In this document: positions 1 to 64,000 of the stretch, piece after piece | Layout: the number at the start of each line of letters is the position of its first letter | How positions within the stretch are numbered: the first letter of the stretch is position 1 | Origin: Branchiostoma floridae | Lineage: Eukaryota > Chordata > Leptocardii > Amphioxiformes > Branchiostomatidae | Assembly (NCBI RefSeq): GCF_000003815.2 | Contig: NC_049981.1 | Coordinates: 3,896,699 to 3,960,698 of the forward strand | Reading direction: 5' to 3' | Length of the DNA stretch: 64,000 nt | Made by a program: the position numbers and the translations under genes | Notes under the pieces: generated by a model | What the model saw: only the letters and a program-made list of their open reading frames with translations | Told to the model about the DNA's origin: nothing | The model's database searches: none

Positions 1-2469
1 TAAGGTGCTGTTTGCGAGTTGATTGTGCCTTCAGCTGCAGATCATGACTTTTTTAGTTCTGCGAGCCCGAAGATGTTTTAAAACATCAGTAATCTGATAT
101 TTATACCGTTCTCGGCTTGAAAATAAGATGAGACATTTGGTCGCCATATATATCAACCTCGATGAAAGTAACCAGACATTCGTAACATTTAACATAAATG
201 ACCCCGAGCGACAATAGACCCTTCCAGTGGTACTCACACGTAAAATGAGCAATTCCAAAAACGTGTTTCCTAAAATAAACGGAGAGTTTGTTATATCTTG
301 AAATCACCTGTCTGTTATGACCTGTTCACTAACCCTATTCAGACGGGGGGCGCAAGTTTCATGTCGCATAACCCCCGAACAGTTTGCACTAGAGGCACCA
401 AATCAATTTAGAGAATTAAAATTAATAAATTTAGTTCGTGACAATTTTACAAATATTGAAAACTTTTCAATTTTTTCGTGTTGCCATGGCAACCAGTTGT
501 TGACAGGCATCTTTGACGAAAATCGATAATTCGGTTCCAACAGTGTATTTTTTCAGGTTTCCTTGTTACATTACTGCTATTTTATTACATCAAAAAAATA
601 TTATGTAATCTAGTTTATTTTCTAAATAAAAAGAGTCAGGATTTTGTTAAGTAATTTTAAATCCTATTGGTATGAAGTTGAGAAAAGCGGCAAAATTTAA
701 GAAGAGGCTGTGCGCACTCGTGTGTAGTCTAATGGGATGAAGGACATTGTTTTGAGCGTTATTCAAAATTCAAAAAAAGAAAAATTAGAATCAAAATTTA
801 CATATATTAAAATGTCTCCTCAGAGCTTCTAACTGGAGTTCTCGCTACTATATGTAGCCGATGTAGGTGGCACTTTTGTAAAAAAGAAAAACCTATGATC
901 TACCAACCTGGTGAAACTTCTTTTGGAACATTTCGGACTTTTTAGATACGTTAAAATGAGATGCATTGTATCAAAACAATGCCTTTAACGGGAGGTGCCC
1001 CAACACGGTACGCTTTTTCTTGCGCTCAAACTCATAGCACTCCATTGCTAGTTGCCTGAGAGTGGTCAAATTTTGATGACTGAATTTTTTACAAATAGAT
1101 TTGAACAACATACTTGAATAATAAATGCATTCATGTGGTTCATGAACCTTTCGCGCTGCATGTTACAAGCGGCAAACACTGTGAGACAATTTCGTGTATG
1201 TAACTTTCCAATTTTGTGCTACGCTGGACAGTGTGCCTAACTTGGTACGCTTTTTTACATTTTGCTCTCTTCAGAAGTAAGTGGTAAATTTAAGTACACA
1301 GAAAAAAATTAACAGTATGATATTTTAGCTTTCTTTTGATAGTAAAATCGTGACTGTATGTACTTCTTGGCTCACACGAGGAAGGCTGTACCTAGAACAA
1401 TCCAGCTGATGTTTTTACGGGCAACGGGCTGAATGCACTAATTGTGAATGCCCGACTAAAAACACCATTACGAAAAAACGACACCGCCAACATCAACAAA
1501 ACTCTGCCTGATTATATGAAAATATCATCTACATCTCTCTATCAAGTCTTACTTTCATAGACAGCACGAATCATTTGTTACAGTCGAATAAATCTTTGGA
1601 GCGTTCTCTAGTCTGCCACCTTCACGGCCACACTCCCTTGGAAGTACAATGGTGGCAATGTTTATGTCGCTTCCTTTTGGTTGCTTTTCTACTCAACAAA
1701 CATTTGAAGACCCATATTCATAGTGTTTTATGGAGCCTTATTTATGTGTATCATGGCAGTTGTGTGACTGCTTGGATGAGTTCGTATAGTTAGCGACACG
1801 AGCCGCCAATACGCAGAGGCCGGTGACCGCAGTGATTCAGCACTGTCAGCATTACTGTTAGAATTCTGTTAAAAAAAAAAAAAACATGAAGTAAATATGT
1901 TAAAGCACACTTGGAATGCAAATTAAAGCTGTGTGCATGGACCTGGTTTATTTACCTTTGTAATCAGCATAGTCAGTGACAACAGACACGGTGTACTTAT
2001 GGATAATAAGATCAGCAAAAAATCCGTACCGTCTTACGACGGGTACCATCTTAGGGCGGCCCCCGTTACTTACGTAACAGTACATTTGACATAGAATGTA
2101 ACTTTTATTCATTTCCCCAAGAATTAGCTCGTGACTTTTCATGCGCATCGAAAATGACTTAAACATAAATCTCTTTGTCCTTTCAGCTTGTAGTGATCCT
2201 CTTTAAAAGGTGAAAGAAAAGTCTTTCCACAAAAATCGGCCATATCATTGACCCCACACTACCCAAAATGCCCTTCTTGTTTTCTTGTTTTTTCTTGTAC
2301 ACAGGCATTTTTCTGTCTATTCAAAAACAGACTTGTCCAAAAATTAAGCAATTTTTCTTTTATTGCTTTTTTAAGACTAGCTTTCTTATGGGTATCTGGT
2401 CAAGTACAGTAAGACGTTTTGATAAAAATTCTTATGCCGATAATTGGTTCTTCTACAAAGAATAGTTTG
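1..2469. other. No gene recognised; AT-rich non-coding sequence
   Basis: No ORF here has coding character or paired splice sites. A copy of a dispersed repeat (AACCCTATTCAGACGGGG) begins near 330, and 815-885 is an inverted partial match to the retroelement relic at 25195-25290. It may be intron or 5' flank of the polycystin-like gene. Confidence 0.6.
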
Positions 2470-3128
2470 TAACTCGAAGTCTGGTGTTCTTCTACCAACA
2501 ATCCTATTCTCACATCAAGGCCAGAGTTGTTTTCCCAGAAATGCATCATTACACATAAGTTAAATGTTCTTACACCACGAATTTTCCTTACATCAAGAAG
2601 ACAAAATGATTATGCCTAGAAACGTGTTCTTATTTCAATGATTTATGTTCTTATGACAAGAGCGAAATTTTTTGCTACCTGAAAATATTTCCTTAATTTC
2701 ATGATTGTTGTTCTTACACTAAAACTACCTTTCTTACTTCTTGTTGTTGCCTAGAGATATTTTCTTAATTTCTTTCAAGATTAGTGGTCTTTCACCAAGA
2801 CAACCTTTTTCACATCAAGGGCACAATTCTTATTGACAAGAAATATTTTCTCACATCCAAGATTGATTTTAGGACATTAATGGCAAAGATGAATTTCTAA
2901 TATCAATAGCAACATCCTTTATTGTCTAGAAATATTTTCTCACTTCCAAGATTGGTATTCTTACATCGAAAATACCTTTCTTACATCAAGAACACAATTC
3001 TAATGCCTTAGAAATATTTCCTTAATTTCAGAATTGGTGCTCTTACACCAAGACACCTTTCTTACATCAAGAACACAATTCTAATTGCCTTGAAATACAG
3101 TATTCTCTTACATTCGCGATTGGTGCTA
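2470..3128. repeat. Degenerate tandem repeat of about 90 bp
   Basis: About seven diverged copies share the pieces TTCTTACATCAAGAACACAA, GCCTAGAAATATTTTCTTA and AAGATTGGTGTTCTTACACC. The array stops at a hairpin with 12-bp stems and a 7-base loop (3130-3160), shortly before the first Sushi exon. Confidence 0.7.
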
Positions 3129-3129
3129 T

Positions 3130-3160
3130 CAGACGTATGACTGGGAAAGTCATACGTCTG
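3130..3160. repeat. Hairpin with perfect 12-bp stems
   Basis: CAGACGTATGAC and GTCATACGTCTG flank a 7-base loop. It marks the end of the 90-bp tandem repeat. Confidence 0.8.
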
Positions 3161-3195
3161 CAAGTGCTTAATTTTCCCTTCTGCTGGAGCTACAG

Positions 3196-3378
3196 CCGGT
3201 TGTACTGACCCACCGACCCAAGCCAACACCACCGGACCCGTGTGCGACTCTCCTCATCTGCCGAGCGAGAATTGTACCTACCCGTGTTCCCCAGGATATT
3301 ACGTCATTTCCGGCGACGTCATAAGAAGAACATGCGAGTCAAATGGGTCCTGGACAGAACCCGATCTTTTCTGCCAAG
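3196..3378 (+). CDS. Sushi/CCP domain exon 1
   Basis: A 183-nt exon, phase 1 to phase 1, with AG at 3194-3195 and donor GT at 3379. It encodes a CCP-like module of about 61 residues, GCTDPPTQANTTGPVC at the start, then CSPGYYVISGDV and SNGSWTEPDLFCQ at the end. The spaced Cys, the PGY and the GSWTxxxxxC signature are typical of Sushi domains, which mediate protein or glycan contacts outside the cell. There are more Cys than the usual four. It is nearly identical in length and sequence to the exon at 11095-11277, so the two are duplicates. It is the first exon of the polycystin gene seen in this window. Confidence 0.85.
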
Positions 3379-6300
3379 GTACGAAATTAAACAACATAAG
3401 CGAGTAGCTTATTACAAAAAAATTACTACAGTCAAACCTGCCTATAGTGGCCACTCAAGGGAATGGACAAATGTGGACACTATAGACAGGTGGCCGCTAT
3501 AGAGAAAATGCTAATGACTTGATCACGAACAATAAGCTACACATGTTTTCAGCAAGCACAATTTCTGTGACGAATAACTACACATTTTATACGGTTTAAA
3601 GACTTGCACTCTAACGCTCAAAGCACGCCGCTAGCGCCTAAATGACCCGGTCGGGAACTCGAAATCCTCGCAAACTACGATTTTAAACCCGGCGCACGGC
3701 GACATACGGCTGCTGTATGGTCGCAATAGGTAGTGTTTCTGTATCTGCGGGACCGAAAATCGCGTGTCCGTGGCCGCGATGGCGAGGTGGCCGCTATAGA
3801 CTATTTCTTAATGCTTAGGTCAATGGGAAAAATCCAAGGGACCGACAAAAAGTTGCCACAATGTCCAGGTGGCTGCTATGCAGAAGTAGCCGCCAATACA
3901 GATTTGACTGTAGTATCATCCTATCCATAACTTGTACCTCATAGAGTTTGTATACTTACACGAAATCCTAGAAGAATAGCACTATTTACTTGTTATTCTG
4001 TACGGAACGCTTGCTCGCACATGAACTTGAATTTGCACTTCCTGACTAAACTGAATAGATGAAAGATTAGAACCCTATATATACGAGAACAAGTTGAACC
4101 TGACACAGAACCTTAAGCTAAAAAAATTGACAAGACACTTTAAAACTAAATTGAACTGGTAACATTTCTAGGGCCTGAAAATTAACTTAAACCAGTTTTT
4201 GTCATCCTAGCCTGTAGTGATCCCCTTGGAATGGGATCTGGTGCCATTCCTGATGACAGCATCACTGCATCGTCCATCCTTAGAGCTGGTTACGAGCCTT
4301 ACATCGGGCGCTTAAACGAAGTAGCTGCTGGAGGATGCTGGACACCCGTATCTAACGACATCGGACAATGGTTGCAGGTAGACATCTTGATTTGAATTAA
4401 CAGTCGTATTCTCTCCCTCTCTCTCTAAACACCCTCTCACACACCCCAACCAAACACACACACACACCCATGTGTGTGTGTGTGAGTGTGTGTGTGTGTG
4501 TGTGTACCCATGTGTGTGTGTGTGAGTGTGTGTGTGTGTGTGTGTGTGCGTGTTTTTTTTTCATCAGGGTAGCCTGCTGTGACCGTACTCCTTGCTGCAA
4601 CATCACCCTAAAGTCTTCAATGCACATGGAAATGACCATATCTTTACACCCCTGAGAATCAATGTTGTCTTATTTCAAAAATAAAGTGTATGTCTCTGAG
4701 AAAAAGTTACACCTCCTCTTATTGCTCTCATTTTTATTCCAGGTGGATTTAGGAGAAGTGAAGCGCGTCTCGGGCACCATCGTTCAAAGTCGGCATAATG
4801 TGGACCAGTGGGTGGGGTCGTACAAACTCCAGTACAGTCAAGATAGGGTTAGCTGGACGACCTATGGTGACAGCGATGGCTCCGACAAGGTATCTTACAA
4901 ACCAAGATATCCGGTGTTTTTTTACGTAAAATAGTAAAACTTAAGCATCCCCTTTGCTCCGAGCAGTTTGTCTAACAGATCTAGAGCAGATTGAATGGTT
5001 TTCATATTAGCTTCGTACGTAATGCACAAAGACCACTGTTTTATTGATAGTTATGAAGAATAAACTATAACTCACAAAAAAATAGATAGTCCCTCATCTG
5101 TTTATCTTCCAGGTCTTTCCGGGCAACATCGACAGATTCTACCCTGTCACGAACCTACTGAACGGCTCAGTTGATGCCCGTTATGTACGTTTTGTGGTTC
5201 TGTCCTGGAATCATTACATCGCCATGAGGGCGGAGGTTTTGGGCTGTAACACAAGTAAGTTTTACCCAGATGAGGTGTGCGCAAATATCTCAACACATTA
5301 AAGAGTATTTCCGATTTATTTAGTGTATTTATTGATTACATGCATCAATTCAATCGCTTAAACAAACCCCAGATTTATATGCACAGCTATAGAAAGGAAA
5401 ATTCCATTCGCATGATATAACTATTTCATTAACTAGCTGTGCTAAACTGATTTGGTGGCGCTTGAATAATGCAGAAATTGATAAGAGAACAATACATGGG
5501 TGTTTGAAAACAGCTGTGGTGTCGTGTATTGTAGATGGGTAAACCACTACCCTCGGATAGGACGTTAAATGGAGGTCCCGTGTCTGGGTAGAGCCATACC
5601 CCAGGCACGTCAAAGAACCCGCCACACGTGCGTTGGTGCGGTGTGAGTGGTTCAAAACCTACAGTTCCTTGGCCGCACCTGGGGCAATTGCTGTCGTATT
5701 GAGGTCACCTGAGTGGCGCCGAGTAGCAGCTCGCTCCAGACACTTGCGACAGTCGTATTCAGGCCACCTGAGTGGCGCCGAGTGGCAGCTCTCTCTAGAC
5801 CCTTCAATTTAGCCCCGCCTGTTGTAAGCTCCTCGCAATTCAGCCCCTGGTTGCAAAGAGTGAGTAGTCGGCCCGCCCAATAACAAAAAAAATGATAACT
5901 TTGACAATGGTTGACTTAACTTGATCCATCATCTACAGTCGTTCCTTCCTGTCTACTTGGGATGGGGTCTTTGATGGATTCCTTTTGCATAATCAATGCA
6001 AAATAGGAACATTTCAGGTTAACATTTCATTACGTAAGGATGAGAAAATAACAGCAGTATCATCACGCACTTGCATTTCTTTCCCCCGATAATCGTCGTT
6101 TGTGAGAACTCGGTTATTCAAACAACACAAGGGTAAGATGCACAGCTACAAAATATGAAGAGCCTTTTCGTGCATTATAACCAGTTGTGTGACTTGAAAA
6201 CTGGTGTCTGACGGTGGTTATGCTGCTCGATTAATATAGAACGTAGATTAAGAGCTATAAACAATTGTTTTGTAAACTAGAAACGGGTCTGTCTTTGACA

Positions 6301-9300
6301 ATTGTTTCATCTGCTTAATTCCTCAGCTGCAGCCCCCCTTCCAGTCTGTAGACGTCTACTTGGGATGGAATCTGGTGCCATACCTGATGACAGCATCTCT
6401 GCATCCTCGTTCCAAACTGCTGGTGTAGAGCCCTACCGCGCGCGGTTAAACGGAGATGCTGGGGGTGTTGGTGCCTGGATGGCCAAGTACCGCATCATTG
6501 GAGAGTGGTTGCAGGTAGGAATACGTCCTCATAACGTAACCTGTTCTGTATATTGTCTCCCGTTTTGAAAATGGGCTATTTTCTGTGAATACGTTCATCA
6601 GATTGGAGAAGTGGATCACAGGGAATTAGTGATTTCCGACATTGATTGCTTTCCAGACGTTTATGTAATTTGAAAGATTCCTTGATCAGAGAAGCCCGCA
6701 AGTCCTTGCCGAAACACTTCACTGTTGACTTGAAATGTTGGCCAGGAAAAAGAAACTTGTCAATGTAGCGTAACATACGTTTTCGTAGCATGTCTTCAAC
6801 GATACTTAGATCTTCTCTTACTTATACTTATTTTACATTCTATAGCGGAAACATTGAATGCCTTTCAGGTGGATTTAGGGGAAATGAAACGCATTACGGG
6901 CACCATCGTTCAGGGCCGCCAAACTGCCCACCAGTTCGTGACGTCATACAAACTCCGGTACAGTGCAGATGGGATGATTTGGACGACATACGCTGGCTTT
7001 GATGGCTTGGAAACGGTACCTTAAGCATTTGTTTTTCGCGTATACGTATCGCAGAGGTATTGTTTTTAGCCCTGATTCCCCCCTCTCGTGTTTGAATATT
7101 AGCGTTTCTGGGGGATTGTGATGTGATGATATTTCGTACATGGGTAGGTGCATGTTGCAAATAAAATGACTGATGTTGAATTTGGGCCTCCCAGTGTATC
7201 TGTATCTGTATAGCCGGTATAACCGCCTTCGGCGTAACACACCAGTGAGTACACATGGTGCTGTAGCAGTAAGGTAGAAGGTATGTAGGTTGCATATTGC
7301 TTTGGGTTTGCGTGGATGTTCCATGGTAATGCAGCATTACAGGTAACTTCTCCTTTCATAGAGTTGTACAGTATTAGCTGGATTTTTTCAACATCTGCAA
7401 CGTTTCTGATTTAAACTCCTGGAGGTTAATGAACTCATGACTGTTGTGAGATTTTGTAATACGTTAGTTGTGGAGCTGAATAGTGATTCGGGGCTCTCTG
7501 CCGGCTTTCTATGTTACTAGAGCAGTCTTTGTGGATTTTTGTGTCTATTGTGTTGAACTTGGGACGATTTCATGTTTGGCAGCATATGGTTTCTTTTCTA
7601 TGAAAAATTTGTTTTTATGTGTCCGTTGCGTTATATCGAGAACCTCTGGATGTATAATAACGATATTTGGTATGTTCGCCGTCGTTGTATACTAGATTCG
7701 GTCAGGGTATATTTCTGGCCTACTTATGGCAGATCCTTTAATTTCTAGATTACCAGTTACCAATACCAATATACCATCTACAGATACAAATACAGCATGA
7801 ATCGATGGTTAGTTTTGATCCTTTCGTTTCATCTACGATATTGATACTGTCTTGGTTTCAAACGGAATGCAAGAGGACCTTTTGATAATTAATGGCGATG
7901 AAGATATAGGGCTTAATTGGTAAGCTATATTAGGCAAAATGGTAGAAAATACCCTCATCTAAACTATCCGTATATGTTTCAGGTCTTTTCAGGGAACGTA
8001 GACAGGAACCTTCCTGTAACGAACCTACTGGACAACCCAGTTGATGCCCGTTATGTGCGTTTCCTTCCTCAAACCTGGGAACATTACATCGCGATGAGGG
8101 TTGAGATTGTGGGTTGTAACACATCAAGTAGGTGTCACCACAGATGAGATGTGCCTAAACATACTGAATTGTAATTCTTGACCTATCATTTTAGGTGTTA
8201 GATTTAGAATGGAAACGTTCAATTATAGATATCCCATAAGGTATACACAAAAATGGAGAACTGTACGTAGTCTTTTATGAAACATTTTAATGCACTTTTC
8301 CATACCAGGAAGGATTTTTAGTTTCACAGTTGCGATCGTACAAACTTTATGTCTTTTGCGACATGAAATTGCAATGAAAGTTCAATTGAAAGTAGATCAG
8401 TAGTAAAAATAATAGTTACAGCCGAGGTTACCATGAGAATTCAATCCTGTATTATCATATAGCCAGGCGACATGGACCAATCAGACTGCCCCATTTCATA
8501 TTGGTTATGACGCCGTTACACATAGAAATCCGTCTAGCCAGGTGTTAAAAATTTTTAACACCTGGCTAGACGGATTTCTATGTGTAACGGTGTTAAAAAA
8601 TGTTTAACACCTGACCAATCAGAAGGCGTGAGACACAGGAAATTAACCAATCAGAATAGCACAGAGCATGGAGAAAAGATCTTCCTTGGCAGGGAGGAAT
8701 GATCATGAATACAGTACAGTAAAAGTATGAAAAGGCTTGACATGCCAAGACTGCAATTTTTGGAAAATTTTTTATGGAAATTTTGGTTTCAAAATGTAAT
8801 CTGTAATCTCCTTATAAATGTGTGTACCAAAGAACAAATGTGATTTTTTTAGAAATTCGACAAAGGAATTCCCACGTATAGTCCCAAGGGATATATGCGT
8901 CATGCAGGGGTTTGCAAGTATGTGTAGGCTATATGATGATAACGTTAATGACCCGCCTGTTCCTCGGTGTATATGGCTTCGCTCACATCTGTGGTTATAA
9001 CAAAGGACTAGGCGTTATAACCATTTACCCCGCATCAACCATTAATTGTATGATACATATATTTATCATGAATTTTTTTACATTATAACCTGCTATGTGA
9101 CTTGGAAGTGGTGTTTGACCGTGGTTCTGCAGCTCGATGTAAGAGCTACAAACAATTGTTTTAAGTATTGTAAATTTTTGCATATACCTTATTCCTCAGC
9201 TGTAGCCCCCGCCCCAGCCTGTCCACATGTACTTGGAATGGAATCTGGTGCCATACCTGATGGCAGCATCACTGCATCCTCGTTCCACAGTGCTGGTAAT

Positions 9301-12300
9301 GAGCCCTACCGCGCTCGGCTAAACGCAGTTGCTGGCGGTACAGGTGGCTGGATGGCCTTGCACCGCACCGTCGGAGAGTGGTTGCAGGTAGAAATGCGTA
9401 CTTATAAAGTAATCCACCGTGTACAATGTCTCTCGGTTTGAAAATGGGCTATCTCTGTTCATACGTAAGAAGTAAGTCGTAGGGAATTTCCAGCATGAAA
9501 AGATTGTCTGACGTTTGTGTAACGTCACAGTTTCCTCGATCAAAGACGCCTGTAAGTCCTTGCGAACCACTTCACTGTGGGTCTAGATATTCACCAGGAA
9601 AATCTTTCCGAGGCTGTGATGTCAACATCAATATCAGTCAACGTTGCGTCACTTCAGTATTCTTTGCATGTCTTCAATGATAGATAGAGCTACTCTTCTT
9701 CCTTCTTATTTTGCATTCCATAAGGAAAGCATTGGATGTCTTTCAGGTGGATTTAGGGGAAATCATGCGCATAACGGGTACCATCATTCAGGGTCGCCCA
9801 TCTGCCGACCAGTGGGTGACGTCATACAAACTCCAATACCGTGCAGATGGGGTTAATTGGACAACATACGCCGGCTGCGATGGCTCGGAAATGGTATCAA
9901 GATACCTTTCTGGAACGAGTGTAACTATAATTCCCAGCAACACAAAAAATTGGACTTACCCAAATATTCGACTGGTCAGCTCGGAGTCCAGTCTTAGTCA
10001 AGGAGCTGGTAAGTCGAAAATTGGAGTTACCCAAATTTTCGACTGACCAGCTCGGAGTCCAGTCTTTGTCAAGGAGCTGGTCAGTCGAAAATTGGAGTTA
10101 CCCAAATTTTCGACTGACCAGCTCGGAGTCCAGTCTTTGTCAAGGAGCTGGTCAGTCGAAAATTTGGGTAAGTCCAATTTTTTGTGTTGCTGGTAATTAC
10201 ACAAGTTACACTCGTTCCAGAAAGACTTCTACCAACACAGATGGACTTTCAAATCAAGATATCTGTTCGTCACCCCCGTGTTTGTAGATTTTGCGTTTCT
10301 GGGGATAAACCTTTCGTGTTGAACTTGGGATGGTCATTAGTATTTCGTAAGTTGAACGTGGGATGGTTATTAGTATTTTGTCAGTGTTAATTACCTTTAT
10401 AAAAGAAATGTCTGTGTTTGTNNNNNNNNNNNNNNNNNNNNNNNNNNNNNNNNNNNNNNNNNNNNNNNNNNNNNNNNNNNNNNNNNNNNNNNNNNNNNNN
10501 NNNNNNNNNNNNNNNNNNNNNNNNNNNNNNNNNNNNNNNNNNNNNNNNNNNNNNNNNNNNNNNNNNNNNNNNNNNNNNNNNNNNNNNNNNNNNNNNNNNN
10601 NNNNNNNNNNNNNNNNNNNNNNNNNNNNNNNNNNNNNNNNNNNNNNNNNNNNNNNNNNNNNNNNNNNNNNNNNNNNNNNNNNNNNNNNNNNNNNNNNNNN
10701 NNNNNNNNNNNNNNNNNNNNNNNNNNNNNNNNNNNNNACATTGCATGTTAAATGAAAAAGAAAAAAAAGAACGAAAGAGAGGATGGCGATAGAATCGAGC
10801 TCGGTACCATGCCCGTATTTATGAAACATTTTCATTAACATTTTTACACCAAGATGGCAAGATAGATTTTTGTTCTTTTGTACATGTAATTTCGCAGCTC
10901 TGACTGGACAAATTGTGTCTTTTGCGACATGAACTTGCTGTAAAAATTCAATCAATTAATAGATCATCATTGAAAGGCGAGCACTAACTTAGTTATGGCT
11001 AATATAACGTGACTATGAAAAACAAGACAATCCCGTATTGTACGAGTTGCCATGTATTTGTTTCTTGTTCAAGCGTCTATAGTGGGATTTCCAGTCGGGT
11101 GTGTTGACCCACCGACCCAAGCCAACACTACCGGACCCGTGTGCGACTGTCCTTATCTGCTAGGGAAGAACTGCACCTACCCATGTTCCCCGGGATATCA
11201 CATCACTTCCGGTGACGTCATAAGTAGAGCATGCATGTCAGATGGGTCATGGACAGAGACGAATCTATCATGCCAAGGTAGGAAATAAAACAAGAAAGAA
11301 CATCTAAAACGTGCATTTCGAAATAGATATTTCTCTGAGCAACATTTGTACTTCATAATGTTTACCTTGTCATCCCAGATCCGACAGTAAAAGTAGTGTG
11401 TTCTTGAAAAGAGTCAAACCAAGTGATTTCTAATCCGGGTGGAATGTTCCTAAACATTTGAACATCATTTATAAACATTTCTGCAAACATATCATTTCGT
11501 TTTTGTGCATTTTTCTGAAAAAAAAATATGTAAAATGTAAATCTTAAAGGACAACTTGACCGACATTCTAAAGTACAGAAACACAGACAATTTTCTGTAT
11601 TAGTAGTGACATCACCTTCACCTTCAGATTATGTCACTGCTGTCCCTTTTCCTGATTGGCTGAAGAAGGTAGAATCCAGGTAGCCAGGCCTGGTACACAG
11701 TCCAGCTTTTTCCGTAAACCTTTCTGTCGGGAGGAGTAACGCACCAGCGAAAACTATATATTTTATGATTTAATGTCCATCATTTTCACAGAGCTTTCAA
11801 TATCTACATCAGTAACAACAGTGGAAACGTTACCAGCTACTACAATACGTTTATAGCAAGAACACAACTACAATAACCTCAATAGCGATACTCGGCGGTC
11901 GGTTGCTAGGGTATTCTTTCCCGTTTCCATGCGCGTTCGACGGAGTATCGGGTTACATAAGGTCTACTATTGGCTAACCGTAAAATATTTGAAGATAAAT
12001 AAAGTGTTATGACAGTGAAAATGACTTTTGAAAAAGATCAAATTGTCATTTGAATTTAAATCTCTATTTTGTGTAGATTTTGCTTCCAAAGACGATTATT
12101 TCCTGTTTTCAGGAAGGCCTTTAATTTGACCAACTCTTGATAAGATGGGCCGCATGTGTCATCGAAAGTTCTCAATTTTTATATTTTTCGTCATCTATAT
12201 GTAAAATAGAACTTTCTGTTTTTGGGATTTTTTATTTTTAATTTTAAGCAAAGTTACAGTCGAAAATATGCCAAAAAATTGCATTATTCGCACTTAATTA

Positions 12301-15300
12301 CCGATAATTCAAAATCGGGCCATTTTTTAAAAATCCCCAAAACAGAAATCTCGGCAAATCTGTTGCGGTCATTTTGAGCCGTCAATGACTTAATTTGGAC
12401 TCTTCTTGGTCGAGATCTTAAACGATGTTTGCACGCATGTCATGCCGCACGGATAGCGGGAGGGTGTAATTGATACCGGTGTAAACAACGCTTATAATAT
12501 TCAAGGTCACCAACAAAAACGCCAGTAGCTTCGTTACATATTACAGAACCCCAAAAAAGTGACAGCGTAGATATACTTTCCAGAAATTGTTTATATTGGT
12601 GAAAAACTATATTTTTTGCCTGATTCAAGGTAGTTGGGGGGAAAAGGGGCCAGAAAGCACTGTTTTACCCGCAATGACCGCAGATGACCTAAATAGAACA
12701 CGGGTTCGGTTCGAATTATGGCAGATGGAACATCATGGAAGAAAGTTCGAATTCGGCTGGACATGGGAGGTTTTGAGCCCGAATTTGACTACCGTGATAT
12801 CACTGTCAACAACAACTACGACAACTTCAATAAGAACATCAAAGCAAACTACAGCGCCTACTACATCTCCTTCTAAATCAGCCAACTGGTTTTCAACTCT
12901 ACAACAGACCAGCTCAACTCGTTTGATGGACACTTCCACCACATACACTTGCTAAACGTGGTGATAAGTGCGGGATTTGTATTGCGCTTCGGGCTACCGC
13001 TTCCAGGGGGAGAAAAAACTCGCGTTTCGCCTCCCGATGGCGCTATGCACTGCGCGTTTCGCCCTGTATGGTGCTATTCGCGCTTCGCGTTTCGACATAT
13101 CGAGTCCGAGGGCTTACCTCAAAACTGACATCAACATAGTTTTTCTTGTCCTGTCCTCCCAGTCTGTAGTGAACCACTTGGGATGGAATCTGGTGCCATA
13201 CCTGATGACAGCATCACTGCATCGTCCTTCATTACTGGTGGTTCGGAGCCTTACATCGGGAGGTTAAACACAGTTGCCGGTAGAAAAGTCTGGATAGCCT
13301 TAACCAGCAGAGTAGGACAGTGGTTGCAGGTAGGCATACACCTTGATTAAGTTTGGTTTGGTTTGGTTTGGTTTGATACAGATCTCCATTAGTGACTGAT
13401 TAGTCACTATTCTTCCTGGAGCCCGGGTGATTTGTAGATAATCACCAACTGAAGACGAAAGGATTTTGCACCATCGCACACCGCACCATCGCACGTGTGG
13501 GAGTTCTTAACGTGTTTGGAGTGTTGCTCTCCCCAAACACGGGACCTCAATTCAACGTTTTATCCGAGGGACGGCCTTAGCCGAAGCTAAGTACTCATTT
13601 TCACCTAGCAGAGTAAAGTGAGGAAAGCCGTGTTAAGTGCCTTTCCCAAGGGCGCAAGATCGGTGACACGGCAGGATTCGAACTCGAGACCTCTCGATCC
13701 CGAGCCAAACCTGCCGCTGCGCCACGCGATCTCACGTAAAAATGACGTTCTCTACATTACCGGCCCGGCAGCAAAATGACTATTTCCTATCTATTAATTC
13801 ACCTGGTTGGTTAAAACACAATCAGCAGTGCAAACTCCAGTTCTTTCGTAATTGAGGTCCGTGGTTGTGCAAGACACGAAGCGCGTCATAGGCACAATCA
13901 TTCACGGTCGGCTTGATCGTTCCACCCAGGGGGTGACGTCATCTAAACTCCAGTACAGTACAGATCGGAGTACTCAGACGACATATGCTCTTGATTAATT
14001 TCTAGGATAATTTGTGTTTTTGCTGTCCTTTGTATCTACTTCGTCCCCTGAAACTGTCCGACCGAGCCGCAAATTTGAAATGTGCCCTTGTGTAAAGCAA
14101 CCTTGAAATGATTTATGTTGCCGACTTTTTGGTAACTTTCTTCAAATGCGGTCCCCTATGTCAACAGGGGTAAACTATTTGGAGCTATATTGTTTTCTCT
14201 CATGACGTCATTTATCTTCTGCACTGATGTTCTTTTTTAGGACACAAAATATGTTTTGAGAGATAGTGATATTTGATGTTCTCTTTACTTATCTTATATT
14301 CTATCAAAAACTGTTAACTTTCAGGTGGATTTAGGGGACATTAAGGTCGTCACGGGCACCATCATTCAGGGTCGGCCTGATGTGGACCAGTTTGTGACGT
14401 CATACAAACTCCAGTATAGCACAAACCGGATTAGTTGGACGACATTTGCCGGCGGTAATGGATCAGAAATGGTATGTTGAAAATTAGATTATTGTTTCTA
14501 AATTTCTATTTGAAACTAGAAAGACCGACATTTGCTCGAGAGCAAATACAGCATATTGCAATCCATCTTCATCCCTAAGCAAAAATGAACTGTTCTATAT
14601 TAACCTTTTGCAGGAGTTGACCTGTCCTACAACATCATTTCACTCCAAACTTGATTTTCATAAAAGCCACCCCCACCCCCATACAAGAATGGACTATTCC
14701 GGAACACCCCTATCTATGCAAATGGACTGGTCTATATGGCCCATTTTTTTATTTATAGTGCTAAAGCTAACCCAAATTCCAGATCAGTTCGCTTTTTCAT
14801 GACAGAGGAAGCAAAAATATACATTTTTGGTCAAAAATGGCAAAAAATCCCAAATTTAACAACTTCCAAGTGATGTAAACCACAGGTGTGAATAGGGCCC
14901 TGTGACAACATACCGTACGCACTTTCATACCAAATTTCAGATCATTTGGTTTTCATACAAAGGCAGAGGAGCCAAAATTTAACATTTTTAGTCGGAAAAT
15001 GTCAAAAAATCCCGAAATTCAACAATTTAAAGTAATCTATGCTCAAAGTGAAAATAAAGCAATGGCCAAAAATCCCAAAATAACTTATTTTTGAAGTGAT
15101 ATATGAAGGAAGTGTTAATGGAGTCCTGTGGTCATATGTCTAATGCACCTCTGTACCAAATTTCAGGTCATTAGGTTGTAATACCAGGGCACAGGGGCCC
15201 AAAATATATATATTTGGTCTAAAAATGACCAAAACCCCTAAATATATTTATAGGGTTAATTCCAGTTATGGCGGCCATGTTGGATTTTCTGGGGTCATTC

Positions 15301-18300
15301 GGGGTCATGGCACCAGAACGAGGCTTCAGTTGGGGTTCTACTATATTAGGCTGTATTGTAGACATAAGTATGTCATCTTCGGGAGTGTACTTCGCCCCTC
15401 TTAGGTGAAATACTGCAGAATATGTACTTGTTATCTATAGATAATATTGTTTTGGACATTTGAGCTCGATTTTGGTGATATTTCTTATTCATTTTTCACA
15501 GTTATTGACGGGTGACCTGAGAGCAATTAATGTCAGTGTTTATATCATCCATGTGTTCTTTATATAGATAACTGTGATATAATAGCTTTACTATTGGGAT
15601 GAAACCCTACAAAAACATGGAAATACCGTGCTGACAGACTTGCGGGTAGACATTTAGAAGACATTTGGCCGTTGTTCTTTTGATTCCTCGATGCCAAGAT
15701 TTGTTCTGCAAACTACGCCCTATGGTAATATCATACCGTGTGTGCTTCTTTTTATCATTTTCTTCTAGTGTAAACAACATAACCCCCTTACAACAACAAC
15801 AAAAATGTTTGGTCGGAAAAGGGATGAAATGTAGCAGATTTCTCAATGCCAAAGTGGAAAAAAACTAAATTTTAGTAGACATAGTAGACTAGGCATAGTC
15901 TATCACTTTGTCCCTTATAGCATTTTACTTTGTGGGGTTTATCCCACTTGAACCAAGAGCTACAGCTTCATTGACGATAAAATGTAGTACCGTAATTTAA
16001 TGAACAAATTTTGGCAACATACTATTAAATCTCTACCCACACTGATCTCAAACTGACATGAAGTACTTTAGAGTAGGGGTCGATCCCTCTAGCGTGATTG
16101 TCATCATTATGCTCTTATACTCACCCCTCTGATTTGTGACTAGGATGACAATCAGGCTACAATCCCCCCTCCACTGATAATAAAAGTTTTTTTTTCCAGT
16201 TTAGCATTGACAAATTGCCAACACAACAGAAATAAATGCTACATTTCATCCCACAATGTTACGGACCCCAACATGTGGACTTTCTTGTGTGGGATTATGT
16301 TGTTTAAACTAAAAGAAAACAGATAAATCGGGAAACAAGCACAGGAGCACACCCGGTATGTACACAGCCTTCCACACTGAGTTCAGCATGATATTCCCAT
16401 AGGACGTAGTTTGCAGAACAGATCTTGGCATCGAGAAACCAAAAGAACAACGGCCAAATGTCTTCTAAATGTCTACTCGCAAGTCTGTCAGCACGGTATT
16501 TCCATTTGTTTAGGGTTTCGTCCCAAAAGTAAAGCTATTATATCACAGTTATCTATACAAAGAATGATATACATGGATGATAATAAACACTGACACTAAT
16601 TGTCCTCAGGTCATCCGTCAAAAACTGCGAAAAATGAATAAGAAATATCCCCCAAATCGAGCTCAAATGTCCGAAACAATATTTTCTATAGATAACATGG
16701 ACATATTCTGCAGTATTTCATCTAAGAGGGGTGAAATGCACTCCCGAAGATGACATACTTATGTCTGCAATACAGCCTATATAGTAGAACCCCAACTGAA
16801 GCGTCGTTCTGGTGCAATGACCCCGGATGACCCGAGGAAATCCAACATGGCCGCCGTAACTGGAATTAACTTTATTTCTAAGGCCTCTATCAAAAAAGTG
16901 AAAAAAGGCCTGGGGGTATTTGCTATCCCTACCTCCATGCCAAATTTCAGCTCATTTGGCCCCAAAATGAATATCAAAAAAAGTGACAAAAAGCCTGGGG
17001 GTATCTGCTATCCCTACCTCCATTCCAAATTTCAGCTCATTTGGCCCGAAAATGAAAAAGTAGAATCCATTTGAAGATTTGGCAGGAGAAGAAAATGAGA
17101 CTCCACAAAAACAATATATTGCAATCCATACTGTAGTATGGATTGCAATATAAATACCTCGAAGTGACATGGGGTGACGTCATATAATCTCCGGTACAGT
17201 ACAGATCTGATTACTTGGACGACATATACTAGCAGCGATGGCTCTGAAATTAAAACAATTCTAGATGGATCCATCTAAGATTTCATGATGGAACAAAATA
17301 CCAAGATTTCATACTTACAAAATACCACGAAATGATATAAATCTGTTTTGTAGACATTACATTCAGCAAAGCGTTTTTGATCTGTGAGTGTTGTTCTGCA
17401 ATATTCATAATGTTGGTCTTGGACAGAACATTCGGAAATTATATGGTAATTAATATTGATGAATATTTAGAGCTCGTTTTCTTCCTAGGTCTTTCCAGGC
17501 AACGTCGATAGGAGTCTTCCTGTTACAAACCTACTGGACAACCCAGTTGATGCACGTTATGTGCGTTTCGTGGTCCAGTCCTGGCATAGTCAAATCGCCA
17601 TGAGGGTGGAGATTGTGGGCTGTAGCACAAGTAGGTTTCAACACCCTCGAACATTCATAACATTTTAAACTGAAAGTTGTGACCTGTACTTTTTTCATAA
17701 TCAATGCAGATTTGTAACATCCAAATACACACATTTCATCACGTTACGATTGGTATACATTTAGAATGGCACGTAGTCATTAATGGAACATCATCAGGGA
17801 ATTTCCTTTCTCGTTATTCAAAATAGTGGCATAGTTAGAATTCACAGAGCCACTTTGACAAATCCTGGAGTTAGATTATGCAGCTATAATAGACTAAAAG
17901 TCTTCCCGAACAATACATCCAGCCTTGTGACTGCATAAATAATGTGCCATGGTACATGTGATTATGTACTTGACCAATACAGTTCTAAATGGATCGATAT
18001 CTATAAATGAGGTTTGTATGCCTTTGATGCCAGTGTTCCACTTTCCTGTTCCCCCAGCTGTAGCCCCCCTCCCAGCTTGTCCACATCTACTTGGGATGGA
18101 ATCTGGTGATATTCCCGATGGCAGCATCACTGCATCGTCCTTCACTAGTGGTGGTTCGGAACCTTACTTTGGGCGGCTAAACCTAGATGCTGGTCGAAAC
18201 GCCTGGATACCCGCACACAGGAGAGCCGGAGAGTGGCTGCAGGTAGGCACGCATGTTAATGAACGAAACATGGGCGTTTTGTACATTGCTGCCGGCGTTT

Positions 18301-21300
18301 GGGTAACTCCTCATTTTCCTGCGGTCCCAAACGGCAGCAGAGACACACTGTTCGAGATTTTTTTTTTTTTACTTCGGACTCCATTCATTGTCTGCATTGA
18401 TATCCGCCATTGTGACCAAATCTGAACACAGTAGAACAGCATAGTAAGATGATATTTTTGTCTTATTTTATGTTCTATCAAGAAATTTATTTTGCTATTC
18501 AGGTGGATTTAGGGGACATGATGCCCGTCATGGGCACCATCATTCAAGGCCGGCTTGATCGTAATAACCCCCAGTGGGTGACGTCATACAAACTCCAGTA
18601 CAGTACAGATCGGATTACTTGGACGACCTATACTACCGGCAATGGCTCAGAAATGGTATTTGAAAAATTACAATGAACTTTTTTCTAGGTAAGACAAATT
18701 GAAATACCAAGAATTCAAAGTGAAATAAAGCATTTATTCTTACTGAAGTGATAATTTACCAGGCCCGTGGAGTTTTGCACTGCATGAAATGTCATACATC
18801 ATTGACCGGAGGTCGGGGAAGGGCTAGTATACATTTCAATCCATAGAGCCCTATCTAACATTGCTTGTTCTACTTTTTCAAAATCAATAGCAGAGTACCC
18901 GGCCAATTGGTTTCCGTACCGGAACAGATGAAATTATTTCCTATTTGGCTCAACAGAAATTTCTCGCAAATTTTACCGTTAAGTGGGTCAACTTCTGAGA
19001 TAGCCGTAGAAGACTTCCATGTTGAGTCCAAGATATGTTCTGTGCTCTGCGAAGTAAATTTGTGTAAGTCCCATTTAACCCTATTCAGACCGGGCTTTCT
19101 TGGTCAATTCAGAACCTCGGGGGGGGGGGGCACTTTTGAGGCAAGCCCCTTCTAACTCCTGTAACTCTTAAACAACTTATCATATGGCCACTGAATTTTT
19201 AGACAATAATGAAGACATAATAGATATGTATCTAAAGGATCTAAGGACGTGGAAGCAATTGCAACGTAATAGAGCGTAATTATGACGTCAACAAAATTTT
19301 AGGACAAGTCAGGAAAGTATTTTTTGTATGTTTCGCGGTTACTGGCGGATCTGACAAGGAATACGTAACAAATCTGAAAGGAACGTCGTGCACTGCTATC
19401 CGAAATCTATAATCTGAAGCGTCGACGGAGTAAAAAAAAGGATTTTCGAAAGATATGGAGCCGTATTTTCGTTCATATTTGCAACGGCGATTGGAATTTT
19501 AATTTGGAGATCCGCGAAATCCCGCTTCACGTATTTGTATGGATATGTGAAGATAGCGGATTTGCTGCGATCCCTAATTGTACACGTGACAAAGGTTATT
19601 GTAGATAATAACAGTGTGATGTACTTTTGTCGGTTGAATTTATTGTGAAACATGAAAATAAAATCACTGATTTGCACTGATCCGTCAGGAATCGAGTACA
19701 CTCCGTTCCGTATTTGATATGATGCATGATTCCGGATCCGTCAGATTCGTCAGGATACTAGGCCATTTTTGCCTTGCCGCCAGGCAAGGCTTTACGCCAG
19801 CTTTTTTCCATGGATCAATGGACGGACCTTTTAACCCAGCCCTTCCAAAGCCCCTTCCAAAGGCCCTTCTTTCCTTGCCGAGATTCATGGCTTAGTTAGA
19901 CAATGGTACATTCCAGGCGAGTATTAAAACGCTCTTCTAGACGCATGTTACTGTATGTGGTCCAGCGTAATAAATCTACGCTTTAACTCACCATGTTTAT
20001 ATAAATATATATCACAAATTGCATCAGAAGGAACTTAGTTTGTAATAAAAAATAATGCATATTCATTGTGGGTCAAAAAGTTTTACAAAACCTGTTTAAT
20101 GTGCCAATAATTCATCTGACATAAATTATGATAATGAGGGGGGGGCGACATGTGGAACTCGGGATTTTTAAGCGTAGAATCTAGTCTAACTTACCAAAAT
20201 AACATAAAATACGCGGCAAGGCACAGCTTTTTTAAAAAGATTTCTTGTTTGCATTGTAGTTTGATCTACATTATTGGTGATGTTGGCCTCCTATGTCATA
20301 TGCGGAAGCTGTTTTGTCATTGATAGTGATAAAGACATATATCTGAATAAACCGTGCTACAGAGAATAGACTGAGGATACTCGTATCATAGTTATCTGTT
20401 TACCCTCCAGGTCTTTCCAGGCAACGTCTACATGAGCCTCCCTGTCACGAACCTACTGGACAACCCAGTTGATGCCCGTTACGTGCGTTTCGTGGTTCTG
20501 TCCTGGCAACTTCAAATCGCCATGAGAGTAGAAATTGTGGGCTGCAACAGTAGGTTCAAATTATGGATTGTATTCGTCAAAGCATACCCAACCACTTTAA
20601 GTGGAATCTTTGGTTGATTCTTTTCCATATTCAATGGAAGATGGTGACATTGAACGATTTGAAGATAAATATTTTTCAGGCAACAACAGGTAAGGTCATC
20701 GTACTTTTAATCGGTTTCCCTACCCAGATATTTTTCCTTGTATTTCTCCTTAGAATCCTGTTCACTCACAAAGCGCGAGTGTACAAATTTAACTTGAATA
20801 CCTTCGGGTCATGAGGTTACTAAATCCTCTGGAAGAAAACGGATGAGCACAATTAAATGAATCTTGATGTCCATTCTTATATCCTTACATAATTCATATA
20901 TTATCCTTACATGATTCATATATTGTCTGCAGATGTTGACATCACCTTCATCTACTTGGTTTTATGTTATGTTACTGCTGTTCCTTTTCCTGATTGGCTG
21001 AAGAAGGAAGAATCCAGGTAGCCAGGCCTGGTACACTGCCCAGCCTTTTCCGTAAACCTTTTTCTGCATGCTGGAGACGGAACACACCAGCAAAAATTAT
21101 GTTTTATGTGATAATGCCTATACTTTTCACAGAAACGTCAACATCTACGACAGCGACAACAACGAAAACGTTACCAACAACGACATTGCGTTTAACAACA
21201 ACACCTGCAACAACTACAATAACGACATCAAGTTCAACAACAACACCTACAACAACTACAATAACGACATCAAGTTCAACAACAACACCTACAACAACTT

Positions 21301-24300
21301 CAATAACGACATCAAGTTCAACAACAACACCTACAACAACTTCAGTAACGACATCAAGTTCAACAACAACACCTGCAACAACTTCAATAACGACATCAAG
21401 TTCAACAACAACACCTACAACTTCAATGATAACACCAAAGCAAACTACAGCGCCTACTACATCTCCTTCTCCATCATCCAACTGGTTTTCGACTCAACAA
21501 CAGACCAGCTCTACCCGTTTAGTGGACACTTCTACCATATCCACTACAGACTTGATGCCTACAAGTTCAACGACAATCGTCAAAACGACAACGAAATACG
21601 TCTTCGACGGTGAACACCAATACGTTTAACGAGTGCAATTACCTATGCAATGTCGCAAAGAAACATGTTTTGTCTACGTATAGTAACACCTTCCTCTCTT
21701 GTTGGCAAGAAACATGTTTTGCGGATCTTTGAATACTTTGAAATATGCAAAGATAAGATACGCCAAATAGTAATTACTTAAGCGACTGGATATGATTTTG
21801 TTGCTTTCATAATTTCTATTCGGCTTATCCTATTACCTGAATGTCTAACCTTCATCAACGTATATAGATAAGACATTATGTTTGAACAGAATTTTGATGC
21901 GAAAACCACGGATACTACATGTCCAGAAAGAATGTCTGTTTGGAGAATATGAAACACCTCATCTTCCAAATATTAAGATGTAGACTTTATCAAACAACAT
22001 TTCTTTCAGGCATTCGGTCAAATGACTTATGCTTTTTACCACAGATTTTGGTGAAGATTCATTTGATTATTCGGATGATGAAACTTCCAGCATGTCGCCC
22101 ATGACCACACACCCCACCCTGCCGCCCAGTACAGCTGAGAGGACATCTCCACCTGCTGTTTTCACCACTACTCGAAAATCGTCAACCCAGGCGCACTTTC
22201 TGATAGAGGTGATACTAGTAATACAGATCCTGAATCAACCTCAGATTTGTAAACCATTGTTACCTTTGCCAGAATGGCTAAGGTTATGTTTTGTTTTGGA
22301 AAATAAAGGTCGATAAAGTTCGATAATGGGCCCTCTAGCGGCTTGCTAAGATACTGCAGCAGAACTTCAATTTTTGATATCTCGTGATCTGAACATGCTG
22401 TGGTTGTGAATTTTAGTGGTAGGTAGCCCATGGGGCAGAAAGTAAGTGCTGTAAGTTTGGATCCCCTAGCGGCTTGTTTGAAACTTCAGCCAACGATTTC
22501 CTTTCAAACTTTGGACGAGAATAATTCGAGAACGTGTATAGGGATCGTCATGATTTTTGGTATGTAGCCCAAGTAAAAATGTACATTATGAAATACTAAT
22601 TATGAAAATCAACAGCTAACTTGCATAATTAATGAGGAAAGTTTATAAATCCACAGCATTTCATGATAGGACTTTCAAACTTGTCACATATATAGATAAG
22701 AAAGAAAGAAATATTAATTGCGCAAATGACGGCCTCATTTTCATAATTAATGAGAAGATATGAGCGCGTTGATGGATCGTCATGATTTTTGGTATGTAGA
22801 TAGCCAAAGCAAAAGTCTTACATGATGGAATTCTTATTATGTAAATTGACAGCTAAGTTGCATAATTAATGAGGAAAGTTTGTAAATCCTCTGCATTCCA
22901 TTATAGGACTTTCAAACTTGTCACATTTGTAGCTGAGAAAGAGATATGTAAATAGCCTAATTGAAAACTTACAAAATGAAATACTAATTATGCAAATTAA
23001 CAGCTATTTTGCGTAATTAATGTGGAAAGTTGATAAATCCACTGCATTCTGTGATAGGACTTTCAAACTTGCCACATATGTAACTAAGAAAGATGGCAGA
23101 TAGTAAGAGGTGCATGTTTGGGTCCCCTAGCGTCTTTTCTTTAACTGCAGGATCCGGTTTAGTTTCAGATTTTGAAAGAGAATAAGTCAAGAAGGGATGA
23201 ATGGATAATCATGATTTTTGGTATGCTGATAGCTTAAGAGATGGTTGATACAATTTGATATTAATAATGTAAATAAGGATCTAATTTGTATAATCAATGG
23301 CAAAACTTTATGAACCAACTCCAGACATATAAAATAAAATGTAACGAGTAACACATTTATGTCTACAGACATCATTCTACATAACAAACCTGGTTTATTT
23401 GGCAAAGGTATGTGTTCGTGGAATTCTAGTTTTAGTTACTTGTACCTTTAATAGATTCCTCTACACATTGTGTATTTACGCCATGTTTCAAACCAAATGG
23501 AGTTATTGTTTTCTTCGAAAACATGATGTAAGACTTTGTTTAACAATTCCTTTAAATGCAGGAGGAGATCCCCGTTCTTATCAAGACCCTCAGTGAGAAA
23601 GTGAACCACTTCAGAGGTACCCTGGAGGATCGAAAGGAACTTCTCAAAGGTTCTATTTATCATTTACAATATTTTCTTAGTGAACAAGTGAATATTAGAA
23701 AGACTGAGGACTGCGTTCAAATTTTGGTTGTTTTTTTCACTCAATACATAAAATTTTATGGGATTCCGCTGCTACGTCTAGATACTGCCAAGATATTTCA
23801 TTACACATAATGGATCAACTATGCATCAATTGAAAGGAAAGAAAAGTAACGAAAGCAGAGAGAAGATCATTTCACAACCTTGGCGATCCAAGTTCAATAT
23901 TTGATTGTTTTACATCTATCCACAACTTCTCTGCGTGCTTGCGTGTAACATAAATAATCCATTATGATGCTATCATCCACTGCATCTATACTTGTCACCA
24001 TCTTACTGTGTGTTCCATACCAAACATACAGAAGTGACTGACTCAACATCGTCTGTACTGCGAGCTCAGAGCAGTAGCAGGGAGACCGTTGCTATGGAGA
24101 CGATCATTGACCTATCCTCCGGTGTAACTGATGAGTTAAAGAACCTGATAGACTTCAAGTCAACAGACCAATCACCTCTGGAGCAGCTAAAACAGGAGAA
24201 GAATAGAAAAGAACGTCTGAAATCTAGGGTAGGTGCGATGGTATAGATTTTGACTCTATTGCTATTTGCATGGCACCAATGCTTCATCGTTAGTAGCAAA

Positions 24301-27300
24301 ATCATTCCAGATGACAATATTCAGGAAGATTCCAACATAACTTCGATGACGCTTAGACGTCAACGAAATAAGAGTCTTGATTTACAATATGATAAATCCT
24401 CATGTTGGTCCAGTCTCTGGCCAAAGACAGCGGGTTCTGTCTGAAACGTCCGCCGTTTCCAAATGGTATCTAGTTGATTGACTAATCATTAGTTCCGCAC
24501 AATATTAACGATAAACTGATAGCAAGATTGCAGACGACATATTAGTGTATCAAAAAATCATATTGCTGAGATATTCTGTCCGAAATACAAAGGTGGTGAG
24601 GGAAACAAGAGACATGTTTGAGCTGATGGATGCAGCAGCAGACAAACTGTTGGAAGAGGTACCACCGGAGGAAATATGACGCGCTTCCGGTCTGACGGTG
24701 TGCTCACGNNNNNNNNNNNNNNNNNNNNNNNNNNNNNNNNNNNNNNNNNNNNNNNNNNNNNNNNNNNNNNNNNNNNNNNNNNNNNNNNNNNNNNNNNNNN
24801 NNNNNNNNAAGAGTATCCCTGACGTCGGTACCGTTCCTATCAGCGATGATGTCGGCTCCATCGTGTTCACAAAGGATGACAACCTTGCTGAGGATTCCAG
24901 CATGAAGGTAAGAAAATATTCCTAAAACTAGGCCGTTGGATACCATCAGATGTCTGTCCGCATTAGCCTTGCTGACACGTCACTCTAGATCCCAGAAAAG
25001 ACAAGCACAGAGTGAAGATAAGAAATCCACGGTTACGGACCACTTTGCTACGAATAACTGTGTCATTGACTGGGAGGGGGCAAAGGTCATAGATAGAGAA
25101 GACAACAGACAACAGAGTTGGATTAAAGAAGCAGTCTGGATAAGAAAGTCCATGCCAGTGATGGAACGGGACGAAGGGGGTACAAGCTAAGCCACGTTTG
25201 GGATAGTGTTCTCGCCGCAAAAGCGCCACCTACATCGGCTGCATATAGCGGCTTATAGCATAACTCCAGTTAGAAGCTCTGAGGAAGATGTCTGACAGAC
25301 ATCGAAACGTCAGCAGTTGAGAAAAACTGGTTGTGTAAAAGAAAACTTTTGTCCAATGTCCAACATATATAACGTTCTGTAACGCAATTGCTTCCACAGG
25401 TTGTGGCATTTGTCGACGATCCATTTGTGTGGAGTGTAGAGAAAACTGAGGTGACGTCATCGGTAGTCATGGTTACAGTCACTAAAGAGAGGGATCTACC
25501 TGACGAATCAAACCTACAGCCAAACATCACCGTCGTTGTCAAACAGAGGGTCCAGTTTGGGACCACGAGTGACACAGAAGAACAGTATCATGACACCCTG
25601 CCGACATCATACAGGCACAACCTTGATGATGCAGGTAGATCCTTCCCTCTGACCAAGGTTCCCAGCCGTGACACCAACATGAAGCATCACGCCATGTACA
25701 TCGCCGATGGAGGCCAGGTGCCCCTGCTCAGATTCTCAGTCGATGACGTCGACACCGAGCTGCAGGTGTACTTCCGGTTTCACGACTTCCCAACTGAGGA
25801 AGAATACGACTACACAACAACTGTCAAACCTCCTGAAGTCACAGATTATGACGGTTTTGACATGCCGTTTGGTCTCGTTTATTCAAATTTCAACATTTCA
25901 TTTATTCCGGAGATCCAAATGGAAAGTGGATGGCTCATGGTTGGGGTGAAGAAAAAAGGTACAGAACCTGATCACTACTATCATATTAATTCAAAATATA
26001 TTTAAAGCGGCTCAATGCTGCTTGCTTATTGTTTCAGATGTTAAAGATGAGCAACGCAGTTTTATTATTCAGTATCACGAAATTGATAACAAGTTTCATT
26101 CATATTTTCGTCCGAGGTTTAATTGCATGTAACATGAAAGGGGCAGACGATAATATATCATGTGTCTATTCTAGTCCAAGAGTTAGCTCTCTATTCCAAT
26201 GCATTGACTTCTTTTTATGAGACAGTAAAGGTCTTATATCATTGGAAATGAACACCAATGTTTCCCTGTGTCTGATTGTGGATAAGGCGGAGACCTACCC
26301 CAAGGTAGTGTGAGGCGGCTGCTGACGTCAGCAGATCTTCAGACCCCACCCCCTGCAGATCATGACGTCATCCCTGCAGGATTCACACTGCAGACTGCTG
26401 CAGTCTCCTGTCTGATGCGGGAAAACGAGAACCAGACGTGGGACAACCGCCGCTGCCAGGTTTCACTGACTTACGATTTCATAGTATCTTACTACCTAGT
26501 TAAACTTGTTAACTCTTAAGCTGCTGGAGTTTCAGCCCCATTGAATTTTGATGTAGTCAGTTGAATGTGAGGTATGTATGTATTAATTCCTAAAGCATTA
26601 TATAAATAAATATATTTTGGGCATGACAGAATCGATTTTGACAGAAAACTGAAACTTTTATTATCTTCATCATAGCCATTTGCATATCCAGCTTTTTAAA
26701 CTGCTGTTTTCCTCATAACTGGTGAAATAGCATTTTCTACTATTTGCATCGCAGGTTGGGATTGACACGAACGAGGAGACCACATGGTGCACGTGTGACA
26801 TAACACCAGGCAGCGATGGGAAAAGCTCCAGGGTGATTCTGGCAGCGACTTTTCTGGCACTTCCTAATTTCGTTGACTTCGACAAGTTTGACAGCTACAC
26901 AGACAAGTTGTCCACAAATACGACCGTATACGGAACGATATTAGCACTGTGGATGATATTTTTGATGTCCCAACTATTGATATTACAGTCAAACATCAGG
27001 GTACGTCAAGATCAATAGTTGTTTATTTCTTGTTCAAACTCTGTATGATATTCTAGCTGAACATTAATGTTCACGATACCTAGTACGTTGGAGGCTCTAA
27101 CATCTCTAGCCGTATCAACTATCTATGTTTGTAAAAATCCAGTCTTACGTAGTTCACGCCTTTTCAGTGTGTGTCGAAATCCAATTTTTAATCACCCATA
27201 CCTTTTCAGAGCCACATCGCTCTGAGCACCGCAGTAGGAAACAGCATTGCTGTTGGAATTGAACAAGCAGCAACGCTAACCAAAGCAAACCCTAAGGTGG

Positions 27301-30300
27301 CAGTTGTTCCCAAAGTCTCCACAATCCCGTCAGACGTTCCCGGTGCGGATTACGTCTACGTCGTGTCCGTCCGTACGGGAACCCAACCTGATGCCGGCAC
27401 GGCGTCTGTGATCGGGCTAATGATCACAGGGTCAGCGGGCAGGACAGCCATGGTTACTCTCAACCCTGCAGGCCTGGTGAGATGTGTGACGTTTATATAT
27501 TTCGGCGTCTTTAAACAAATACCTTTACGAGGCAGTTGCTTGATATGATTTGCATGCATAATGTACTGCAAACATTGCCATGGAGAGAAGAGACACAAGT
27601 ATAAATCATAAACGAAATCACAATTCATCCTGTTCGTATCTGTCTTTAGATCCTAGCCAGAGGAGGTGACACGTACCACATCATGACGACACCGGCCTCC
27701 ATCGGCGAGCTCCAGTCTGTACAGGTCTGGCACGACAGCTCCGGGAAGGGCGCCATGGAGTCACTCTTCATAGACAACGTCAAGGTCTGGGACGTACAGA
27801 CATCACAAGGGTGGGTACTGGTTCAACTGTTTGCTTTCTGTTCCAGTCCAAAATGGAATCCACAAAAGCTAGAAGCTTTGAGAATTCATCTGGCACTTAA
27901 CACAGAAATTTTTTTTGTTGAAAAAATAACAGGAAATAAATAAGTGCTTCCAAGATAAATTGGATTGCTGATTTTAACAAAAAAGTTTCCCATATTTTTG
28001 TAATTTGTCGTTGACACCCGTTGTGATCTTATCCTCCTCTTTTGAAATCATGAACAAAATCAATGTCGTGTAATATAAATGATGAGCTGCTCTTATTTGC
28101 ACAGATGCTTTTTCCCATGTTACACCTGGTTGTCCTCTACCAAAGGAGACGGTAGGACGATAAGGACATTGAAGGCAGCTGATGGAGAAATGGGGTAAGT
28201 CCCGTAAACGCACATCATATACCAGGCAATATGGAATACAAACAATTTTACTGTCCAAAGACATGACTTGCCTATGAGACATGTCGTTATATTTACCTTA
28301 GGATGTTAGAGTACACCCTACCGACGTTTTCGTTCCTTCTGTACGACGAACATCTGCTCCTGTCAGCCGTGTGTAACTCCGGTGTGAGACACTTCAGCCG
28401 GGCGCAGCGCCTGGTTTGCTGCCTGGCACAGACCACCCTGTGGATGGTGGGCAGCGCCATGTGGTACGGAGTCAAACTGGGTGCACAAGATGTCATTCTG
28501 TTCGACGCTGGACTCATCACTCTCCGTCTGTCGGAACTGATTGGTACTGCAGCTACATCCTTCACAGTGTTCCTGCCAGTGTACGCCATCCTTGTGCCGA
28601 TGTTTCGCAAGCAGCCTGTGTTGGAGGATCAGATTCTCTCAGGTGTAATGAAAAAGCCGACATCTCAAACGACCTGCCGGTTTCCGTACAAGACGGTGGC
28701 GTGGATCCTCGCCATCCTGACGTCTGTCTGCAGCAGCTTCTTCGTCATCGTGTACAGTCTGCAGTTTGGAGCTAAGAGAAGCCAGGCCTGGCTAAAGGAC
28801 TTCGTCCTGGCATTCTTATTCTCTACGTTTCTGCTGGAGCCTGTTCAGGTTAGCATGCATTTTAAGTGTTTTCTGAGATTATACAGCGTGAATGGTAGAA
28901 TACGTGCTACCCTACAAACTACATGGTACAACTAGAGATGAGTTCGATCATGTTTGAAGGAGGGGTTTGGAAATTTCATGTTCAGGCAATCTACCAAAAC
29001 GCATGTGACTTAACCAATGTACGCACTTTGCAGATTTTTTTGACTGCTTACATAAAAACAGTCGTCATCGGTCCTATTGTGTGGTCTGTAACCGCTTGTG
29101 TCCGGAGAGTTTTGGGGGCGAATTCATCGGACACGGGACGATGTCCTATCCGTGTTTTTCAGAAAAAGAGCAGGGATTATAAAGGTGAGTCCACACACAT
29201 CTACCATGTAAAGACCATGGTAGATTGCTACGGCCGCACTGGTCAGTCTTTCTTTGTTAAGTTTCACGAAGAAAGCATGGACATTTTCTGTAACAACATA
29301 AAACGAAAACACTGTTGCATGTGGCATTACTAATCAACTAAGAGCCAAGGCTGTAAAATTGAGATTTCTTTGTTTATATTTTTTCATATAAACCTAACGT
29401 CATTGGTGTTTTGTATTTCTGATTCAGTTCCCGCTCGGAGGGTTTTGCCACCAGCCCCGAAGAAAACCGACCATGACCCGAACTGGACCGAGAGGATGAC
29501 TACAGGTAGAAACATCCTGGTGCTCCTGGTGTTTCTGCTCATCTTTACTGGAAATGCCTTCTACATCGGGATTCTGGGGTTCGACAGACACGCATACTAC
29601 GTCAAGACCTCGCTAGAGAATAGCCTGCTATCCGGATATGAGGAGGTACAGTTGGAAGCTTACCATCGAATTGGCAATCCGGCTATAAGCAAGTGGTACC
29701 AATTTGAGAAAATTCGTTATTTTTACACTATTTCGGTTGGTTTTCTGTTTGGTTGGTTGGCTGGCTAGCTGACTAGCTGACTTGTTGTTTGGTTTGTTAG
29801 TTGGTTTGTTTGTTGGTTGGTTGGTGATTGGTTAGCTGGTTGATTGATTGATTAGCATAACCAATAAATTACGTTTAGGCATTAAAAAACAGTTTTGTAC
29901 AGTGAGCAGCTGACGATGATGATCTCTTTTTGAGGATTGCAAACGACAATGACCAACAACAAATCATCATCATCATCATCGCGGGCTGCTTGCCCGGACC
30001 AAGTCCACCCTCTCCTTCCAGACATCTCTGTCCCTCATAACATATATCGACTTTAAAGCAAGCTACACAGATCTACAGAATACGGACATGTCGTAATTTT
30101 ACACTGTTTTCTCGGGAGTGTACTGTGTAGTCAAGTAATCAATTTCACCTGCAGGTTGCCACAGCAGACGATGCCTGGGAGTGGCTGTCGTCTGAACTGA
30201 TCCCGTCTCTCCACCCAGAGCGGGGGTACAGCGGACAGAAGCTCAGCTGGCTGGACAAACAGTTTCCGGCTGGAACGAACTCGTTCCGGATCGGTCCTGT

Positions 30301-32631
30301 TCGCCTGGAGAGAACTACCAAATATCCAGGTGGGAAAATATCGCAGATCCCAAAGAGCCTGTGTGCAATGTTCTGAGTAAATTGGGTAAAGGGGCAGTTG
30401 TACTGCTCCTTAAGTCTTAATCGCGATGTTCATTCAATTTCAGAGGAACCAATAGATATAGACCTTGAAACGAGTGACCAAAGGCTTTATCCTGAGCTCT
30501 TTATGGTTCTACTGAATGGAGCTCTCGGTCGACAGGGTGAACAAGAATGTCCATCCAACGGGACCACGAATATTGTCGACGAAGTCAGGTATATAGACAA
30601 ATTCTTTTGGTATTTGTTTCCATTTCCGGGGAAGATCTGCTCAATTTTCGTGCAATATGTTTTTTAAATACACATGTAATTTTTTTATTCTCTGTATGTA
30701 ATTCAACTTTGATTTGATTATCTAGTCCAATAATGTACTTCCTGTATGTTTCAGAAACGGGAGTTCGGCGTGCTTGACCACGGTGGACCTGCCACGAGGT
30801 GCTGGTCAGGCTGCTGCAGTGATAGACTTCCTAAAACAGACCGACTGGATCCTGATGGTTTCAGACACTCTCATCCTCCGGGCCAACTTCTACCACCCTG
30901 ACGTCAAGCTGTTCAGCAGCGTGGTGTTCAGGCTGCAGTACCTCCCAGGGGGCGCTGCTGAACTCCAGCCCAGTATCCAGACCTTCCGGCTGTTCCAGTA
31001 CCAGACAGCAGACGACTATGTCCAGATGCTTTTCCACATCTTGTTCGTCCTTTTCTACATCTACAACGTCCTAAATGAGGTTTGGAATATACGGAAGAGC
31101 GGTCGTGCGTACTTCGCCAGTTTCTGGAACATCTTGATCCTGTGCAACATTGGCTTGTCGACAGCCGTCATTGTGACCTTCGCACTTCGGTACATCCAGG
31201 CAGCTGCCACACTGCGTGATATACAACAAGCAAAAGGTATATGCTTATAAACTATCTACATGTTGCTGACATTTGTGGAAAGCAGAAAACTTTTTTGCAT
31301 ATGTAAAATGTATCATTTGCTGTTTTGCGTACTATTTATTGGAGAAGTCTAGAAATTGTCGGAATACCAAGAAATATCGACAGTAATGTTTTCATACATG
31401 GGATTTTCACAGAGCTGTTCGGTATCAATGAGTTTGTAGACATCAGTACCGCAGGTCAATGGGACGCTACCTTCAAGGAGGTTCTGTCCTTCTCCATCTT
31501 CATCAGTACCTTCAGCATCCTGCGTGTCCTCAACTTCTCCAGGGGCGTGGCTACCGTCTACGCTCTGCCTCGTGTACGTACAGTAGAAATCATCTTGAAC
31601 ATCTCCAGCAAAAATGTTAAGGCTTTCGTCCAATCTGTTTATCCAATTTGTAAAATAAAAAAAATAAATAGTATTTTTTTACACATAGATCCTATACGGC
31701 GAAGCCTTCGGGTTTGCGGTGTACATGCTGCTAATCATATTGGCCTACGGCATCAGTGGGGTTTTGATCTTCGGCAACAACATGGAGATCTTCTCCGGCT
31801 TTAAGCAAACGTCGTACGTGCTGTTTGAGATGGGCTTGGGGAGGCCGTTCGTCGGTGTCTTTGCGGACGATATGAAGGCAGTGGATCGAGTCATGGGACC
31901 TCTGTACTATTCTACATTCGTCATGGTCTTCGTCTTTTACCTGGTTAGCCAAAAATCAGATTATTTCATTCTGTCTTATGTATACATATATGTATCATGA
32001 TTTGTTATCACCAACCATTTTTAAGTTTGCATAATAATTGCAACAGCTTCATCAACACTATATAGCAAAATACCTATGTTCTCCTGCAGATGAATCTGGG
32101 AGTGGGGATGCTCTGTAACTGGCTGAGCTACTGTCAGACGTCAGACGACATCGGCGTGGACACGGCGATGGGAGATTACTTCTGGAACTCCTTCAGGAGT
32201 CTTCTGGGCATGCGTCATGAGTCCCAGACCTCTGACGGTAATATCAGCATTACAATTGTCTAACAGTTTTGTTAGCTCATAGAAAGTCATATTTTTGTAA
32301 CCAAAACGGTTTTCCCAATGACAGCATTTAATTGCACCTATAAGATCGTAGGAAGTCATGTTGTGATTCCAGTAGGTTTATTGCTATGAAATTTCCCCTA
32401 AAATTGCTATCAAGAAACAAAAGGTAAAGATGTATTAAAATGTATTACGTTCTTGCCGTTTCTAAAGATGAAGCACCACTTCCGGACCACTTCATAGAAG
32501 AGACCCTCCAGCGGACTGAAACGGTACTGCAGGAAGTAGACAGGGTGACTGACGTGATGTACAAATTTGAGTGCAAGAAGCGTCAGCTGATTCCACTGTG
32601 TGACGTTCAACCAAGTACTTCACAAGCTTGA
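3196..32631 (+). CDS. Polycystin-1-like protein with Sushi and F5/8C ectodomain (multi-exon gene, 5' end not seen)
   Basis: Spliced gene. Exons identified: 3196-3378, 4211-4377, 4743-4889, 5113-5254, 6327-6514, 6869-7015, 7983-8127, 9200-9387, 9747-9893, 11095-11277, 13163-13329, 14325-14471, 17489-17630, 18058-18242, 18503-18655, 20411-20549, 21133-21609, 22045-22208, 23562-23649, 24032-24228, 24593-24658, ?-24907, 25400-25958, 26359-26459, 26755-27000, 27210-27476, 27650-27810, 28105-28194, 28302-28848, 29034-29184, 29428-29645, 30155-30329, 30444-30588, 30755-31236, 31413-31573, 31689-31943, 32090-32237, 32468-32631. Phases agree at every readable junction. Order: Sushi, F5/8C x3, Sushi, F5/8C x2, mucin-like stalk, GAIN-like region, GPS, TM1, PLAT, TM2-TM11, stop. 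In known families, PLAT plus an 11-TM layout with a GPS defines polycystin-1 relatives, which pair with PKD2-type subunits in the membrane. The start Met and signal peptide are not visible and may lie upstream of the window. Family assignment is strong; the exact orthologue (PKD1L1/2/3) is not decided. Confidence 0.9.
3426..3913. mobile_element. MITE-like element with 15-bp terminal inverted repeats and TA duplication
   Basis: The left end CTACAGTCAAACCTG (3426-3440) matches the right end CAGATTTGACTGTAG (3899-3913) with one mismatch, and both are flanked by TA (3424-3425 and 3914-3915). Internal GTGGCC(A/G)CTATAGA motifs repeat near both ends. No transposase is encoded. TA duplication fits a Tc1/mariner-type non-autonomous element. 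Similar ends recur near 58170 (GTCAGGTTTGACTGTACAG). Confidence 0.65.
4211..5254 (+). CDS. F5/8C (discoidin) unit 1, three exons
   Basis: Exons A 4211-4377 (phase 1 to 0), B 4743-4889 (0 to 0) and C 5113-5254 (0 to 1). The product starts CSDPLGMGSGAIPDDSIT and carries EPYIGRLNE and IGQWLQ (A), VDLGEVKRVSGTIVQ with SYKLQYSQDRVSWTTY (B), and PVTNLLNGSVDARYVRF ending in GC (C). These are the hallmark motifs of F5/8 type C domains, which bind glycans or lipids at cell surfaces. The first and last Cys would form the usual closing disulfide. The three-exon plan with outer phase 1 is shared by all five units, which explains how they could multiply without breaking the frame. The A-B intron holds an inverted (CA)n/(TG)n tract. 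Confidence 0.9.
4454..4552. repeat. Inverted (CA)n/(TG)n microsatellite
   Basis: A short (CA)n run is followed by long (TG)n runs separated by CCCATG, so it can fold on itself. It sits in the A-B intron of F5/8C unit 1 and yields only spurious His/Thr or Cys/Val reading frames. Confidence 0.9.
5540..5640 (-). repeat. SINE body fragment (inverted copy)
   Basis: The reverse complement reads CACGTGTGGCGGGTTCTTTG, then ACGTGCCTGGGG and CCTCCATTTAACGTCCTATC, matching 42095-42175 and 13488-13570. The tRNA-like head is missing. Confidence 0.65.
6327..8127 (+). CDS. F5/8C (discoidin) unit 2, three exons
   Basis: Exons A 6327-6514, B 6869-7015 and C 7983-8127. A gives AAPLPVCRRLLGMESGAIP and ends GEWLQ; B gives VDLGEMKRITGTIVQGR and TSYKLRYSADGMIWTTY; C gives VFSGNVDRNLPVTNLL, PVDARYVRFLPQTWEHY and EIVGCN. 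The phase pattern is the same as in unit 1. Exon A is longer at its 5' end than in units 1 and 4 by about seven codons, a feature shared with units 3 and 5. Its introns are similar in sequence to those of unit 3 (for example 6120-6290 against 9070-9175, and 7080-7115 against 10270-10305). Units 2 and 3 therefore arose from a duplication that included introns. Confidence 0.9.
8513..8590. repeat. 78-bp perfect palindrome
   Basis: Arms of 39 bp with no loop, centred between 8551 and 8552 (AAAAA|TTTTT); each arm holds CCAGGTGTTAAAAA. The region also has three ACCAATCAGA copies (about 8476, 8615, 8648). It lies in the intron between F5/8C units 2 and 3. Confidence 0.9.
9200..9893 (+). CDS. F5/8C (discoidin) unit 3, exons A and B only; exon C missing or in gap
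   Basis: Exons A 9200-9387 and B 9747-9893 are intact and splice-competent. A reads VAPAPACPHVLGMESGAIP to GEWLQ; B reads VDLGEIMRITGTIIQGR and TSYKLQYRADGVNWTTY. No exon C (VFxGN...ARYVRF...GC) is visible before the next Sushi exon at 11095. The intron after B carries a nested inverted repeat (9906-10224) and then a 316-base N gap that could hold a 142-base exon C. Because B ends in phase 0 and the next Sushi exon begins in phase 1, exon C is needed to keep the frame. Either it is hidden in the gap or the unit is broken in this allele. Confidence 0.8.
9906..10224. mobile_element. Nested inverted-repeat element
   Basis: Outer arms of about 60 bp (9906-9966 and 10162-10224; CTTTCTGGAACGAGTG against its complement) enclose a 71-bp tandem repeat. 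Each internal repeat is itself an inverted repeat (TCGACTGACCAGCTC...GAGCTGGTCAGTCGA). The element begins 12 bases after the end of F5/8C unit 3 exon B. Confidence 0.8.
10422..10737. other. Assembly gap of 316 N
   Basis: Unsequenced bases between F5/8C unit 3 exon B and Sushi exon 2; the missing exon C of unit 3 may be here. Confidence 1.
11095..11277 (+). CDS. Sushi/CCP domain exon 2
   Basis: A 183-nt exon, phase 1 to 1, acceptor TTCCAG at 11089-11094, donor GTAGG after 11277. It reads GCVDPPTQANTTGPVC, then CTYPCSPGYHITSGDV and SDGSWTETNLSCQ. It is a close copy of the exon at 3196-3378 with the same length and Cys layout. An earlier in-frame Met exists at 11052, but the alignment with copy 1 and the polypyrimidine-AG show that the coding part starts at 11095. 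It sits between F5/8C units 3 and 4 in the same gene. Confidence 0.85.
11817..12955 (+). pseudogene. Decayed copy of the Thr-rich stalk exon, split by an insertion
   Basis: The 5' piece (about 11790-11880) matches the live stalk exon at 21133 and its upstream intron: both follow TTTTCACAG and read STSxTTxxTLPxTT, but this copy meets an in-frame TAG after CGTTTA near 11850. About 900 bases of unrelated sequence follow. The 3' piece (about 12800-12955) resumes with TTTTTTSIRTSKQTTAPTT and NWFSTLQQTSSTRLMDTS, parallel to KQTTAPTTSPS and NWFSTQQQTSSTRLVDTS in the live exon, then stops at TAA. The upstream intron (11635-11816) also matches 20940-21132. It is therefore a duplicate inactivated by a stop and an insertion. 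Confidence 0.75.
12965..13100. repeat. GC-rich CGCGTTTCGC repeats
   Basis: Short imperfect repeats of CGCGTTTCGCC and GCGCTTCG with high CpG content, unlike the AT-rich surroundings. They lie in the intron before F5/8C unit 4. Confidence 0.5.
13163..17630 (+). CDS. F5/8C (discoidin) unit 4, three exons spread by insertions
   Basis: Exons A 13163-13329, B 14325-14471 and C 17489-17630, with phases 1-0, 0-0, 0-1. A reads CSEPLGMESGAIPDDSIT and EPYIGRLNTVAG; B reads VDLGDIKVVTGTIIQGR and FVTSYKLQYSTNRISWTTF; C reads VFPGNVDRSLPVTNLLDN, PVDARYVRFVVQSWHSQ and EIVGCS. The B-C intron is about 3 kb and contains a large foldback element. Two relics of extra B exons flank the live B (13861-13998 and 17173-17250), suggesting that two units were once present and collapsed to one. 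The A exon resembles unit 1 most closely in its short 5' end. Confidence 0.88.
13488..13733 (-). mobile_element. tRNA-derived SINE, full-length-like copy
   Basis: On the minus strand the head reads GCGTGGCGCAGCGGCAGG (box A) and later GGTCTCGAGTTCGAATCC (box B), as in a tRNA-type RNA polymerase III promoter. The body (GGGAGAGCAACACTCC-type and CACTTTACTCTGCTAGGTG) is shared with copies at 42085-42245, 43950-44122 and 5540-5640. It lies in the A-B intron of F5/8C unit 4. Confidence 0.75.
13861..13998 (+). pseudogene. Relic of an F5/8C exon B
   Basis: It translates as VVVQDTKRVIGTIIHGRL, then a degraded SKLQYSTDRSTQTTYALD and a TAA stop at 13996-13998. Compared with live B exons it lost the VDLG start, the Trp of SWTTY and the 3' donor, and no good acceptor precedes it. 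It is most similar to the unit 5 exon B (shared RLDR). It would not be spliced in. Confidence 0.8.
14780..15240. repeat. Diverged tandem repeat of about 190 bp
   Basis: Three copies share CCAAATTTCAGATCATTTGG, CAGAGGAGCCAAAA and TGGTCAAAAATGGCAAAAA. It is directly followed by the large foldback element, of which it may be a flank. Confidence 0.6.
15258..16870. mobile_element. Large foldback element with arms of about 600 bp
   Basis: The segment 15258-15855 is repeated in reverse complement at 16195-16870. Examples: CATGTTGGATTTTCTGGGGT against ATCCAACATGGCCGCC, TCATCTTCGGGAGTG against CACTCCCGAAGATGA, ATTTGAGCTCGATTT against AATCGAGCTCAAATG. The spacer is about 340 bases. Arms are diverged by indels and substitutions. 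No protein-coding gene is visible. It lies in the B-C intron of F5/8C unit 4. Confidence 0.8.
16895..17058. repeat. Two-copy tandem repeat of about 80 bp
   Basis: Both copies contain GCCTGGGGGTAT, CTATCCCTACCTCCAT and CCAAATTTCAGCTCATTTGG. They follow the foldback element directly. Confidence 0.75.
17115..17152. repeat. Hairpin with 17-bp perfect stems
   Basis: TATATTGCAATCCATAC and GTATGGATTGCAATATA flank the loop TGTA. It adjoins the truncated exon B relic at 17173. Confidence 0.9.
17173..17250 (+). pseudogene. Truncated relic of an F5/8C exon B (3' half)
   Basis: The sequence reads VTSYNLRYSTDLITWTTY then TSSDGSEI, which is the second half of exon B without its first half and without a clear donor. 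It lies just upstream of exon C of unit 4 and just after a hairpin with 17-bp stems at 17115-17152, where the missing half may have been lost. Confidence 0.75.
18058..20549 (+). CDS. F5/8C (discoidin) unit 5, three exons
   Basis: Exons A 18058-18242, B 18503-18655 and C 20411-20549. A reads VAPLPACPHLLGMESGDIP and ends GEWLQ; B reads VDLGDMMPVMGTIIQGR, then a two-codon insertion (NN) before PQWVTSYKLQYSTDRITW; C reads VFPGNVYMSLPVTNLLDN, PVDARYVRFVVLSWQLQ and EIVGCN. Exon B is 153 nt where the others are 147. Exon C ends in phase 1 at a GTAGGT donor and joins the Thr-rich stalk exon at 21133. It is the last adhesion module before the stalk. Confidence 0.9.
18656..20410. other. Intron of F5/8C unit 5, no gene seen
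   Basis: It holds a copy of the dispersed repeat starting TTAACCCTATTCAGACCGGG at 19076 with a G11 run, but no splice-competent exon or long coding ORF. Confidence 0.6.
21133..21609 (+). CDS. Thr/Ser-rich mucin-like stalk exon
   Basis: A 477-nt exon, phase 1 to 1, acceptor TTTTCACAG, proposed donor GTGAAC after 21609. It encodes about 159 residues rich in Thr and Ser, with tandem repeats of about 14-15 residues of the type TTTITTSSSTTTPTT (45-nt DNA repeats), followed by KQTTAPTTSPSPSS and NWFSTQQQTSSTRL. The composition predicts heavy O-glycosylation and an extended stalk lifting the F5/8C and Sushi modules away from the membrane. The tandem DNA repeat makes length variation between alleles likely. 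The 3' donor is weak and is the least certain border, although the phase agrees with the next exon. Confidence 0.75.
22045..24658 (+). CDS. Stalk continuation with charged helical segment, four small exons
   Basis: Exons 22045-22208 (FGEDSFDYSDDETSSMSPM, Pro/Thr-rich), 23562-23649 (EEIPVLIKTLSEKVNHF to RKELLK), 24032-24228 (ends PLEQLKQEKNRKERLKSR) and 24593-24658 (VVRETRDMFELMDAAADKL). Phases are 1-0, 0-1, 1-0 and 0-0, fitting each other and the flanking exons. The last three are charged and leucine-spaced, consistent with helical or coiled-coil structure and with the helical subdomain of a GAIN fold before the GPS; that is inference. At least one further exon must be partly lost in the N gap at 24709-24808. 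The intron 22209-23561 holds AT-rich tandem repeats. Confidence 0.65.
22540..23250. repeat. AT-rich tandem repeats of about 190-220 bp
   Basis: Three to four diverged copies share CATGATTTTTGGTATGTAG, CATAATTAATGAGGAAAGTT and ATAGGACTTTCAAACTTG. They fill the intron between 22208 and 23562. A related motif set occurs at 40640-40850. Confidence 0.75.
24395..24460 (+). mobile_element. Penelope-like retroelement end relic (candidate)
   Basis: CTCTGGCCAAAGACAGCGGG then TTCTGTCTGAAACGTCCGCC: a 6-bp hairpin (AGACAG/CTGTCT) directly followed by GAAACGTC. The same layout is seen at 25279-25312. The relation to Penelope-type elements is from memory of such motifs and is tentative. Confidence 0.4.
24709..24808. 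other. Assembly gap of 100 N (size probably arbitrary)
   Basis: Splits a coding exon of the polycystin-like gene; the exon resumes at 24809 in an open frame. Confidence 1.
24809..25958 (+). CDS. GAIN-like ectodomain region preceding the GPS, two exons (first truncated by gap)
   Basis: The first exon is cut by the N gap and ends at 24907 before GTAAG (SIPDVGTVPISDDVGSIVF...SSMK). The second, 25400-25958, starts in phase 0 after TTCCACAG with VVAFVDDPFVWSVEKTEV and continues for 186 codons with many beta-strand-like stretches, DVDTELQVYFRFHDFPTEEE and ending GWLMVGVKKK. The opening pattern NPFxW-like (here DPFVW) and a final W-x-x-V-G-V strand are usual upstream of the GPS in polycystin-1 relatives. 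The exon ends in phase 1 and joins 26359 directly. The 25195-25330 part of the intron between them is a retroelement relic. Confidence 0.75.
25195..25330 (+). mobile_element. Retroelement relic with partial hammerhead-like core
   Basis: CTGAGGA (25279-25285), then a perfect 7-bp hairpin GATGTCT-GAC-AGACATC (25287-25303) and GAAA (25304-25307) follow the order CUGANGA - stem II - GAAA of the hammerhead ribozyme core. A convincing stem III and cleavage triplet were not found. An inverted partial copy of 25225-25284 lies at 815-885. Confidence 0.4.
26359..27000 (+). CDS. GPS motif and TM1, two exons; cleavage triplet absent
   Basis: Exons 26359-26459 (phase 1 to 0) and 26755-27000 (0 to 0). The first gives FTLQTAAVSCLMRENENQTW, then DNRRCQ; the second starts VGIDTNEETTWCTCDITPGS and later ATFLALPNFVDFDKF. 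This matches the GPS layout (C, W, C, then T-x-C-x-C, followed by an F-x-x-PN-x-x-D-F segment). The HLT/HLS triplet where autoproteolysis occurs in the family is replaced by DIT plus a nine-residue insertion. TM1 is TVYGTILALWMIFLMSQLLI. The 5' border of the first exon is chosen at the CCCTGCAG acceptor because it alone fits the upstream phase. Cleavage is therefore doubtful, but the domain identity is clear. Confidence 0.8.
27210..28194 (+). CDS. PLAT domain, three exons
   Basis: Exons 27210-27476, 27650-27810 and 28105-28194 (phases 0-0, 0-2, 2-2). After a linker from TM1 the PLAT fold starts with ADYVYVVSVRTGTQPDAGT, continues SVIGLMITGSAGRTAMV, then GELQSVQVWHDSSGKG, SLFIDNVKVWDVQT and CFFPCYTWLSSTKGDGRTI. 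These are the standard PLAT strands: Y-x-V-x-V-x-T-G, A-G-T, the V-W-H-D-S-x-G loop and the final F-x-C-x-x-W-L. In polycystin-1 relatives this intracellular domain follows TM1 and binds phospholipid and calcium in the families studied. The linker between TM1 and PLAT (SHIALSTAVGNSIAVG...) is longer than usual. Confidence 0.93.
28302..28848 (+). CDS. Membrane segments TM2 to TM5 (first part), one exon
   Basis: A 547-nt exon, phase 2 to 0, acceptor TTACCTTAG and donor GTTAGC. Hydrophobic helices are RLVCCLAQTTLWMVGSAMW (TM2), IGTAATSFTVFLPVYAILV (TM3), VAWILAILTSVCSSFFVIVY (TM4) and FVLAFLFSTFLLEPVQ, which continues into the next exon (TM5). The pattern RAQRLxCCL before TM2 and FLLEPVQ at the exon end resemble RxxRLT.xx and QPLK in polycystin-1 relatives. 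An extracytoplasmic loop between TM2 and TM3 is followed by a cytoplasmic loop with two lysines (GVMKKPTSQ). Confidence 0.92.
29034..29645 (+). CDS. End of TM5, cytoplasmic loop and TM6, two exons
   Basis: Exon 29034-29184 (phase 0 to 1) starts IFLTAYIKTVVIGPIVWSV, finishing TM5, then gives a basic loop ending KKSRDYK. Exon 29428-29645 (1 to 0) gives VPARRVLPPAPKKTDHDP, then TM6 NILVLLVFLLIFTGNAFYIG and GFDRHAYYVKTSLENSLL, the start of the large extracellular polycystin (TOP) domain. The intron after 29645 contains a low-complexity (TTGG)n-type tract at about 29735-29870. Confidence 0.88.
29725..29870. repeat. Low-complexity (TTGG)n/(TTGA)n tract
   Basis: Imperfect GGTTGGTTGGCTGGCTAGCT, TTGGTTTGTTTGTTGG and TTGATTGATTGATT runs in the intron after TM6. 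Confidence 0.8.
30155..31236 (+). CDS. Polycystin (TOP) domain with TM7 and TM8, three exons
   Basis: Exons 30155-30329 (0 to 1), 30444-30588 (1 to 2) and 30755-31236 (2 to 1). Motifs: DDAWEWLSSELIPSL (the FWxWL-type start), TNSFRIGPVRLERT (NSxRIGxPRLRQ-type), TVDLPRGAGQAAAVIDFL and DWILMVSDTLILRANFY, which lines up with the DxxTRAVxxxFxxYN and W-x-D core of the extracellular domain of PKD1/PKD2 proteins. TM7 is MLFHILFVLFYIYNVLNEV and TM8 is FWNILILCNIGLSTAVIVTF. The extracellular domain in this family assembles the channel top and gates subunit pairing. Confidence 0.92.
31413..32237 (+). CDS. TM9 to TM11 with pore-loop region, three exons
   Basis: Exons 31413-31573 (1 to 0), 31689-31943 (0 to 0) and 32090-32237 (0 to 1). 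TM9 is EVLSFSIFISTFSILRVLNF; TM10 is FGFAVYMLLIILAYGISGVL followed by IFGNNMEIFSGFKQTSYVLF, the F-G-x-x-x-x-x-F-x-x-x-x-x-S pattern of the family; the pore loop region is EMGLGRPFVGVFADDMKAVD; TM11 is STFVMVFVFYLMNLGVGM. The selectivity-filter motif LGD of PKD2-type channels is not present here (MGLGRPF), as is usual for PKD1-side subunits. An alternative donor two bases upstream of 31573 would break the frame. Confidence 0.9.
32468..32631 (+). CDS. Terminal exon, short cytoplasmic tail
   Basis: Phase 1 exon after TTTCTAAAG; it reads DEAPLPDHFIEETLQRTETV, LQEVDRVTDVMYKFECKKRQ and ends in STSQA with TGA at 32629-32631. The heptad-like L/V spacing (TLQRTETVLQEVDRVTDVM) suggests a short coiled coil, the element through which PKD1-side subunits bind PKD2-side partners in known pairs; that role is inference here. 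The tail is short, about 54 codons. Confidence 0.85.
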
Positions 32632-33681
32632 AGTCTCACAAATGACCACACGCTCGACACAGCTAAATCACTGTGCGAAAGTACCATATAGGATTTCATC
32701 AAGTGAGATCCTGGCTAGCTAAACAAAAAAAAAAGTTTTATATTTCTATTACGACAATGAAGAGATGAAATGTAATGAATGGATAACATATGTGACGCAT
32801 GTGTTCGCGAACTATAAAGTTACAATGACTAAAGCATGTAAATTCGCACCAGTTCTCTATTATACATATCAATAGGGAAATCAATGATATAATAAAGAGT
32901 GGATCAGTGTGTATCAGTTTGAATACTTACACGACACAACAAGGCTGCTCACTGTTCTTATGTAGTTTGGAAAGGATTGTCTTGGATCCATTTTTTATGT
33001 TTGCATGTACGTAGTTTAAGTCTATGTCACTCTAAGGATTTTTATGTAATCGTTAGTCCCAGTCTTAACTTTCTGAGTGTATTTAACAATGTATGATGAT
33101 CGTGTGAACATTTAACGATGTAAATATTGTCATCGGCATTACAGTTTAGGCTAAACTATGTTTGGTATCAAATCTCTCTTAAACTGCTTTATTAGTCCTA
33201 AAAATGTTGGATTATGTTTGAAATCAATGTCCTCTCCATATTACAATGATAATGATTAGCATACCCTAAAATCCTATCCACTTTGTCCATTATATATAGA
33301 GCCAATTGTAGACAAAGATCACTTTCTGATCGATTGCATGTCCCAAATATACTGATATGCGCAATTCACTATACTAGCTGTTATCTTATACACAATGACT
33401 TGTCTCAATGGACTAGAATAGCAAATCTAAGTACATGTGACAAATCCTGCATGCCATACAAAGAAAACTATATGAAATAATATATAGACGTTGGAAATTC
33501 ATCCAATGATTGCAAAAGCCTCCGATGATTGTACAAAATATCATTCCATACTACACGCTCGTTTGTTCCGTAGATTAGTATTACCCGCATGGAAATTTAT
33601 GTATCAGTAGATGACATACATTGTTCCCTTCCCAATTGTTGTGCAATAAAGTTATATTAAAAATGGTACAAATGTGTGTAC
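32632..33681 (+). other. 3' UTR and polyadenylation signals of the polycystin-like gene
   Basis: AT-rich non-coding sequence follows the stop. AATAAA occurs at 32891-32896 and again at 33645-33650 (GCAATAAAGTT). The second, just before the satellite array and after a TTGTTGTG run, is the better candidate for the main cleavage site, giving a 3' UTR of about 1 kb. No other gene is seen here. Confidence 0.5.
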
Positions 33682-33838
33682 TTTAACACTATTCAGACGG
33701 GATGAGGGCTTTTCAGACCTACGCCAAATTTCGCGTCGTATAATGACAGAACGGCTTACGCTAGAGCCAACAAATTTGTGAGTTTCTATTTCATGTAATT
33801 GGCAACAATTTTGCACTGGACAAAACTGGTCAAAATTT
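33682..33838. repeat. Dispersed repeat copy next to the satellite
   Basis: TTAACACTATTCAGACGGG, then GTCGTATAATGACAGAACGG and CTAGAGCCAACAAATTTG. It matches 326-400 (CTAACCCTATTCAGACGGGG, CTAGAGGCACCAAATC) and the start matches 19076. A three-copy family in this window. Confidence 0.6.
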
Positions 33839-35216
33839 GCATGTTTTCTATCTATTTCAGACCGAAATATGACAAAAAAACACATTTCCTCGGAAACAAA
33901 TTTTCTACCAGGAACCCCTACTCTACCCTAGCCCTAACCCTAACCCTACCACAAACTCTAAGCAGTCTCAAAAAAAATGGTCAAATTTGCATGTTTTCTA
34001 TCCATTTCAGACCGAAATATGACCAAAAAACACATTTCCTCGGAAACAAATTTTCTACCAGGAACCCCCTACTCTAACCCTAGCCCTAACCCTGACCCTA
34101 CCACAAACTCTAATCAGTCTCAAAATATGGTCAAAATTTGCATGTTTTCTATCCATTTCAGACCGAAATATGACCAAAAAACACATTTCCTCGGAAACAA
34201 ATTTTCTACCAGGAACCCCTACCCTAACCCTTGTCCTAACCCTAGCCGTAACCATAACCCAACAAAAACCCTAAGCAATCTCCAAAATATGGTCAAAATT
34301 TGCATGTTTTCTATCCATTTCAGACCGAAATATGACAAAAAAACACATTTCGTCGGAAACAAATTTTCTGACAGGAATCCCCTACCCTAAACCTAGCCCT
34401 AACCCTAACCCTAACACAAACTCTAAGCAGTCTCAAAAAAATGGTCAAAATTTGCATGTTTTCTATCCATTTCAGACCGAAATATGACCAAAAAACACAT
34501 TTCCTCGAAAACAAATTTCCTACCAGGAACCAATAGCCCTAACCCTAGCCCTAACCCTACCACAAACCCTAAGCAGTCTCCAGAAAATGGTCAAAATTTG
34601 GATGTTTTCTATCCATTTCAGACCGAAATATGACCAAAAACATATTTCCTCGGAAAGAAATTTTCTACCAGGAACATAGTACTCTTACCCTAGCCCTAGT
34701 CGTAATCCTAACCCTGACACAATCCCTAAGCAGTCTCAAAAAAATGGTCAAAATTTGCATGTTTTCTATCCTTTTCTAACCGAAGTATGACCCAAAAAAA
34801 CACATTTCCTCAAACAAATTTTCTACCAGGAACCCCCGACTCTAACCCTAGCCCTAACCCTAACTTAAACCCTAAGAAGTCTTAAAAAATGGTCGACATT
34901 TGCATGTTTTCTATCCATTACAGACCAAAATATGACCAAAAAACACATTTCCTCGGAAACAAATTTTCTCCAGGAACCCATAGCCCTTACCCTAACACTA
35001 ACCCTATAACCCTAACACTAACACAAACCCTAAGCAGTTTTTAAAAAAAATAGTCAAAATTTGCATGTTTTCTATCCATTTTAGACAGAAATATGACCAA
35101 AAAAACACATTTCCTCGGAAACAAATTTTCTAACAGGAACCCTTACCCTAACCCTTGCCCTTATACAACCCTAAGCATTCTTAAGAAAATGCATGTTTTC
35201 TATTAATTTCAGACCG
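33822..35216. repeat. Satellite array with telomere-like CCCTAA runs
   Basis: Ten units of about 150 bp. Anchors of GCATGTTTTCTATCCATTTC occur near 33840, 33990, 34141, 34303, 34455, 34601, 34758, 34903, 35064 and 35192. Each unit also has ACACATTTCCTCGGAAAC and CTACCAGGAAC, followed by irregular runs of CCCTAACCCTAGCCCTAACC. The CCCTAA orientation is the same in all units. Not coding, although an in-frame reading gives repeated FACFLSISDRNMTKKHI-type peptides. Confidence 0.9.
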
Positions 35217-36977
35217 AAGTTTCCGCGACCTTAAGTCTTCTTGATGTCACAGTCACCTTGTGGTCATTAACCGTAGAAATCCCCGAAGCCCGAATAGTGA
35301 GTTTTGCGTTAACCGTCACTTGTTTAAAGAGGAGAATAGGGTCGTGTTACCGTATTTTGATGAACCCACGTGCGCCCACCTCCACACTGGTCCTGCAATG
35401 TGACGGCGGCCGTAGCAAACATTAGAAACGAGTCCTCCCCGGCAAGCGTGGTAGTCCTCTCTGTTCTTTTTAAAGTTAATTGTGCGTGAATAGTTCCCCC
35501 CTACAGGTAGACAGATAAAGCATAGGATGGTACCTGAAATTGAAAAAAAAACATTTGCAGATGTGATGTACCTGTAGGGTTCGCGCACATGATGTATCTA
35601 TATGTATGTATATATTTATTTAATGATTTAGTTATCATAGTCCTGTCTAATATATTATTTTCAATATCTGTATAAGTGGCGGCGCTAAAATAAGATTTGT
35701 ACAACTTAAGTCCACCGTCACTTCGTCTTCGTACTTATATTTGTATTATTTCATATACTTTTCAATAAAAAAAAACATGATAAGCATGCCACGTGTAGAC
35801 CGCTGCGCTTCCACCCGTGGACAGTGGGGGTGATATCCCATGTTACCAGTAAGAGATTCCACAAATATCTTTTGCGGGTTTTGGTAAAAAGTATGGGACG
35901 ATATCAGTTGTCCAGGCGCCAACCATGCACCATCTTGTGTGGGAAGGACTCTGACTACTATAGTAATAATATCCACTAATGCGCAAGTTACTTTGACTAT
36001 ATAGATTTACGAGCAAAAAATCACAGCCGTATCAAAACAAAATAAAGACATCAGTGAACCGTCGTCATTATGAATTTAATATCGTCTGCAAGTTTTAGTA
36101 ATACAAATATGTACATCTGATTAGAATCAATGCGTACTTTTGCAATGTCTAGACTGAAGATATTAAAAATCACCAACCGACTCAAATGCATTGTTTATGA
36201 AGCATCCTTCGCGTAGATTTGTAAAGAAAATATCTTTAGCAGCACCAGACACAGCAACGCGAAACATATTCTCCAAAAAATACTAGAAAAATTAAACTTG
36301 CTCATAAAACGTACGGCATAATTTCGATTTAACGTATTTTCTTGACATGCCTTAAAGTTTAAAGTATCATTAGTGAAATACACTAAAAATGCTCAACACG
36401 TTGGCATTGCGCAACAACGTAATCATACCACTAGTGTTACATACTGATGTTATGAAAGGTACGTCATACTTTTGGGTGACGTCACGCTAAATGCACGCGT
36501 CCGATTGGTTAAGCAGCCAGCACTTAAACCTTCCGTTGCTTTCTCGCTAAAAAACTAGGCAAAAATCATTGCAAAATAACAAAAAGAAGAAAAAACACCC
36601 TGTTACATGTTACACGACGTACTAAGCTCTACAACGATCAAATACCGAAAATGTTTCTTTTAGACTTTTTGCAGAACGTTTTCAGCGAGGCTTTGACAGA
36701 GCTGATAATCGGCAAAGGGGTTACCAAGAAGCCTTTTCCGTCACAAAACTGCTGAAGTTTATGCCAGAATATCCCCCCCAAAATACCCTCAATTTGCCGC
36801 CGAGTGTGACCGGGCCCTCAACACAGCTTTTGTCAGATTTGCATAATGGTGTCCTAGTTTTATGTTGACATATGCGCGCACTGTTTTGCTGTTCTGTTCA
36901 ACAAAAAATACGTTATCCTTCTTTTCTTTTCTTGCAAAGAAGTAAGAATCTGATTAAATCCAACAGCTGAGTGTGTC
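35217..36977. other. Intergenic region between convergent genes
   Basis: No gene recognised. A TTTATT at 35615-35620 could be the minus-strand polyadenylation signal (AATAAA) of receptor A, about 1.36 kb past its stop. A TGACGTCA/ATTGG pair lies near 36478-36510. Confidence 0.45.
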
Positions 36978-37974
36978 CTAAAGATCCTCTTCTTGGGCCA
37001 TGTTGTCTAGTGTACTGTACTTTGAACTTCTAGGACCGAGTGGTTTCTCCGACTCTCGTAATAAGTGATCGTAACCATTCTTGTTACCATGGAGATGGTC
37101 GTAGCCAATACCCTGTTTCTTGCTCTCTGTCTCTGATGCACCGTGCAGATGATCGTACCCGAGCTGTGATTGGTTATTGGGGAGGACTGTTGCTATGGGA
37201 ACGGCGTATCCTTCGGCATCTTCCAGTTCATGTGCACGCGTAGCCATGGGAACCTCGTATCCGTCAGCGTCGCTTCCCGCTGTGCCGTGTCCTGAGTCAC
37301 GTGACGCGGTTGCCATGGGTTCGTTGTATCCTTCCGCCAACGGGAGCACTTCGCCATCAAAGGTAAAGTTCCCGCCTTTTTCGCTGGCCTCGAGTAGGTT
37401 GACTTCAGCATAGGGCGGAGTGCGCTTTGCAGGAGGAGTCTTTGGCCGGGGGCTAAAGATATACACATTCGTGGAACTATCGCGCCCCCTAGCGGCTGCC
37501 CCTGCTACTGCACCACGACAGGTATTATCCAAACGCGACGCATCATCGTCGGCGGCCTTCGCGATGCTCTCGTCAATCTCAGCGTATCCAGGGTCCGAAT
37601 ACTCGTCGTCCGTTCTAAAGCGGTCTTCAAAGAACACGTCGTCCGGATAGGCGTCCGCGTGTGGGCCGCCCGACCAGTCTTTCCCGCTCGGGGGAGGCCT
37701 AGGGGGAGAGGGGGGAACGAACTTCGGCGGGCCCGCGTGTCTGGGGGACTCCACCACAGGACTAACCGCGCCGTCCAACAAAGGTTGCTTCATATCACCG
37801 GAGTAACAGTTGTCAGGCGTGGCCCCGCGGTTGCTAGACATGGCGGCCAGCGCGGCGAACTCTGCCCTCTGACCGTAGTCCGGGTTCATGAGGCTAGTGC
37901 GGTCCTCCCCAGGTCGGAAAACCACGATGTCCGGCCGCGCTCCCGGGTTCGCCAGGATTTCCGCAACCTGTGGT
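36978..37974 (-). CDS. Cytoplasmic tail exon of receptor A with ITAM-like motif
   Basis: One large exon ending with the stop at 36978-36980. Counting from the Val codon at 37923-37925: Pro-rich PPSPPRPPPS (71-80), YAEI (Y114), YAEV (Y172), three repeats GYNEPMAT (Y200), GYEVPMAT (Y223) and GYAVPIAT (Y240), then YDHL at Y257, Y275 and Y285, and YSTL at Y303. Y275 and Y285 form YDHLHGNKNGYDHL, which fits YxxL-x6-YxxL (ITAM spacing) at 37062-37103. YxVP motifs resemble Crk/Nck-type SH2 sites and YAEI resembles a Src-type SH2 site by known consensus. The tail has no enzymatic domain, so it most likely acts as a phosphotyrosine scaffold. Confidence 0.85.
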
Positions 37975-40900
37975 CTGAAACCGAGAAAAAACGGTGCGTG
38001 TTAACTACCACGTTTTATATACATGTATCAAAAAATCATAAAATATTCAATTTGAAACATGTTTCATTGCCTTTTTTATTTGCTAAGGTCCACTGTGCAG
38101 TTAACAAAGCAATGTAGATGTCCTGGTGTTGGAAGTCTATTTTGGTAATTACACAGAAAGTGTTTGTTTTTCAAACTTTCACATAATTTGTAAGTGGTGG
38201 CAAAAATTGTGCGTAGAACTCTCCTCTTCCTTTCGAATTAGGCATTGAAAGTTTTCGTTACACACGCACGCAAACGAGCACACACGCGCCCCGTGGGCTC
38301 TCGGGCTATTTTGGGGCACGGCCGGGCATCAAGATTTTTTAATCTGACTTAAAATCAACCCGGGTCCCGGCAACAAATAGACGCCGTGATAACACCGATA
38401 GGTACCCCCAACGGTCCCCTGCAGTCCACCTGGACAAATTTTCTGCCCGGTCGGGGCTGCACCCCCTACCGAACCTGGTGTAAATTTAAATGGGAAGGCA
38501 GCATTTAATTTGACTCCTATACCATAAACTATTCTGTTGCATTCTCGCATCGAAGAATGTCAGCAACAACCGTGACTGTGTGTGACGACTGAAATGGAAC
38601 TTACTGTCGTTTCCTTCTCCTCCAATAGCAGCAGAAGCACCACAGCAACAGCAGGATCACTATGGCAACGCAGGCCAGGGTCCCGCCCACAATGGCGCCG
38701 ACTAATGGCGGCCTCTCGCTAGGGATGATGGTCAGGCCTGGCGGGGTGGTCAGGGTTTGAGGTGTATCGGTTGGACCAGCTGTGGAGGATCACCAATGGA
38801 ATTTGAGAAAGAAATTCTTATTAAGACAAGAAAAGTACAGTGACTTTCGTAATGTCTATAACAACTATTTACAGTACATACAAACAAACAGACATATATG
38901 GATATCTATAGATATGAATAAGTCAACATATTGAGTTTAGCGGGTCATTTACACTATCGGTTCTAAGGTATAAACAGTCTTTGACATATTTGCCTATTTG
39001 TACACAGTAAGGATGATAGCCTCCCAGAATATAGTTGAATGTGTCAAAGGATGAAATTACCAAATATGACACAGAAAAAAAGTAAATAGCAAAACTCTTT
39101 GATTAGAGGTTGGGCTCCGGCTGTTTAGGTGTATTTTTAGACGCTTTGTCATACTTACTATTTTATATTTCTCTATCATGTCAACGGCCAACCATACGTG
39201 TTTGACGGCCATATCAATATGTTAAACTAATTATGTTTTTATATATAAAGCATCAATTGAAGTTTACGTCTGCCGGCAGAGGTTTGGCCGCGGACGGACA
39301 TGATAGAAAACGGTACAAAATAGAAAGCCCGACAAAAAACACCTAAAATTCCTTTAGAAACACAGACGAAGCTGGGCCTGTACCTGGAAAGGAGATAGAC
39401 ACACACACAGGCAAACCTACCTCCCGCGATTGCAGTTGTTTCTGCGCTACTCGTGCTACTCAGCACAGGGACGCCTTCCGTCGGGCAAACTGAAAAAAAA
39501 GATGAAAAAAGTTGAAAAAGGAACTGGAAAAAGAGGAAAGTGGAAAAAGTGGACGTAAGATGGTGGTATTAATTGCGCCTCCTGCAAAAACAATATTTTT
39601 TTTTTTTGCTCACGTAAAATGTCATTATCAAGAGTACAGGTACGTAGAACTGCTGGGATAAAAATACACAATGACAGTAACCAGCAATAGTCCCTCTCCA
39701 CTTCTTATTTTTAATGTAGGAAAAGTGGCTTTTTTTTAATGAGATGGATCAGCATTCAATAACTTTACTTCTGTGACTATTTTAGAAGAGATAGTGGCAT
39801 GCCCCTAATAAGGGCCCGGTCACAGTCATCGTCGGATCGTCGCACGATCGAAAACATGGGGTATTCTCGGTATAATCGTGCACATGTCGTACAAGATTCG
39901 GCTGTCTTGTTACGAAAAAGGCTATCTTGAGGTAGTATCTCACATCACCTGAGCACCGGTGCGGCACTACGGGATTCAAAAGATTACTCAACGAATTTCA
40001 GAGATAAAGAACGAATTTTCTTACGTTTTTACTTGTGTATTTTGTTGTCTTCTAAGTCATACTCTTATGTATTACGTAATTATATAATACAACAGTGCCG
40101 CAGTGAACGAACCCCGCAGTGCCACGCCGGTACGAACCCCGCAGTGCCACACCGGTACCCCAAGAGCAGTAAGATACCACCTATATCACTCATTATACCA
40201 CTTGTGGTCATTTGTGCATTTAGCCTACAACCATGAACATGCAATAAAGATCATTATATTATATATATATAAATCGTGCGGCATCACGATCGCACTCGAC
40301 GGCCACCGACGCACCGTAAGCTGACAGATCACTATACCTGGTGATCTACTGGCGTTATATGTGATCCGCCATCCCGTGTTGCTTTGCGTGTTTCCGTCCG
40401 TTATGAACCGGATGTCGATGTGTTTTCCGGCGTAGTAGAAACACTTGGGGATCTGTGAGCCGCAGAAAGCTGAAGAGAAAACGCAACGGGATTATAATAA
40501 TAATAATAACTAGAGTTCGGCGACCTCATACCTCCATGAAAATGTAGAGCTTTCGTAAATTTCAGGCAATTGACCAACACATCAACATAATTCATGCATG
40601 GTGTTGTTCATCATTGACTAACGTACACATGTCACAATTATAAAATTCCCATTATTGATCATAAAGCGGTTTTGAATTTTTACCATAAATTATGCAAATA
40701 AGTTCCTCATTACCATATTTGGTATCTGCTTATATTCCACCTATCATAATTAACATGTGTTACGTGTATTGAGGTCCAGTTATTGAAAACATGGGAACTA
40801 TACAATTTCCTCATTAATTATGCAAGTTAAGTCCTCATTTGCATAGCATGCATATCATTGTGAACATCTTTGCCTAAGCTACCTGCATGCCTAAAATGCA

Positions 40901-43900
40901 GGCAATCCGTCGTTCCTTTCTGCAGTTATCCGCTTTGGAGTGTCTTGACAAAAACGCCCCTGCAGTTCCACAATTAAATGTCAGGGGACTGAAACTTGCC
41001 CCACATTTTTATGTCGCTAAAAGCTATCTACCACTTAAATGTCACGACCATATCACGCCAGTGACAAGAGATACATTGAAAAAACTGNNNNNNNNNNNNN
41101 NNNNNNNNNNNNNNNNNNNNNNNNNNNNNNNNNNNNNNNNNNNNNNNNNNNNNNNNNNNNNNNNNNNNNNNNNNNNNNNNNNNNNNNNNNNNNNNNNNNN
41201 NNNNNNNNNNNNNNNNNNNNNNNNNNNNNNNNNNNNNNNNNNNNNNNNNNNNNNNNNNNNNNNNNNNNNNNNNNNNNNNNNNNNNNNNNNNNNNNNNNNN
41301 NNNNNNNNNNNNNNNNNNNNNNNNNNNNNNNNNNNNNNNNNNNNNNNNNNNNNNNNNNNNNNNNNNNNNNNNNNNNNNNNNNNNNNNNNNNNNNNNNNNN
41401 NNNNNNNNNNNNNNNNNNNNNNNNNNNNNNNNNNNNNNNNNNNNNNNNNNNNNNNNNNNNNNNNNNNNNNNNCCACTTGTGTTAAAGCATCTTTCGCGTC
41501 CCTCTTTACACACACACAAACACACAGACACACAAACGCGGGGTAAAATATAACCTCCATGACATTTCATGGAGGTAATAATAATAATAATAACCAGGTG
41601 TATTTGGGCAGCCAGTAAGTACCCAAATCATGAGTAATGATGCTGTTAAACGTGGTCGATGCACCTCCTCGTCCCTCTTTACGTCCCTCCCGGAAGACGA
41701 TATAGTGGAAAGCTTCGTGAGGCTACAACAATCCGGTCGTCCTTGGTTGGGGGACTACCATCTAAGAACTGACCGGACCGCGCGTTGCTTAATTTAGGAG
41801 ATCGAGGGATCGGGTGTACCAACGCGCCACGCGGTCGTAGCGAATTTTCTTTTTTTTTACTCAATGGTCACCACGTAACAAGGCCATGAAGGCCACTCAA
41901 GGTTACGGGTTACATGATTGGAACTGTAACAGCAACTCTTCGCCCTAGGTCTGAAACATCATGATTGAGACCAGCCCAATTGCTCACTATGAGTGAGCTG
42001 ATCCAATAGGCGAAGCAGGGGTTACGAGGGCTGCTCGGGAGATTCTCTACCACTATTTTGGCCGGAATAGTTTGATCCACTCGGGTGGATGTTCGCACAT
42101 GTGGCGGGTTCTTTAACGTGCTTGGGGTGTTGCTCTCCCCGAACACGGGGCCTCCATTTAACGTCATATCCGAAGGACGGCCCAAGCCGAAGCTAGGTAC
42201 TCATTTTCACTTGAGTGAAGTGAGGAAAGTCGTGTTTAATGGCAATACACTGTTGTTGCAAGTTTGAAGTCAATATGGTGTGAGTTAGACACACTGCAGG
42301 ATCTGAGTAATCTCCAAGCATATCCTACGGTGCCATACGATAGTACCAAAGCTGGCCAGGGAGTATAGCCGGCTATTGGAGTCAAGCGGGCATTCTAAAG
42401 TTTCTTGCAGTTTGTGTCTGCTTTTTGATCCGCTATTTCTTAATTTCTCGCAACGGTGAGACGACGACAACAAGTCGAGGCTCGCGGACGCAAAGTAATG
42501 GGATACACGACTTTCCCTAGCCAGTATCAATGACAATGACAATGACAATGGCAATGCAAACACATCTTTTCCTTCCAGGGCCGCGACAGTGGCCCGCAAC
42601 TGAGGTTCTCGTGGCTCAAATTTCCAGACGTCTCGAACGATACGACTAACTTTTTCGTCCATGGTTCAAACTGGCAAAACCAACGGTTCGCGCAGTGACT
42701 GGTATCATGACTTCCTGTAACGGTCACCCAGCTGACACGTCTGCCGGGGCGCGCGGGCAAAGCCAGGCGGAGGGCAATTTCGGCAATTGACACCTCATCG
42801 GCAAGCACAATTTGATTAGGCAACAATTGGATGTTAATAGCCTTTGTTGGAACCGAATGAAGCCAGATCCTACGGGAAGTTTGATACTATACATTACGCA
42901 CCGTGGAACTGGTTGGAGATTAGATCTGAGAACAGCAGGAATATGAAGAAACAAGGTCATACACCACATGGCCCGAAATCGACCTTAATTTTCGTCTTCC
43001 GAACTCCTATCCACATACTTGATATTGTTTCATTTCACCCAGAGGTTTGAGGGTTATGTTGACTACAAACATGCGGACATACACACCAAAACAAAAACAA
43101 TACCTCCATTTTCCACAGAGGTAATAATGATTCTTTTATAACTAAGACTCATATAAGATTTATTCTATACCCCTTTTTTGACTTTTTGTAATAGCTGTTG
43201 CCATACATCGTATCATATACAATTGTCGAGCAATAAAGTTTTTTTCTTCTGTATTAGACACTGCTGAAATTATGTTGTTGTTTTTTTGCAATCTAAACGA
43301 CTTGTCTAAGAAACACATCGGGATCTTCGAGTCTTGGAGACATGTGAAATAAACCGTTTATCTAAGACTGCTGAAATTATTGTTTGGTTTAGAGACGATT
43401 TTTTTTCAAATGATTTTTTTTTAATTTTTTTAAGTGTTTAAGGAAGGAGTTTCTTTTTCTTTGAAATGAATTTTTCTAAACTTGAATATAAAATGTGCAG
43501 ATATGATATAAGCATCCTGTGGATACGACGTATCTTTACCTCCGTATTCGCCCCTGTCAGGACCAAGATCCGTGAAGTGGACGATGAAGGCGTCCTTGCA
43601 GTCGTGGTTAGGACCGCCCCCTCGCGGCTCCAGGTCAAACTGCTCCACCAACACGATGGGGTAAAAGCCATCCTCGCTCTAAGGTAAAAAATCCATTGAG
43701 CGTTAACAAAAAGAAGTGAATTTTACCCGTGTGACTTAATGGTATAGCTACCTTGTGTCTGAGGCGTCATGATATCGATAGTTTGTGTTGTTCGTAGTTT
43801 TTTTTTTTTCGATTTTGGTTTCAGACAGACAATATGGCACTGCACTCAAGTCCAGTGACTTACTTTAACACATACAAAGAACAGACGAAGGTAAAGGTAG

Positions 43901-45078
43901 TCCCATAGACTATCTGTACAGTATTGGAAGCCTTAACCGCATTTTTCACCCACCCCAAGTGAAGCCAGGTACCCATATTTTACACCTAGATGAAGTGAGG
44001 GAAGTCGTGTTAAGTGCCTTTCCTAAGGGCATAAGGTAGGTGAGATTATACTGGATGGTGCGAACCCGTCACCACTTGGTTCTGAACCGAACACTCTGAT
44101 GTTACGCCACACAATTCCAGACAATATCTATGGCTAAACCTGGAAGTTGCTATGTAAATGTGATTTTGTAAAAATCATGTACATTTGAATCTATTTGAAA
44201 CTCTTCTTCTATCAACCAACCAATATGGCGACTGTGATGACAGGTAAATGTAAATGTGAATTTCAAAAAACATGTACATTTGAATCTATTTGAAACTTTT
44301 CTTCTATTAACCAACCAGTATGGCGACTGTAACGACACGTAAAGAAATCCTATTAAGAAAGGTTGGAGGCCAATCTCACCGATAATCTCCACAAGCAGTC
44401 CAGGTGAGTTGGGTAGTGGTGGTCCGAGAAGTACGGCGACGTCAGGACGCCCCCGGCGGCCGTCACCGGTACTACCTCAGGGTGGCTCATCTTGATACAG
44501 GCAGGTGGAAGACCTGGGAGAAAAAAAAATCGAAGAAAAGAAATCAAAAAAGTGATACTCGTACTCCGAATCAACAAATAAACTTCTTCGTGGACAAGCT
44601 TGGAGACATTCACTTGTCACATATTTCTAGAAAGGGCTATACTGCTCCTTGTCGCATGGCGGCTTCGTGACCATATCCAACCTCATTACCTATGAATCTG
44701 ATAAAACTACTAGTAGTCACTATTAAAGATTGTCCAAATCGTTCTCTTAGCATCGAAAAAAATTCCATGCATGATGTCTAGTTTCATAATAATGGACTGC
44801 GGCCATAGGTTTGTTTACGTACATGCGTATTATTGAGATCTATTAGATCGAAAATGGGGCATCCTTATTTTCACGTTATTTGTTTGTGAGATAAGATCGG
44901 CTTGCAGGTGTCTCTGCCGTGTTGACGGTAAACAAGGTCCGGTCTGGTGAACAGGCAGGCCCGGCGGGCTTCTACCGGGGGAAAACAGTCGCTCTTCTGC
45001 CGGACTTCTGGCCTTAGAGTCCGTAGGGCGGCCACCAACGACGCTGAACGTGTGTGTGTGAGTGTGCGTACGTGTGTG

Positions 45079-45162
<84 letters not shown>

Positions 45163-48100
45163 CGTTTGTCCGTGGGTATGTGTAAGTAGAACTTGCTTTG
45201 TGTGCGTGCGCGTGTATGTGTATGTGTGTGTATGCGCGCTCTGACCATACCTCGGCTCACCTAGTGGCAAAATCTTTTTATTATTGAAAACCCCAGAACC
45301 CAGTAACTGAGTACAGTTGTCCCTGTCTGTTCTATAACTCTGCACAATCGTCCAGATATCACGCGCCGGTGACAACAGCAGACGCACTGACTGAAGAGGT
45401 GAGATTCTACCAACAAACAGACCAAATTCTTCTGCCACAAGTCTTCTGTTTGTATAGTCTTCTCAACCAAGAGATAGGTTAAACCTGCACCAAGTGTATC
45501 TACCTTCAAAGTAAAAGTGAACAGATACCTAGATAATCGCACGAGTGCGGCACTGCGGGGTTCGTTCACGGCGGCACTGTTGTGTTTTTTTCGCCGATTT
45601 TTTATAACTTAGATATTGCGTCATACGTAAAAGTATGAATTATCTGCACTCTCACTCATGACAGCAAGGAGACCTGAGTGGGCTTGGAATGGAACTTTTA
45701 ATGTTCAGAGTTCAGAAGGGTGACCAACCACCAAGACCAAGCCCGAAGGGAGTTTGCTGGTGAGAGGAGAGTACAGTAAGCGTGCTGAGCACCCATAAAA
45801 AAGGAACTCTGCGATCTACGTCTGTCCTACACTTCACATTTGAGACAGAATGGGTCACGTGAGCCAGGGGGCAGAGGTCATGGCTCGTGCGCACTAAATT
45901 ATCTGATTTACGCATTTAGCCTAAATCAACACACTTAGACGACAACGAAATGCACAAATCGCAAGAAAATTTGTTCTTTATCTCTGAAGTTCGTTGTTGT
46001 TGTTGTTGTTGTTGTTGTTGCCTCTCTAACCGCTTCAATTCGTCGGTATATGGTGACATCTTGAGTAATCCTTCGAACCCCCAGTGCCGCACCGGTGCCC
46101 CAAGTGCAGTGAGATTAGACCTTTAGAGCAATGCATAACCTACAGACACCAGATATGTCCATCAACAAAGAGTGACACAAACAAATTCCAAAAGTCCCAA
46201 CCTGACCGAAGACTATTCTCTTCTCTAGTGCTGTCTATCACAGGAAAAGATACCGGAGGTTCTTAGCCTCCATAGCAGGCTCTCTGGGGCCTTTTTATGG
46301 GCTCATTTTGCTGGCCATTTCTATTTGTACTGGGTCACTGATTGCTGGCCTTTTCTGACTGCCAGCCCCCAAGAGGCAGTCAGAAAAGGTGTATTATGAG
46401 CCCAAAAGTGTATCATGAGCCCCAAAAAGGCCACAGAGACCCTGCTACGGAGGCTAGGAGGTCTTTTACCTTCGCCAAGAAGGTTGTGTTTTCGTTAGAG
46501 TTCGTTCATCAAAACTTGCAATAAGAATTATTTTCCCTCGACGAGAGTTTACTGTACGCTCTACACGCCTTCTTTGTTTGTTCTGGAGTTGTTCTTTTTT
46601 GTAATCCAACTTTATTTCCTTAATTTTCGTTAACAAATACACCTCACCTTATACACCTTAGATTATGCCCATTTCGCTGTTTATTCCGAAAATGTTCCCT
46701 TGTACTTTTGTTTGCCAATAAAGATTTCTGTTGTTTATAAAAGTCCGTCCATGTACACAATTCAGGTCAATCTAAATTCGAAAAGTATTAAGCAATCTAT
46801 TTTGGAAGGTCAGAACACAAATTTTAACTATTTACCGGATGTTCAGAAAAGTCCTATGCATCGTTTCAAAGCCGCAAGCGCCAAGTAGATGTGGAGAGGA
46901 ATATTTTTGCTTGTTTGGCTTGCTTGTTTTTTTAAAGAGGGCTTGGATTGGATGACAGTAAGAGAGGGTGACGATTTCTCCATCCAACATCTGCTTGGAG
47001 ATAATCGCTGCCCCTGCGGCCCAATTCTGAGTGGATTTCTGCCAAACCGAGGCAGAACTTGGAACGGTGTCAATGGTTCTGTCACGCCCGGATGAATGAC
47101 CTTTGACCCTTTTCTCTGTGCACGAGCTCAGCATGATAATACGTATACAGGGCAGGGTCTTGCACGGTGTACTGCGTGCTAGCGAGAAAAATCGGTTCCG
47201 TACATTAGATAAGTGTATTTCAACTAGTATTTGAGAGTAAAATTCTAATGCTAGGCTTACATTTTATAAATACACATATTACATACCTGTAAACTGTTCT
47301 TTTATTGCGACCTGCACTTAACCCAGAGTGTATACAACGTCTTGTACAAGTTTTCATTCATTCATTGATGATTTCGAAGATCCAATTCCCGTGCCAAAAT
47401 AAAGGACTTGCACGGAATTAGGTATAGTTGCCATACTGTAGGATAACTAATCAAGCAAATGAAACTTTACGGCATTCTTGTGAAAGTCGTGAATATGTCC
47501 TACAAACTTCAGCAACTATCTTTTGAGGAAAACAGGCAGTATACTACTACTAGTATTCTTAATTATCGACGACAATAAAAATCGCAGCCTGGTATCACGG
47601 GAGGACAATGAGACTCGGCAGCTATAGATTTGAATAGCAGGTTCAGAAAATCGCACACGAATGTGACTCTGTTTAGTCCTTTGTTCAGCCTTCCTGGCCA
47701 ATTTTCATAATGAAGATTTCATAATGATGATCTTTATTTGCATGTTCTTGCCCATGTGGGCTAAATGCAGCAGATCCCATGATGGGATACTATTACATGT
47801 AGTATCACAGGTGAATAAACAATACATCCGGAGCTATGCTATCACTATATCTAACGTTTACATGCCTCTTCCCTTTTCTTAAAACATGTGTATGCGAACT
47901 CACAGAGTTTTTGTTGTACAATGTTGTCTGTGGTTGTCAATATACGTACAAACAGGTTGTTAGTTAACTGTTTACATCGTGTATCTACATTGAGAGCACT
48001 GGTAAAAGAGTTGCGTATATCATTGTATAAAAAACATTCTAATATAATGTAGGGCATTTTTTTTCGCACGCTTGCATCAGTTTTTGGTGCTCCAAGTGGA

Positions 48101-50742
48101 TGCCATCCATATAATCAAATCAACATGGCCTGATTCCTGCATGTTGGATTCCATTCAAAGCGTTCACGGGGCGCCCTGCCAACCCCCGGACCGACCCTGC
48201 CCCCGTCACATCTGTTTCGTTAATGCATAACGAATATTTCTCACCCGGCTACGTGTTTCCAAACTGACTCATGGGCTGTTTGGGTTTAATAAATGATTCC
48301 GGAAAGTGTGCCTGTCTGTGCCTAGCACCAAGTTAGTGTCCACCGGACAAACAACGTCGGTTGACATTAAAAAAAAGTAGAATTTAGGTACTAGTAAATA
48401 GTGAGAATTATTTTCCATCAGAGTTTTGCCAATGGAGGGTAACATTTGCCGGCGAAGTTGGTGAAAATTTTACCCTCTTGGGTAATTATTCACCCCTGAT
48501 TTTTGCATGCCCTAAAACTACTTGAGACAAAATTTCTATTAAATTACTAAAACAATTACGAGATAAGAAAAGCAAGACTGGTGAGGAGAAAAAAAGTTCT
48601 TTTCTTTCTTGACTTAAAGGTGAGAGATGAAATACTATGTTGAAGGCCGGTAGTTTCCCAAATCGAAGAATCGGGACAAATTAACTAGACAATACACAAA
48701 TATGTTGACAGACAAGTTTGTCAACGCCGATTTCCTGAGTGTCTAATCTTCGAAACTACTGCATCCTCATTGTCACCGAAACCCATCGTATAAAACTAAC
48801 ACAAGCCGTTGTAGAGGGCAAAATAAATCTAATCATTTCAAGGTTTCATCAAGAACTACATAATAAATATCAAGATAATCACTGTGTTCACAGACAGATA
48901 CACACAAACGCTAACAAAACTTCCCTGGCGAAGGTAACAAAGTCTGCAATACTTTGACTGGTGGCAAGATCCAACTGTATATGCCAAACACGGATACAGG
49001 AAACGTAACAATTACGCTTGTTGACACGATCTTTAATCAGCGCACCTGCCTATAGGTAATGTTACAAAAATAAACAGACCCTGTTTTTTTCATGCCACTG
49101 TGGAAGAAGAACGACGTCTGAAGTAAGGTCTAAAATATGTACGGTCGCACACGACTGGAATATGTTATTCTCAAATTACTGTAAGGAATTCTTTTTAGAT
49201 ACTGTGTAGACAAGACGTGGCATTCGATTTATTGTGATTAGGTAAGGTGTGACAGGTCGCACGGTATAATCAACCACCGAAGCGTGCCTGCGAAGTTTGT
49301 ATGTTTAATCTCCAAGCAGATGTTATGACACTGTTCATTCCCGTTGTAGTATCATGACTTTTGTAACATTAGTACTCTTTTTCAGTACAACACCACTGGA
49401 CAGTATAGCAATGTTCCCAAAACGGGTTCCCAACGACGAAAATTAGCCATCCATATTTTTGTCTTTTGTTTTTATTTCATCCATTTATTTATGTATGACT
49501 CTATATAGAATCACTTCAGTTAAGTGAGTAGCTAGTTTCCAAGAAATCCCTTTACAAAATCATAGCAAAGCAGTATCCTTATGTCTGCTTCGAGTCTTGC
49601 TGTGCTTATACCCCTGTCACATTTGGCGAAAATCGATCGGACGATGATTCTGCGGCACTCGCCCGAGCCTCGCTTATAATAATAACTTCATTACACAACA
49701 ATTGTACACGGTACAAAGTATAGCTTATATGTGGCAGGGACGGTTTTCAGGTGAAAAAAAACACGCAATCCTCTGTCGATCTGAAAAATGGCCGATCTTC
49801 CATCGATACACCCGAAAAACGTGGATAATGTGACAGGGGTATAACAATACCCCCAAGAAGTGGTTGCACCAGTCGACTATTAGTATAATTGCGGATAACG
49901 TTACAGCAAGTTAATCGCCCGCATAGAGTAACACGGATATTTCGCATCACCGGACTAGCAAAACAAACAGTGAGCGAAGTCCTGCTTCAAACCAGATAAC
50001 TTTCTTTTGTGTCTCTTTTTAAGAACGGCTCTGGTCTGTGACGTCACACATGAACGACCCACTGTGTGACCTTCAAATAACGCCCTGAAGGTCATAGTTA
50101 CCCTGGTGTTTTGGGGTCAACATATAAGACGATAGAAACTTCTTTCTTAAAGGAATACAGATCCTTGCGTCGTATTTTAGTCTTGAATTCGACGCATCCT
50201 GTGTGAAACTTTAAATAGCCTCTACTGGCTCTACGCAAGGCTTCGGGTGAAATACTTTCATGCACAGTCAGCGATTCAACTACAAAGGGTGCAAATGGGA
50301 TCAGTACTCTACAGTGACCACGAAAAGTCCCACCGAGTCAGGCCAGCCTTAAAATTTTCATAGTCTATCTGTCTGACAATATCTTTGCTTGTCAAGTGGA
50401 ATAACCGCCCTTTTGCTCAACACACCAGCTTCACAGGCACGTAGTAGTGGCAGCTCTATTCTATATTACTGTAGCGAGTAGGCAAACACTGTATATCTAA
50501 CTTGAAATGTTGTTTCAAAACTAAGAAAGAGGTCCTTTATGTACTTGATAACAATCAAGATTACTCTACATTATCGTTGTTAGTTAACGCCTGTAGCTTG
50601 AGGGGTCAAAGGTCGGTCTAACATAGACACTAGTTTGCAAATTAAGATAAGGGAACCAACTACCTGTTGACTGTGCAGCTGCGGGAATCGAACCAGCGAC
50701 CACCAGCAGCAAACACGTCGCACAGACGGTCCGGGGTTCCAT
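36978..50742 (-). CDS. CUB-domain type I membrane receptor with tyrosine-rich tail (paralogue A)
   Basis: Seven exons on the minus strand: 50664-50742 (signal peptide, 0 to 1), 44380-44513, 43540-43678 and 40338-40469 (CUB, phases 1-0, 0-1, 1-1), 39421-39489 (stalk, 1-1), 38605-38779 (TM, 1-2), 36978-37974 (tail, phase 2 to stop). All junctions agree. The result is signal peptide - CUB - short Ser/Thr stalk - TM - cytoplasmic tail of about 330 residues with repeated tyrosine motifs. CUB domains act in extracellular recognition; the tail looks like a docking platform for SH2 and SH3 proteins. I do not recognise a named orthologue. The paralogue at 52147-56145 has the same plan. Additional exons in the 45-50 kb intron or in the 41088-41472 gap cannot be excluded. 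Confidence 0.8.
38605..38779 (-). CDS. Transmembrane exon of receptor A
   Basis: Phase 1 to 2, acceptor CCTCCACAG, donor GTAAGT. It reads GPTDTPQTLTTPPGLTII, PSERP, then a TM helix LVGAIVGGTLACVAIVILLL, LWCFCC and the basic stop-transfer YWRRRKRQ. A GxxxG-like GAIVGG motif and the juxtamembrane Cys cluster CFCC suggest dimer packing and palmitoylation; both are inference. Confidence 0.85.
39103..39370. mobile_element. Decayed inverted-repeat element (family of 57806-58002)
   Basis: Left part GGGCTCCGGCTGTTTAGGTG and right part AGAAAGCCCGACAAAAAACA, CACCTAAA form diverged inverted arms (39124-39180 against 39299-39350, both reaching TCATG). The better-preserved relative is at 57806-58002. Confidence 0.55.
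39421..39489 (-). CDS. Stalk exon of receptor A
   Basis: A 69-nt exon, phase 1 to 1, between TTTTCAG and GTAGG on the minus strand. It reads CPTEGVPVLSSTSSAETTA then IAG, a short Ser/Thr-rich juxtamembrane linker beginning with a Cys. The corresponding exon of paralogue B (54639-54779) also starts with GCPT and is longer. Confidence 0.75.
39930..40175. repeat. Dispersed CAGTGCCGCACCGGTGCC repeat, copy 1
   Basis: Contains GAGCACCGGTGCGGCACTAC, TTCAGAGATAAAGAACGAAT and GAACCCCGCAGTGCCAC repeated. Its pieces recur in the opposite orientation at 45535-46110. Confidence 0.6.
40338..44513 (-). CDS. CUB domain of receptor A, three exons
   Basis: Exon 44380-44513 reads LPPACIKMSHPEVVPV, GGVLTSPYFSDHHYPTH and LDCLWRLS (the G-x-L-x-SP-x-x-x...C-x-W start of CUB). 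Exon 43540-43678 reads SEDGFYPIVLVEQFDLEPRG, HDCKDAFIVHF (the second Cys and the D-x-x-x-V strand). Exon 40338-40469 reads FCGSQIPKCFYYAGKHIDIR then FITDGNTQSNTGWRITY, the C-G...P...I-x-F-x-T-D...GW-x-x-x-Y end. The order, spacing and Cys positions fit one complete CUB domain. The introns contain SINE copies, a tandem duplication and the third N gap. Confidence 0.85.
41088..41472. other. Assembly gap of 385 N
   Basis: Lies in the intron between CUB exons 43540-43678 and 40338-40469 of receptor A. The flanking ORFs running through the N are artefacts. Confidence 1.
42085..42245. mobile_element. SINE body copy without tRNA head
   Basis: GTTCGCACATGTGGCGGGTT, GGGTGTTGCTCTCCCCGAAC and AGTGAAGTGAGGAAAGTCGT match the SINE body at 13488-13640. 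A further tRNA-like piece (TGGCGCGTTGGT in reverse) is at about 41818-41836. Confidence 0.6.
43950..44122 (-). mobile_element. tRNA-derived SINE, 3'-truncated copy
   Basis: The minus strand has a box A-like GTGTGGCGTAACATCAGAGT and a box B-like GGTGACGGGTTCGCACC, then the family body ending in GGCTTCACTTGGGGTG. It sits in the intron after the first CUB exon of receptor A. Confidence 0.65.
44150..44345. repeat. Two-copy tandem duplication of about 102 bp
   Basis: Both copies contain CATGTACATTTGAATCTATT, TTCTATCAACCAACCA-type and TATGGCGACTGT. It lies just downstream (minus sense) of the first CUB exon. Confidence 0.8.
45052..45150. repeat. (TG)n microsatellite
   Basis: Long uninterrupted TG run flanked by TGTATG tetramers up to about 45240. 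It creates false Cys/Val and Thr/His ORFs. Confidence 0.95.
45535..46110. repeat. Dispersed CAGTGCCGCACCGGTGCC repeat, copy 2 with internal (GTT)n
   Basis: Contains GTGCGGCACTGCGGGGTTCG, AAATTTGTTCTTTATCTCTG and CAGTGCCGCACCGGTGCCCC, matching 39930-40175 in reverse order. A (GTT)9-type run lies at about 45991-46019. Confidence 0.6.
46264..46456. mobile_element. MITE-like hairpin element of about 193 bp
   Basis: Ends TAGCCTCCATAGCAGG...TTTATGGGCTCAT (46264-46306) and ATGAGCCCC...CCTGCTACGGAGGCTA (46415-46456) are imperfect inverted repeats of about 42 bp. An inner inverted pair CTTTTCTGACTGCC/GGCAGTCAGAAAAG completes the fold. Confidence 0.75.
46457..49605. other. Intron 1 of receptor A, no exon recognised
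   Basis: AT-rich sequence with no ORF of coding character and no phase-1 exon that could be fitted. ATCTCCAAGCAGATG-type motifs occur near 49310 and in reverse near 46990, resembling the ends of the element at 57806-58002. Confidence 0.55.
49606..49844. mobile_element. MITE-like element with 18-bp perfect terminal inverted repeats
   Basis: TTATACCCCTGTCACATT (49606-49623) and AATGTGACAGGGGTATAA (49827-49844). The interior is 200 bases without coding capacity. GATCGG/GATCTT pieces near each end extend the symmetry imperfectly. Confidence 0.8.
50039..50094. promoter_or_regulatory. CRE and inverted ERR/SF-1-like half-sites in intron 1 of receptor A
   Basis: TGACGTCA occurs at about 50040-50047, followed by TGACCTTCA at 50067-50075 and TGAAGGTCA at 50086-50094. 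The two nonamers are exact reverse complements separated by 10 bases and each resembles an extended monomeric nuclear-receptor site (TNAAGGTCA). They lie about 570-600 bases downstream of the receptor A signal-peptide exon. A regulatory role is inference. Confidence 0.35.
50664..50742 (-). CDS. Signal-peptide exon of CUB receptor A
   Basis: The start ATG is at 50742-50740. It reads MEPRTVCATCLLLVVAGSIP then AAAQSTG, a typical signal peptide with a hydrophobic core and an A-x-A cleavage site near AAA-Q. Donor GTAGTT follows in phase 1, the phase required by the CUB exon at 44380-44513. A longer ORF with an upstream Met at 50895 exists in the same frame, but its N-terminus is Arg/Pro-rich and not signal-like, so the inner Met is preferred. 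Confidence 0.7.
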
Positions 50743-51476
50743 CCTCGGCGTCCTTAGGGACCCATGGGCGGTGAAAAGTCGGCGGAGTCGGAGACGAGGC
50801 GCCCGGAAAGCCAGGTGGGAAGGGACGGGGGCTTCGGGAGCCGAGAGGCGGAAGTGACAAGCGACAATTGGGGTCAACGAACGACAAGGGGTCACGTCTC
50901 CAGAGACTGCAGTTCAGTACTAAATCGCTAGATGTCACTCATGCGCCGAATGACTGACAATGAACGTTGGAACTTGATGTCAGACATCAATGTATGGGCT
51001 TCGGGTGGAAGATTGTAACATTTTATGACTCCCTGGCTTCTATGATATGAGAGCCGAAATTCTGTTACAGCAAACAAGATTTATTACCGTCATAGACGTT
51101 CGACAATAAGAAAATAGTCTTCCACCCTAAACATCCGTTGTTACTCACTCTAATGCTACTTGAAGTTGCAGTCATACATTGACAAGAAAGATGTCGCTTC
51201 TGTATGGGTTATTTGTTCAACAACGGACAAGGAACACATTACGCTAAGCCAAAGAAGCATCTAAGACGATAAATGATCCAATACGACTGTTCGAAAAATC
51301 GTAAACCATGTGAGTCAATCGTTTCATAACATGCGCGTAAATTATTCAATATGTTAAGGACAACTATATACGAGATATACCGAAAATTCAACGAGCAATA
51401 TATTTTTGTACCGATTGCATATGTTAGTCCAAATAAAGTTTCAACTGACGAGTTGTACTATTTGTTAATCTTATAC

Positions 51477-51482
51477 TTTATT
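51477..51482 (-). terminator. Candidate polyadenylation signal of receptor B
   Basis: The minus strand reads AATAAA here (plus TTTATT), about 665 bases past the stop codon at 52147. The sequence between is AT-rich without ORFs. Other weaker sites may be used. Confidence 0.35.
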
Positions 51483-52146
51483 GATAAACAATACTGATAT
51501 AAGCCGCTACAGGCCACTAGTTTTTCTGGAGAGCAAAACAAACAAAGAATTAAGTGCTGAGAATGTGTAACAATATGTACAGCTATATAAATCGCCCCTT
51601 CCCGTGGACAAGCTATAGTGTCAAAGAAGGGATATTTTGATCATATCTTTGGCTACATAATAAAGATAAAGAAAAAAACGCATAAAGCAAAAAAATCCAC
51701 CCTGAGATATATAACGTTACTAATAATACACACATCTATACATGTAAAATACTGTGAGGAAATACATTTTGTATGAGAAACGATATTTTTACGGCAGTTT
51801 TGGCTTCTGTACTAAACCGATATTTGTGTTTGTCTTACATAGTACCTATACGTTACTAGTCCTGAGTACACATGTAATGCTGACGTCACGATAGTCCTGA
51901 GCTGTTATTAGATCTAGAGTCTCGTGGACAACTGATTTCTGGCACAAATGCTAGATATTATTACTATACTACGTGGAGGTTGTTTTGTGCAACGAAATAA
52001 AAATGCAGATGTTGTTTTACAAGAAAAGAAAAACAAAACTGTTTCATGTTACATACATATAGTATTAAACTTTACAAACTTCATTAATTTGTTTTGAAAC
52101 CTCCATGCTTTATAAAAAAATGTCTTTGATGTGCGTTTTCCAGTCA

Positions 52147-53140
52147 CTACTGTGCTTCAAGTTCAGGGAGTCTGTCGTAATCTGACATTTGACCTCTGAG
52201 CTTCTTTTGGTCCACAATTCCTCGCGCCAAGTGATCATAGTCGTCCGACCCTTCCCCGAGATGGTGGTACTCACTGTCTGGGCTGTTGCCATGGAAACCG
52301 TTGCTATGGGAACTGTTGCTATCAAGGCGGTCATATTCTGCTTTTGATTGGTCGCTGGTTGTCACCGTTCCTATGGGAACGGCGTATCCGTCGTCCGATC
52401 CGTCAGACAACCGAAGAAGGTTCATTCCCGCCTTTTTTTGTCCGAACGATCGCGGGGGCTTGCGGGGCGGGGACGTTACCATGGGAACATCGTAGTAGTC
52501 GCTGGACGGTCTGATGACGTCACCTACGACGTCAGGTTTGGGGTTGATGCTTTTTCGCGGGGATTTTTGCGGCGGTGGTCGCTTCGGTTTTACCGGTGCT
52601 TCCAGGTTCCCTGGTTTGTAAACGGTCGCGTAGGGAGGATAGCTGTTCCCTCTGGCGGGTTTTGTCGGCGGTGCAGTCCCCGGGGCCCCCTCTTTCTGTT
52701 CTCTCGCGTTGCAGGGTACCTTTACAATTCCTTCGTCGATCTCCGCATAACACGGGTCGGAGTACGGCTGTTGCGTTTCGATGCGGTCCCTGGGTAAAAC
52801 GTCGGAGTACCCGTATGGTGTGACGTCACGGATGATGACATCTTTCAGGGGAGCGGGTTGAAGGACATGCCTACCGTTCGGAAAGGGGAGAGGTGCGGTT
52901 TGAACCTCACTGCCTTTCAAACGTTTAGCGACCAATGGCTCCTGTACACGCTTCCATTCTGCGCCTTCTTGGATGGGAAAGGGGCAGTCGGCGGTTTTTC
53001 TGATCGGTTTGGACGGTGTGACTGGCGCCACCGGTTTACCGTAGTTTGCGTCCATCAGACTCGTCTTCTCCTCACCCACACGGAAAGTGATGACGTCAGG
53101 ATGGGGCGCGGAAGGGCCCTGATCCCCAGCCGGCCGTTGC
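52147..53140 (-). CDS. Cytoplasmic tail exon of receptor B with ITAM-like motif
   Basis: Exon starts in phase 2 after TTTCCAG with QRPAGDQGPSAPHPDVITFR and ends at the stop 52147-52149. Counting from the Val codon at 53077-53079 (VGEEKTSLM): YAEI at Y111, Pro-rich SH3-like PVKPKRPPPQKSPRK (162-176), YDVP at Y196, YAVP at Y232, YDRL at Y249 and Y301, and DSEYHHLGEGSDDYDHL at 268-284. The last is YxxL-x6-YxxL with an acidic residue three before the first Tyr, matching the classic ITAM consensus D/E-x-x-YxxL-x6-8-YxxL (52228-52269). YAEIDEGIVKV is also shared with receptor A (YAEIDESIAKA), and EDRTSLM/EEKTSLM near the start. The conserved elements are mostly around tyrosines, as expected for docking sites under selection. 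Confidence 0.85.
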
Positions 53141-56100
53141 CTGGAAACGAGACGAAACAGAACAAATTTGACTTTAGAAAATGTGAGGATGTGTCAGTGT
53201 CGTCTGTACATGACGTCACTGGTTTCTGTTGCCTAGCAACAAACCCCTTTCTCTATCCTACTCCATATAAAAAAGGCATACATAACAAGCAAAAATACGG
53301 ATTGACCTCTCCTTCTAACCTAAACCGAATTCATGCCAACCCTTTTTCCTCATTCGTTTAACAAAGATGGAGAAAACGAGCGACAATCTTAGCCATACGA
53401 TGCCACCGGAAGCCTGTCCCTATCTCTACAGTTCCGGGAGCGTTGCCCGTCCGCCCAGTTCATTGGTCATAAAAGTTTTACGGGGTTTGGTTAAGTTACA
53501 AAAGGCCAGCAAAAAAGACAAGCTGTCAGAAACAGACCACTGAAAGGAATCCATTCTTAGCAGACCGTATAAAAACACCCCTAAGTAGAGAAAGGCAACC
53601 AGGTTAGCAAAACTACGCGTCTACTTTCAAAGTGGGACCCAACCCTAATTCACCTTTATCCGCGAAGTAACCTATATTCGTTATTTCTAAAACCCGGGTA
53701 TTTAGTGTTATCCATCCAGTCGGCCGCGGCTATCGATGGTTTCAAACTGCAATATTGACAATTTATTGAGCATAACATCGTACGTCGACTTGATATCCCT
53801 TGATACCTTACTTTTTAAAGCAACGGATATAGGTTACCCCACGGCTTAAGGTGAACTAGCGTTACCTACCGTTTCTCCCCGGCCTTCCGCTTGGACCAGC
53901 ACCACCAGGCGAGGCAAGCGGCTCCGGCCAGACTCAGCACCGCCACCGTCACGGCTAGGAAGATCACCACGGCGTTACCGGATCCACCCGTCTGGTCTAT
54001 TGTAGTCGTCAGGTCTGGTGGGAGGGGAGGTACGGCTTGATTTTATTTCAGATTTATCATACTCACACACAAAGGAAGAGAGACATAGAGAGGGGAGAGC
54101 GATAGAGAGAAAGGGTCGGAGAGAGCGTGGAGAGAGACTAGAGAGAGAGAGAGAGAGAGGATCACAATGGTGTTTCCGGAACCACCTGCTCTACTGTAGT
54201 CGTCAGGTCTAGGGAAGTAAGACTGGCTTGTACTTTTATACTTCGGGTTTAGGGACACACATACACATACACACATACATTTTTGTGATTCGGATTTAGG
54301 CACACTCACAACCATACACACACAAACTAACACACATACAGACACACACAGGGGGATACTCGCACACACGCGCGCGCGCACACACACGCTCACACACACC
54401 AGTGTCGCCCATCTCTTCTGTTTGGTCATCAGCTCAGGTCTGTTTGTTTGTTTTGTTTTGATTTGTTTTGTTTTGTTTTGTTTTGTTTTGTTTTATTTTG
54501 TTTTGTTTTGTTTTGTTTTGTTTTGTTTTGTTTTGTTTTGTTTTGTTTTGTTTTGTTTTGTTTTGTTTTGTTTTGTTTTGTTTGATGGAGACAGAGAGTA
54601 GAGAGAGAGAGAGTAGAGAGAGAGAGAAAGTCACTTACTTGCGCTACATCCGGGGCCCTCGCAACCACGCTGTGAGGGGCCGAGACTTGACGTCACCACT
54701 TTTGACTTGGTGCTCTTCGTCTCTGGGCCGACAGGAGGCGTTGTCAGAGGTGCTTCGGGTGTTGGCGTTGGGCAACCAGCTACAGATTGCAGAATTTAGA
54801 AACTCAGCACTTTTTATACACTTATTTCAGTACAAGTAAAACACAAAAAACTGGAAAATTTCCTTAATTATTTCCTTACTTGACAAAGCTGAACATATAA
54901 AATTAAAAGGTACTAGTAATCAGATTAGCATTTCTATTCTTATAAAATTGTCGTTGCAAAATATATTTACCGGACGCATCAACGGTCATGTACTGTAGGG
55001 TCCATCCCCGGAAGTGACGTAGCTTCTTGTTGGGTTTGGCGGAAGCAGAAGTGACGAAATTGACGTGGAAATCACGACCGGAGGAGATGAGACACGTGGC
55101 CCTCTCCCGTCCGCAGAAGGCTGGAAATGAGGAAGGTTCGGTTTGATTTTGATTTTACTAGGACTAACATGCAAAATGTAATACAAGAATTAGAAGATGA
55201 ACACAAGCAACGATTGCATACTAGTATTTCAGACAGCATATTATACAATAAAATGCAATGTACAACCCTATAAGTTTGTTAGTTTTGTCTACCAATACCG
55301 TAAATGTTGTATTGATATCTGGCATGAAGATAGGTGCAATTTTGTAAAAGAGAAAACACAGAGACAGAGAATGAAAGATAAAAAGAGAAAGAGAAAGACA
55401 GAGGCAACCACAGAGATAGATGGAGAAAGAAAGACAGAGAGGCAGACAGATGTGAGATGAAGAAAAAGAGAGAAAGGTAGAGGGGACGACAGACACAGAG
55501 AGATGAATAGAAAGAGTGAAAGACAGAACGACAGAGGGATGATAAGAAAAATACCGAAAGGCAGGCAGATGAAAAGAAAGACAGAGGGAAGACAGATAGA
55601 GATTAAGAGAAAGGTAGATGGGAAGACAGATGAAGAGAAAGAGAGACGGAGACAAATGAAGATAAAGAAAGCAAAAGACAGATGAACAGAAAGACAGAGG
55701 TAGGGAGGTGAAGAGAAAGAGAGAGAGAAAGAGAGAGTAGCAACTTACTCCAGTGCTTGTTCCCGCTCAGGTCACGAATGATCAGAAAGTCATCGCTGCA
55801 CTTCCCATCCGGCTCGCGAGGGGGCAGGTCCATTGAGCTGATTATGACCTGGATCTTCTTCTGTGGTGGTGCCTGCATAACGATATGCAAATGAGAAACT
55901 TCATGCTTCTTTGCTGAAATTTGCTGAAGTAATTGGTCACTGGACTGACCCCTTAAAACTTACGATAACTTTGTTGCCTTGTACATTAGGCGTTGCCAAA
56001 ACCACGGAAAAGAATCTTACCCCTATCCGCCACACACAGTCCAGTTTCTCTCCCGGCAGCCTTGGCGACCGGAGAAGACCGGAAGTCACAGCCCCGCCCA

Positions 56101-56145
56101 CTTCCTCGGGGTGTCCAATCGCCTTCCACCAGCAAGCTTCGGGAA
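52147..56145 (-). CDS. CUB-domain type I membrane receptor with tyrosine-rich tail (paralogue B, 5' exon not found)
   Basis: Six exons on the minus strand: 56021-56145, 55749-55872 and 54971-55120 (CUB, phases 1-0, 0-1, 1-1), 54639-54779 (stalk, 1-1), 53870-54014 (TM, 1-2), 52147-53140 (tail, 2 to stop). Phases and module order are identical to receptor A, so the two are tandem duplicates of one gene. The signal-peptide exon, expected in phase 1 upstream of 56145, was not identified with confidence; it may lie within 56.2-62 kb or have diverged. The intron sizes are much smaller than in receptor A. Function by analogy is extracellular recognition linked to tyrosine-phosphorylation signalling; this is inference. 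Confidence 0.82.
53649..53858. mobile_element. MITE-like element abutting the receptor B TM-exon donor
   Basis: Left TIR TTCACCTTTATCCGCG, AGTAACCTATATTCGTT and right TIR AACGGATATAGGTTACCCC, GGCTTAAGGTGAACTAGCG are diverged inverted repeats of about 37 bp. The right end lies only a few bases from the donor at 53864-53869. A second copy is at 58663-58909. Confidence 0.7.
53870..54779 (-). CDS. Stalk and transmembrane exons of receptor B
   Basis: Stalk exon 54639-54779 reads GCPTPTPEAPLTTPPVGPET, KSTKSKVVTSSLGPSQRGCE, with an extra Cys pair near its end. TM exon 53870-54014 reads DLTTTIDQTGGSGN, then the helix AVVIFLAVTVAVLSLAGAAC, LAWWCW and the basic SKRKAGEKR. Phases are 1-1 and 1-2 as in receptor A. 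The intron between them is filled with (GA)n, (CA)n and (TTTTG)n tracts and with a relic of the TM exon start at about 54155-54215. A MITE-like terminal repeat abuts the TM exon donor. Confidence 0.82.
54058..54415. repeat. (GA)n and (CA)n tracts with a TM-exon relic between them
   Basis: GAGAGA runs at about 54085-54160 and CACACA runs at about 54250-54395. Between them 54160-54215 reads GGTGTTTCCGGAACCACC, TACTGTAGTCGTCAGGTCT, a copy of the 5' part of the TM exon and its acceptor at 53970-54020. Confidence 0.8.
54447..54583. repeat. (TTTTG)n pentanucleotide microsatellite
   Basis: About 27 units of TTTTG with one TTTTA and one TTTGA variant. On the minus strand it reads (CAAAA)n and gives a false KQNKTKQNKTKQ ORF. 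Confidence 0.95.
54971..56145 (-). CDS. CUB domain of receptor B, three exons
   Basis: Exon 56021-56145 reads PEACWWKAIGHPEEVGGAVT, SGLLRSPRLPGEKLDCVWRI (CUB start with L-x-SP-x-x-P...C-x-W-x-I). Exon 55749-55872 reads APPQKKIQVIISSMDLPPRE, DGKCSDDFLIIRDLSG (second Cys and D-x-L-x-I-x-D strand). Exon 54971-55120 reads FCGRERATCLISSGRDFHVN, FVTSASAKPNKKL and FRGWTLQYMTVDAS (C-G...V-x-F...GW-x-L-x-Y). The intron between 55120 and 55749 is a purine-rich GACAGA/GAGA low-complexity tract. Confidence 0.85.
55340..55740. repeat. Purine-rich GACAGA/GAGAAA tract
   Basis: Imperfect repeats of AAAGACAGA, GAAAGAGAGA and AGAGGGAAGACAGA cover the intron between two CUB exons of receptor B, a strand-asymmetric polypurine stretch of about 400 bases. 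Confidence 0.85.
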
Positions 56146-57805
56146 CTGCAACGGCAGCCAATCACAGATCGGTCATCAAACTTGATCAGCGAATCACCGT
56201 CTAGTTTACTATTATGGAAAGCATCCTCTATCTGTGCGATTGGAGCTACACTGACCACAAATGACACACCTGTCAAGTTGTCTATCTCTTTCTTTCATTC
56301 ATTCATTCATTCTTCGCCTTCCTTTCCTCTTTTCTGTTCTATTTTTCTCTTACTTTCTTTTCTCTCTCTTCCTCTCTCTTCAAATTTCCTCTCATTCTTT
56401 CATTTTGTTTGTCCTGAGTACATGGCTAAAAATACTAATGCGGTCAGCGGCTGACGACAGGAAAGCGCCTCTTGCGGATAGCGACTAAGTGCAGTTATAG
56501 ATATCATAAGAATCAATTTATTTCAATGGTCAGATTTTTGGTATATTTTTATTGAGTATAGAATAAATGCTGGTACAATAGAAACTAACACATCTAATTC
56601 TTTATTGGATTTTTTGTCAGAAAAGTTGCGTATTTGTGCGTTATTACAAGGACGTTATAACGTTATTACAAGGACGTTATGACGCATAATTGCGGTATGA
56701 GACCACAAAGCTACGCAAAAACCGCGCGCTTCCCGCGTGGTAAATATTCCCCCCTGCAGCCGTCCTAATTACTACCTGTTCATGTCAACACCTGGCTGCG
56801 GTTTAAAGAACTGAATGTAGTCTACTTATTTCATTGGTCTAATTTTAGCCTACAGGAAACCACTAACAATGGGAAAAGACGAGAGCTTTCTGTAGGGCGG
56901 TTTGTTATCTATGCTTGTCTACACCTGTCTAGCTGACTATGGTTTTGTAAGTGGCGAGGTTTTAGCCAACAGGAAGCTACCAACACAAAACAATGTATGT
57001 GTGTGTTGCACGGAAAAAAGTTAAAGTGTGCAGCGCAGAACAAGTAAGTAACAAAACTACAACCCTGTTAACGTCACATAACCCACTCATCATAGAAAAA
57101 GTGAGACACTTCATCTTCCACTGCTTCCAGAAAAGAAATAAAACCCCAAATGCGTACATCGTAGCTCTCAGCAGTCCATATTATTGATAGAATACTGTAG
57201 TCACTTGTTTCCACTTGTCACCATTGTTACCTGTACCAAAGTCTTTTATTTTATGTATCTTTACTATATGTTATGTATGTTTCATGTTACAATTAGCTCT
57301 CTGGCAACTAATCTATGTTGCGTAGAAAAAAAGGATAGGTATGTTGACATTGTTGCTGTCGGCCATCGTAGGTAAGACCAGGACATTGCACACACACCCA
57401 CCCCCCACCCCCACCCCCCTTACACACACACACAACAAAAATATGTATCACCCACACGCAGACAGACGGCATGACGTCACCAGACAACACGTCATCAGAC
57501 GGGTAAAAATAACCCCCTAACACAACAACCTGCCGACTTCCGGTTCCGGTCTGCGGCAAATGAACAAAGGCGTCCAGTGCAGGTGTTCAAGGAACAGGCC
57601 TCTCAAGCAATCTCCAAGCAGATGCAGAGAGGAAAAAAATCGTAATGGTCGACCTGTTCTACGTTTTGCACAGTCTGTAGCCCATGTCCACCCATACAAA
57701 TTTTCAAACATCTTTTTAGGAAAAAGAGGCTCTTTTTCTTTTCACGTTGTGCTTTGGCAAAAACACAGACAAACCTGAACAAGTGACCACCTCTTCATAA
57801 AGACT

Positions 57806-58002
57806 ACTCTCCAAGCAGAAGTTAGGCTCCGGTTGTTTTTTTTAACGTTTTTTTAGTCGTTTTTATCGGGCTTTCTATTTTGTCATTTTTCTTGAAGTTA
57901 GGTTTTGACACAGCAAGATAAAATACAAAATAGAAAGCCCGATAAAAACGAATAAAAAAAACGTTTAACAAACAGCCGGAGCCTAACCTCTGCTTGGAGA
58001 GT
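57806..58002. mobile_element. Palindromic (foldback) element with arms of about 85 bp
   Basis: Left arm ACTCTCCAAGCAGAAGTTAG, GCTCCGG, TTTTATCGGGCTTTCTATTT and right arm AAATAGAAAGCCCGATAAAA, CCGGAGCCTAAC, CTCTGCTTGGAGAGT. A decayed relative is at 39103-39370. Confidence 0.85.
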
Positions 58003-58662
58003 ACATAAAGACCACCAAAGGCCTATGTCACCACTTCTTGGTGATCCGTTAAAGGATTTTTCGATTGTTCGATTTTTCAAGTGTTAAGAACCTTGTAATT
58101 GTCCGTAGCGACCATTTATCCACAAAGACCAGATTTCATGGGTCCCCTGGGTGGTCGTCTTGGTCAGGTTTGACTGTACAGTGTCGGTCCCTTTCAGAAG
58201 GTTTTTCACAAGTAAGAAGAGTAAAATAGTCCTACGAACAAATTTACGTAAGGATAAGCTACCCCCATTTTTTTTCCAGACAGTGGGTGGAAAGAATGTA
58301 AGTGTGGTCAAACCGCCGTGCTATTTTTAACCTGCCACCCCCGTCTTTTCTGTTACACTCCAGTTGTGTTTACTTTAGCCGTCAGGGTTTCTGAATGACT
58401 CCACTCTGGGGTTTTCAGGACTGTTGTTTTGTTTACAAACCGTCTATAAACGCCCAGCCCACGATAAGGTAGGGCGTATTCAAGCAGATACTGGCAGGGA
58501 CGATAGCGTGGCATTCTAATTTTCTCTGACACAGTACCGAACCAGAAACTGCAGACATTCGTACACTTTGGGACAGAGCATTAAGTGGTGTTGTTGCCTT
58601 TACCTGTTTCCGCACTGAAAAAATCTGCGGATAGACAACACGTGAACATTTAGCGCTAATAT

Positions 58663-58909
58663 AACGCCAGTTCACCGGTACCTTTACCCACGCACAGGGT
58701 AACCTATATCCGTTTGTTATAAAAAAAATGTGACAGGGCATTTAGGGATAGCAAGTCGATGAACGGTAATTCAAAACTGGCATATTTTGCAAATACTGCA
58801 ATTTATTTAAAACCACCTTCCGTTGTGGCTTGATATCCCATATCCCATATCTCAATTTAGAAACAACGGATATAGGTTATCCCGTGGATAAAGGTGAACT
58901 AGCGTCAAC
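58663..58909. mobile_element. MITE-like element, second copy of the 53649-53858 family
   Basis: Left TIR GCCAGTTCACCGGTACCTTT, ACCCACGCACAGGGTAACCT and right TIR AACAACGGATATAGGTTATC, CCGTGGATAAAGGTGAACTA. The interior GCTTGATATCCC is shared with the first copy. Confidence 0.75.
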
Positions 58910-60269
58910 TTCTGACGGCATTTTTTTTACTCAGAGTGGAGACACAGTGCGCCCATCCGTATTTGCGATTAGGTTCGATTAAAAATTGCAATGCAGTGTT
59001 TTGCTGTAAAAGGGATGCTCACATTGACCGTAAGTTCGAGGTGAAGCGGTCACCACAAAAACCGCGAACATAAAACCGCCGCGAATATTTAGCATTTAAC
59101 AGTACTAGCAAGACTATAAGTACACATCTCCGGTCAGCTCCGAGCCATGTCCGTCCTTGTCTTATCATCTCCGCCATCTTGGTGACCTCTACTTATCGTG
59201 TCCGCCATGTTGGTGACCTCTAACACAAATCTGTTATCCGGACCTCCTTATCTACACCCCATGGCGTGACCTTGAAGGATTCGAGGTTTCCGTTTATGAA
59301 GGTCGCTTCCAACATGGCGGCTTTGTTGGTGTGAATAGATAGGCCCTAGGCTTTCCTGTTTCACGCCTTTCCATAAGACCCTCTTTCCTCTCCTGGTATA
59401 TTGTTTTGATAGAATGTTGGATTAGATATCTGTATTGTTTCTAGGTAATGTTTCTTTATAATTTACCAACGAACAAGTTCCATCAAGATTGAGTCTCGAT
59501 GGAACGAAGTTTATAATCGTAATTGTTTGTATGCTACAATGACTAAGGTCCAAATACCATGCCTTTGCTGTTGTTTATATACTTCTTTCACGACAAAGAA
59601 AACAACATGTCATTTGTTTTAGCAGCTTCGTGTTATATACTAGAGGGAGTGACACTTATTTCGAGCACAAGAGCAATCTCTCACTCCAAAATCGTGACCA
59701 TAGCTTGTTGAGAACGCGAGATATCAAATCCGTTAGTTCCGCTATAGTACCAAAGGAAGTCGCCAGGAGGCCCAAAATCTAATCGTTATCTAGCTTTCGT
59801 AACACCGCACCAACACACCAAGTATGAAATCAATCCATTTAGCCGTTCTTGAGTTTATCTTGTTCACAGACACACACACAGACACAAAGGCACACACAAA
59901 CGCTAGTGAAAATAAAACCTCTCTAATATTTCATGCAGGTAACAAGAGTTAAAACGACAGGTGCTTCGTTGGCGTTGCCACACTTTTATTTACCAAACAC
60001 AGGCCCAAATTGTGTAGCGTACATAAAATTAACAGACAGACGACATTCCAATCTTAAGTCCGGAGTTACTAAACTAGTAATTTTCCCCAATTAGGAAGTC
60101 GAGTGATGCCTACACCAAAACAAACACTCAAAAGAAGAGCTTCCTGTTTTGCATAGCTTCGAGTCTGGAATGACGGCCTTTGAACAAAGCAACCAGAGAT
60201 AGCAGACTTCACACCATATCTATATTGCTATGTGTCTGAAAGACATAACGTTCTAGATATGAATAGCAA

Positions 60270-60633
60270 CGCTGCATATGCACACGCAGATAAAGAATGC
60301 AAATCAACAAACACACAAGCATACATACACGTTCACACACGCGCACGCACATACACAATACCATATAGTCAAACACACATATGTACACACAAACACAAAT
60401 AGACAAACACACACACAGAAACAAACACGCATATGCAAGTTTCACGCAAAACCGCACGAAACCACGAACCACGCATAGGCAAACATACTAAATACTACCG
60501 CATACACACATACGCAGACGCACACACACTTGCACACACTCAGAAAAAAACACCCACAGACACCCACAGGGAGACACACACACATACATGCATACAAACA
60601 CACACATACACACACACACAGAGACACACACAA

Positions 60634-60704
<71 letters not shown>

Positions 60705-60710
60705 AACCAC
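60270..60710. repeat. (CA)n-rich region
   Basis: Interrupted CA repeats ending in a long uninterrupted (CA)n at about 60635-60700. The many overlapping His/Thr and Cys/Val ORFs here are artefacts of the repeat. Confidence 0.95.
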
Positions 60711-62120
60711 AAACAATATTTTACTTTGGGGATCAAATAACCAGGACAAACGAAAAGTCAGACATGATGACTAATATCGAGTAAATCAATCCAGAAATCA
60801 GAAGTGTTTTTCGTGAAACTTTGTTAAAATTAACGAAACTCATTTAGTTTTGCATAACCTGTGAGAAAAAAATTCAGCGAAGTAAACCGAAACTCAAAAA
60901 CAAGTCTGCTATCTCGGCGAGAACATCCCCCGACTCAGAACACCCACCTAGACAACCATAACAAAGGCTCAAACCTCGCAGACGTGTAAACAATAGGATG
61001 GGGACCAGTCGACATGTCAGAGCCTCGAGTCGTAACCATACCGTCGGGTGATCGGCGCTATCTCTACGGTCCTGAGAGCGTAGCCTGCCCGACCAGTTCA
61101 TTAGCGCACACCGGAGAATTCTTTACGGGGTTAGGTTAGTTTACATCGCTCGACAAGCCAAAAGGACAGGCTGCCAGCAATCCGTAGGTAGCTGACTGGG
61201 CCCGGTTCAACACACTAAAGCCGCAAAGTCTAGAATGGTGTCCAGGTTAACATGTTTTTCTCTTGTTCACGCTTTCATTCCCAACAAGACCACTGTTTTT
61301 CAATGTTATGATAATTTTATTACTATTCTATGCTTATTGGCATGATCTATAGGCCTGATGACTTTATGATCTGTGGACAAGAAATTTGTCAAAAGACAAC
61401 TTTTTCCTTCGTTCTTGTTGTTATTTCTGACGGTTAAAAAGTGGGCGATTTCGCGATATCGCGCATTGCTCCTCCTAGTATCAGTTTCACATGCTTGTAA
61501 CGCAAAGCTAAGCTAAACAGTCCAACATGTTATTCTGGCATAATTGGGCCAAATCCCGGCCTGCAATGTGCGCTTTGTCAAGAGTCATCCTTCCCAAACG
61601 CAATGACACATCGCAGATACAACCCAAACACTAGTCTAAGAGCCTCAAAAGCTTTAAGAGTCCGAGCTTCAAGTAAGATTTCTTTACCACTTTTGTTGCC
61701 AGTAGTAACTGATATGTAGCGTCTTAAAATTTCAACACTGTAATAGTCATGATAGTATGTTGTCATCGGAAAGAACGGTAACATCACAACCCCCACCGAG
61801 AAACCTACGGTAGACACTACCCAAACACCACTGAACCGCACCAATCCCGCTATCTCATTACAAACTCTTAAAGGAGCCCTAAGGCCTAAGCAGGTTTTGC
61901 CTGTTTTGAGTGGAAATATTTTGGATAACGTAATCTGTGTGACATTGACATCTACTGCATCATATTTGCACATCTACATGGTTATTTCATACTTTGAGTG
62001 GTTAAAAACGGCGCAAAAACAAGCCGCGCGAGGATTCCCTAAATATTATACCCCCCAAAAATTAGACCTCAGATCCAGCCAGTAACCGTTTTCCGTCGAC
62101 AATGTTCGGCAAGTTCCGGG

Positions 62121-62163
62121 CGCGTGACGTCACGACTTCCCAGTTTAACCAAGATGGCGGACT
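62121..62163 (+). promoter_or_regulatory. CRE-like and YY1-like promoter elements of the 62154 gene
   Basis: A full CRE palindrome TGACGTCA lies at 62125-62132. The start codon is embedded in AAGATGGCGG at 62151-62160, which is the YY1 consensus often found at 5' UTR/start codons of housekeeping-type genes. No TATA box is seen upstream. This supports a TATA-less promoter just before the ATG. Confidence 0.55.
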
Positions 62164-63946
62164 CCGGTTCCACATCCACAGTGCTGGGAAAGAGAAAGCG
62201 AAAGACTGGGGCCGGACGACCCCGCAAGTATTCGACACCGGCAAAGAAACTGAAAATTCAAGAGATGAAAAGGACCCGTGTGTACTTGGGCGATGCATAT
62301 AACGACTGGAAGGATCTAAGAGAGCGGCTCGGACTGAAAAGTGATCGCGAGCTCGCGTGCGAACTGATGAAAAGGTTTGTTATGAACTTTCTCTATCCAA
62401 ACGCGATTCCTCTCAATATTCGCTAACAATCACTAACGTTAGTCGTATTTATAGGTTGTACCGAATTTTTCGATATCTGTATTTGCCTTTTTTTACGTGT
62501 TTATCGCAGAACCATGTGGCGTTACAGATAACAGATCAAAATAAACCGGCCAGCCGGGCCAGGCCATGCCGTGTGTAAATAAAGTATGCTGTCACTGCTG
62601 TGCATGAAGTTACAACCAGTTCGTGTCCCGTATTTTGCATGCTGCAGGACGAAAAAAAATTAAAGAAAAAATGTTAAACATAATTGAGGCCATGTTGCTT
62701 ACTGATCCAAGTACATCTATTATTTTTTATCGGTTATTGGACGGCGTGCATGTTGTAACTTGTGACTTACGGCGGCCACTAGTAATAGTATACTAGTACT
62801 GGTACATGATATTAGTACATTGCAATTTCTTTGTCTTCTTATTTCTCGAAAGTTTCTACAACTACTACACATACTTTACACTGGTCGTGGCCATCGTAAT
62901 TTTTATAACCTCATTTGCTGTATAGCGGTTCCTGCTGTTGTTGTTTTTTTCGTGATTTTGGTCATAAATATAAGCCTATCTTTGACTAGTTCATGACACA
63001 TTTTCATGAATAATTTCCGCCAGCTTCAAGGAGAAGATGTCTGTCCCAAGGACATCAAGCCCTAAGTGCACATTCCAGTCTCTAAGCCTCTTCGGTGATG
63101 AGTCAAGTGTTGGGACACAGTCAGATGATGACGGTTCTTCTGGTTCTATTGTGTAAGTAGTATGGTACTACATGCTAAGCATGCATTTCATTAGCCAAAA
63201 TTGCTGAAGCCATGAAACCCGATGTGCAAAATACACCCAAAACAGTTTGCTACTTTTGTTTCAGTTTGTTAAAGATAAGTACATGGTATAAGTGTAGGAA
63301 AGAAGTTGAGTTTGTTCATTTAAAAGTGTTTCTGAATGGCAAAGCCTGAAAACATTTGTTGTATATGATATATGACCCAGTTCAGCATGATGGGAAGGAA
63401 TGATGACATGTGTAGATTTAATTATGTATGTTTGATGCATTTTATTTTGTGATGCCTTGTTCGGTTTGCTGTAATACTACTACCTTTACTATTGAATATC
63501 CAATTGCCCTGTTTTGAGGCAATTTTAGAGTAGAACAGCCACTTTTACAATTTGATTTACTTATCCTGTTGTCATTTTGCTGAAAACTTCAGTTACCATT
63601 CAATGCATGTTGTAGCAATTACCTGATTTATCAGGCTTCTATATGACATGCCCAACATTGCTGGCCTCTGTGAGGAGAGGCTAACTACAGCCCCGGATAA
63701 CAGAGTTTGTGTTGCACAGACTAATGTAGCTAAGTACTGTTTGTTATAAGACTTTGATTTAAGAGTTGATCATTATCTTTATTTCTTATGAGAACCAAAA
63801 TGAAGTTTTTGATTCTGGAGAAAGCACCCGCATTATTTGGCATACGCATTTAACATGTAAGATTTAATGCAAGTACATACTTATCGCAGGACAGAAAACG
63901 TGTGTGTGCCACCACAATGTGAAGACCTGGAGGATGCTGTGAGCAG
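62154..63946 (+). CDS. 5' exons of an AT-hook-like nuclear protein of unknown function (continues past window)
   Basis: Exons 62154-62374 (0 to 2), 63024-63152 (2 to 2) and 63890-63946 (2 to 2), all with GT..AG borders. The start ATG lies in CAAGATGGCGG. The protein starts MADSGSTSTVLGKRKRKTGA then GRPRKYSTPAKK, a basic stretch with an AT-hook-like GRP core and a likely nuclear localisation signal, followed by VYLGDAYNDWKDLRERLGLK and SDRELACELMKR. The W-x-x-L-R...L-x-S/T-D-x-E-x-A-x-x-L pattern recalls a short conserved N-terminal module seen in many uncharacterised animal proteins; I cannot name the family. Later exons are Ser- and Asp-rich (GDESSVGTQSDDDGSSGS) then CVPPQCEDLEDAVSR. Function unknown; DNA or chromatin association is inference. 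Confidence 0.75.
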
Positions 63947-64000
63947 GTACTGTTCTTTCTTCTGAGACTGTTCAAAACATCTGTTGGTGCACACAGTACT

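Follow-up and report, generated by a model that had tools for sequence, protein, structure and literature searches.

The immunoreceptor tyrosine-based activation motif (ITAM) consists of two YxxL/I units, about 6–12 residues apart, in a cytoplasmic tail, and in its consensus the first tyrosine is closely preceded by an acidic residue. In a window of 64,000 nucleotides from the amphioxus Branchiostoma floridae (the window being the whole stretch of DNA analyzed), an initial annotation placed a YxxL-x6-YxxL pair in the tail of a CUB-domain receptor and proposed a recognition-to-Syk signaling route with no adaptor. The question raised by this locus is whether the gene, its relatives, and the kinases of the same genome agree with such a route, or whether another use of the tyrosines describes the tail better. 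The peptide YDHLHGNKNGYDHL is encoded exactly by the minus strand at 37103–37062. A plus-strand reading of 37062–37103 is rejected because its translation yields no such peptide.

The pair lies in the last exon of gene A, for which a splicing model predicts seven exons on the minus strand with GT/AG internal splice borders and compatible phases:

50664–50742, minus strand: exon 1, with the start codon and a hydrophobic N-terminus, MEPRTVCATCLLLVVAGSIPAAAQST, read as signal peptide (by eye); donor GT in phase 1
44380–44513, minus strand: exon 2, first part of the CUB domain
43540–43678, minus strand: exon 3, middle of the CUB domain
40338–40469, minus strand: exon 4, end of the CUB domain
39421–39489, minus strand: exon 5, Ser/Thr-rich stalk
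38605–38779, minus strand: exon 6, stalk followed by the transmembrane helix AIVGGTLACVAIVILLLLWCFCCYW (by eye) and then RRRKR
36978–37974, minus strand: exon 7, cytoplasmic tail to the stop codon, 997 nt with 14 tyrosines

The coding sequence of 1725 nt has one terminal stop and gives a product of 574 aa, which comprises a signal peptide, one CUB domain, a Ser/Thr stalk, a transmembrane helix, and a tail of ~331 residues; exon 7 is located within an open frame of 340 aa. The CUB domain matches PF00431 with an E-value of 4.9e-11 over residues 43–155, and its score of 43.4 bits, like the 33.9 bits of the paralogue gene B described below, exceeds the curated cut-off of 21.4. In the Pfam search of A and of the modeled part of B, CUB is the sole domain above the cut-off. 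The nearest PDB sequences to the gene A CUB are the CUB domains of PCPE-1, MASP, and neuropilin, which say little about the ligand. The transmembrane helix contains zero charged residues (by eye) and is followed by RRRKR; nothing in such a helix points to an adaptor, which is in keeping with the adaptor-free arrangement that had been proposed.

Several other features share the window. A polycystin-type gene occupies 28267–32630 on the plus strand (limits by eye), and its exon at 30726–31250 matches PF08016 PKD_channel (6.7e-10) and PF20519 Polycystin_dom (2.1e-6). Upstream of it, at 9687–10046, is an F5/8 type C exon (6.6e-14), perhaps of the same or a neighboring gene. A satellite at 33822–35161 separates the polycystin-type gene from gene A; its 152-bp unit, which carries telomere-like CCCTAA runs, is repeated ~8.8 times. 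In addition, a possible coding exon start, MADSGSTSTVLGKRKRKTGAGRPRKYSTPAKK..., is found on the plus strand at 62148–62426, for which Pfam gives nothing at E<=0.01.

The C-terminal part of the A tail is organized as a row of four YxxL motifs, YDHL-x14-YDHL-x6-YDHL-x14-YSTL, with spacers of 14, 6, and 14 residues. The third YDHL that the initial annotation had placed 18 residues upstream is present in the translated tail, and a fourth motif absent from that annotation, YSTL, follows 18 residues downstream. YxxP motifs and a YAEI precede the row:

37062–37103, minus strand: central pair YDHL-x6-YDHL
37146–37157, minus strand: first YDHL, x14 ahead of the central pair
37008–37019, minus strand: fourth YxxL, YSTL, x14 past the central pair
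37197–37328, minus strand: YxxP motifs YNEP (37328–37317), YEVP (37259–37248), and YAVP (37208–37197)
37575–37586, minus strand: YAEI within DPGYAEIDE, retained in B

Codon choice varies among the three YDHL units of A, with leucine encoded as CTG, CTC, or TTA, and units so unlike at synonymous positions do not derive from a recent DNA duplication.

Gene B is a tandem paralogue on the same strand, and its domain order and the phases at shared junctions agree with those of gene A. The end of its tail exon lies 1.4 kb upstream of A exon 1 and 15 kb from the A tail exon:

56021–56145, minus strand: first CUB exon of gene B
55749–55872, minus strand: second CUB exon
54971–55120, minus strand: third CUB exon (the spliced protein matches PF00431 with E 4.4e-8)
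54639–54779, minus strand: stalk exon
53870–54014, minus strand: transmembrane exon
52147–53140, minus strand: tail exon, homologue of the A tail (tblastn E 9e-16)
52228–52269, minus strand: YHHL-GEGSDD-YDHL, the central x6 pair, preceded by Asp (−3) and Glu (−1)
52324–52335, minus strand: first YxxL, YDRL, x18 ahead of the pair
52168–52179, minus strand: fourth YxxL, YDRL, x16 past the pair
52375–52494, minus strand: YxxP motifs YDVP (52494–52483) and YAVP (52386–52375)

The B tail thus repeats the layout as YDRL-x18-YHHL-x6-YDHL-x16-YDRL, four YxxL motifs with spacers of 18, 6, and 16 residues. The scan of 56200–64000 for a signal-peptide exon of gene B gave 10 candidates, none of them convincing. 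A juxtamembrane block, PD[IV]xxFRxGE[DE][KR]TSLM...YG, is also well kept between A (37934–37872, minus strand) and B (53100–53038, minus strand), and shows no match in Pfam.

Additional tandem copies nearby are rejected by tblastn with A and B over 100 kb of flank on each side (20 segments of 10 kb), which gave no extra copy and, beyond gene A itself, one chance-level match (E 0.53). In the whole genome, where match counts are lower bounds, the A tail finds at least two matches (A and B) from three candidates at E<=1, and the B tail finds A, B, and two chance-level matches (E 6.6 and 8.7).

Among 20,000 composition-preserving shuffles of each tail, a YxxL/I pair appears in the A tail in 0.33% (x6), 0.9% (x6–8), and 2.0% (x6–12) of cases and in the B tail in 0.34%, 1.1%, and 2.6%, respectively, while a YxxL/I count as high as observed appears in 0.2% (A) and 0.6% (B). 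Translated in six frames, the window gives 121,769 residues, among which the loose x6–8 pattern has eight matches; two fall in the A and B tail exons, and the remaining six sit in frames of 22–107 aa. The shuffle odds are modest and the YxxL pattern by itself is suggestive only, no proof of function; support for a functional pair comes from its recurrence in paralogue B and not from the pattern alone.

The two tails have diverged, with identities of 96/303, 99/286, and 98/303 under three aligner settings (~32%) and 30–34% identity at non-tyrosine positions. Four-fold degenerate sites are identical at 22/54, 26/59, and 23/54, against 26% expected from composition, so that the tyrosines have outlasted much synonymous change. 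The A tail has 14 tyrosines in total and the B tail 15; the share of aligned A tyrosines that stand opposite a B tyrosine is 9/12, 9/13, and 9/12 under the three settings, a count that comes from one paralogue pair and from an aligner that may favor pairing tyrosines. Because 9 of 12–13 tyrosines are kept despite ~32% identity, selection on the tail tyrosines is very probable. Under two settings, the motif tyrosines and leucines of the C-terminal stretch are kept 8/8, compared with 10/48 of the other residues aligned there (Fisher 3e-5); under the third, a gap falls within the last motif and puts its leucine out of register. The length of the central spacer is a different matter. The six-residue spacers, HGNKNG in A and GEGSDD in B, have zero residues in common in register, and 143, 110, and 133 of the 319 windows of 14 residues in the A/B alignments (three settings) are likewise free of indels. 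Selection on the x6 spacer length is therefore weakly supported, and retention of the spacer does not serve as proof of it.

The ITAM-like geometry described for the A tail was thus borne out in A and again in a diverged paralogue, both with a spacer of 6. The strict ITAM pattern can be written as [DE]xxYxx[LI]x6-12Yxx[LI]. The B motif DSEYHHLGEGSDDYDHL matches it, with the acidic residue present (DSEYHHL); in A, nothing acidic occupies positions −1 to −3 ahead of the central pair.

A reader for such a pair can be sought in the same genome, where an SH2 search gave at least 73 matches from 81 candidates, some of whose loci were examined. At C15:6243300–6251500 (loci L030 and L043), exons for an N-terminal SH2, a second SH2, and a kinase are found in order. 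For the N-SH2 exon, the best 11 of 17 PDB sequences (E<=1e-12) are Syk/ZAP-70 chains, whose E-values of 1.8e-40 to 1.5e-36 sum both SH2 domains; compared with the Syk N-SH2 alone the exon scores 80.1 bits (i-E 1.3e-21), and the best other family, Grb7, reaches 61.1 bits. The second SH2, downstream, is above the Pfam cut-off, and exons farther downstream carry the Gly loop, VAVK, HRDLAARN, and DFG (by eye). Judged by these domains, the C15 locus is a Syk gene. At C12:9799140–9813400 (L026, L029, L041, and L042), an SH2, ankyrin-like stretches (by eye), a second SH2, and kinase exons follow one another. The best PDB matches of its SH2 exon are SHP-2 (6e-22), then ZAP-70 (3.7e-21) and Syk (1.3e-20), and Pfam reported SH2 only on the given exon; since SHP-2 tops the PDB matches, the label of a Shark/HTK16-like gene follows the order SH2, ankyrin-like, SH2, kinase as seen by eye, and the locus is best called Shark-like. 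Other SH2 exons were tentatively named by eye as SHP-2 (L028), Csk, Crk, RasGAP, PLC-gamma, and SOCS. Invertebrates are described as having a single Syk-like gene plus HTK16/SHARK (PMC10253181), and amphioxus as having Lck and a SLP-76/GADS/Itk complex (PMC8211107, PMC5431462). With a Syk gene on C15 and a Shark-like kinase on C12, a candidate reader of the pair exists.

Taken together, A and B would each encode a receptor with one CUB domain, a single membrane pass, and a long tail for phosphotyrosine docking. A ligand on the CUB domain would cluster the receptor, a Src-family kinase would phosphorylate the C-terminal YxxL cluster, and the central YxxL-x6-YxxL would serve as an ITAM-like site for the Syk or Shark-like kinase of the same genome, while the upstream YxxP and YAEI motifs may draw other SH2 proteins such as Crk. 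Observed directly are the gene structures, the order of domains, the motif layout of both paralogues, the kept tyrosines, and the Syk and Shark-like genes, whereas the signaling steps are proposed. The parts of this explanation differ in strength: that the tail works as a tyrosine docking site is likely, that its x6 pair is used in the manner of an ITAM stands at somewhat under even odds, and the explanation as a whole is tentative, falling a little short of an even chance. The ITAM reading of the initial annotation is accordingly kept in part. The geometry and its retention in the paralogue speak for it; the missing acidic residue in A, a spacing equal to that of FcεRI β, the ITIM-like motifs 2 and 4 of both genes, and the weak case from x6 retention speak against it.

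The alternative that survives best, though still rather unlikely, is that the YxxL cluster would be a low-affinity or inhibitory site, either FcεRI β-like or a row of ITIMs, which binds the SH2 domains of Src, SHIP, or SHP-2 with no Syk-type bridging. The ITIM pattern [SIVL]xYxx[LVI] is matched by three of the four YxxL motifs of A (LGYDHL, IGYDHL, SKYSTL) and two of the four of B (SEYHHL, SDYDRL), with motifs 2 and 4 matching in both genes; however, the residues at −2 are unlike between A and B at motifs 1–3, and ITIMs need no tight x6 pair. The SHP-2-like SH2 exon at L028 (by eye) is consistent with this alternative, as is the spacer, which has six residues in FcεRI β and seven in FcRγ (PMC3598417). 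Lyn and SHIP1 are described as binding FcεRI β and Syk as binding γ (PMC3995055), and SHIP1 is reported to bind γ too (PMC3598417). FcεRI β, as described there, resembles A and B in having two YxxL motifs around a six-residue spacer, but it spans the membrane four times as one subunit of a multichain receptor, and its spacer has an extra tyrosine that binds SHIP1 and that the A and B spacers lack. A phosphotyrosine-dependent inhibitory receptor of amphioxus has also been published (PMC8211107). Against a purely inhibitory tail, gene B fits the strict ITAM consensus.

Alternatively, the YxxL motifs may serve as YxxΦ sorting signals, which clathrin adaptors (AP-2) would recognize to drive endocytosis, instead of as docking sites that become phosphorylated. 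All four C-terminal YxxL motifs of A and all four of B match YxxΦ, as sorting signals would. This alternative is distinctly unlikely: sorting accounts neither for the x6 pairing nor for the YxxP motifs conserved alongside it, and tyrosines outside YxxΦ are retained as well.

Another possibility, a very unlikely one, is a DCBLD-like scaffold in which the YxxP motifs would do the main work through Crk/CrkL and the YxxL row would be secondary. YxxP is matched four times in each tail, and the stretch GYAVPI is the same in both. DCBLD1 and DCBLD2, with eight and seven intracellular YxxP motifs, respectively, bind CRKL through them, and Src-family and Abl kinases promote this binding (PMC6029619). 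As characterized there, they resemble A and B as single-pass CUB receptors with several conserved intracellular YxxP motifs; unlike A and B, they have LCCL and FV/FVIII domains, with rodent DCBLD1 lacking FV/FVIII. Membership of the DCBLD family is rejected because Pfam finds neither LCCL nor F5/8 in A or B. Moreover, the YxxL row is kept at least as well as the YxxP set. Lastly, it is most improbable that the pair is an accident of a short internal repeat, GYDHLHG, and functionless in itself, for although two A units have GYDHLHG in common and about 1% of shuffled tails show the x6–8 pattern, the units diverge at synonymous sites and the layout recurs in a 32%-identical paralogue.

A broader form of the preferred docking-tail explanation treats the two genes together. 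A two-gene, single-CUB family would couple recognition by the CUB domain directly to Syk or Shark, using an x6 ITAM that has a further YxxL on either side and shares its chain with Crk-type YxxP motifs, and may form an activating and inhibitory pair, with B ITAM-like and A ITIM-leaning. Put as fully as this, the proposal is unlikely.

Among known receptors, the Draper ITAM has a spacing longer than the x6 of A and B. The engulfment receptors Draper-I of Drosophila, with an ITAM of its own read by Shark (PMC4503800), and MEGF10 of the mouse, with an ITAM of its own read by Syk (PMC8092387), are described as adaptor-free and resemble the reading of A and B in this respect, with Shark or Syk acting after Src-family phosphorylation. 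In contrast to A and B, the Draper ectodomain consists of EMI and NIM/EGF-like repeats (PMC8092387), and Pfam shows no EMI or EGF-type domain that would place A and B in the Draper/MEGF10/CED-1 group. Closer in phylogeny is an immunocyte glycoprotein of Halocynthia roretzi that bears a pair of ITAMs (Takahashi et al. 1997, cited in PMC5465252), which, like A and B, is a membrane protein of an invertebrate chordate with the ITAMs in its own chain. It is linked to phagocytosis and aggregation; the likeness to A and B is one of description, and the citing account leaves a CUB domain unmentioned. Ciona transcripts for ITIM and ITAM proteins are mentioned in the same source (PMC5465252). An adaptor-free receptor in an invertebrate chordate is thus no first, given the two-ITAM glycoprotein of the ascidian and the already established Draper–Shark and MEGF10–Syk pairs. 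In the open-licence PMC literature consulted, neither a CUB-domain receptor with an ITAM nor an amphioxus ITAM receptor was found described.

The principle of an adaptor-free ITAM is already known from ascidian, fly, and mouse receptors. If the tails of A and B do recruit Syk, they would provide amphioxus with a self-contained route from CUB receptor to Syk, and would offer a simple system for ITAM signaling as it was before antigen receptors.
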